Assembly (NCBI GenBank): GCA_022425805.1
Contig: JAKMEQ010000041.1
Span: forward strand, 1 to 32,844
From: Acidimicrobiales bacterium
GTDB taxonomy: Bacteria > Actinomycetota > Acidimicrobiia > Acidimicrobiales > UBA8592
DNA: 32,844 bases
Reading direction: 5' to 3'
Shown: piece after piece, positions 1 to 32,844 of the stretch
How positions within the stretch are numbered: position 1 is the stretch's first letter
Layout: every line of letters begins with the position of its first letter
Made by a program: the position numbers and the translations under genes
The notes under the pieces: model-generated
What the model saw: only the letters and a program-made list of their open reading frames with translations
Told to the model about the DNA's origin: nothing
Database searches by the model: none

Positions 1-839
1 GTCGTGTTGCATGAAACTCTTAATCCTTCAAGAATGTCACCGCCACATGTACTTCCGGCAAAATTTTGTAAGGGAACTGTCGTAAGCGGAGGAAGGTATG
101 TGCTTCTTAATTCAAATTCTGGTTCTGAAAGGGTTGCAGAAGTCATGCTTATAGCTGCCGCAGCTGTAACTAGCTTAAAGGTGGATCCGGGAAAGAAGAT
201 TTCGCGGTACATCTTAGGTAGTCGAGGATCTTCTCCAACTGGAAGCGATGAAAGCTCTTCCCAGGTTCTTTGTCCTTCGCTTAAGTCAGCGGAACCAAAA
301 ATATTTGGATCATATGAGGGATAACTCCAGAAAGCTAGAATTTCTCCTGTTCTTGGGTCAACAACCACGATGGAGCCTTTACGTTCACCTAGGGAATCTT
401 GAGCAACCTGCTGCATTGAATGATTGATCGTGATTATGAGATCAGCCGAAGTGTCAGTATCAGTAAAAACGTCCTTCAGGCTATTGAATCTTTGTGTTCT
501 TGTTTGCCCAGCGAGTTCATCATTGTAAAAGCGCTCTAACCCGTCAGCACCATATTGGAAAGAAAAAAATCCGGTTGAATGCGCATATAACTCCCCAAGG
601 GGGTACAGCCGTTCGAATTTTAATTGACCACCGATTTCCTCCGACTTTGCTATTAGGGTTCCATCGATTGTGAAGATGCTTCCCCGTTCGCGGTTGAAAT
701 CACGGATCACTGAGCGCATATTATTTGGATTTTCTTGAAGGTCCTGCTGTTCGAACAGTTGTATGCGATTGAGTTGCATGAACAAAGCTATGAAACAGAG
801 GACAAGAGCGACCCCAAGGAAACGTATGCGCCGATTCAT
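1..839 (-). CDS. pbpA: Penicillin-binding protein PbpA (class B transpeptidase), 5' part; runs off the left edge
   Basis: Peptidoglycan DD-transpeptidase that cross-links stem peptides at the outer face of the membrane, normally paired with a SEDS glycosyltransferase. About 279 codons are in the window, with no stop before the edge. Residues 5-24 form an N-terminal membrane anchor, followed by a class B dimerisation region and the start of the transpeptidase domain. The catalytic SxxK box reads STFK at S219, preceded by FFPG. The second SxN box reads SCN at residues 276-278, just before the edge; the KTG box lies outside. The ATG at 839 overlaps the rodA stop in an ATGA, so translation is probably coupled. 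The gene order matches the Mycobacterium rodA-pbpA arrangement. pknA/pknB-like kinases would be expected beyond the left edge, but that is inference. Confidence 0.95.
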   Translation of the reverse strand, partial: MNRRIRFLGVALVLCFIALFMQLNRIQLFEQQDLQENPNNMRSVIRDFNRERGSIFTIDGTLIAKSEEIGGQLKFERLYPLGELYAHSTGFFSFQYGADGLERFYNDELAGQTRTQRFNSLKDVFTDTDTSADLIITINHSMQQVAQDSLGERKGSIVVVDPRTGEILAFWSYPSYDPNIFGSADLSEGQRTWEELSSLPVGEDPRLPKMYREIFFPGSTFKLVTAAAAISMTSATLSEPEFELRSTYLPPLTTVPLQNFAGSTCGGDILEGLRVSCNT

Positions 840-2143
840 TGGGGCTCCATTTGTGGGGGAGTTTCTTTTATTTTTTCTGTGTGTGCTTCATGTGAAATGC
901 GGAGAAGGAGCGCTAAAAGGATCCAATTTGCGAGCAGGGAACTACCCCCATAGCTGACGAAGGGGAGCGTAACCCCTGTAAGTGGAAGCAACCGGATAAC
1001 ACCAGCGATGATGATAAATGCCTGAAATCCAAGTAACGCGGTCAAGCCGGATGTTAAAAGTTTCTCAAATGGGCGTGTTGAAGCCAATGCAATCCTGAGG
1101 CCAGACCCGATCATAAGTAAAAATGCTATAAGTATTGCTGAAGTTCCGACAAGACCCAGTTCCTCCCCTATAGCTGCAAGGATAAAATCTGTTTCCACGG
1201 CAGGAATATTTTCAGGATTTCCTACCCCTAGGCCAGTTCCTGTTAGGCCGCCTTCCGCTAATGCAAAAGAGCTCTGAACGATCTGATACCCGTCTCCAGT
1301 TGGGTCATTAAATGGATACAGCCATATGTCGACTCGTTCTTTCACATGAGTGAATTGGCTCCAAGCTAGGAACGCTCCTCCAGAAAATAGCACGATACTT
1401 ATACCCAGGTAAGAAGCTCTTCCTGTTGATACCCAAAGCAGTACTACAAATAGGGTAAAGAAAAGAAGTGACGAACCAAGGTCTTTCTCCGCGACCATCA
1501 CTACAAGAGAAACACCCCATGCAAGAAGTATTGGACCCAAATGCCGAAGTTCGGGGAAGGGCATCCCTAAGAACCGCGTGGTAGAACCTGCAAGAACTTC
1601 ACGTTTTTCCACGATGTACGCAGCAAAGAAAATAGCAAGTGCTATTTTCGCGAATTCACCGGGTTGGAAATTGACGGGGCCGAGAGAAACCCAAATTCTT
1701 GCACCATTTATTTCTCTACCAATAATAGGAAGTAGCGGCATCACCAATAAAGCCACCCCTATCAACATCATGATGTACCGGTACTCTTCCAAACGTCTTA
1801 TTTGGGGAAGTATTATTAGAGTCGTGATAAAAGCACCTACTCCCAGAAGCGTCCATGTCGCCTGTAGCCCAGCGAGATCATTGTCGAGTCGTGCGATTAC
1901 TACGTACCCCAAACCGTTTAGAAATCCAGCTAGAGGGAGTAGTGTAAAATCTGCGTGAGGAGCAAATCTTCGAATAGCCACATGCGCTAAAATCAATAAA
2001 AGAAGTATTCCGATAAGGAATGGAACGATATTCGCTGGGATCGATGATGACCTTCCCAAGCTGGCTAACACATATCCTGCAACTACGATCGTTCCGACGA
2101 GAAGAAGGAGAAGAAGTTCGATATTACGGTTTCGGAGCTTCAT
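836..2143 (-). CDS. rodA: RodA/FtsW/SpoVE family SEDS peptidoglycan glycosyltransferase
   Basis: 435 residues. SEDS-family polytopic membrane enzyme that polymerises glycan strands from lipid II and works with a class B PBP. The protein is hydrophobic throughout, with about ten predicted membrane helices. The C-terminal half carries the family signature: a GLTGTGLGVG loop, then ETDFILAAIGEELG, then a VSYGGSS motif near residue 400. The length is usual for RodA. It lies 12 bp downstream of pstP and overlaps pbpA by 4 nt, so these genes are almost certainly one transcript. RodA rather than FtsW is favoured by position in the fha/pstP/rodA/pbpA cluster; sequence alone cannot fully separate the two. 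Confidence 0.95.
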   Translation of the reverse strand: MKLRNRNIELLLLLLVGTIVVAGYVLASLGRSSSIPANIVPFLIGILLLLILAHVAIRRFAPHADFTLLPLAGFLNGLGYVVIARLDNDLAGLQATWTLLGVGAFITTLIILPQIRRLEEYRYIMMLIGVALLVMPLLPIIGREINGARIWVSLGPVNFQPGEFAKIALAIFFAAYIVEKREVLAGSTTRFLGMPFPELRHLGPILLAWGVSLVVMVAEKDLGSSLLFFTLFVVLLWVSTGRASYLGISIVLFSGGAFLAWSQFTHVKERVDIWLYPFNDPTGDGYQIVQSSFALAEGGLTGTGLGVGNPENIPAVETDFILAAIGEELGLVGTSAILIAFLLMIGSGLRIALASTRPFEKLLTSGLTALLGFQAFIIIAGVIRLLPLTGVTLPFVSYGGSSLLANWILLALLLRISHEAHTEKIKETPPQMEPQ

Positions 2144-2155
2144 CTTGCTTTTGAT

Positions 2156-3397
2156 CTAATCAGTTCTCTGTCGATTTTTTTCTATGACACCCTTAAGATC
2201 ATCAATAAAAATTTGGGCATCTTCTAAAGTGTCGAATTCGGGTTTCTTTTGTATTTCAGAAACAGTCTCCTCATCTAGGTCAAGTCCAAGTATCGGAATT
2301 CTCTCTTCAATGGTGGGATCGAACCAAAGGACACTATTTGGTTGTCCTTTGAAGATCAGTATCTGAGAATTATCGACAGAAATATTCTCTGTTTGTTCGA
2401 AAGTAACAAAGTAATTGTCGCGAGCATCCCGTCCGATGAACACCCCTATAACGAGAAGTAGTGAGAGTACGGCGATAGCTAGTTTCAGAATGTTCCTAGG
2501 AGTTGGTTCCCATTCCGGAGTGATGGATGAGGCTGCCGTCTCGAACTCTGGATTCGGGGATTGGGTATCTCTTTCGGTTTCAGGCCCAACGCTTATAGGA
2601 GATGGGGGGAATTCTGTAGGGAAGTCAACATCACTTCCTTGTATTACATCTACAACCACAACTGTGATGTTGTCCTTTCCCTCATTCTGGTTCGCTAGAG
2701 ATACCAACCGAAGTGCTGCCTCTTGGGGGTTATCATAAGTTTGAAGCGTTTCAGAAATTTCTGTATCAGATACTTCATTGGTTAATCCATCGGTACAAAG
2801 AAGGAATCGGTCACCTTTCCGCGCTGGGATATGCCAGCAGTCAACAGACGCATCGTCATCTATACCCAAAGCGCGGGTAATAACATTCCGGTTAGGGTGT
2901 ACCGCTGCCTGGTCTGCTGTGATTTTTCCTTGGAGGAACATTTCTTCAACAAGGCTGTGATCCTGCGTAATTTGACTAAAGGAATCTCTTGATAGGAGGT
3001 AGACACGGGAATCTCCGATATTTGCGATGGCAAGTTGTTGAAATACGTCTTCGTTTGAGTGAATTTGGGTAATCCCACAAAGAGTTGTTCCCATTCCTTT
3101 GTGATCAGGGTTATTGTTTGCTTCCGAACGCACCGCTTCATTTGCTAATCGAATCTGATTGCCAAAGTCATCTGGTGTTATGTACTCCCGTTCTTGAAGC
3201 ACAGTTCTAATTGCGATTTCAGATGCGAGTTCTCCACTGGCATGCCCTCCCATCCCATCAGCGACGATGAAAAGAGTGTTACTAGTGGCATAGAAATCCT
3301 GATTTATTGTTCGCAAATTCCCGGTATCTGTAGCGGAACCCCACGAAAAAATTGACATGGGGTCTCTTTCTTCGTTAATACTTCGACTCTCACTCAT
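2156..3397 (-). CDS. pstP: PP2C-family Ser/Thr protein phosphatase PstP
   Basis: 413 residues. Metal-dependent phosphatase that reverses PknA/PknB-type phosphorylation in actinobacterial cell-wall control. The N-terminal 250 residues carry the PP2C motifs in order: DTGNLRTINQD, VADGMGGH, IGDSRVYL, TQDHSLVEE, LLCTDGLTNEV and GKDNITVVVVD, so all metal-binding aspartates appear present. A Pro-rich linker leads to one membrane helix near residues 303-325 and a short extracytoplasmic tail of about 85 residues, the layout of mycobacterial PstP. The ATG at 3397 overlaps the fhaB stop (ATGA). A second in-frame ATG 12 codons later (MSIFSWGS) is also a credible start, since the domain begins just after it. 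Confidence 0.95.
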   Translation of the reverse strand: MSESRSINEERDPMSIFSWGSATDTGNLRTINQDFYATSNTLFIVADGMGGHASGELASEIAIRTVLQEREYITPDDFGNQIRLANEAVRSEANNNPDHKGMGTTLCGITQIHSNEDVFQQLAIANIGDSRVYLLSRDSFSQITQDHSLVEEMFLQGKITADQAAVHPNRNVITRALGIDDDASVDCWHIPARKGDRFLLCTDGLTNEVSDTEISETLQTYDNPQEAALRLVSLANQNEGKDNITVVVVDVIQGSDVDFPTEFPPSPISVGPETERDTQSPNPEFETAASSITPEWEPTPRNILKLAIAVLSLLLVIGVFIGRDARDNYFVTFEQTENISVDNSQILIFKGQPNSVLWFDPTIEERIPILGLDLDEETVSEIQKKPEFDTLEDAQIFIDDLKGVIEKNRQRTD

Positions 3398-3861
3398 TTC
3401 GCCTCCAAAACAGTGTCACCAATTTGGATACGGTCATTACATTTCAGAATCTGTGGACTTTCTATCTTCTTCCCATTTATAAATGTTCCATTTGTTGAGC
3501 TTAAGTCTTCAAGGTATTGGGAATCGTCCTGAAGAAAGATGCGTGCATGAAGGTGTGAAGCAAATGAATCACTTATCGTAATGACACATTCTTCTGCTCT
3601 TCCAATAAATATCTCTTCTTCGATTGGGTATTCGATTCCTAGGAGGTTAGCTGGTTCAAGGGTCTGAAGAAGAGTGACTTGTTGTGAATGCTGTCTATCT
3701 CTTACAGCATTCTTTGGTATTTTTGGATTTTTGGGCTTTCGGAGTTGGAATAAGGTTATCAAGATAACGCAAATGAAAAAAAAGTAGAGAACTATTAGAA
3801 AAAGAATTTTGAGTAGGTCTAAGAATTGTTCTGACACGGTATGTTGCCGGTTTCTGTTCAA
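3394..3861 (-). CDS. fhaB: FHA-domain membrane protein FhaB (FipA-like)
   Basis: 155 residues, the same length as the mycobacterial FhaB/FipA family. A membrane helix spans about residues 17-39, followed by a basic stretch and a cytoplasmic FHA phosphothreonine-binding domain from about residue 80 to the end. The FHA core is recognisable as IGRAEEC, then SDSFASHLHARI and SSTNGTFINGKKI, which supply the expected Gly-Arg, Ser-His and Asn-Gly positions. In Mycobacterium this protein links PknA/PknB signalling to division. It lies directly upstream of pstP with a 4-nt overlap. The gap of about 44 bp to the preceding crotonase-type gene leaves room for a separate promoter, but none is obvious. Confidence 0.9.
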   Translation of the reverse strand: MNRNRQHTVSEQFLDLLKILFLIVLYFFFICVILITLFQLRKPKNPKIPKNAVRDRQHSQQVTLLQTLEPANLLGIEYPIEEEIFIGRAEECVITISDSFASHLHARIFLQDDSQYLEDLSSTNGTFINGKKIESPQILKCNDRIQIGDTVLEAK

Positions 3862-3905
3862 ATTTAACCGCTCATTTTTGAGAGGTGAGGATTATATTTT
3901 CTGGT

Positions 3906-4685
3906 TTATCGTCCTTGCCATTTTGGGTTGCGTTTTTCTTTAAACGCTTGTCGCCCTTCCTTTGCATCACGAGTTTGGTTTGCAACGATTCGGATTGTTT
4001 CTCCAAATCTTACTGCTTCTACCCACCCCATATCTTGAGTTCGGGTCGCAACTTCCTTCGTTGCCCGCGAAGCAAGTGGGGCAGATTTACATAAGCGTTG
4101 AGCTAGGTCTTTTGCTTTAGATATAAGTTCTTCATGCGGGCAGATATCCCAGACAAGTCCAATTTCTTTCGCTCGTTCAGCTGTAACGACTTCTCCTAGT
4201 AGGAGAAGCTCCATCGCATGAGACCAAGTAAGTTGTTGAGGAAGCCGTATTGCACCAACAATTGTCGGCGTGCCAATGCTTACTTCAGGGTAAGCAAAAG
4301 TCGCTCGGTCACTTGCGATCACGAAGTCACAAAAAGTAACTGCTGTTAGCCCATACCCAATACATGGACCGTTGACAGCAGCGATCACTGGCTTGTAAAG
4401 TTCCATGCCGCTCTCAAAGCTATTTATTGTCGGTTTTTCCCAAAATGTACCGGGAAAGGTCCCGGCGCTTCCGTTTGAATCTTTTAGGTCAGCTCCGGCA
4501 CAAAATGTTTTTCCGACTCCGGTAAGTATCGCTACCCAAGCACTTTCATCTTCGAGAAATTTTTTCCAAGCGCTGTTCAGCCCTTCACGCATCGGGCCGT
4601 TAATCGCATTGTGCTGATCGGGACGGTTGTAACTGATCGTAACGATATTCCCCTCTTGTTCATAGGTAACTGGAAGATCCATCAT
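3906..4685 (-). CDS. Enoyl-CoA hydratase/isomerase (crotonase) family protein
   Basis: About 259 residues from the chosen start. Crotonase-fold enzyme acting on an acyl-CoA thioester. The first oxyanion-hole segment is GKTFCAGADLKD and the second region is GPCIGYGLTAVTFCDF. The second acid of classical hydratases is present in YPEVSIG, but the position of the first catalytic Glu (before the CD pair) appears to be Thr, so hydratase activity is doubtful and another crotonase-fold reaction is possible. The start was set at ATG 4685, preceded by GAAAGG at good spacing, 13 bp after the fhaA stop. A longer reading from 4751 would overlap the fhaA coding end and extend the N-terminus beyond the family. 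A fatty-acid-type gene inside an fha/pstP operon is unusual. Confidence 0.85.
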   Translation of the reverse strand: MMDLPVTYEQEGNIVTISYNRPDQHNAINGPMREGLNSAWKKFLEDESAWVAILTGVGKTFCAGADLKDSNGSAGTFPGTFWEKPTINSFESGMELYKPVIAAVNGPCIGYGLTAVTFCDFVIASDRATFAYPEVSIGTPTIVGAIRLPQQLTWSHAMELLLLGEVVTAERAKEIGLVWDICPHEELISKAKDLAQRLCKSAPLASRATKEVATRTQDMGWVEAVRFGETIRIVANQTRDAKEGRQAFKEKRNPKWQGR

Positions 4686-4698
4686 GAGCCTTTCATCA

Positions 4699-5358
4699 CT
4701 AGCTGGCTTCGAATCTGATTCGGAATTTTCCCAATTCGATTCTGTCACCATTCAAAAGTATATGTTCAGAGATACGGTCGTCATTGACTACAGTGCCGTT
4801 TGTAGAACCGAGATCTTTTAGTATGTAGTTGTTGCCATCAAGACGGATCTCCGCTTGAGAGCGACTTATGCTTGAATCATCGAGAACAACTGTGGAATCT
4901 TGAAGACGACCTATGGTTGTTACTGTTTCCTCGAGCGTAACCCGTTGCCCGTCTGGCATAACTAGCGCTCCTGGAGGTCGGCCCGTTTGAGTCTCTTTAT
5001 ATTGAGTATCAATTCTAAGGTTTCCACTTCGTAAATTGTCGCTAACTACAAGCGAGACAGTAACTGGGCCAAGGAACCCGTATGCCTCTTTTGAACAATA
5101 GTCGCGTATGGTCTCTTCAAGTTCACGACGGATTGATTCAATAGCGTTGGCGAAATGATCAAAATCGTTTTGGGATAATAGAATTTCGAAGTTGTTGGGG
5201 GCTAGATCCTCTCCGTTGACAGCGATACTTCTATTACGTTCTATCTCTCGTACAAGCCGCCGACCTATTTCAACAGGCTTAACAGAGCTACTGAATATTC
5301 TCGCAAAAGTTCCTTCAACTATTTTTTCTAACTTGTTTTCTATTTTCTTGATTCCCAC
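4699..5358 (-). CDS. fhaA: FhaA: DUF3662 domain plus C-terminal FHA domain
   Basis: 219 residues. The N-terminal 120 residues match the DUF3662/FhaA_N type (start GIKKIENKLEKIVEG, then an EIGRRLVREIE segment). The C-terminal FHA domain spans about residues 145-219, with TIGRLQDST, SSISRSQAEIRL and LGSTNGTVVNDDR. In mycobacteria FhaA binds phosphorylated partners of PknB, including MviN, to control peptidoglycan synthesis. The protein is much shorter than mycobacterial FhaA because the long low-complexity linker between the two domains is nearly absent. It lies 25 bp downstream of the FG-GAP/amidase gene on the same strand, so the two may share a transcript. Confidence 0.93.
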   Translation of the reverse strand: MGIKKIENKLEKIVEGTFARIFSSSVKPVEIGRRLVREIERNRSIAVNGEDLAPNNFEILLSQNDFDHFANAIESIRRELEETIRDYCSKEAYGFLGPVTVSLVVSDNLRSGNLRIDTQYKETQTGRPPGALVMPDGQRVTLEETVTTIGRLQDSTVVLDDSSISRSQAEIRLDGNNYILKDLGSTNGTVVNDDRISEHILLNGDRIELGKFRIRFEAS

Positions 5359-5383
5359 AATCTTATTTTAGTCTTTCCTAGTG

Positions 5384-7909
5384 TTATTCTTCAAGAAGTC
5401 CTTGCTCAATAAGTTCTTCTCTGGATGGGAAATCAAATAACATCTTTGAATTCAGTTCTGGGTCTGAACAAACGTTGTATCCAGGGGCATCTGCAGCGGT
5501 AAAGTTTCGAACGGTCGTTGGGAAAGTTTTCGTTGTCGGCACCTTTAGATACTCTTCGATTGCATCAGCGAGAGCTTTGGATACTGCCGGCACATACTCA
5601 CCGGATTTAATTAAGTTTGCTTCAGCTTTGTTTGCTAGATATGCAAGTTCTACCAAGGTAGTCGGGGTCTTTGGACGGGACAACATTCCATATGTATCTG
5701 TTCCTCGATTGTTAAGTACTCGAATAACTCCGGCATCGTACTGACTTGTCCATGAAACCCAAGAGAATTTATTAAGTGCTTCGTAGACGGATTCGTATAC
5801 AAGAGTTCCTAGATGAGCTGATTTTAATGAGTTGCTCTGGACGAAAGATTCTGTTCCAGGGTCTGAAGAAGGAGCAATCTTTGGTGCATTGTGATGGATA
5901 GATACCATCCCCTCTACTTGAAGGTGATCAGCGTACAACCCACGCGAAGATAGAGGGATGTGGTAATTACTAGTCCGAACTAGAAAACCATTGATGTTAC
6001 GTTGTGAAAGTTCTTCTAAGAAGGCTTCGGCGACGGTTAAGTTGATCGCATTTTCCCGAATTCCATTATGGTAAGCTCCTCCATCAATACCGCCATGGCC
6101 AGGGTCAATAGCAACCTGTACGTCTTTAATGATTTCGCCTCCTCTTACCTGAACGGCATACCCGCATGGCGATCGAACGATATAACCATTTTCTATTTCA
6201 GCGAGTACGACAACATTCACCCCCGTTGTGGTGGTCAATCCCCATGGAGGGCGTTCAAGCTCAAGCTCAGATGTTGTTCCTAACCGACCCCAATAATCCA
6301 TGCTTTTATTCGAATCGGGGACATTCATCGTATCTTGATCAAGAAACAGGAAAGAAGCTGGGTCGATTCCTTCTTCCTTCCCCCAAAAGAGTGTCAGAAT
6401 TCCGGTGTCGAACTGTGTCCCCAAAGATTCCCCGCTGGCAGCTACGACTAATTCAGATTTTCCATCCCCATTCATATCAAGGGCAGCGAGACCATCACCC
6501 CAATGATCTGCTGGTTCAGCAGTAATTTCTAATCCTAAACTATTCTGATTTACAGAAAGCGACCCTTTCCCAGCAAGGCCACTTTCACTTCCAAATACGA
6601 GAGTCACCGCTCCTGCTCGTGGGATGCTTTCCACACTCTCTGCTGGAGCCCCAATAGCGAGATCGCTATATTGATCTCCGTTGAAATCACCGCTAATAAG
6701 GACAGAACCCCAACGATCGCCTATTTCGCTATCTCCAACCATGTTCAGGCTTCCCTGATGAAGCCGTTTAGCTTTCTTTAACGTAATCCCATTAGAAGAA
6801 CCAAACATGATGGTGACTGAGCCGGTTTGTTCTCTTTTTCCGCTACTTTCATTCGGTGCCCCAATGGCGAGGTCACTGAAACCATCATTATTAAAATCAC
6901 CTACTGAAAGCACTGCCCCCCAATTATCATATGCTTCGTTCCGATCAGGCATCCCTGGAGTATTTTGGTGAAAACGTAGCGAATTTGTACCTGTTATCCC
7001 AGAAGGGTTCCCGTACATAATTGTAACTGCACCTACTTCAACTGCTTTCCCATAGTTTTCTCCTGGTGCTCCGATCGCAAGGTCCGCGTAGCCATCGCTA
7101 TTAAAATCCCCCGCAGCAAGTGCGTATCCCCATCTATCTCCAGGTTCGCTGCCATCGGGAACACCTTTACTATTTTGATCTATGCTCTGCGCAGTAGCTT
7201 CTGAAAGGCCGTTCTCTGTTCCATAAAGAATAGATATTTTCCCTACATCATGTTTATCCTTGTTGTCTCTATGTGGAGCTCCGATTACAAGGTCTTCAAA
7301 ACCATCGCCATTGAAATCACCTACAGAAAGCATTGACCCCCACCGGTCCCCTGTCTCATTCTCATCAGGTGTTTCTAAGGTACCTTGATGAAATGATCGT
7401 GGAATATCGAGAGATGCTACTCCTCCAGCTGCTCCAGAAAAAACCCAGACCATTCCGGCATCGATTGCGTCGCCAATGTCTTCATCTGGTGCACTTACAA
7501 TTAGGTCATCAAACCCATCTGCGTTGAAGTCTCCAAAAGCTGATCGAGCTCCAAAATGATCACGTTCTTCATTGCTATCTGGGGTGAAAGGCATTCCTTG
7601 GTGAAGATAGGTACTGTTCTTGGGAGTTTCAGAGGCATCGCCGTAAAGGATTGAAATGGCTCCTGCAGCATTTGCGTCGTCGAAACGTTCTCCAGTAGCC
7701 CCAACTGTCAGGTCAGCGAACCCGTCACCGTTGAAATCCGGCCGCGGAGTACCGTTCCGCTCAAAACTTGAATTGTTTTCTGCCTGTGCTGGAACTTGTA
7801 CCCAGAGAAAGAGAAAGCCAAATACTAAGACCACGAAGATGAAAAATTGGTCCATCTTGGTCATGGAATATTTATTTCGTAGTTGGGCATTCAAGAGATT
7901 CAAATTCAT
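5384..7909 (-). CDS. Secreted FG-GAP beta-propeller protein fused to N-acetylmuramoyl-L-alanine amidase (Amidase_3)
   Basis: 841 residues. A signal peptide or anchor spans about residues 20-43 (possible cleavage after AQA). Seven FG-GAP/integrin-alpha-like repeats follow, from about residue 58 to 545, each with a Ca-loop of the type DFNGDGFxDLxIGAP; seven copies fit one closed seven-bladed propeller. From residue 599 there is an Amidase_3 domain: DPGHGG (H605), REN (E619), SIHHN (H672) and VELAY (E754) match the two His and Glu zinc ligands plus the catalytic Glu. It should therefore cleave the MurNAc-L-Ala bond in the cell wall, with the propeller as a binding or display module. The ATG at 7909 has a weak AGG upstream; ATGs 14 and 17 codons later would give a more usual signal peptide. 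Confidence 0.9.
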   Translation of the reverse strand: MNLNLLNAQLRNKYSMTKMDQFFIFVVLVFGFLFLWVQVPAQAENNSSFERNGTPRPDFNGDGFADLTVGATGERFDDANAAGAISILYGDASETPKNSTYLHQGMPFTPDSNEERDHFGARSAFGDFNADGFDDLIVSAPDEDIGDAIDAGMVWVFSGAAGGVASLDIPRSFHQGTLETPDENETGDRWGSMLSVGDFNGDGFEDLVIGAPHRDNKDKHDVGKISILYGTENGLSEATAQSIDQNSKGVPDGSEPGDRWGYALAAGDFNSDGYADLAIGAPGENYGKAVEVGAVTIMYGNPSGITGTNSLRFHQNTPGMPDRNEAYDNWGAVLSVGDFNNDGFSDLAIGAPNESSGKREQTGSVTIMFGSSNGITLKKAKRLHQGSLNMVGDSEIGDRWGSVLISGDFNGDQYSDLAIGAPAESVESIPRAGAVTLVFGSESGLAGKGSLSVNQNSLGLEITAEPADHWGDGLAALDMNGDGKSELVVAASGESLGTQFDTGILTLFWGKEEGIDPASFLFLDQDTMNVPDSNKSMDYWGRLGTTSELELERPPWGLTTTTGVNVVVLAEIENGYIVRSPCGYAVQVRGGEIIKDVQVAIDPGHGGIDGGAYHNGIRENAINLTVAEAFLEELSQRNINGFLVRTSNYHIPLSSRGLYADHLQVEGMVSIHHNAPKIAPSSDPGTESFVQSNSLKSAHLGTLVYESVYEALNKFSWVSWTSQYDAGVIRVLNNRGTDTYGMLSRPKTPTTLVELAYLANKAEANLIKSGEYVPAVSKALADAIEEYLKVPTTKTFPTTVRNFTAADAPGYNVCSDPELNSKMLFDFPSREELIEQGLLEE

Positions 7910-7932
7910 CGAATAAACCTGGCGTTAGGGGG

Positions 7933-8016
7933 TGCGCGAGGAGGGACTTGAACCCTCACATCCCGAAGGACACAGGCTCCTGAAGCCTGCGCGTCTGCCA
8001 ATTCCGCCACTCGCGC
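7933..8016 (-). tRNA. tRNA-Leu (anticodon CAG)
   Basis: Minus-strand cloverleaf with acceptor stem GCGCGAG/CTCGCGC, discriminator A, a long variable arm as expected for Leu, and a T-arm with loop TTCAAGT. The anticodon stem CAGGC/GCCTG encloses loop TTCAGGA, so the anticodon is CAG. CCA is not fully encoded (ACCC follows the stem). Its 3' end is 23 nt from the start codon of the FG-GAP/amidase gene on the same strand, so a shared tRNA-mRNA transcript is possible. Confidence 0.97.
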
Positions 8017-8071
8017 GAGTAAAGATGGAGGGTATCCGAAGATCTTCGTTTCCCAAGCAAAAACACGGTTA

Positions 8072-8494
8072 TCAGGTCTTTCGCCCAAGTACTTTATCGA
8101 CGATAATTTCAATCACTCGTCTGTCATCTCCACGGTCTTTGGGAGGTGAATACCGTTGGGCGTATCTTTGAGTACCTTCTAGGCACCGTTTCGGATCGGC
8201 GGTAACGGTTGCATTCCCTTCGAAAGTGATCCATCTTCCTCCATCGACTTGACATATTGCTGCGCGCAGAGGGGTTTGAGAACGTTGGAGGATTTTCACT
8301 TTGGTGCTGCCTGCCCATGTAATAACTCGAACAAGGTTTTTTTCATTGTCCCAAGTAAACCCAACAGGAGTAACGTGCGGCCTTCCTCTCGGAGTGACTA
8401 TTGTTAGTGATGCAAGATGGCGTTCAGTTACAAAATCGATCACTTCCTCTGAAAGTAAAATATCTGCCATATCTTTTCTTCGCCTCTCATTCAA
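8072..8494 (-). CDS. PPOX-class (pyridoxamine 5'-phosphate oxidase-like, probably F420-dependent) protein
   Basis: 140 residues. A small split-barrel flavin/F420-binding fold. The N-terminal pattern (LSEEVIDFVTERHLASLTIVTPRG, shortened here) and RPHVTPVGFTWD match the PPOX family, in which actinobacterial members often use F420 to reduce small substrates such as biliverdin or quinones. The substrate cannot be inferred. The ATG at 8470 (MADILLSEE) is an equally likely or better start by family alignment; the longer start at 8494 is preceded by AAAGAG. The gene is followed by tRNA-Leu after 55 bp and preceded by a hairpin and a small ORF on the same strand. Confidence 0.85.
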   Translation of the reverse strand: MNERRRKDMADILLSEEVIDFVTERHLASLTIVTPRGRPHVTPVGFTWDNEKNLVRVITWAGSTKVKILQRSQTPLRAAICQVDGGRWITFEGNATVTADPKRCLEGTQRYAQRYSPPKDRGDDRRVIEIIVDKVLGRKT

Positions 8495-8520
8495 CTCTTT
8501 GAATTGTTATATACGCGGAC

Positions 8521-8540
8521 GAGGAGCCCGTAGGCTCCTC
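8521..8540 (-). terminator. Perfect 8-bp stem hairpin, possible terminator
   Basis: GAGGAGCC, a CGTA loop, then GGCTCCTC. It lies 25 bp after the stop of the small ORF and before the PPOX gene. There is no T-tract on either side, so this would be a non-canonical terminator or an RNA processing structure. Confidence 0.4.
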
Positions 8541-8565
8541 GCAAGCTGTCATCTATCTGAATTCA

Positions 8566-8694
8566 TCAGTTATTAGCTGATTCTCCAGATTCTTCAGCGG
8601 AATCGTCTACGGCTGCTGGTTCTACAGCTTCATTTTCTTCCGGTTCAGAAGAAGCACTTCCAAACAATGCTTTTATTTTTTCTAAAATTCCCAT
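8566..8694 (-). CDS. Small acidic protein of 42 residues, function unknown
   Basis: Reads MGILEKIKALFG followed by a strongly acidic, Ala/Ser/Glu-rich tail ending in ESANN. The ATG at 8694 has one of the best ribosome-binding sites in the window (GAGGTGA ending 5 nt before the ATG). The short amphipathic or hydrophobic N-terminus with an acidic disordered tail does not match a family I can name. It lies 85 bp downstream of the MBL-fold hydrolase on the same strand and may be its operon partner. The strong RBS and clean stop followed by a hairpin argue that it is real despite its size. Confidence 0.65.
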   Translation of the reverse strand: MGILEKIKALFGSASSEPEENEAVEPAAVDDSAEESGESANN

Positions 8695-8779
8695 ATTTCA
8701 CCTCGCTGGCAGGAACGTTATCTACCACTCTAGTAGGTCAGTAGACATGACGCGGACATTTTCCCTGTTCAGAGAGTTT

Positions 8780-9496
8780 TTAGGATCCGAACATTGCCAT
8801 CCATTGTTTTGGAGTTTGTGGTCCATATACATAATTATTCGCTCTTGTGTCTCCCATCGATTGGCAAGATTTCGGTGAATAAAGATGCCCTGGGAATAAG
8901 ATCGCTGTATCAGGAATTTTTGCAAGTCGCTGTGTAATGCTTTCATACATATCCTGTGGATTCCCTCCGGGTAAATCCGTTCTTCCACAACCATCTAGGA
9001 ATAAGGTATCGCCGGCGACAAGTTTATTGTCTACAAAAAAACATTGGCTTCCCGGTGTGTGTCCTGGGGTGTGAATAAGTTCGATTTCCACGGAACCTAC
9101 CTGTACCTTGTCTCCGCTGCTGTGGGTAATAAGATCGGTTTCTTCGATTCCCGTTACTTTTTGGACAAGGTCAGCTTCTTCAACTTGTACATGTATGGGT
9201 ACTGACGTTATTTCTAAGAGATCCGCTACTCCCGCTATGCTGTACCCCATCATGTCTCCGCCAACATGGTCGGGGTGGTAATGCGTTGCAAGTACACCCG
9301 TGAGCTTCATCCCGTCTGCTTCCACGAGGTCGACTATTCCTTGTGGGTCGTACGCTGGGTCAATTACCACTGCTTCTCCAGTTGTACGGTCACCGATAAG
9401 GTATATGAAATTAACCATCTGCTGGGCAAGTTGATTATCTTGCCCAAGGTCTTGTCCAGAAAGTAGTTGGCGAAAATAGAATTGATCGTTGTCCAT
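8780..9496 (-). CDS. MBL-fold metallo-hydrolase (glyoxalase II / persulfide dioxygenase-like)
   Basis: 238 residues. The zinc motif THYHPDH lies at 71-77, with further ligands H146 (HTPGHTPG), D163 (AGDTLF) and H204 (FPGHLY), giving a complete di-metal glyoxalase II-type set. The segment GCGRTDLPGG resembles the GRTD loop of ETHE1-like and glyoxalase II-like enzymes, so a thioester or persulfide substrate is likely, but the two cannot be separated here. It is divergent from pheA; a TAAAAT box lies about 25 nt upstream of the ATG and the leader is short, with no clear Shine-Dalgarno. Confidence 0.9.
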   Translation of the reverse strand: MDNDQFYFRQLLSGQDLGQDNQLAQQMVNFIYLIGDRTTGEAVVIDPAYDPQGIVDLVEADGMKLTGVLATHYHPDHVGGDMMGYSIAGVADLLEITSVPIHVQVEEADLVQKVTGIEETDLITHSSGDKVQVGSVEIELIHTPGHTPGSQCFFVDNKLVAGDTLFLDGCGRTDLPGGNPQDMYESITQRLAKIPDTAILFPGHLYSPKSCQSMGDTRANNYVYGPQTPKQWMAMFGS

Positions 9497-9656
9497 GACG
9501 ATACTTTAGGCAATTATTTTAGAGTTTTTAGCTTTTGTACGAAGAATTAGAAAATGCTCCAAATCGTGTTGACATTTCCATGTTATTAGAAGCTGTTTTC
9601 TTGTTGGTAGAAACAAATGAAGAGGTCTGAGGGTTTATCTGCTCTATCCTCGAAGT

Positions 9657-10592
9657 GTGAACGAAATAGATATAGGTACGGTTGGATATTTGGGACCATC
9701 GGGGACCTTTACGGAGGCTGCGCTTCTGACTCAGTCTGATCTCGCAGCAGCAGAACATGTGCTTTATCGTAGTCATTCTGATGTTCTGCATAGTACGGGC
9801 ATCGGAGAGATTGATTTTGGTTTTTGTGCTATTGAAAATGCGATCGAAGGAACTGTGAATGTTGTTCAGGACACATTAGCTTTCGAAGGTGATCTGATGA
9901 TCCAACGAGAAGTTGTCATTCCGATCACAATGAATCTCCTTATCAAACCCGGGTCTTCTCTTGCTGATATTAAACGGGTTATTTCCTATCCTCATGCTTT
10001 GGCTCAAGTTCGGTCATTTGTCCGTGAACAGCTTCCAGATGCAGAGTTTGAAGCTGCGAATTCAACAGCTGATGCAGCCCAATTGCTTTCCGAAACTATG
10101 GATATAGATGCTGCTGCTGTGGGTACAAGTTTAGCGGCTCAAAAATATGGTTTAGAAATAGCTGTAGAAGGGATCGAAGATCACCCCGGAAACCAAACTC
10201 GTTTCGTGTTGCTAGCGCGTGATGGTATTCCAGCTCCGACTGGCCATGACAAAACAAGTGTTGTGATATTCCAACAATCGGACCGTCCAGGTTCTTTATT
10301 GGCAATCTTGCAGGAATTTGCTGCTCGTTCGATCAACTTGACAAAGCTGGAATCGAGACCGACACGTGAGGGCCTAGGTCGATACTGTTTCTTTCTTGAT
10401 CTTGAAGGTCATATGGTTGATCCAATGATGGCAGATTGTTTAAAAACGTTGCGGACCAAAGAGGTGCGGGTGAAGTTCCTTGGTTCATACCCTGCAGCTG
10501 GTGAAAAAGCTGCAGAAGTTCGTGAGGAATCAGGAGCAGCGTGGGATGATGCTGAAAGCTGGTTGGACAAGTTACGGTCGAAACTGCATTAG
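9657..10592 (+). CDS. pheA: Prephenate dehydratase
   Basis: 311 residues. Converts prephenate to phenylpyruvate in phenylalanine biosynthesis, as a monofunctional cytoplasmic enzyme. The PDT domain covers about residues 8-190: GYLGPSGTFTE at the N-terminus, CAIENAIEGTVN around residue 60, and the catalytic TRF at 181-183. An ACT regulatory domain spans about 203-280 with the phenylalanine-binding ESRP segment, so feedback inhibition by Phe is expected. The start is a GTG at 9657 with no good Shine-Dalgarno; the conserved N-terminal motif begins only eight residues later, so no much later start is possible. The gene is convergent with the SDR gene, with only 7 bp between their stops. Confidence 0.96.
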   Translation: MNEIDIGTVGYLGPSGTFTEAALLTQSDLAAAEHVLYRSHSDVLHSTGIGEIDFGFCAIENAIEGTVNVVQDTLAFEGDLMIQREVVIPITMNLLIKPGSSLADIKRVISYPHALAQVRSFVREQLPDAEFEAANSTADAAQLLSETMDIDAAAVGTSLAAQKYGLEIAVEGIEDHPGNQTRFVLLARDGIPAPTGHDKTSVVIFQQSDRPGSLLAILQEFAARSINLTKLESRPTREGLGRYCFFLDLEGHMVDPMMADCLKTLRTKEVRVKFLGSYPAAGEKAAEVREESGAAWDDAESWLDKLRSKLH

Positions 10593-10599
10593 TTCGATA

Positions 10600-11373
10600 T
10601 CAGGTATATCCACCGTCTACTACCAGATTTTGGCCAGTGACCCAACTCCCTGCTTCTGAGACTAGATATAGGACAGCGCCCGCAATATCTTGAGGAGTTC
10701 CGACGCGTTGGAGTGGTATCGCAGCAGCAAGTTCGCTGAATTTTTCTGGTGGTACTCCGCCAACACGGGTTGTGGCTTCAGTGGGAACTTGACCTGGTGA
10801 AACGATGTTAGATCGTATTCCTTTTGGAGCGAGTTCAATGGCGAGGGTCTGTGAAAGGTTATTCATCCCTGCTTTTGCTGCTCCGTAACCGGCAAATCGG
10901 ACTGCTGCACGTAGTGACGCTATAGAAGAAATACCAATAATGGAAGATCCGGGTTTCATTACTTCAGAGCAGTGTTTTGCGGCGATGAAATGGGGGCGGA
11001 GGTTTAGGGCGATTTGTTGATCCCAATGCCATGTGGGGAATTCTTCGAATGTGAAATGTCCTGGGTGGTCAGATGTTCCGGCGTTACTGACCCAGATATC
11101 GAGCGATCCATAGTTGTCTGTAGCGTGGGTGATGAGTCCTTCTATGGTTTTCTCTTCGGTTATGTCTCCGACGATAACGCTGCAGGTACCTCCGCGTTGG
11201 GTGATAGTTTCGGAAACTTGGTGGAGGCGTTCTTGGTCACGGGCGGTCAAGATAACGGATGCGCCGGCGTCAGCGAGTCCAATGGCGATTCCTTCTCCGA
11301 TGCCTCTACTGGCTCCGGTAACGACGGCTACTTTCCCATCTGTTCGGAACTGTTCAATTAGATTCGGGAGCAT
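10600..11373 (-). CDS. SDR-family NAD(P)-dependent oxidoreductase
   Basis: 257 residues, a classical short-chain dehydrogenase/reductase. The Rossmann TGASRGIG motif is at 19-26, SNAG near 95-98, the catalytic Ser near 148, and YGAAK at 162-166, so the catalytic set is complete. The C-terminal SEAGSWVTGQNLVVDGGY is typical of FabG-like enzymes that reduce 3-oxoacyl or other keto substrates. The actual substrate is not inferable. It stands alone and converges on pheA; the ATG at 11373 is the natural start. Confidence 0.92.
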   Translation of the reverse strand: MLPNLIEQFRTDGKVAVVTGASRGIGEGIAIGLADAGASVILTARDQERLHQVSETITQRGGTCSVIVGDITEEKTIEGLITHATDNYGSLDIWVSNAGTSDHPGHFTFEEFPTWHWDQQIALNLRPHFIAAKHCSEVMKPGSSIIGISSIASLRAAVRFAGYGAAKAGMNNLSQTLAIELAPKGIRSNIVSPGQVPTEATTRVGGVPPEKFSELAAAIPLQRVGTPQDIAGAVLYLVSEAGSWVTGQNLVVDGGYT

Positions 11374-11883
11374 TGATCACTCTTTTCTTTAAACGAGGTT
11401 TACGTGGGGACTTTTTGGACAAAAATCCTGATCACACATGTCCACTATTGCACTGGTTCAAAGGGGGAACAAACCCGAATGCTGTATAAGCATAGGTTCT
11501 CTAGTCTTCTAGGTTTTAGATAGCTGTTTGCTATGAAAGAATGATCTGAACAAAAAGTGACTGGATGAATCTGTGGGGGTAAAAAAACTTTTCGGTAAGT
11601 TTCCTTTCTTTTTCGCGTCTTTTTCTATATTTCTAGTGGATTGGTATCTTTAGGCAGGAACCAGTATCTGCGGATTCGGTGTCATGGACTAATATTGATG
11701 CCTTCGCACCCTCCGATATCTATGAGCTGGTCGGCTATGGAAACCGTGTGTTTATCGTCGTACCTTCGAGTTCAACTAATCGGGTAGCTTGAATGCGGTT
11801 GCTCGCGCTGGTACCGCTTTGCTGGAATCGTTTTTTTACTTATCTAAGATTTTCTGAGGAACTTTCCCAATATTTTTCTAGCG
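11374..11883. other. Gene-poor stretch of about 510 bp between the SDR gene and tRNA-Ser
   Basis: No convincing full gene is seen. It contains a poly-A run near 11580 and a short open stretch at 11679-11792, listed separately. Its right end is the 3' flank of tRNA-Ser. Confidence 0.5.
11679..11792 (+). pseudogene. Possible remnant of a coding sequence (37 codons from a GTG)
   Basis: The frame reads SWTNIDAFAPSDIYELVGYG and then NRVFIVVPSSSTNRVA before TGA. It looks protein-like, with alternating hydrophobic strands, and the frame stays open back to a TAG just upstream of 11640. There is no ribosome-binding site and no recognisable family. It may be the tail of a decayed gene or chance coding; I cannot decide from sequence alone. 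Confidence 0.2.
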
Positions 11884-11970
11884 CGGAGGGAGGGGGATTC
11901 GAACCCCCGGGACCCACAAAGGCCCACTGGTTTTCAAGACCAGCGCATTCGTCCGCTCTGCCATCCCTCC
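11884..11970 (-). tRNA. tRNA-Ser (anticodon TGA)
   Basis: Minus strand. The acceptor GGAGGGA pairs with TCCCTCC, discriminator G. The anticodon stem CTGGT/ACCAG encloses loop CTTGAAA, giving anticodon TGA. A long variable arm and T-stem GGGGG/CCCCC fit class II tRNA-Ser. CCA is not encoded. It is divergent from tRNA-Ser(GCT), 91 bp away. Confidence 0.97.
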
Positions 11971-12044
11971 ACGATTGAGGGTATCGTTGAAGCTGAAAAG
12001 AAACCGCTTCTTGGCTAGAGATTTTCAATTGGCCTCATTGCCTG

Positions 12045-12050
12045 TAGAAT
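12045..12050 (+). promoter_or_regulatory. Candidate -10 box for tRNA-Ser(GCT)
   Basis: TAGAAT lies 11 bp before the tRNA start, with a weak TTTCAA-like -35 about 16 bp further upstream. Spacing fits a sigma-70-type promoter; strength unknown. Confidence 0.35.
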
Positions 12051-12061
12051 TAGCGACAACT

Positions 12062-12153
12062 GGAGAGGTGGCCGAGTCTGGTTGAAGGCGCTTCCCTGCT
12101 AAGGAAGTAACGGGGTAAACCCTCGTTCGAGGGTTCGAATCCCTCCCTCTCCG
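12062..12153 (+). tRNA. tRNA-Ser (anticodon GCT)
   Basis: The acceptor GGAGAGG pairs with CCTCTCC, discriminator G. The anticodon stem CTTCC/GGAAG encloses loop CTGCTAA, giving anticodon GCT. There is a long variable arm and a T-arm with loop TTCGAAT. CCA is not encoded (CAA follows). Confidence 0.97.
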
Positions 12154-12273
12154 CAACTGAAATGGAAAAGTGAAGTTTCTCTTCAGCAATAAATTGAATA
12201 TTTGGTGAATTGTAATTTCTTACCATCAATTCGTTATCTCTAGGCTTTAAGTTATCCAAAGAAAACAAATGGG

Positions 12274-14352
12274 ATGAAAATTTTTCGATATAGGCCAGAA
12301 ATTGATGGGGTACGGGCCATAGCGGTCCTATCCGTGATCATTTACCATTTAAATGCTGATTGGCTACCTGGCGGTTATCTAGGTGTAGACATCTTCTTTG
12401 TGCTTAGCGGATACCTTATAACAACTCTGCTCGTGCTGGAGTATGACAAAGACCAGAGAATAGATTTAGCTGGGTTCTGGGCCAGAAGAATTCGTCGTTT
12501 GATGCCAGCGTTGTTCATTGTTCTTTCAGCTATTGCACTGTACTTTGCTTTATCTTCTTCAAATTTTACCCGTATAGGCCTGCGTTCAGATCTCTTCAGT
12601 GCATTATTTTATGTAGCGAATTGGAATTTCATAGCTGAAGGGCAATCATATTTCACAGGTTTCGAGTCGGCTTCTTATGTGCGTCATACATGGTCTCTAG
12701 CGATAGAAGAACAATTTTATTTGATCTGGCCTTTGACGGTCTATGGGATCTTTCGACTTCAGAAACAAAAATATATTCCTATTCTTCTTTCAGTAGTTAT
12801 TGGTACCTCGGTTTTTCTTATGGGGTTCCTCTATACGTCGAGTGACCCTTCCAGAGCGTATTTTGGGACAGATACACGGGTTCACCAAATTCTTTTGGGA
12901 GTGACACTGGCGTTTCTTTTAACAGGACGGATGAGAGAGAAAACTTTAAGAATTGGTTACCGGCTTATGCCTGTGGCGGTCGCAGGAATAATTCTTTGCT
13001 TTATTTTTCTCAAAGACCAAGCAAGCTTTTATTACCAAGGAGGTTCATTTCTTGTAGCCCTAAGCACAGTGGTTTTGATTGCAGGGCTCGAAGGAGGCCA
13101 TCCAGTTATAAAACTGCTCCAAACCAAACTGCTGGTTTCCATAGGATTGATTTCATATGGTCTGTACCTGTGGCATTGGCCTGTGATTCAGCTTGTTGGA
13201 AAAGAAATTGGTCCTTCAGCACACGCACCGAACGCAATCATCGCTGTAGCGATCACTTTCACTATTTCGACTATCTCCTACCGTTATGTAGAAAAACCCG
13301 TACGACTTATGAAAAAACTGTTCAAATGGAATATCTCACCAAGAATTATTTTAGTATCGCTACCAGTTGTGAGCGGACTTGTTCTAATTATTATTTTGGT
13401 TTCGACGATGGGGACAGAAAAACCAGAATGGGCTTCAGCGGGACAATTAACCCAGATACCCACACCCGAAAGTATTGAGGTACCCACGCCCGAAAGTATT
13501 GGGTCTTTGATTGACGAACCGTCAACGGACACGAGTCGTGATGATTCACAAGTTCGTAACGATAGTGAAGAGGAGGAAAATAGTCTTAAGTCAGAAAACC
13601 CTGTCGTCAATCCCTCAGCTGACAATGTGGAAGAAAAACCTGAACTTCTCACCGTTGGGATAGTCGGAGATTCAGTAGCAGTTTCTTTACTGCCAGGGTT
13701 AAGAACGGCAGCTCTAGACGAAGGGTTTAAACTAATTGAAGCGGCGATTCCAGCGTGCCCAATAGGGTATAAACCGTTATATAGCGATGATGGAGTGATA
13801 TCTCCATATGCAGATAATTGTTTATCTAATGTTCAAGCCCAACATGAGATTCTCATTAATGACGAGAATCCGGACATAATTATTTGGCATGATCTGCAGT
13901 CTGTTTTTGCTAGACGTAATAATAATGATGCTCTTTTATCTACGGGATCTTCTGAGTGGGAAAGTGCCCTTCATGAAGAATGGACAACGGTACTTAGTAG
14001 ATTCCAAACAACCGGAGCAGAAATATTTCTTCTTCTTCCTCCTTTACGAAGCACCGTTAGTTTAGAAACATGTTTACGGTATACGAGATGTGTTGATATT
14101 CAATTTCAGGACGAATCGATTCGCAATGCAACATTGACATGGTGGGAAACTGTTAGAGATTCTCCAAATGTTTACACCGTTGAACTTGATTCATACTTAT
14201 GCCCCTTAGGAAACCCATGTCCAGAAAAGATAAATGGAGTAGCTGTAAGAGTTGGTGGAAATGATCAAACTCACTTCACAGAAGACGGTGCCGAAATAGT
14301 TGCCGTTCTCCTAATGGAAATGATCAGCGAGAAATCTTCCACATTTAATTAG
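12274..14352 (+). CDS. Acyltransferase-3 (OafA/YrhL type) with C-terminal SGNH domain
   Basis: 692 residues. A polytopic membrane acyltransferase (about residues 1-380) carrying the family start RPEIDGVRAIAVLSVIIYH with catalytic His25 and IFFVLSGYLIT. A periplasmic SGNH esterase/transferase domain follows from about residue 460: GDS at 465-467 and the D664-x-x-H667 pair near the C-terminus complete the catalytic set. Between them is a low-complexity linker that includes a near-perfect tandem PTPESI repeat. Such proteins O-acetylate cell-surface polysaccharide or peptidoglycan: the membrane part passes the acyl group across and the SGNH part attaches it. The ATG at 12274 has no strong Shine-Dalgarno. 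Confidence 0.93.
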   Translation: MKIFRYRPEIDGVRAIAVLSVIIYHLNADWLPGGYLGVDIFFVLSGYLITTLLVLEYDKDQRIDLAGFWARRIRRLMPALFIVLSAIALYFALSSSNFTRIGLRSDLFSALFYVANWNFIAEGQSYFTGFESASYVRHTWSLAIEEQFYLIWPLTVYGIFRLQKQKYIPILLSVVIGTSVFLMGFLYTSSDPSRAYFGTDTRVHQILLGVTLAFLLTGRMREKTLRIGYRLMPVAVAGIILCFIFLKDQASFYYQGGSFLVALSTVVLIAGLEGGHPVIKLLQTKLLVSIGLISYGLYLWHWPVIQLVGKEIGPSAHAPNAIIAVAITFTISTISYRYVEKPVRLMKKLFKWNISPRIILVSLPVVSGLVLIIILVSTMGTEKPEWASAGQLTQIPTPESIEVPTPESIGSLIDEPSTDTSRDDSQVRNDSEEEENSLKSENPVVNPSADNVEEKPELLTVGIVGDSVAVSLLPGLRTAALDEGFKLIEAAIPACPIGYKPLYSDDGVISPYADNCLSNVQAQHEILINDENPDIIIWHDLQSVFARRNNNDALLSTGSSEWESALHEEWTTVLSRFQTTGAEIFLLLPPLRSTVSLETCLRYTRCVDIQFQDESIRNATLTWWETVRDSPNVYTVELDSYLCPLGNPCPEKINGVAVRVGGNDQTHFTEDGAEIVAVLLMEMISEKSSTFN

Positions 14353-14448
14353 GGAGTAGATTTGCTAAAAAAAATTTAATATTTTGAGTGTTTGAGCTGA
14401 ATCTGATTACTAAGAGTTTAAATATTTCTAGCTTTAAGTGATTAGGTG

Positions 14449-14477
14449 TCGATAGAATCTAGTCCTTGTTATATAAC
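14449..14477 (+). promoter_or_regulatory. Candidate promoter of tRNA-Arg(ACG)
   Basis: TCGATA (14449-14454) and TATAAC (14472-14477) are separated by 17 bp, just upstream of the tRNA. The distance to the tRNA 5' end is short, so a very short leader is implied. Confidence 0.35.
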
Positions 14478-14482
14478 GTTTA

Positions 14483-14556
14483 GCGCTCGTAGCTCAATTG
14501 GATAGAGCATCTGATTACGGATCAGAAGGTTGGGGGTTCGAGTCCCTCCGAGCGCG
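14483..14556 (+). tRNA. tRNA-Arg (anticodon ACG)
   Basis: The acceptor GCGCTCG pairs with CGAGCGC, discriminator G. The anticodon stem TCTGA/TCAGA encloses loop TTACGGA, giving anticodon ACG. The T-arm has loop TTCGAGT. CCA is not encoded. Positions 14515-14558, from the first base of the anticodon loop to 2 bp past the 3' end, are copied at 16482-16525 with two mismatches, so this tRNA is a likely integration target. Confidence 0.97.
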
Positions 14557-14620
14557 CTAGACATACTCGCAGGTCAAAGCCCCCACCGACTAGAACACCT
14601 CGACGCGCTTGATTGTTTAG

Positions 14621-14716
14621 ACAGCCACGCAAGTGGAACACGGTGACACAGTCGTGTACTAAAATAGCTGGTAACAACACGTATTTACCCAACTGGAGAC
14701 CCCATGGATTACTTAC
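14621..14716 (+). repeat. Dispersed repeat R1 (96 bp)
   Basis: Direct-repeat partner of 16380-16485. It contains ACACG, a 10-nt spacer and CGTGT (inverted arms), then TAAAATAGCTGGTAACAACA, a Shine-Dalgarno-like CTGGAGA, and ATGGATTACTTAC. The ATG at 14704 opens a 19-codon reading frame starting MDYL and ending at 14763. It abuts the 3' end of the pentapeptide-repeat gene, whose stop lies at 14717. Confidence 0.85.
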
Positions 14717-16288
14717 TTAATAACCATCTGGGAATAGGGTCCCTTGAAGATTCGTTCCGGTGAGATCAGCGCCGGTGAGATCAGCGCCGGTGAGATCAGC
14801 GCCGGTGAGATCAGCGCCGGTGAGATCAGCGCCGGTGAGATCAGCGTTTGAAAAATCAACCGATACCAGATCCGACCCTAAGGACGCTTCCGTGAGATCC
14901 GCTCCGGAAAAATTAGCCCCAGCCATATACCCGCCGCCGCAGCAGTCGTTGGGCCACGGGAAAATGACGTTACTTAAATTAGCCCCGGACAGGTCCGCCC
15001 CAACGAAACTAGTTGTGTGTTCCGAGAAATCTACGTTACTAAAATCAGCTCCAGATAGATTCGCTCCAACAAAATCAGCATGCAATAGGTCAAGATCATT
15101 GAACTTTGCTGACTCTAATTCAGCAAAGTTCAAATAGGCGTAGCTCAAATCAACTCCAGTGAAATCCGTATTAGGAAGACACTCCCAACGTGGGATTTGT
15201 TCATCCGTGAATCCTTTATCGCATCCCGCAGCTTTCAGGGTCATTTCCCAAGTTTGTTCCTCAAACGAACTCGTAGAATTTTCACACTCGGCTTCTGGGG
15301 GCGTTGTAATTTCAGCCAAAGGGCCGATATATGCTGTTGCTCCCTGATCAATAAGTGCACAAGTGAAAGTAGCGTTATCAAATTGTGCATCACCAAGCAC
15401 TAGATCACGGAGGTACGACTCTGTGAAGTCAGACCCAGAGAAATCGGCTCCTGAGAGATTAGAAAAACGTATTCCTGCATACAAAAATTGAGCATCCGGA
15501 AACTCAGAGCCAGCAAAATTCACACTGTATAGAGCTGCACTATAAAAATCAGCGTCGGAGATAGTAGCCCCAATCATTTTGACCCCTGAAAAGTTTGATA
15601 ATCCGGCATTCATGCCGTCGATTTTTGCTTCTGAAAGATCTGCAAGAAATAATTTCGCTCCGGAAAAGTCGATATTTTGGCCTGTGATTCTGGTGAAATC
15701 AGTTGTTACTAGTCTCGCCCAGTAAAAGTCCGCATCAACAATGTTCGCCCCTTCGAAAGATGCTCCCGTAAGGTCACCGCCTCTAAACCAAGGGGTAGAA
15801 ATATTAGATTCCCGAAATGTGGTTTGGGACAAATTCCCATCAAACACTGGTTTGTAGAGAGTTGAGTAATCAAAGTTTGCTTGAGATAGAGGAGATTGAA
15901 GAAATTCAACCATTTCAAGATCAGAGTATCTGAAATCTACTCCACTGAAATCAACATTTCTGAATGTTGAGTCCTTTATAACTGAGTAACTAAGGTCCGC
16001 TCCGGAAAGGTCGGTGCCTTCGGGGCATTCCCATGAATACTCACTAGCAGAAACTTTATCGCAGCCGACTGCGAGTAGTTTTTCTTCCCAAGGTTCGGGA
16101 ATAGGTGTTGGGGTTGGGTCAGGTTCAGGTGTTGAATCAGGGGTTGGATCAGGTTCAGGTGTTGAAGTCGGATCAGGTGTTGATATTGGAGTCGTCGTTT
16201 CTAAATTTGTTTGAGCGTCCGTGCTCTCTTGTTCGCTGCTGCAGCTAGCTAGAGTAAGTAACAGAAGGAGATAGAAGAGTTTTTTCAT
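14717..16288 (-). CDS. Pentapeptide-repeat lipoprotein with two solenoid modules
   Basis: About 523 residues from ATG 16288, chosen because the lipoprotein signal peptide begins there (MKKLFYLLLLLTLASC, lipid Cys16); a start 6 codons earlier adds nothing useful. After a Thr/Pro/Asp-rich stalk (about residues 25-65) come two modules. Each opens with a W-E-x-x-L-x-A-x-G-C-D-K segment and a WEC segment, followed by many A(D/N)LXX pentapeptide repeats forming a right-handed beta-helix. The final 40 residues are nearly identical ADLTG units. Function unknown; pentapeptide solenoids can mimic DNA or form binding surfaces, and an exported lipoprotein form suggests an extracellular surface role. It sits between repeats R1 and R2. 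Confidence 0.9.
   Translation of the reverse strand: MKKLFYLLLLLTLASCSSEQESTDAQTNLETTTPISTPDPTSTPEPDPTPDSTPEPDPTPTPIPEPWEEKLLAVGCDKVSASEYSWECPEGTDLSGADLSYSVIKDSTFRNVDFSGVDFRYSDLEMVEFLQSPLSQANFDYSTLYKPVFDGNLSQTTFRESNISTPWFRGGDLTGASFEGANIVDADFYWARLVTTDFTRITGQNIDFSGAKLFLADLSEAKIDGMNAGLSNFSGVKMIGATISDADFYSAALYSVNFAGSEFPDAQFLYAGIRFSNLSGADFSGSDFTESYLRDLVLGDAQFDNATFTCALIDQGATAYIGPLAEITTPPEAECENSTSSFEEQTWEMTLKAAGCDKGFTDEQIPRWECLPNTDFTGVDLSYAYLNFAELESAKFNDLDLLHADFVGANLSGADFSNVDFSEHTTSFVGADLSGANLSNVIFPWPNDCCGGGYMAGANFSGADLTEASLGSDLVSVDFSNADLTGADLTGADLTGADLTGADLTGADLTGTNLQGTLFPDGY
14761..14846. repeat. Tandem 15-bp repeat in the 3' end of the pentapeptide gene
   Basis: Five perfect copies of TGAGATCAGCGCCGG followed by an 11-bp partial copy. 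Each copy encodes one ADLTG pentapeptide on the minus strand, so copy-number change keeps the frame and alters solenoid length. Confidence 0.95.
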
Positions 16289-16379
16289 TGGTAGTAGTGT
16301 ATGCAAAGAACGCTACCCTATTCCAGGAAATCAATGATGCTATTTTCATTATTCATAATGCTGATAGATAGCCACGCGA

Positions 16380-16485
16380 ACAGCCACGCAGGTGGAACAC
16401 GGTGACACACCCTGACACACCCGTGTACTAAAATAGCTGGTAACAACACATATTTACCCAACTGGAGAACCCATGGATTACTTAC
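16380..16485 (+). repeat. Dispersed repeat R2 (106 bp)
   Basis: Same unit and orientation as 14621-14716, longer by a 10-bp tandem duplication (TGACACACCC twice) between the inverted arms. It ends in the same ATGGATTACTTAC, which here runs straight into the 3' fragment of tRNA-Arg. The ATG at 16473 opens a 30-codon frame (MDYLRIRRL...) to a TAG at 16563. It lies upstream of the pentapeptide gene start. Confidence 0.85.
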
Positions 16486-16525
16486 GGATCAGAAGGTTGA
16501 GGGTTCGAGTCCCACCGAGCGCGCT
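16482..16525 (+). repeat. Partial tRNA-Arg copy (att-like direct repeat)
   Basis: 44 nt matching 14515-14558 of tRNA-Arg(ACG) at 42 positions; mismatches are at 16500 (A for G) and 16514 (A for T). The copy begins at the anticodon loop and ends 2 bp after the tRNA 3' end, the usual extent of a tyrosine-recombinase att core. The T-stem would carry an A-A mismatch, so it is not a functional tRNA half. Confidence 0.85.
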
Positions 16526-16532
16526 TCACTCT

Positions 16533-17423
16533 TTAGTTAGAACTACTAACGTCAGATCGAGCTAGGATCAAATTTATTGTCGGAATCCCATTTGGTTTGA
16601 CCGTTTGAGGAATTATCCCTCTTGCGAGTATGTCCCATCTAGGAAACTTCTCTTCAACATTGTGTTCATTGAACTCCCTAAGATGACTTCCAAGCATTCC
16701 GTCATATTCAGCGAGTTCAAACTCCCAAGGGACATTGACCAAAAAAATACCATCTGGTGTAAGAATACGTTCCACCTCTTTCAAGGCTGTCTCCAAAGAT
16801 AGGACTACGTTCAGGGTTTCAGAGCAGACGACAATATCTTGGGAATCCGAGTCGATAGATAAGTTTTCAATATTTTCGTTTAGGACCTTCCAACCTTTAC
16901 TCGCCATGAACGTACAGTAGTCCGGTGCTAAATCAACCAAAATAGGATTTTCAATATTGAGGTGATCGAAGAATGTTACCGTCCCGCATCCAATCTCGAC
17001 ACCGTTGACAAAAGTTCTGTTAGGGAGAGTGTCATTAAGTAGCTGTCGCAGTGCGGGGAAGATAAACATCTCGGTGGCAATATGCCATACATCTATTTTC
17101 TCATCCATGACATACTTTTCATGGGCGACTCCATCTTCAAGCCACTTGAGGTTGCGCTGGGCATACTCTCGTGTCCAGTCTTCATATTGATCCCGTATTT
17201 CTAGGTTGCTCATTTCAGTCACATTGCCAACTCTGGTCGATTCCGTCGCACCGATCGCGTCTACACTCACGTTGCCAACTCTCGTCAAGTCAATATCAAC
17301 AGTATCGATCGCGGAAGTAGAGGTACGGCGGAAAGTACGTGAATATAATCTAGAAATGTTGTTAGTGATATCTTGTATTCGATTTTTTAACCGCCGAATA
17401 TTTGATTTACTTCTGTTAGACAT
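16533..17423 (-). CDS. Class I SAM-dependent methyltransferase
   Basis: 296 residues. The central Rossmann methyltransferase domain carries motif I as VEIGCGTVTFF (residues 142-152), then LVDLAPDY as the acidic-loop strand and DIVVCSETLNVV as the post-II region: a Methyltransf_11-type core. The N-terminal 110 residues are basic, then helical, with two copies of TRVGNV (47-52 and 63-68). ATG 17423 was chosen because a frame extending to 17909 would run antisense through the neighbouring phospholipase gene. The ATG lies inside the loop of a perfect inverted repeat. The stop is 8 bp from the partial tRNA-Arg copy. Substrate unknown. Confidence 0.8.
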   Translation of the reverse strand: MSNRSKSNIRRLKNRIQDITNNISRLYSRTFRRTSTSAIDTVDIDLTRVGNVSVDAIGATESTRVGNVTEMSNLEIRDQYEDWTREYAQRNLKWLEDGVAHEKYVMDEKIDVWHIATEMFIFPALRQLLNDTLPNRTFVNGVEIGCGTVTFFDHLNIENPILVDLAPDYCTFMASKGWKVLNENIENLSIDSDSQDIVVCSETLNVVLSLETALKEVERILTPDGIFLVNVPWEFELAEYDGMLGSHLREFNEHNVEEKFPRWDILARGIIPQTVKPNGIPTINLILARSDVSSSN

Positions 17424-17448
17424 GAATATAGATTCTAACAGAAGTAAA
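17406..17448. promoter_or_regulatory. Perfect 15-bp inverted repeat between divergent genes
   Basis: Arms TTTACTTCTGTTAGA (17406-17420) and TCTAACAGAAGTAAA (17434-17448) with a 13-nt spacer that contains the methyltransferase ATG. As DNA it could be an operator shared by the two divergent genes. As RNA in the methyltransferase transcript it would place the start codon in a hairpin loop. Confidence 0.75.
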
Positions 17449-17466
17449 AGGTTATAACTTCTATAT

Positions 17467-18810
17467 ATGGCGATACCAATTCCAGACTCAGCGTTCTTTC
17501 CACCAAGAGAAAGAAATGCTATAACTCCTCTAGTTGATGGCGGCATTGCGTTTGATCGCATCGCTTCAACAATTGAATCAGCGACTTCTTCTCTATGGGT
17601 ATGTGTTGCTTTCCTCGAACAAGAAGCGACTTTTCCTGAAGGGCGGGGAACTTTCTTTGATCTGCTTGATGGTGCTGCATCTCGAGGGCTTGACGTCCGG
17701 GCACTCATATGGCATCCGGAAGGCCCTTCGGCTGATGCTGAGGACACGTTATGTGCAGATGCGAAAACTATAGAAATACTATCCGGCAGAGACACACAAT
17801 GGCAGGCGCGATGGGATGCCGTTGGAATGAACTGCCAGCACCAAAAAGTTTGGATTATTGACGCTGGGACACCAAATGAAATCGCTTTTGTTGGTGGGAT
17901 CAACATCACTCAAGGGTCAATGACGAACCCAGGTCATGAAGAACCAACGTTTGGTAAACGTAACGAAAGATACTCAAACATTCATGATGTTCATTGCCAA
18001 ATACAAGGACCGATCACCAGCGACGTTCACCAAAATTTTGTTATGCGTTGGAACCATGCATCAGAACAAAACAAAGAGAATGGAAGCTGGCCAAAGACCG
18101 GAACCGAGAACTTGTCAAAGGTAGACAGAATTTCTGCTGAAGTCGGAAACGTAAAAGCTCAGATAACTCGAAGTCTTCTTCCTGACCTGTATTCCGAAAT
18201 GCCCAAAGGCGAAAATAGTGTACGACAGCAGTACCTCGAAGCTTTCGAAGCAGCCGAAGAATACGTTTACATTGAAAATCAGATCTTGTTAAGCAGAGCC
18301 TGTTTAGACGTCATTCACAGAAGACTTGAAAAAGGGATACCTGTGCTCGCTCTTGTACCCGCAGACCCTATGTCAGAATTGTCAGCTGCCAGATCACACC
18401 CTGGTATTGCAGCCGCATATGAGGCATTAGCAAAATGCGGCGAATATCCGAACTTTTGCCTAGCAGCTCCTGCCGCACTTCGGACATGGGGCTATGAAGA
18501 AATCTATGTTCACTCAAAAACAGCAATAATCGATGATGCATGGGCAACAATAGGTTCAACCAATCTGGTCTTCTCTTCATTTCAAGGCGATACGGAGATG
18601 AACGTTTCCTTCTGGGATAACCAAACGGCACGAGCATTTCGGACACAACTCTTTGATGAACATGGAGGGTTCTCATCCGCTAAATATGGCGGACGCGAAG
18701 CTATTGAGGAGCTAATAGAAATAGCTCGCCGAAACACCTATAAACGAGACGAGAATCAGCCTCTTCAAGGCTTTATCTATGCTATTGAACCAAGTGATTG
18801 GGCAAAATAA
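17467..18810 (+). CDS. Phospholipase D-like protein with two HKD motifs
   Basis: 447 residues. Two H-x-K-x4-D catalytic motifs: H125/K127/D132 (HQKVWIID, followed by FVGGINIT) and H349/K351/D356 (HSKTAIID, followed by TIGSTNLVFSS). Both halves of the active site are intact, so phosphodiesterase or phosphatidyl-transfer activity is expected (phospholipase D or cardiolipin synthase type). No membrane helix is seen, which disfavours a standard cardiolipin synthase. The ATG at 17467 is 18 nt after an AAAAGG, so the ribosome-binding site is weak or distant. Divergent from the methyltransferase across 43 bp containing half of the inverted repeat, with repeat R3 just after its stop. Confidence 0.9.
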   Translation: MAIPIPDSAFFPPRERNAITPLVDGGIAFDRIASTIESATSSLWVCVAFLEQEATFPEGRGTFFDLLDGAASRGLDVRALIWHPEGPSADAEDTLCADAKTIEILSGRDTQWQARWDAVGMNCQHQKVWIIDAGTPNEIAFVGGINITQGSMTNPGHEEPTFGKRNERYSNIHDVHCQIQGPITSDVHQNFVMRWNHASEQNKENGSWPKTGTENLSKVDRISAEVGNVKAQITRSLLPDLYSEMPKGENSVRQQYLEAFEAAEEYVYIENQILLSRACLDVIHRRLEKGIPVLALVPADPMSELSAARSHPGIAAAYEALAKCGEYPNFCLAAPAALRTWGYEEIYVHSKTAIIDDAWATIGSTNLVFSSFQGDTEMNVSFWDNQTARAFRTQLFDEHGGFSSAKYGGREAIEELIEIARRNTYKRDENQPLQGFIYAIEPSDWAK

Positions 18811-18844
18811 ATGCTCAAAGATAGATGCTGCGAAAGAACATTCT

Positions 18845-18888
18845 GTTACACGCTGACATAGTCGTGTAGGTAAATAGCTGGTAGAAAC
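18845..18888 (+). repeat. Dispersed repeat R3 (degenerate copy)
   Basis: ACACGCTGACATAGTCGTGT followed by AGGTAAATAGCTGGTAGAAAC matches the core and the AAATAGCTGGTA part of R1 and R2. The downstream ATGGATTACTTAC portion is missing. Lies between the phospholipase-like gene and the small membrane gene. Confidence 0.7.
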
Positions 18889-18967
18889 TGGATCTACCGG
18901 TAGGTAGAAAGACTTTCCTGTCATTTGAGAATGGTTCCTCGCCCCAAATGCCACCTAAGGTTTATAC

Positions 18968-19207
18968 ATGCTCAAAATGCCGATCTTCCCGTTACCGATA
19001 GCGTTACCTCCGCTTCTTATATTTCTTATCATCGAGCTCTCAGGGTTGGCCAATGTCCCAACCGTGTTATACCTGGCACTCGTGTTCGTTCTCCCTTACG
19101 TTATTCGCTCGCAGGTGATCCGTTTATTGCAGAAATACGACTCAGCGTTCCTCAAAAAGGTGGCGTTGTTCCTCGGAGGTAAATTCGAAGAAGAGGGCAG
19201 ATTTTAA
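18968..19207 (+). CDS. Small membrane protein, function unknown
   Basis: 79 residues. Two closely spaced hydrophobic segments (about 8-26 and 30-47) are followed by a basic, amphipathic C-terminal region (QVIRLLQKYDSAFLKKV) and an acidic end. The ATG at 18968 has AAGG at about 8 nt spacing. A competing frame at 18925-19182 lacks membrane character and is rejected. The size and two-helix hairpin resemble holin-like or toxin-like peptides, but no family motif is visible, so no function is assigned. Repeats R3 and R4 sit immediately before and after it. Confidence 0.6.
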   Translation: MLKMPIFPLPIALPPLLIFLIIELSGLANVPTVLYLALVFVLPYVIRSQVIRLLQKYDSAFLKKVALFLGGKFEEEGRF

Positions 19208-19214
19208 CCAACCT

Positions 19215-19243
19215 GCTTGGTGGAACACGATGCCATAGTCGTG
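19215..19243 (+). repeat. Dispersed repeat R4 (partial copy)
   Basis: GGTGGAACACGATGCCATAG followed by TCGTGG corresponds to the 5' half of R1 (GTGGAACACGGTGACACAG, TCGTGT). Only this half is present, 8 bp after the stop of the small membrane gene. Confidence 0.6.
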
Positions 19244-19312
19244 GCTGCTTTCATGTGTTAGTTAGCAATTATTTTCGGTTGTTTCAGACGCATGCACAAT
19301 TGGTTAATCAAG

Positions 19313-19774
19313 TCAGAAATTGAATGGCCTGGTCACCATAGGCTCTACATCTGGTCGTTCTAGCGTGGCTCCAAATAAAGCTGTTTCTGCTAAAGCGGTA
19401 TCGAAAAACTCATACATTTCAGCGATAAGTCCATTTCTGATCGTAAATATCATCGCATATGTTTGTGGATAAGGGTTCCCGTCTACCGAATAGGCATCTG
19501 CTTTCATAAGCCCAACGACTCTGTCGTCATCTGCGCACATAATTTCATATTTCGTCGGTAATTGTGTGCGTTCCATGTCAAGACGTTCAAAAAAGTAGGT
19601 AGACAAGACATCAAACAAAGCAGACTTACCTTCCCAACACCCAGAAATCGCCATATCCCCACATACGTTGTGTAGAACATCATCAGCAAAAAGTGACTGA
19701 TACTTTTCCACGTCAGAATCTGTGAGCGCCTGAAAATAGGACTCAACTATTTGAATATTTTCTTCTCTACCCAT
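19313..19774 (-). CDS. SnoaL-like / NTF2-superfamily protein
   Basis: 153 residues. Cone-shaped alpha+beta fold of the SnoaL/ketosteroid-isomerase group. The N-terminal helix ENIQIVESYFQALTDSDVEK and the FADDVLHNVCG strand are typical, as is the later YAMIFTIRNGLIAEMYEFFD. Members act as isomerases, cyclases or dehydratases, or just bind small molecules; which applies here is unknown. AAGGA lies 6 nt before the ATG. It may be co-transcribed with the PhyH-type gene 160 bp upstream on the same strand. Confidence 0.8.
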   Translation of the reverse strand: MGREENIQIVESYFQALTDSDVEKYQSLFADDVLHNVCGDMAISGCWEGKSALFDVLSTYFFERLDMERTQLPTKYEIMCADDDRVVGLMKADAYSVDGNPYPQTYAMIFTIRNGLIAEMYEFFDTALAETALFGATLERPDVEPMVTRPFNF

Positions 19775-19934
19775 AATTTCCTTTATTTTTGCGGTTAAAA
19801 ATATTTTTATTGGATCACTTGTGCTTAGATTGTTAAGCGATTATTACCCTAAGCGGGGTTTGGTTTGTTGGCAATTATTCTGTTTACTTCACGCTTTTTA
19901 ACTGTGTGAGGTAAAAGAAAATGGTAATAAAGGC

Positions 19935-20834
19935 TTACGAGCGTTTCTTTGAACCTACGAGTGGGAAAATATCTCCGAACTCGGATAGGCGCTGACCTGT
20001 TTGAGGATTGAAGAAGGCAAGCGCTTTTGGATCAGGTATGACCTGCCCAAAGCGTTTAACGTAACGGACATTTGGCCCTGCGTACATGATTGCATGCGCC
20101 CGACGTGGGTAAGACAATACGGTTTCATTACACGCAGCATGGATGATGTCTCCATGAAAGAGAATTACGTCTCCTGGTTCGTAATCCCATCCGATAATGT
20201 CAAATGATTTCCTATTATTTTCAATGTCGGGGATTTCAGGGAGAGAGGTATCAAGAAGTGCGTCGTTGTATGCGAAATCCTTTCCCGAACGTTCATACAT
20301 CCCATATTCTCGGGCTTTCTCCAAATTCAGCTTATGGACTTCCTCCGCCATCTCCGGATCCCTCCCGACTAGGGGCCGGTATGTGACATTCCAGTTGTGC
20401 GAACCACGCACCACTTCAAGACTTGCTTCTCTGGGAACAGGGTCTGGCGAAATCCATGCTCTAATTAAGTCATCTCCTTCAACGTTGTAATAGCACGTGT
20501 CCTGATGCCAAGCAGTGGCCATTAATTCCCCTGCGGGTTTAACGAACATCTGATCCATGTAAAACCGGACTGGTGCGCCAAGCATGGCTGCAACTAAATC
20601 ACCCGTAGGAGATTCACAAATGAATTTCTGAAGGTTCTCTGACCTTGAGGCTGGAAACTGATCTACTCGAATCTGCATTTCTTGCATGACCAGTTCACTT
20701 GACATGCCATCTGGTTGGTTGAAACATTCATCTAAGCCAACGGCGAGAAGCTGAAGCCATTCTTTATCCAGAGCATTCTTAATCTGGATAGCACCGTCGC
20801 GATGGAATGCCTCTATCTCTTCTTCACTTAACAT
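19935..20834 (-). CDS. Phytanoyl-CoA dioxygenase (PhyH) family protein
   Basis: 299 residues. Fe(II)/2-oxoglutarate-dependent oxygenase with the double-stranded beta-helix metal triad H110 and D112 (WHQDT) and H232 (FHGDIIHAACN); R245 (YPRRAH) is the likely 2-oxoglutarate-binding arginine. The N-terminal EEIEAFHRDGAIQI is typical for the family. The substrate is not inferable: bacterial members hydroxylate lipids, ectoine, phosphonates or natural products. The ATG is preceded by an unusual G8 tract on the coding strand. Confidence 0.92.
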   Translation of the reverse strand: MLSEEEIEAFHRDGAIQIKNALDKEWLQLLAVGLDECFNQPDGMSSELVMQEMQIRVDQFPASRSENLQKFICESPTGDLVAAMLGAPVRFYMDQMFVKPAGELMATAWHQDTCYYNVEGDDLIRAWISPDPVPREASLEVVRGSHNWNVTYRPLVGRDPEMAEEVHKLNLEKAREYGMYERSGKDFAYNDALLDTSLPEIPDIENNRKSFDIIGWDYEPGDVILFHGDIIHAACNETVLSYPRRAHAIMYAGPNVRYVKRFGQVIPDPKALAFFNPQTGQRLSEFGDIFPLVGSKKRS

Positions 20835-21008
20835 TGAATCTAGAACCCCCCCCGTCCTGTCGATGCTAGAAAAATATTTTCAGGTATTTAGCCCTCTACC
20901 TATATGCGTTTATTTATAACACAGTAAGTATCTCTCAAAAAAAATCTTCGATAAATACTAGAGAAGCTCGTCTTTCCCCTGCGCTACATGTCAAACCACA
21001 GACCCTAG

Positions 21009-22247
21009 TCAAGCTTGTGGAAGTATTTCCATTTGCTGATCTAAGGGGAGTTTAAGGAACTCGTTAAACTCGGTTACGAAATCCTCAACTGTCTGCCCAT
21101 ATGTGTGCATGAAGGCTCCTTCAAAGCCCATTGCTTCACGGTTAGGGTAGAAAACTTCGAGCAATACATCGCTACCGTACGTGTGCGATAGATAGGCGTG
21201 AGCCCATGCCCCTCCGGCATAGGCAGCGCCATACGAGTCGCATTTCGCCCCATAGCCAGTATCTGATAAATCCCCGCCACAACTCTTAAAAGATTCTTTC
21301 GCGGCGAATAGGGCGTTTTGCATTTCTTGATTGAAATCAAAAGAGCCCTGTCCGGCAATCTCACTTGATGTGAAAGCATCACTAGAACGTAAACGGGCCG
21401 TAGCGACCTGTGCCATGAATTCAGCACCACCCTCTGTGAACCAACGTGGTTTCATACCCTCATCACGTTCATACCAATCTTGAGTAAGTAAAGCAGAATG
21501 TTGAATCGTATGAAAATATTCATGGAATACAGTTTTCTGTTCTCCTGCAGCAGACTGTTGGCCCTCGAGGTCGTAAGAATTGTCAAAACCCCAAGGAACA
21601 CTGGACGTGTATTTATGGTAATTGAAATGTCTTCCACCGTTATGGCCCATAGTACTTGCGGCACTTTTCTCTTCTAACCATTGTGCCCCTAGCTCGCGGT
21701 AAGAATTCATGCCATGGTCACCAAATGTTCCCTCATGTTTAATGCATTCATTGAAATCATCATCATTTCTTTCTGAACGGCGGTTGCAAAAAACGTCTAC
21801 CATCGAATCTCCAGCTGCCTCATCAGTTCCCATGATCCAATACTCGACTGGGCCATAGTTACCCCACTCCTTTGCAGCGAGCAGGAAAGCTTCGGTAGCA
21901 GCTTTACAGAGTCGAATATCAAGATCTGAAGCACAAAAGAATTCGGGCGAAAAAGAAATTTGTTGTCCATATAGGTCGGGGGCCCCCGTAACGACAGGCA
22001 TCTCTTCACCAATACAGTAGATATGGCCGCCCTCTTTGACACAACTCGCTGTAAGCGCCACTGGACCCAACGTTGGTGTTGGAGTTTCAGTTGGTATCTC
22101 AGTTGATGTTGGTGGTTCAGCCGACGCCGGTGGTGCAACTTCGGAAGACGCACCACAAGCAGAGCTAATGAAAATGACAAAGAACAGAAAAAGTAAGGTA
22201 ATTATTTTCCGAGCAATTTGAGGTACGTTTTTTAGTGTCTGTTCCAC
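21009..22247 (-). CDS. HExxH zinc-metallopeptidase-like lipoprotein
   Basis: 412 residues with a GTG start at 22247. A signal peptide with lipobox ends at Cys31 (FISSAC), followed by a Pro/Thr/Glu-rich stalk (about residues 37-62). The ectodomain contains HEYFH at 242-246 and, 26 residues after it, the FTEGGAEF segment with E272: a gluzincin-like zinc site (two His plus downstream Glu) with catalytic E243. It is therefore predicted to be an anchored extracytoplasmic zinc peptidase. Several Cys in the ectodomain may form disulfides. It shares the HExxH...E-G-x-A layout with the lipoprotein at 31434-32366, though the overall sequences differ. Confidence 0.8.
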   Translation of the reverse strand: MEQTLKNVPQIARKIITLLFLFFVIFISSACGASSEVAPPASAEPPTSTEIPTETPTPTLGPVALTASCVKEGGHIYCIGEEMPVVTGAPDLYGQQISFSPEFFCASDLDIRLCKAATEAFLLAAKEWGNYGPVEYWIMGTDEAAGDSMVDVFCNRRSERNDDDFNECIKHEGTFGDHGMNSYRELGAQWLEEKSAASTMGHNGGRHFNYHKYTSSVPWGFDNSYDLEGQQSAAGEQKTVFHEYFHTIQHSALLTQDWYERDEGMKPRWFTEGGAEFMAQVATARLRSSDAFTSSEIAGQGSFDFNQEMQNALFAAKESFKSCGGDLSDTGYGAKCDSYGAAYAGGAWAHAYLSHTYGSDVLLEVFYPNREAMGFEGAFMHTYGQTVEDFVTEFNEFLKLPLDQQMEILPQA

Positions 22248-22565
22248 TCTCTAGTAACTTTCTTATTAGGACCTGAAGATAGACTATTGTAAAGCCCTAT
22301 TATCGTTTCGTAGTTATTAAGACTTGTCGGCTAAAAGCTTTTCAAAAAGTTCGGAATAAAGAGATATTGGGGGTTTGGAGTTCAATTTGTAGGACTCGTG
22401 TTCAGGTTTAGTGAGATTGCTAAAGGCCATTACGTGAACAAAATATGGGGGAAGCTTCCCGTGTTTCTCCCTTTGCGCTTTCTGGTAGCATGTGCCGTCA
22501 TTGTGAAATAATTATACCCCTCTTTATAAGGTGGTCTATTTGGTTGCATCAATAGCGGACTGGAA
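22248..22565. other. Gene-free stretch of about 318 bp
   Basis: No convincing gene. It contains a 12-bp palindrome GGGAAGCTTCCC at 22449-22460. The region should hold the promoter of the metallopeptidase gene, but no clear -35/-10 pair stands out. Confidence 0.5.
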
Positions 22566-22787
22566 TTAATTGGCTCTTCTTTGGTTCGGTCTTTGAGGAG
22601 AAACATGAGGTTTCGGTCGTTTTTTAGGTGGTTTCCAGCGAACCTTTAAATATTTCTGATAGGAAACCCCATTGTTGAGTTTGTAGTTTTGAAATGCTTT
22701 GTATTGCTTCTGATAAGTTTTCTGACATGAGGAGCACCATGTCTTAGTCCAGCAGGGTTCTTCGCCACATTTCTTACACAGTTGCAT
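22566..22787 (-). CDS. Small Cys-rich, basic protein (possible zinc ribbon)
   Basis: 73 residues. CxxC at 4-7, a further Cys at 12, and CxxC at 18-21 look like a zinc-binding knuckle. The rest is strongly basic and Tyr/Lys/Pro-rich (KYLKVRWKPPKKRPKPH), suggesting nucleic-acid contact. No family is recognised. The ribosome-binding site is poor (GGAG only 1 nt from the ATG), so the start is uncertain, but the regular Cys spacing supports a real protein. Downstream of the lar operon on the same strand. Confidence 0.5.
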   Translation of the reverse strand: MQLCKKCGEEPCWTKTWCSSCQKTYQKQYKAFQNYKLNNGVSYQKYLKVRWKPPKKRPKPHVSPQRPNQRRAN

Positions 22788-22902
22788 GCTCCAAAGTTAC
22801 GAAGCAGATATGACACATCTTGGGTGCTATTTGGTTGATAACAAACAGCGGGAAAGGAGAATGTCCTGTATCCCGTCTTGCTGTTTCCTTACTGTTCCGA
22901 AT

Positions 22903-22926
22903 AAGCCGATTTTTTTATTTCGGCTT
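22903..22926 (-). terminator. Hairpin just after the lar operon
   Basis: AAGCCGA and TCGGCTT arms (7 bp) separated by a 10-nt loop, directly after the larC stop. There is an A-run in the loop on the operon strand but no T-tract after the stem, so it is a weak intrinsic terminator candidate. Confidence 0.4.
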
Positions 22927-24108
22927 TCAGGTTTGTTCTTTCTGTGCCCATATGAGAGTAGCTTCTTCCGCTAGTTGCCTAAGAGGCAGTTGCGTTTTGT
23001 TTGCAACACGAACAAGATCATTGTGTTCAGGTTTCGCACTGTATGGACCTACTTTTATTGAAACCTTTTCTCCATACATATGTATTTGCTCCAAAGAGCG
23101 AGGTAGTTCTGTTTTTTCTACTGGAATAATTCTGCATCCAAGTGACCCTGTTGCGGAAAAAAGTAGGGCTTTGAGTGTTTCTACTTTTTCATCGCTGCAA
23201 AGAATGCGTATTTCCTGTCCGGGTCTTCCCTTTTTCATAATTATTGGAACAATCCAAGCATCTTCAGCTCCTGCCGTTAGTAAGGATTCAATCGTATGAG
23301 CTATGACCTCAGGGGTTACATCATCAACGTTCGTTTCGAGTAGAAATTTGAGCTGTGATGTAGTTGTTGCTTCTGACTGATTTAGGAGAATGATTGAAAC
23401 GACATTTGGGTAGCTTGCCGGATTTCTTGTTCCTGCCCCCCGTGAAGATGACCCTATTTGCCCTGCGTTAATCCCTCCCCAACGAGTCGCAAGACTTACG
23501 AGTAAGGCTGCTCCCGTTGGGGTACAGGTTTCTTTATCTATGTTTACGTTTGTGACTGGGCACCCTTGCAGGATTTCTACAGTCGCGGGAGCGGGCAGAG
23601 GTAACGTGCCGTGGCTTGCTTCAACCGATCCATAGCCTAAACCAACAGGCCCAATAGTGATCTCATTAAGCATCCCATAGTCTTCTTCGAGTGCAGAAAG
23701 GAGCAGCCATACCCCTACGACATCAATGATGGCGTCAACGGCGCCAACTTCATGGAAATGCACTTGATTGATATCAACCCCATGCTGCTTCGCTTCGGCT
23801 TGCCCTAATAGACGAAACGTTTCGCGTGCCCCGTTAGCAGTATTTATCGGAAGGTCAGCTTCGCTCAGCAATAGGTCTATTTCACTCCATTGTCTTCCAT
23901 GTGTAGCTTCGTCATATCGGACCTGAGCTTCTGTTGCAGTAAGGCTGCATCGGAGAGTTTTCTTTAACTCAATATCCCATTTCCCAAGGTTTAAACCATC
24001 CAGAGGTTCCAAAGCTTGATAAGGGTTTTCGACCAATTCGGAAAAAGCCCCTAAAAGCATGTTCCCGGAAGCCCCAAATGAAGGATCTATCCATAAAGAA
24101 AAGCTCAT
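22927..24108 (-). CDS. larC: LarC, nickel insertion protein for the nickel-pincer nucleotide cofactor
   Basis: 393 residues. CTP-dependent nickel insertase of the LarB-LarE-LarC pathway, which builds the Ni-pincer cofactor of lactate racemase and related LarA-family enzymes. The N-terminal DPSFGASGNMLLGAF matches the family start (usually GASGDM). HFHEVGAVDAIIDVVG and TPTGAALL are further hallmarks, and the length is usual. In Lactiplantibacillus plantarum larC is split into larC1/larC2 joined by frameshifting; here it is one continuous frame. It starts 2 bp after the larB stop, third in the larE-larB-larC order. Confidence 0.93.
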   Translation of the reverse strand: MSFSLWIDPSFGASGNMLLGAFSELVENPYQALEPLDGLNLGKWDIELKKTLRCSLTATEAQVRYDEATHGRQWSEIDLLLSEADLPINTANGARETFRLLGQAEAKQHGVDINQVHFHEVGAVDAIIDVVGVWLLLSALEEDYGMLNEITIGPVGLGYGSVEASHGTLPLPAPATVEILQGCPVTNVNIDKETCTPTGAALLVSLATRWGGINAGQIGSSSRGAGTRNPASYPNVVSIILLNQSEATTTSQLKFLLETNVDDVTPEVIAHTIESLLTAGAEDAWIVPIIMKKGRPGQEIRILCSDEKVETLKALLFSATGSLGCRIIPVEKTELPRSLEQIHMYGEKVSIKVGPYSAKPEHNDLVRVANKTQLPLRQLAEEATLIWAQKEQT

Positions 24109-24110
24109 CT

Positions 24111-24770
24111 CTAATCCGAACTACGTAGCTGGCTGATCCTATGAGCCACACACGCTGAACCAAACCCATTATCGATTCCTACAATCGCTATTCCTGGCGC
24201 ACAAGAAGCAAGCATCGATAAGAGTGCCGTGACTCCATCCAATGATGACCCGTAACCACTTGAGGTGGGTACTCCTACTATTGGCTGAGGAACCAAACCA
24301 GCAAGCACTGTCGGCATTGAACCTTCCATCCCAGCAATAGCTACTAGTACATCAGCTTTTTTTAGGCTGGGAAGAACCTCGGTTAAACGGTGCAGTCCTG
24401 AGACCCCAACATCTGTAACGGTGAAGGTCGAATGTCCAAGAGCTTCTAACGTTATTCGAGATTCGCTTGCTATTCTCACGTCGGACGTTCCTGCTGAAAC
24501 GATTCCGACAGTAAAATCTGTGGAAGGCCGATGCCTCCATGAAAGAGTTGAATATTTAGCAGCGTCAGGTTGCAACGTAAGTAGAGCGTCGAACTGTTCT
24601 TCTGTGGCTCGAGTAGCAATAACCGCGTCATCAGAATTTTCATTTTCTAGCATTTGTTGCACTATTTCAAGACATTGATCTGTCGTCTTGCCCTCACAAT
24701 AAACGGCCTCCGGCATATTAATTCTTTGAGTTCGGTCGAAATCTAAACAGATTTCTTCACTTTTTCTCAT
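24111..24770 (-). CDS. larB: LarB, pyridinium-3,5-biscarboxylate mononucleotide synthase
   Basis: 219 residues. Carboxylates and hydrolyses nicotinic acid adenine dinucleotide in the first step of nickel-pincer cofactor synthesis. The C-terminal part is AIR-carboxylase (PurE)-like: VGIVSAGTSDVRIASE, then DVLVAIAGMEGSMPTVLAGL and VGVPTSSGYG, with IAIVGIDNGFGSA near the end. The ATG overlaps the larE stop in an ATGA, so translation is coupled. Confidence 0.93.
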   Translation of the reverse strand: MRKSEEICLDFDRTQRINMPEAVYCEGKTTDQCLEIVQQMLENENSDDAVIATRATEEQFDALLTLQPDAAKYSTLSWRHRPSTDFTVGIVSAGTSDVRIASESRITLEALGHSTFTVTDVGVSGLHRLTEVLPSLKKADVLVAIAGMEGSMPTVLAGLVPQPIVGVPTSSGYGSSLDGVTALLSMLASCAPGIAIVGIDNGFGSACVAHRISQLRSSD

Positions 24771-25564
24771 AACTTAAGCGCACTATTAAGATTGCCTGAA
24801 CGTAACCCTGCAAGATCCAATGTGATGTATTTATATCCGAGTTCTATAAATTCTGCGTTTACTTCTTCAGCATGATCCATAAGTTTCTGCATGTCGTTCC
24901 TAGGGACTTCAATCCTTGCCGTGTCCCCATAATGTCGGACTCGCACGTCCAGAAGCCCTTTTTTTCGTAGAATATTCTCAGCTCGATCAACTCGGGATAA
25001 GAGCTGAATGGTGATTTTCGTATCATAGGGAATTCGTGAAGACAGACAAGGCATAGAAGGCCGATCCCATACCGATAATCCCCATTGTTGCGAAAGATCA
25101 CGAACATTTGCTTTAGTCATACCAGCTTCAACCAGCGGAAACCGTGCTCCTCTACTTTTAGCCGCTTCTTGTCCTGGCCTGTGATCACCTAAATCATCTG
25201 CATTAACACCAAGAACAACCGAAGCATTTCTTTGTGATGCTATTGGTTCTAATTCATCCATCAAAGCACTTTTACACCACCAGCACCTATCAGCCTGATT
25301 AGCTAGATATTGGTTGTTTTCGAATTCGTTAGTTTTTACGCTCGTCCAATCTACGCCCCATGCAATAGATAACTTTTCGCAATTCTCTAATTCTCCCTCT
25401 CCCAAAGATCCAGAATTAGCAGTTACAAGTAGCACATTTTCTTTAGGTAAAGCTTTACTTGCAGCTTTTGCTACAAGAGATGAATCAACTCCCCCAGAGA
25501 ACGCAATGACCATAGGACCAATCGATTGTATTGCAGACAGTAGTTTTTTTTCTTTGGGCATCAT
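24767..25564 (-). CDS. larE: LarE, ATP-dependent sulfur transferase of the nickel-pincer pathway
   Basis: 265 residues. N-type ATP pyrophosphatase with PP-loop SGGVDSS at 23-29. It converts the carboxylates of the LarB product to thiocarboxylates. Three conserved cysteines are visible: C94 and C97 in RCWWCK, and C173 in MPCLSSR. C173 aligns with the sacrificial Cys of L. plantarum LarE. The additional pair suggests the three-cysteine, iron-sulfur-cluster type that can turn over with an external sulfur source; this is inference. First gene of the lar operon; two adjacent ATG codons at the start, weak Shine-Dalgarno. Confidence 0.93.
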   Translation of the reverse strand: MMPKEKKLLSAIQSIGPMVIAFSGGVDSSLVAKAASKALPKENVLLVTANSGSLGEGELENCEKLSIAWGVDWTSVKTNEFENNQYLANQADRCWWCKSALMDELEPIASQRNASVVLGVNADDLGDHRPGQEAAKSRGARFPLVEAGMTKANVRDLSQQWGLSVWDRPSMPCLSSRIPYDTKITIQLLSRVDRAENILRKKGLLDVRVRHYGDTARIEVPRNDMQKLMDHAEEVNAEFIELGYKYITLDLAGLRSGNLNSALKL

Positions 25565-25687
25565 TTTGGAAGATTAGCCCTCTTACCTTCGAATGCCATA
25601 TTCTTTATCAAAAAGGCCGACTTCGGTCCCAACGGAAAAAAAGGAAAAGATCTCCCCGATGAAGCGAGCCTCTTCTATCATTGGAAT

Positions 25688-25894
25688 ATGGGTAAACCTC
25701 CAAAAGACAGGAAGACCAGTGGTCGGGTAACCGAAAAAGGAACTCGTCCAACAAGTCCACCCTCATCAAAGAGAAAAACGATTACCGAAAACACTTCGTC
25801 AAATACAATTCCAGTTAAGAAACCAAGGTACAAGAGCAGCAAAAAACAGGACAATCACCACCCCGAAAAAAGCTGGAAAAACAGACCTCTATAA
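25688..25894 (+). CDS. Small basic, low-complexity protein, function unknown
   Basis: 68 residues, very rich in Lys, Ser, Thr and Pro, with no hydrophobic segment. The N-terminal KTSGRVTEKGTRP faintly recalls the tail of some small actinobacterial division proteins (CrgA-like), but the membrane helices of CrgA are absent, so the resemblance is not used for naming. The ribosome-binding site is weak. It lies between two minus-strand operons and points away from larE. It may be a disordered nucleic-acid-binding protein or a spurious frame. Confidence 0.4.
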   Translation: MGKPPKDRKTSGRVTEKGTRPTSPPSSKRKTITENTSSNTIPVKKPRYKSSKKQDNHHPEKSWKNRPL

Positions 25895-25969
25895 AGAACC
25901 CTCTGAACGAAATACTTTCGACTCTCAGACGTTTCTTAAGGGACCTAACGTGTACCCAAGCTTACTTTT

Positions 25970-27526
25970 TTAAGAGGTTCGGTTTCTGATCTTTTTGACG
26001 ACCTTAACCCACCGGTGGATGATCGAAGTCTGTTCCATAGCTTTTTGAAATTGAATTTGGAGTACTTGTAACAGATTTTTAAATACTTGTATCTGTCGCT
26101 GAAGGGCATCTGTTTCGGCTTGTAACATTTCTTCACGCTGCGACGCCGATTGCAGCTCATTTTCTAAACTAGCTTTATAAAATTGTTGTTCGTCTTCTAT
26201 CTGGTTTCGCAGGCCATCTGCTTCGGCTTGTAACATTTCTTCACGCTGCGACGCCGATTGCAGCTCATGTTCTAAACTACTAACAGTTTGATTTAGGTCT
26301 AATGTCCGGTTAATTAATTCTTCTGTCTCGATGTTCTGGATAGTTACTTTCTTCCTGAAAAATGTTTCCGCATTCGATTGACTTGGGTTCTTCTCTAAGC
26401 CATGGAGAATACGATCTACTTTGTCAACAAAGAATTTATAAGTTAGATCATCTCGCTTGGCGATTTCTTCATATGTAGTTTCGGCAAGCTCAGTAAGAAA
26501 TTGATCATCTTTAATTTTTTTAACAACTTCTTTGAAGTTAGATCCATCTTCTAGCAAAGGAATGTAATGACGATCCGGTTTTAGTACTCCGGTGTATTCA
26601 CCTGGGTTTAAGACTAAGACGGTTCTGGTTGCGATTGCTTCAAAAATTTTTGGGGTGATAGTTTTATGTGAGATCTTTTCCTCAAACAGTTTTAATTTAG
26701 CTTCCCAATATTGAGATAAATCAGCATTAGGATTTTCAGATTCGTATACTGTCAAATCTTCTGCGAGCGTTCCGTCAAAGTCGAAGATCGAAGCGCCTCC
26801 TTCAACGCCGAGCATGGTTTTGCCGCTCATAAGAAACGTATCCCAATCATCTCCATAAATTCGTTCGGATTCTTTCGTTTGAACATCGGATCTCAGGTCG
26901 GAGTCTTTGCTCCAAGAAATAAAGTTTTGACCTATCTTTTTTTTGGCTTGGGCAAACTTACCTGTGGACCATGGCAATTCTCTACCCCGATAAATAACAT
27001 CATATTCTCTTTCCTTAAAGGGTCTAAAGGAAAGAGCACGTAATCTTTTTGAGAAATAGCCGGGAAGGCAAGAAAATACCTTTATATCTGACATGAACTC
27101 CCCGCTATAAACCATTTCAGCGCTTTCAGGCGACAAACAGGAGAAAATAGCTTGCACTCCAAGACAACGCATTTGAGCCTTCATCTTGTTGATCCATCTG
27201 TATTCGTCTTGGACTATTTGTACTTTGATCCCATCAAAGTGGGTAATGCCCTTTACCCATTTAGCAGAGAGGTAATAAGACTCCGTAATGGTTATTGAGC
27301 AGTGAATGATTATGGCGTCGTATTCTCTTTTTGAGAGATTTTCTGGGCATTGGGAATTTATGGGATTGATGAGATGGATATCGTGACACGACTCTGAAAC
27401 AATAGATTCGATGTAGTCGATAAAGGTATTTGCTGGGTGTTCATCATCTGCGAGGAGCAGTACCTTCAAAGGCTTATCTACTGGGTCAGAACTAACCGCA
27501 GATATTTCAAGGAATTGGTTTTTCAT
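25970..27526 (-). CDS. Glycosyltransferase (GT-B, family-1-like) with C-terminal coiled coil
   Basis: 518 residues. Residues 1-400 resemble the GT-B group with a C-terminal block of the Glyco_trans_1_2 type: TPKIFEAIATRTVLVLNPG, then DRHYIPLLED, and TTYEEIAKRDDLTYKFFVDKV. The N-terminal Rossmann half begins KVLLLADDEHPA. From about residue 420 there is a heptad-rich coiled coil containing a 36-residue duplication (ELQSASQREEMLQAE twice), which could mediate oligomerisation or contact with partner enzymes. It ends the operon after the methyltransferase-like and SGNH genes, with a 6-bp gap to the latter, consistent with building a surface glycan. Donor and acceptor are unknown. Confidence 0.75.
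   Translation of the reverse strand: MKNQFLEISAVSSDPVDKPLKVLLLADDEHPANTFIDYIESIVSESCHDIHLINPINSQCPENLSKREYDAIIIHCSITITESYYLSAKWVKGITHFDGIKVQIVQDEYRWINKMKAQMRCLGVQAIFSCLSPESAEMVYSGEFMSDIKVFSCLPGYFSKRLRALSFRPFKEREYDVIYRGRELPWSTGKFAQAKKKIGQNFISWSKDSDLRSDVQTKESERIYGDDWDTFLMSGKTMLGVEGGASIFDFDGTLAEDLTVYESENPNADLSQYWEAKLKLFEEKISHKTITPKIFEAIATRTVLVLNPGEYTGVLKPDRHYIPLLEDGSNFKEVVKKIKDDQFLTELAETTYEEIAKRDDLTYKFFVDKVDRILHGLEKNPSQSNAETFFRKKVTIQNIETEELINRTLDLNQTVSSLEHELQSASQREEMLQAEADGLRNQIEDEQQFYKASLENELQSASQREEMLQAETDALQRQIQVFKNLLQVLQIQFQKAMEQTSIIHRWVKVVKKIRNRTS
26107..26278. repeat. 64-bp direct repeat pair within the glycosyltransferase gene
   Basis: Copies at 26107-26170 and 26215-26278, offset by 108 bp (36 codons) with two mismatches. 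This is a recent in-frame duplication of coiled-coil sequence. Confidence 0.95.
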
Positions 27527-27532
27527 AAATTG

Positions 27533-28222
27533 TCAATCTTGTTTTTGAGAGTTCGCCAAACTTTCAATCGCGTTTTTTAAGACAGGATTAATGAAATCAA
27601 AGTAAACCTGGTGCCCTGTTTCTCCGAGATGCATCCCGTCCTCCAAGAGAAAATGAGACATTTCCCTTCCTTCTGATAATAATTTAGAGAAATGGGCTTC
27701 GATGTCAAGGAAGATTACGTCCTCTTGAAGTTCTTCAGCGAGTATTCGAGTAGCTTCGTTGTACTTTTGATTGAAGTATTCAAAAGGAAATCCAGTATTG
27801 GGAAGATTGTCTTCCTGCAGGGTAGTGGGGTGATTATTGATCAACAGCACGTGTTTAACCCCAAAATTTTTCCCCCTTTGTACCATTTCTTTTAAATTCG
27901 CTTTAAATGCATCAAGGCTCACTCGGGGAAGGCCCTGATCACTTAGCCAATGGTTACAGTCATTTAGCCCATACTGTAGAAGTAAAATGTCTGGGCTTTG
28001 GCTTTGAACATGGTATGGCATGTCTTCGAGGGCTTGACGGGTAGTTCTTCCATTCACAGAACTATTTATCACAAGGATATCGTGCTCGAATGAGGATTTA
28101 TTCTCTTCCAGATGCGCTGCTACCTTGACTACACATCCTTGATGTATCGATATTCCTTGCCCTACACAAATGGAATCACCATAAAATATTATTTTCAATC
28201 TCTTAGTGGCATTTCCCATCAT
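27533..28222 (-). CDS. SGNH/GDSL-type esterase
   Basis: 229 residues. GDS at 15-17 (FYGDSICVGQG), the NGRTT block, YGLND, and DGMHLGETGH near the C-terminus supply Ser, Gly, Asn and the Asp/His pair, so the active site is complete. Lipase, deacetylase or O-acyl esterase activity is expected. No signal peptide is seen, so it is probably cytoplasmic. It lies 5 bp after the methyltransferase-like gene and 6 bp before the glycosyltransferase gene, suggesting a role in trimming or acyl-modifying a glycan intermediate. It starts with two adjacent ATG codons. Confidence 0.88.
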   Translation of the reverse strand: MMGNATKRLKIIFYGDSICVGQGISIHQGCVVKVAAHLEENKSSFEHDILVINSSVNGRTTRQALEDMPYHVQSQSPDILLLQYGLNDCNHWLSDQGLPRVSLDAFKANLKEMVQRGKNFGVKHVLLINNHPTTLQEDNLPNTGFPFEYFNQKYNEATRILAEELQEDVIFLDIEAHFSKLLSEGREMSHFLLEDGMHLGETGHQVYFDFINPVLKNAIESLANSQKQD

Positions 28223-28227
28223 TTTAA

Positions 28228-28920
28228 TTATATGCCACCCTGGAACTCAATTAAACAAGTTTGTCTACCATTTGGGTATACAGACTCTTGAGGCTCATCG
28301 AATAACCCCAAGTCCGGATTCACGATGTGAGGTAAGAAGGGCTCTAAAACTTTTCGGGTTTGCTCTCCGTCCCAAGCGAGTAAAAACATTATTTCGTCAC
28401 CGTCTATTCGCTTTGTTTTGTAATGACGGGGAGTGTTATACCAAGTCAGCAGCATTTTCAGGTGTGAACAGCGAGGAATAAATTTGTTTAAGAAGATCTC
28501 AAGCCGTTGGTCAGCATTTGGTAAGAGATCGTTAGCGATAATGGTGTTATAGCTACGATCATCTAGAGTTTCCCAATCTTTTGGGATAATAAATTCTCTT
28601 CCGACAGATTTTTCAAGTGCTTTAACATTTTCTATTTGTTCATGAGCTAGTAGATCTACCAAAAAGTAATTATGAGACTTGGCTAGAACTTGGGTAAGAG
28701 ACGTTAATCCTCCGCCTACATCAAGGATTGTTTTATTAGATTCTCTGCTGAAAAGAGGCCCATAGAGAGCTTCGTATATGTATCTCTTAGCCGGAGTTTC
28801 TTCTAACCACTTTTCACAAACGTAACCCTTAGGAACCTGGTCGGAGAATTTATCTAAACGTTGTTTTGTCGTATCGTCTTCTAAGTATTTTTCAACTAAC
28901 CGATTCGTAATTAGGTGCAT
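28228..28920 (-). CDS. SAM-dependent methyltransferase-like protein
   Basis: 230 residues. A Rossmann motif-I-like segment TILDVGGGLTSLT (about residues 65-77) is followed by YFLVDLL as strand 2 and YNTIIANDLLPNAD as the motif-IV region, a plausible class I methyltransferase core. The rest is not recognised. It is first in a tight three-gene operon with the SGNH and glycosyltransferase genes, so a glycan or glycolipid substrate is a reasonable guess only. Confidence 0.7.
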   Translation of the reverse strand: MHLITNRLVEKYLEDDTTKQRLDKFSDQVPKGYVCEKWLEETPAKRYIYEALYGPLFSRESNKTILDVGGGLTSLTQVLAKSHNYFLVDLLAHEQIENVKALEKSVGREFIIPKDWETLDDRSYNTIIANDLLPNADQRLEIFLNKFIPRCSHLKMLLTWYNTPRHYKTKRIDGDEIMFLLAWDGEQTRKVLEPFLPHIVNPDLGLFDEPQESVYPNGRQTCLIEFQGGI

Positions 28921-29063
28921 GTCAAACTACTTCTTTTGTCTACCGGTTTATATGGTAACCCTATCGATCTGAGATGGTTGCGGAATGAGAAAATGCGCCA
29001 CCGTGTTTTCTTTCTATGCCTAGTAACAAAGGTATATATAGGATGCAAAATTAGCTGAATACA

Positions 29064-29873
29064 TTAGTGCGTATCCCACAGTTCTCCTATAGGCGTCTCC
29101 CGCGTGACCATATCTTCTATCCATTCTCCATCTGGATGTTCTACCTGGATAACTATTGGTACCCATCCATATTCTTTTCCTTCTGGTGGGTCGACTAGAA
29201 GACCGTGGTCTATTTCAGCTAGATGCAATGGATACCCTTGGTCATTGGATTGGGGTTGTTCTAAAAATTTTTGTGAACCTCCCCAATCGCGGTGCATCTT
29301 CTCTATCAGCATTTGCATTTCACCAAGATACGCATCTGTGTACACATCTGGATAATCAATAGTTAAACCTTGAAAAAGAGGCTGGTCACGGAATCTAAAC
29401 CACTGGTATGAAACTGTGCTTTCATCATCTAGCACTGTCTCATAGACTTTTGGGTCGCAAACACTCATATCTTCACAGTCATAACAAGAAAAATCAGGAT
29501 CGACCCAATTTTCTCTATCTGAGCCTAAAGTTGCGTCGATTTCGTGAGGAGCTATATCTGCGGTTTCAGGAACTGACCCATAGTGAAGTTCAGTCAGAGT
29601 TTCCGGCACTTCTGAAGCCGATACTGGGATTAATGTATCGTCATCCAATATTTCATAGTAGGTGCTCCATCCCCGCTCTTCTACTTCTGCTCCTCCCCAA
29701 TCAATGACGATACTTGTTTCTCCATTTGTATGTTGGGGGCGTAAGGGAATATGGATTTCAAAACTTTCTGTATTGGTAAACGGATGCTCCCTTTCATCCC
29801 CTTCATCGAACGAAAATACCCCAGCGTTTTCTCTTTCATAGAGATGCTCATTGTGCTCGATATGCATTGGCAT
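29064..29873 (-). CDS. 3' part of a frameshifted lipoprotein gene, function unknown
   Basis: 269 residues from its first ATG, but the same frame stays open and protein-like further upstream (HFVEIFNLDADLKTENTNFG) to about 29945. This is the natural continuation of the frame that ends at 29906. One base appears to be missing near 29941-29950. The segment is acidic, rich in Tyr/Trp/Asp, with a C-x2-C and a nearby Cys (YDCEDMSVCD), and matches no family I know. If repaired, the full product is about 730 residues. No ribosome-binding site precedes the ATG at 29873, so separate translation is doubtful. Confidence 0.6.
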   Translation of the reverse strand: MPMHIEHNEHLYERENAGVFSFDEGDEREHPFTNTESFEIHIPLRPQHTNGETSIVIDWGGAEVEERGWSTYYEILDDDTLIPVSASEVPETLTELHYGSVPETADIAPHEIDATLGSDRENWVDPDFSCYDCEDMSVCDPKVYETVLDDESTVSYQWFRFRDQPLFQGLTIDYPDVYTDAYLGEMQMLIEKMHRDWGGSQKFLEQPQSNDQGYPLHLAEIDHGLLVDPPEGKEYGWVPIVIQVEHPDGEWIEDMVTRETPIGELWDTH

Positions 29874-29905
29874 ACCGAAATCTCCGAAGTTCGTATTTTC
29901 CGTTT

Positions 29906-31258
29906 TTAAATCAGCATCCAGGTTGAAGATCTCAACAAAATGGTATAGAGACGAACATCGAAGGTTTGCGCGTTAGAAACGAACGGTTCAATATCGTTCT
30001 TCTTTGGGAATAAAGGTGGAAAAATTTTTGCAAACTTTCTTCCTTCTGCATCGGTTTCTATAAATGATGGGATTTCGGGCATTTCGTTCCCTGTAGGAAG
30101 GTAGGGGCGCGCTGGTGACAATCCAAGAGTCTGTTCTGGCCGAACCCAGTAACTACCTTCCTCCCAACCATCCGAACCTGGCTCGATTTGGTACCATGGC
30201 TCCTCGCTAATAGCTGCATGCAATTGAGAGTTACTTATATCCCCATTTAAAAAATCAACCAAAACGTTTGCTATTGGGCTATCGTCCCATTCATAAACAT
30301 CATCTAACACCTCCAAAGCATTGAATCGGTCAACTCGTCGTGACCAATGTTCAGGAACATACGCTATGAGAGGGCCACTGTGATTGGCTGCATCAATAAT
30401 GAACGTCCAGGTAAGCTTTCCAACGTCGTCACCCCACGCCTGCTCATCCACTCTCGACTTCCCACCAAAAATAGGTAAAGCAGACCACGATGTTCCGACA
30501 TGGATCCCACCTTCGTCATCAAACGTTTTTTGTTCTTCGTCGAAAGAAATAAGGTGAGGTGGGACCATCATTCTATTCGAAAGAGTTACTCGCCCCAGCA
30601 ATGAACAGTCGATACGTCTTTCGTAAAAACCCCAACCGCCTCCAGTGTCGCTTTTACCTGAGTACAGGTGTGTGGCTGCTGATGCCATGTATTTTGGGAA
30701 TTTGCTGCGTCCCATTTTGTCAGCAATAAATAATCCACCCTCAATCGAATTAAAAGGTCCATGAGGGTGCGCTCGATCATCACCTATCCATTGTCCCCAT
30801 AAACCAAATTGTCCTGTAGTGGGATTTACGTCCATCATCTGAAAAACGCGAAGATACTGTGAAACCCCGTATACGTCCTCAGACGAATCCTGCTGTCGAA
30901 CAAGCTCACCAAATCTCATATCGACGGCTAGTTTGTTATCTGTACCTTCAGAGCATGCCCAAATCTCATCTTTTTCGGGGATGACAAAACCTGCGTCATT
31001 GACAGTAACTCCGCTTTCGCAATGCCGAGGCAGGTACACGCCAGGAAACCAAGTTTCATATTTTACTGTCTGTTCTTCTTCAATCTGATTCTCTAGAGGC
31101 GGTTCAGTATCTGAATCAGGTTCTTCTTCAATCTGATTCTCTGATTGATCCGAACCAACACTCAGCTCGGGGGCTTTAGTATCTCCAGCGGCCCCACAGG
31201 CGACAGAACCCCCGACTAAACCTAAAACAATTACGAAACTAAATATTTTACGTATCAT
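29906..31258 (-). CDS. 5' part of the frameshifted lipoprotein gene, function unknown
   Basis: About 450 residues from ATG 31258, chosen because the signal peptide MIRKIFSFVIVLGLVGGSVAC starts there (split here only for naming; lipid Cys at about residue 21). A TTG six codons upstream also opens the frame. After an acidic stalk with a repeated NQIEEE/EPDSDTEPP-type element comes a globular region rich in Trp, Gly and Asp that I cannot assign. The last residues before the stop (TILLRSSTWMLI) are out of register with the true continuation. An extracytoplasmic lipid-anchored role is inferred from the signal alone. Confidence 0.7.
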   Translation of the reverse strand: MIRKIFSFVIVLGLVGGSVACGAAGDTKAPELSVGSDQSENQIEEEPDSDTEPPLENQIEEEQTVKYETWFPGVYLPRHCESGVTVNDAGFVIPEKDEIWACSEGTDNKLAVDMRFGELVRQQDSSEDVYGVSQYLRVFQMMDVNPTTGQFGLWGQWIGDDRAHPHGPFNSIEGGLFIADKMGRSKFPKYMASAATHLYSGKSDTGGGWGFYERRIDCSLLGRVTLSNRMMVPPHLISFDEEQKTFDDEGGIHVGTSWSALPIFGGKSRVDEQAWGDDVGKLTWTFIIDAANHSGPLIAYVPEHWSRRVDRFNALEVLDDVYEWDDSPIANVLVDFLNGDISNSQLHAAISEEPWYQIEPGSDGWEEGSYWVRPEQTLGLSPARPYLPTGNEMPEIPSFIETDAEGRKFAKIFPPLFPKKNDIEPFVSNAQTFDVRLYTILLRSSTWMLI

Positions 31259-31433
31259 GAACCACACTTTTCTCAATACTTTACGTATCTCTAACTCTAA
31301 AATATTGCAACCAATGATGTTAAACCAAACAGAACTAATGAAGGCCCATCGTGACTAGCTGAGTTAACTCTCGTAGGAAGGTTCCAAGCCTTTACATTTT
31401 TGTATTGTTAGGCGTTCCGTTCTTAAATCTCTA

Positions 31434-32366
31434 TCAATTTAACTGGGAACGAACACAGTTATGGAAAAGGCTCCCGTTCGTCAATGTGCTGTCATCTGAG
31501 TATCCATTTTCAATCATTGCTCGAAGAAGCAATATGGCAAGATCCGGATTGTAGAACTGTCCCCATGTTTCTAGGGTTTCAATTTCTTTTAACATCTTTT
31601 CTAAGGGTTCAATGGATGGAAGCCTTTCCCCTCTGATTTGTCCTACGTTTATATACGAAAAGTAATCAGCGGATCCTTCAACAGCTATCGTTGCCGCCTC
31701 GCCATCTTTTATCTTTGGACAGCTGCGAAGGTCTTGCTGTAATGCATGATAAATCTCATGGAAGAAAAAACGCTGAAGATTCTCGACCTCTTGTTCCATA
31801 GTTTGATATTCCCTTGGATTCTGAAGGCCCATAAAAACTACTCTTGTATCACGAACACCAAGAGTCCCAGTGTCTGGAAGCCTTTCACAAAGTTCTCGTT
31901 GTGTTGAAGCATCTGCCCCTTCTTCGAGCCATAAGCGAAAATCCTTTAACTGTTCATTTTTTTCTCTACCATCCTGATCAGTGCAAGGGTGCTCAGAGAG
32001 CCACATCTCAATTGTGGAAAGCAAATCTTCAATCTCTACCTGAGAAAGAACAACTTCGTTAGGGGTAAAGGGCGCTCCATTAAACCGATCACGATCTTCG
32101 TCTCCTAAATTCTCTCCTATCGGGTAAAGGACGGCAAGAATATTAGCGCGTCTATCAAACATGCTCGCTGCGGCATGGTCGGCCCAACCCTGAATTTCTG
32201 AAGTATCAAATCCTGTTAAATTAAGTACTTCAAAAACAACTGGAGATAGTATCTCAGAGTTATCTTTATCCGAACTCGTAGGTGAGTCTCCTGCATCTGT
32301 ATCTGGGTTTCCGCACGTTGAGACAATGAAGAGTAAAGCTATCGCAATACAAAAGAATCTTTTCAT
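31434..32366 (-). CDS. HExxH zinc-metallopeptidase-like lipoprotein
   Basis: 310 residues. The signal peptide has lipobox IVSTC (Cys18), followed by a short Ser/Asp-rich stalk. HEIYH at 203-207 and AVEGSADYF with E230 give a gluzincin-like zinc site. Three further Cys could form disulfides. Predicted anchored extracytoplasmic peptidase; substrate unknown. The H-E-x-x-H to E-G-x-A spacing is close to that of the lipoprotein at 21009-22247 (27 versus 30 residues from first His to Glu), so the two may be distant paralogues. Starts at ATG 32366 with a normal signal peptide length. Confidence 0.78.
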   Translation of the reverse strand: MKRFFCIAIALLFIVSTCGNPDTDAGDSPTSSDKDNSEILSPVVFEVLNLTGFDTSEIQGWADHAAASMFDRRANILAVLYPIGENLGDEDRDRFNGAPFTPNEVVLSQVEIEDLLSTIEMWLSEHPCTDQDGREKNEQLKDFRLWLEEGADASTQRELCERLPDTGTLGVRDTRVVFMGLQNPREYQTMEQEVENLQRFFFHEIYHALQQDLRSCPKIKDGEAATIAVEGSADYFSYINVGQIRGERLPSIEPLEKMLKEIETLETWGQFYNPDLAILLLRAMIENGYSDDSTLTNGSLFHNCVRSQLN

Positions 32367-32529
32367 GTTTAAGAATATATTTGACTTACGCTGAAAACCT
32401 TGTCTGCGATCCTATCAATTCAGAAAAGTAAAAAATCTCCTACTGTAGACTTAGCGCACTAATAAAATTGACTACGTGTATGAATCCATTGAGTCTTGTT
32501 TAAGAAAATATTTTAGTTAAAGGTTGTCC

Positions 32530-32844
32530 GTGAAGAAATCACTGATGTACTCAATCAGTTTATTTGTTGGTATTGGGATCATCGGCGCGGTTGTCAGTGC
32601 TTGCTCTGGTGATAATAATGAATCTAAAGAGTCAGAAGCTACAACTGAAGAAGTCGAAGGTAGCTCTCAACCTGAATCTAGCGCTATACCTGAAGATAAG
32701 GAGACAGAAACTGTCGCAGAAGAAGAACCTGCGGGACTAAACAAACAGGGGACAAGCAAAGATGAGGAAACTCCTTCACCTTCACCCACACTCACACCTT
32801 CACCTTCACCTTCACCTTCACCTTCACCTTCACCTTCACCCACA
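32530..32844 (+). CDS. Lipoprotein with Ser-Pro stalk, 5' part; runs off the right edge
   Basis: 105 codons in the window with no stop. GTG start at 32530, preceded by AAAGG at 7 nt. The signal peptide (MKKSLMYSISLFVGIGIIG, then AVVSAC) has a lipobox with lipid Cys at residue 25. An acidic Ser/Glu region follows and then an (SP)n stalk encoded by a hexanucleotide repeat that reaches the edge. The functional domain lies beyond the window. Confidence 0.85.
   Translation, partial: MKKSLMYSISLFVGIGIIGAVVSACSGDNNESKESEATTEEVEGSSQPESSAIPEDKETETVAEEEPAGLNKQGTSKDEETPSPSPTLTPSPSPSPSPSPSPSPT
32797..32840 (+). repeat. Hexanucleotide (CCTTCA)n tandem repeat
   Basis: Seven consecutive copies encoding the Ser-Pro stalk. 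In-frame length variation is expected. Confidence 0.95.

Follow-up and report, generated by a model that had tools for sequence, protein, structure and literature searches.

Known targeting modules of wall amidases are LysM, SPOR, SH3 and AMIN domains. The mycobacterial amidase Ami1 (Rv3717), an Amidase_3 enzyme of the same phylum as the protein described here, likely does the same job, and its deletion in Mycobacterium smegmatis is reported to give chains of unseparated cells (PMC5430687). The solved chain, 4m6g, has 225 residues, which leaves no room for a propeller. Bacterial integrin-alpha-like propellers (Chouhan 2011) are described with seven blades and FG-GAP motifs, and with calcium motifs in all seven blades of the bacterial examples, both as in our protein; however, these propellers are without an amidase partner, and the word amidase is absent from the main text of that paper (PMC3192720). 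The Psathyrella velutina lectin (PVL) is described as an integrin-like, seven-bladed GlcNAc lectin with DxDxDG loops like those seen here (PMC8023676, PMC4456360). It is fungal and reported to have six GlcNAc sites (PMC4456360), and its likeness to our protein lies in the predicted fold and the loops. Another paper names beta-propellers among extracellular domains fused to wall-related enzymes, but those enzymes are different from the one here (PMC12419801). In the open-access literature, we found no paper on a fusion of FG-GAP repeats or a propeller with an amidase. Both halves belong to known families, and their combination is new.

Gene and Domain Architecture

The window, i.e., the whole stretch of 32,844 nucleotides analysed here, is the entire contig C77 of a genome of 1.57 Mb that is 74% complete. 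The first-pass annotation had placed a complete Amidase_3 and seven FG-GAP repeats in one secreted protein, and our analysis agrees: Pfam and PDB matches give both domains, coordinates and reading frame were confirmed exactly, and an export signal is predicted from the sequence. The features of the gene are as follows.

5384..7909, (-) strand: propeller-amidase fusion gene, 841 aa, ATG start
7781..7909, (-) strand: predicted N-terminal hydrophobic signal, residues 1-43 (read from sequence)
6242..7774, (-) strand: predicted integrin-type seven-bladed FG-GAP propeller, residues 46-556 (Pfam, model, structure comparison)
7709..7738, (-) strand: predicted Ca-loop 1, DFNGDGFADL, residues 58-67 (alignment)
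7502..7531, (-) strand: predicted Ca-loop 2, residues 127-136 (alignment)
7289..7318, (-) strand: predicted Ca-loop 3, residues 198-207 (alignment)
7079..7108, (-) strand: predicted Ca-loop 4, residues 268-277 (alignment)
6869..6898, (-) strand: predicted Ca-loop 5, residues 338-347 (alignment)
6659..6688, (-) strand: predicted Ca-loop 6, DFNGDQ variant, residues 408-417 (alignment)
6449..6478, (-) strand: predicted Ca-loop 7, residues 478-487 (alignment)
6116..6241, (-) strand: amidase prefix with invariant Cys582, residues 557-598, common to unfused relatives (alignment)
5555..6115, (-) strand: Amidase_3 catalytic domain, residues 599-785 (Pfam, PDB profile matches)
6095..6097, (-) strand: predicted zinc ligand His605 (alignment)
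6053..6055, (-) strand: predicted zinc ligand Glu619 (alignment)
5894..5896, (-) strand: predicted zinc ligand His672 (alignment)
5648..5650, (-) strand: predicted catalytic Glu754 (alignment)
5387..5554, (-) strand: C-terminal tail with invariant Cys814, common to unfused class relatives (alignment)

The N-terminal signal ends in an AQA site of the signal-peptidase type and carries no lipobox, and relatives in the genus appear to have the same type of signal. Translation could plausibly also begin at either of two further in-frame ATGs, residues 16 and 19. In L072, L077, L079, L081 and L086, mechanical ORF calling over-calls the start codon, extending the fusion back across the tRNA-Leu gene that precedes it. 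No other FG-GAP repeats and no second Amidase_3 were found in the window's genome, which is incomplete. We rejected an assembly artefact as the origin of the fusion because the same frame occurs in 14 genomes. A TcdB_toxin_midN match inside the propeller stays below its cut-off (23.5 against 24.8), and we do not read it as pointing to a toxin.

The amidase half matches Amidase_3 (PF01520) at 93.8 bits (cut-off 27; E 1.6e-26) over profile positions 1-173 of 174. We take the active site of this family to consist of His-Glu-His zinc ligands and a catalytic Glu. The residues that would fill these roles, H605, E619, H672 and E754, are invariant in a ten-row alignment of fused and unfused relatives. 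They also align by sequence with the solved Amidase_3 chains 3ne8, 5emi, 8c0j and 8c2o, and the zinc site thus appears intact, as first proposed. Cys582 and Cys814, both invariant in the same ten rows, may form a disulfide. The catalytic domain is without the long insertion that AmiA-type enzymes carry after the second His ligand and ahead of the catalytic Glu: in the AmiA chain 8c2o, a stretch of about 58 residues corresponds to about 29 in the family profile, and 3ne8 has about 20 extra, both unlike the fusion. In the EnvC/NlpD-regulated AmiA-type amidases, this long insertion is presumably the inhibitory helix.

Unfused Amidase_3 proteins of the class (e.g., L083, L088 and L092) are 41-45% identical to the window's amidase part over seven rows and share with it the prefix, the active-site residues, the two invariant cysteines and the C-terminal tail. 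They differ, however, in that many have a lipoprotein-like or Thr/Ser/Pro-rich N-terminus, none has a propeller and they do not lie beside fhaA. The likeness to Ami1 is more distant: the profile match of the fusion to 4m6g is weak (E 3.5e-7) and covers about 47 positions at the C-terminal end. The Rv3717 family NF038140 (NCBIfam; cut-off 335) gave no match to the window protein at E 0.001, and two unfused relatives match it far below the cut-off (38.9 bits for L083).

The propeller half shows seven separate FG-GAP (PF01839) stretches above the cut-off (E 7.3e-65). Calcium-type loops start at residues 58, 127, 198, 268, 338, 408 and 478, a spacing of 69-71 residues that is far beyond chance. 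In these predicted DxDxDG-type loops, Asp is kept at positions 1 and 5 in every row reaching them, and the loops probably bind calcium. An AF2 model of residues 46-556 built from a nine-row alignment reached a pLDDT of 74.5, and its top Foldseek matches are the heads of integrin alpha V and alpha 5 (query TM-score ~0.54; best E 3.3e-15). VIA-align of the model against integrin alpha V and alpha 5 gave Z 29-30 with an rmsd of ~3.0 over ~380 residues. The marks of an integrin-type propeller are all found here, namely seven repeats, a predicted seven-bladed fold and DxDxDG-type loops.

Closure of the propeller had been left by the first-pass annotation to structure prediction, which favours the seven-bladed fold (pTM 0.84; Z ~30) and gives low confidence to the closing stretch. 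The integrin match spans residues 10-468 of the model, i.e., 55-513 of the protein, and residues 514-556 fall outside it, partly with pLDDT <50. The seventh D-x-[WF]-G element, DYWG at residues 538-541, lies in this partly low-confidence stretch. We would expect the residues after 513 to give blade 1 a strand and so close the ring. A full-length AF2 model from five rows (pLDDT 31) gives no usable placement of the two domains. When phage amidases and viral FG-GAP fragments were included in an alignment of 40 rows, the viral propeller rows fell wrongly over the amidase, and this alignment was set aside.

Genomic Neighbourhood

The genes around the fusion, listed from the contig start onwards, are the following.

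3..839, (-) strand: penicillin-binding-protein-like gene, truncated at the contig end (assigned by sequence and gene order)
836..2143, (-) strand: SEDS protein, FtsW/RodA family (profile search)
2156..3397, (-) strand: PP2C phosphatase, pstP-like (Pfam)
3394..3861, (-) strand: fhaB-like FHA gene (Pfam)
3906..4751, (-) strand: enoyl-CoA hydratase gene, between fhaA and fhaB (Pfam)
4699..5358, (-) strand: fhaA, FhaA_N and FHA (Pfam)
7931..8016, (-) strand: tRNA-Leu(CAG), 21 nt before the fusion ATG

The fusion is the edge gene of a wall-kinase cluster and is perhaps co-transcribed with it. Wall-growth genes lie downstream and metabolic genes upstream, with no adhesion genes in the flanks. The enoyl-CoA hydratase gene between fhaA and fhaB is seen in the genus and also in the sister-genus locus L155.

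As the first-pass annotation had stated, the fusion lies immediately upstream of fhaA, which in the window starts 25 nt past the fusion's stop. Its open question of conserved synteny has a divided answer. The two genes are adjacent in all ten genus loci that have both (the window, L067-L071, L076-L078 and L082), 25-27 nt apart in nine and 128 nt apart in L077, and yet five genomes keep the fusion with no FhaA match. These are G299, G300, G301, G305 and G314, 67-94% complete and forming one clade, in which no FhaA_N match was found; the fusion therefore does not need FhaA. The locus itself was seen without fhaA in four of the five, and G301 is cut before that point. At the five loci of the four genomes (L072-L075 and L079), the enoyl-CoA hydratase gene follows 101-103 nt after the fusion, and a short PP2C (~300 aa) comes after it. 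A PknB/PASTA kinase is next after this PP2C in the three contigs scanned (L061, L063 and L064, taken by their length as the contigs of L072, L074 and L073, respectively). These five loci show no fhaA, fhaB, SEDS or pbp match. SEDS places number two in each of the five genomes of this clade and one to four in other genomes of the genus.

Near unfused amidases, fhaA was absent in 34 of 34 cases (3 from sister genera, 31 from the class) within stretches of 4-14 kb, and the same kind of search does detect fhaA in the sister-genus contigs L155 and L156. Together with the five genomes without an FhaA_N match, this leaves unsupported the functional tie to FhaA that the gene order had suggested.

Distribution of the Fusion

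An amidase match was obtained in 17 of the 20 family genomes. Both halves share one frame in 14 of the 18 genus genomes, the window's included (G000, G298, G299, G300, G301, G302, G303, G305, G308, G310, G311, G312, G313 and G314); in five of these (G298, G299, G301, G313 and G314), a contig end truncates the frame. A fifteenth genome, G309, has the two halves at the ends of two separate contigs, together with two further Amidase_3 frames of 184 aa. In the remaining three (G304, G306 and G307; 69-78% complete), Amidase_3 was not found. The PDT neighbour gene is likewise unmatched there and the contig of G307 ends inside the SEDS gene, so the fusion locus may be unassembled. Four genomes with the fusion lack a PDT match too, and a true absence from the three is possible. 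Two additional copies were seen: a second, diverged propeller-amidase of 811 aa elsewhere in G305 (L080:5086-7521), which falls outside all other fusions in both trees described below, and a second copy with a broken frame in G299 (L075).

The two sister genera hold four Amidase_3 places, three of them unfused; a contig end truncates the fourth (G297:C345, 150 aa), which may be of either kind. Our wider samples, which overlap, comprised 296 genomes of the class, 396 of the phylum and 397 of the order. Outside the genus, both halves were not seen together among the 295 other class genomes (at most three candidates scored per genome), nor, among the matches listed, in the 395 other phylum genomes or the non-genus part of the order sample (at most two candidates per genome in each). 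Within the samples searched, the fusion is restricted to one genus. The proposal that the architecture is lineage-specific thus agrees with the matches listed, and we reject within these samples the reading that it is common. Two apparent further fusions were rejected: L089 (1579 aa) includes unrelated sequence upstream as well as a run of X, and L115 (719 aa) is an apparent read-through.

None of 80 matching plasmid records and none of 41 matching phage records covers 80% of the fusion query. Beyond Actinomycetota, the search used close-relative patterns only and returned six loci, each under a Microthrix, Acidimicrobiales or Actinomycetota title; a fusion in other phyla is possible.

Phylogeny, Selection and Origin

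In the amidase tree, computed without the C-terminal piece L082, the 17 fused rows group in a single clade apart from the 34 unfused ones (support 100/99.9). They do so again in the propeller tree (14 against 24 unfused; support 100/99), computed without the truncated L073-L075 and without rows aligned over <300 query residues. Two amidases of the sister genus G296 are the nearest rows to the fused clade, with a weaker join (91/75); the sister-genus amidase L085 (G297) lies elsewhere in the tree on a long branch. In the propeller tree, backbone support is too weak (60/91) to single out a nearest unfused propeller, and no donor of the propeller was found among the 24 unfused rows.

Both halves are under purifying selection, and the propeller evolves faster than the amidase. 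Its dN/dS is 0.055-0.115 (seven of eight pairs gave a value) and that of the amidase 0.025-0.071 (six of eight), most of the synonymous distances behind these ratios being near saturation. In all five pairs with both values, the amidase ratio is the lower one, nearly equal in one.

A lipobox follows the hydrophobic stretch in 16 of the 34 unfused homologues, both G296 copies among them, and many unfused homologues have Thr/Ser/Pro-rich tethers, whereas in fused proteins whose N-terminus is intact the lipobox is absent from that place. The propeller thus occupies the place where many others hold an anchor. A lipid anchor is a likely ancestral state, although 18 of the 34 unfused homologues fail the lipobox pattern and the G296 join is the weaker one.

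Besides the window, 11 of the 17 genus loci scanned have tRNA-Leu(CAG) upstream of the fusion; five of the other six (L067, L073, L074, L075 and L078) are cut before that point, and L080 has other tRNAs upstream. The sister locus L155 (G296) has LactB and PDT at one flank and, at the opposite one, tRNA-Leu(CAG), an SDR gene and fhaA; the genes that separate the two groups do not include an amidase. G297 has fhaA and PDT on one contig and no amidase match in the stretches read. Since the fusion directly follows tRNA-Leu(CAG) in the genus and the sister loci have no amidase there, the ancestor of the genus most likely gained the fusion gene at the position between the tRNA-Leu gene and the wall cluster.

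Discussion

Amidase_3 in this genus is of the fused type only, except for the two 184-aa frames in G309, and Amidase_2 was found in none of the 20 family genomes, the same search being positive in 6 of 14 control genomes. The fusion is therefore the only amidase found in 14 of the 15 genomes having it (62-94% complete), a statement that covers Amidase_3 and Amidase_2. This argues for a housekeeping role and not for an accessory adhesion enzyme. Taken with the dN/dS values and the M. smegmatis Ami1 phenotype, it makes a cell-separation amidase the best reading, and on balance we lean towards the fusion being the genus's exported cell-separation amidase, with the propeller, not a lipid tether, as its targeting module. 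The protein would be exported and work outside the membrane, where the zinc site of H605, E619 and H672 with E754 would cut the MurNAc-stem peptide bond, most likely when daughter cells part at the septa, as is the case for Ami1 in Mycobacterium smegmatis. A lipid anchor and Thr/Ser/Pro-rich tether would have been replaced, most likely once, by a signal peptide and a calcium-loop propeller, which most likely keeps the enzyme bound to some repeated ligand of the wall or envelope.

Other roles for the propeller deserve attention. Integrin alpha propellers are its nearest solved folds, FG-GAP proteins have been called cell-adhesion proteins in Nostoc symbiosis (PMC9620832) and the genus has other FG-GAP proteins, e.g., L166 with trypsin, fn3 and FG-GAP, all of which would suit an adhesion or matrix-binding protein whose outward propeller binds particles, polysaccharide or cells and whose amidase seats or releases it in the wall. 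We nevertheless consider such a role unlikely: the active site is fully kept, the amidase is the more constrained half in all five pairs (nearly equally so in one), no other amidase type was found in 14 of 15 genomes, and wall-growth and metabolic genes, rather than adhesion genes, flank the locus. A secreted lysin acting against other bacteria or cell debris, with the propeller binding foreign walls, would fit a predicted signal peptide without lipobox, and amidases with binding modules are common lysins. Being the only amidase type found, forming one clade within one genus and lying by the wall cluster, the fusion is nonetheless a very improbable lysin.

Some other amidases require a partner to open the active site, and the propeller could bind a protein of the division or PASTA-kinase machinery and thereby control the amidase. 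The gene stands beside a kinase/phosphatase cluster in both clades, with the short spacing to fhaA in nine of ten loci, and its catalytic domain is without the long insertion seen in 8c2o and 3ne8, so amidase control, if any, must lie elsewhere. However, fhaA, fhaB, SEDS and pbp genes can all be missing from the locus while the fusion stays, and no partner candidate can be named; we regard this kind of control as doubtful.

Returning to the cell-separation amidase, we offer a bolder version with considerable reserve, by analogy with PVL: the propeller that replaced the lipid tether of the sole amidase might be a multivalent, calcium-dependent glycan reader (for septal GlcNAc ends, for example) that steers cell separation. 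PVL is a related seven-bladed propeller with GlcNAc sites, so a wall sugar as ligand is a reasonable guess at most. If the targeting reading is true, an integrin-type propeller on an apparent housekeeping amidase would be a new kind of steering module, and one bacterial integrin-like propeller would be tied to a testable function. It would also offer a placed event, a single gain at the base of the genus between tRNA-Leu and fhaA, the sister genera being without the fusion.

Other genes deserve brief mention. Five ORFs at 25970-32366 of the window (518, 230, 269, 456 and 310 aa) have no Pfam match at E 1e-5, and a 529-aa protein at 14717-16306 has strong pentapeptide-repeat matches. The L166 protein (L166:3092-7501), from the same genus, is an open frame with trypsin, a P-domain, four fn3 and five FG-GAP stretches. 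At 22927-24770 of the window, adjoining genes carry Ni_insertion and AIRC domains, and we take them to resemble larC and larB of the nickel-pincer cofactor pathway.

Follow-up and report, generated by a model that had tools for sequence, protein, structure and literature searches.

In Islander, tRNA islands are defined by a regenerated tRNA gene together with a displaced tRNA fragment, and an integrase gene inside the island is required (PMC4383910). Among actinobacterial integrative elements (AICEs), tandem integrations, tRNA-Arg genes with several attachment sites, and remnants have been described (PMC3218068). Elements that depend on others for their movement, including integrase-less cassette arrays, have also been reviewed (PMC11389934). 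Here we analyzed a 32,844-nt stretch of Acidimicrobiales DNA (hereafter the window), which is contig C77 of a 1.57-Mb, 74% complete MAG (G000), and found an element of this kind behind its tRNA-Arg(ACG) gene. Like Islander islands, the element has a regenerated tRNA and a displaced 3' fragment at its ends, belongs to the anticodon-loop crossover class, and agrees with them in orientation and 3'-side placement. However, it lacks the integrase that these islands need inside, and would therefore be left unlisted by such a search. The likeness to AICEs covers the tRNA 3' end as the target, tandem integration, more than one attL at a tRNA-Arg gene, and remnants lacking functions, whereas the replication and FtsK-like translocation genes by which AICEs are recognized were found neither in the window element, which holds one cargo gene only, nor in the available part of an integrase-bearing element at the same tRNA in genome G002. 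Tycheposons and hitchers, described from streamlined aquatic bacteria, are likewise cargo islands that have tRNA borders and a tyrosine recombinase, and for which helper dependence is discussed (PMC10872708, PMC11389934); tycheposons differ in being described as 4–200 kb with a recombinase, and are likened to the window element by description only. The window element is a well-documented case of the ordinary tRNA genomic-island kind and not a new mechanism.

The segment at 14483–16525 is very probably an immobilized, non-autonomous remnant of a tRNA-Arg(ACG) integrative genomic island of the tyrosine-integrase type, with older accreted DNA behind it (Table 1). The original prediction of a small integrated element without an integrase is borne out: the site is seen empty in some relatives and filled in another, and a related element with an integrase was found as well. 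As it had also noted, the 3' part of the tRNA gene recurs about 2 kb away with two mismatches: positions 14515–14558 and 16482–16525 are identical at 42 of 44 positions, and shuffled sequence gave zero matches to the 44-nt block. The block does begin at the first base of the anticodon loop, which is tRNA position 32; given that this position is C or T among congeners, its true start is position 32 or 33. It ends past the tRNA as predicted, but by 1 nt from the 3' base assigned by ARAGORN (14557) rather than by 2 bp. Both mismatches fall in the T-stem pair 50–64, which is G-U in the tRNA and A-A in the displaced copy. The displaced fragment has the same orientation as the intact gene and lies on its 3' side, as in tRNA islands. 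The 3' half of the intact gene, from the anticodon loop onward, is presumably the attL core and derived from the element. Elsewhere in the same MAG, a further 37-nt tRNA-Arg 3' fragment is located between two ordinary genes, without a right arm (L030; G000:C59:8461-8501).

Table 1. Features of the tRNA-Arg(ACG) locus, in window coordinates
Feature	Position	Strand	Basis or remark
tRNA-Arg(ACG), integration target	14483–14557	+	ARAGORN; comparison with congeners
Left arm, ending at the first candidate arm-type motif ACAGCCACGCAA	14558–14632	+	59/75 identity to the G002 left arm
Right-arm copy 1, joined to the left arm at their common motif, with a 12-nt overlap	14621–14716	+	95.8% to copy 2
Pentapeptide-repeat lipoprotein gene (probable product), cargo	14717–16306	-	Pfam; 529 aa from TTG, ATG at ~16288
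Right-arm copy 2, complete	16344–16485	+	Candidate tandem arm-type motif AGCCACGCGAACAGCCACG at 16370–16388
attR core, displaced 3' fragment of tRNA-Arg(ACG)	16482–16525	+	Match to 14515–14558
Further DNA absent from the empty site	16526–22926		larC ends ~10 bp past the tRNA in G006/G001, at 22927 in the window
Third right-arm copy, decayed and partial	18848–18883	+	Just downstream of the phospholipase D-like gene

Comparison within the genus revealed the site in two states. In G006 and G001, tRNA-Ser(TGA), tRNA-Ser(GCT) and tRNA-Arg(ACG) are followed directly by the end of larC, and no second copy of the tRNA-Arg fragment is present at the site; the single intact tRNA-Arg that the original prediction expected of an empty site is thus seen in both. 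At the far junction on a G007 contig, the right arm is followed by a damaged tRNA-Arg fragment, the empty-site flank and larC, and this flank is 86%–94% identical to that of the empty site per 100 bp. These comparisons support the view that G006/G001 and G007 represent the states before and after integration at tRNA-Arg(ACG). In G005 and G009, the contigs break off at most about 30 bp from the tRNA; this matches what is expected of a polymorphic population, and is only suggestive. The same tRNA cluster differs at another point: tRNA-Ser(GCT) and tRNA-Arg(ACG) are only about 75–90 bp apart in G001, G002, G005, G006 and G009, whereas an acyltransferase-SGNH gene (12274–14352) lies between them in the window (12155–14448), indicating a second insertion at the cluster. 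As to the 44-nt copy, it could also have arisen, along with the repeat next to it, from a segmental duplication or a local chromosomal rearrangement with no integration at all. Fragments of tRNA-Arg do occur away from any tRNA gene (G000:C59, G014 and G016), but this explanation is hardly credible in view of the empty and filled sites with matching flank, the boundary lying exactly at the anticodon loop, and the presence at this tRNA of an element that has an integrase and a homologous left arm.

That element, found in G002, is the integrase-carrying relative at the same site for which the original prediction had proposed to search. From the tRNA onward, it consists of a left arm homologous to that of the window, a gene for a tyrosine integrase of 404 aa that has a SAM-like domain at its N terminus (3574–4788 in G002; PF00589, E 1.7e-17), a gene for a 158-aa protein, and the HsdR and HsdS genes, within which element the contig ends. 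The closest integrases in the order, those of G101 (50%) and G144 (52%, partial), are located directly behind tRNA-Arg(ACG) and tRNA-Ser(GCT). No integrase ORF was found at 14558–16525 of the window, and the window element is thus classed as a remnant, not as a complete island. Its own MAG encodes two tyrosine recombinases, both of the XerC/XerD type; a G002-like integrase was not found there at E 1e-40, a search by which a helper integrase could be missed at 74% completeness. In IMG/VR, no relative of the G002 integrase was confirmed and the right-arm junction pattern had no match, and phage records yielded distant integrases only (<30% among the best matches). In another family of the order, both integrases of L039 (G024:C32) closely follow tRNA-Arg(ACG) or a fragment of it, and an additional tRNA-Arg fragment lies at G024:C32:83156; G024 thus carries tandem islands at the same tRNA. 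An integrase also lies behind a tRNA-Arg fragment in G170.

The arms tie the window element to its relatives. The left-arm match to G002 compares with at most 35/75 for random placements on the same contig. The 2-kb insert had been described as holding a pentapeptide lipoprotein and two copies of a dispersed repeat (14621–14716 and 16380–16485); the contents stand, and the repeat is now identified as the right arm of the element. In G004 and G007, the same right arm of 100–180 bp is followed by the tRNA-Arg fragment, with 87% identity to G004 over window 16344–16525 and 84% to G007 over window 16365–16521, and copy 2 in the window ends exactly at the core. An integron-like cassette array, in which gene and repeat alternate, was considered and rejected, as the repeat adjoins the tRNA fragment in G004 and G007 and holds the tandem motif of integrase left arms. 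Apart from a 10-nt gap, the two right-arm copies in the window are 95.8% identical to each other, as against 86%–88% to other species, which indicates that they parted within the window lineage. Their divergence is about that between the tRNA and its fragment.

Sequence analysis further revealed that the right arm contains AGCCACG twice, 12 bp apart, a pair also present in the left arms of G002 and G144 and nearly so in that of G101. Among the 16 genus genomes scanned, the exact pattern AGCCACG-N5-AGCCACG occurs once each in G000, G002, G004 and G007, always beside the tRNA-Arg core, and is absent from the other 12; the reversed control gave zero in the genus. Outside the genus, an order-wide scan for the tandem AGCCACG pattern gave no enrichment over the reversed control, and its use is thus confined to the genus and the closest integrase elements. 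A tandem arrangement as such is more widespread: leaving the window out, 12 of 14 other tRNA-Arg(ACG) or fragment flanks tested across the order have an exact tandem 8-mer, 11–12 bp apart and 47–75 nt past the tRNA; by simple counting, some 0.6% of random stretches as long as these would be expected to have one. The 8-mers differ between lineages, and the two empty sites have none. In the window, the tandem motif is complete in the right arm and represented by a single unit in the left. Judged from their sequence and position, the AGCCACG repeats are candidate arm-type sites of the integrase. In a genome of another family, a like arm motif plus the start of the right arm was found (L050; G260:C41:19562-19600; 87% over 39 nt), with no tRNA-Arg fragment detected there.

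The cargo gene probably encodes a pentapeptide-repeat lipoprotein; pentapeptide-repeat proteins have varied roles. Its homologues reside in G017 (90% at the amino-acid level), G012 (81%) and G003 (66%). Nucleotide homology to the G017 gene (92%, window 14710–16346) abuts the homology to the G004 right arm (16344–16525), forming sharp seams. The G017 homologue extends into a C-terminal beta-propeller that the window gene lacks; the G012 homologue matches that of G017 over its entire length, and the G003 homologue is naturally short. The original prediction would have counted the separate occurrence of gene and tRNA fragment against integration, and this is literally what G017, G012 and G003 display, which have the gene but no fragment on the stretch read. 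The integration reading nevertheless stands, since this distribution marks the pentapeptide gene as captured cargo and leaves the empty-site evidence unaffected. A recent transfer of the gene from a G017-like donor was considered and set aside as undatable: two core stretches were tried without a match in G017, and for G012 the identity of the gene (82%) is too close to that of the core (77%).

The order of the parts enables us to propose a putative history. From the tRNA, the left arm runs up to the first AGCCACG, and right-arm copy 1 continues from the second AGCCACG without a break. At a 6-nt match (TTACTT), copy 1 passes into the pentapeptide gene, which runs from its end to its start with 40 bp upstream; the complete copy 2 and the tRNA fragment follow. 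Initially, a circular element would have been inserted by an integrase, through its attP core, at the anticodon loop of the tRNA. The incoming element would restore the 3' half of the tRNA, and the original one would come to lie at the distal end of the insert as the 44-nt fragment. The G002 element, with its left arm, integrase and type I restriction genes, represents the autonomous relative. Afterwards, the integrase region was lost in the window lineage, probably by deletion between AGCCACG repeats, as suggested by the left arm being joined to the right arm exactly at the common AGCCACG. The second right arm would then stem either from a tandem duplication of gene plus right arm, or from the adjacent integration of two sibling elements and a later deletion; the order of the deletions is one that we infer. 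This model is assembled from fragmented draft genomes whose joins are known from assemblies alone: the left arm (G002) and the right arm (G004 and G007) come from different species and broken contigs, and an integrase-bearing version with this right arm is not seen from end to end in any one genome of the genus.

Beyond the attR core, the locus has further layers. The original prediction had the element extend from 14483 to 16525; the attR copy is indeed located there, but the insert relative to the empty site continues for about 6.4 kb, to about 22926. Its additional genes encode a methyltransferase, a phospholipase D-like protein, a SnoaL-like protein, PhyH and others, and this DNA is probably an older accretion. 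The third right-arm match within it (E 1.9e-5 over the whole genome; 0/200 shuffles) is taken to indicate that an older element once occupied this site. Sequences resembling a decayed tRNA fragment, sought after this copy and near larC, were indistinguishable from shuffles. In G014 and G016, a phospholipase D-like homologue is followed by a tRNA-Arg fragment at the syntenic place, with no tRNA gene nearby (L036:8887-8931 and L087:2780-2797). The third arm copy and these fragments fit an older accretion at, or movement from, this tRNA-Arg hotspot. Within the same part of the window, a short right-arm match behind a 79-aa ORF (GGTGGAACACG; 19219–19235) is perhaps a fourth decayed copy.

These layers bear on how the second right arm arose. 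As a variant of the remnant reading, two sibling elements may have integrated in turn at the same tRNA, with deletions leaving the present segment and older elements lying beyond 16525. The close resemblance of the two right-arm copies, the decayed third copy at 18848, the several fragments that G024 has behind this tRNA or fragments of it, and the integrase behind a fragment in G170 all accord with such an accretion. On the other hand, no tRNA fragment is left after copy 1 or copy 3, and a duplication within one element accounts for the order equally well; we thus regard serial integration as plausible, though somewhat short of probable.

The original prediction had offered two options, a remnant or an element mobilized in trans; the fusion of the left arm to a right arm favors the former. 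According to the second option, the 2-kb unit of attL, attR and arm sites would be a still-mobile satellite (hitcher), moved by a G002-type integrase with the pentapeptide gene as its cargo. Both cores and a complete right arm are indeed retained, the cargo is 92% identical in DNA to a gene of another species, and the genus has an integrase of matching site in G002. However, the fused left arm has only one arm motif, the copy that would become the tRNA upon excision carries the two T-stem mismatches, the same unit of left arm, gene and right arm was not found in any other genome searched, and no helper integrase was found in the 74% complete MAG; this option therefore appears improbable. A broader version, in which marine Acidimicrobiales would harbor a family of small integrase-less units, each a single cargo gene between conserved arms moved via tRNA-Arg(ACG) sites by integrases in trans, as the tRNA-site counterpart of integrase-less cassette arrays, is very unlikely. 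The remnant, in our preferred reading, is probably stuck in place, given that a search of the genome gave no suitable integrase and that excision would yield a tRNA with a broken T-stem pair. As the excised unit would leave a tRNA with the A-A mismatch of the fragment, selection should oppose excision.

In summary, the site in its empty state, its filled junction and a relative that has the integrase together show how an island of marine Acidimicrobiales has decayed at one tRNA-Arg hotspot. The analysis also provides candidate arm-type sites for a group of integrases to which no close characterized relative was found. Searches that require an integrase would miss such remnants. The tRNA-Arg hotspot gathers defence genes, with type I restriction genes in G002 and, close to the right end in G007, an Mrr-like endonuclease.
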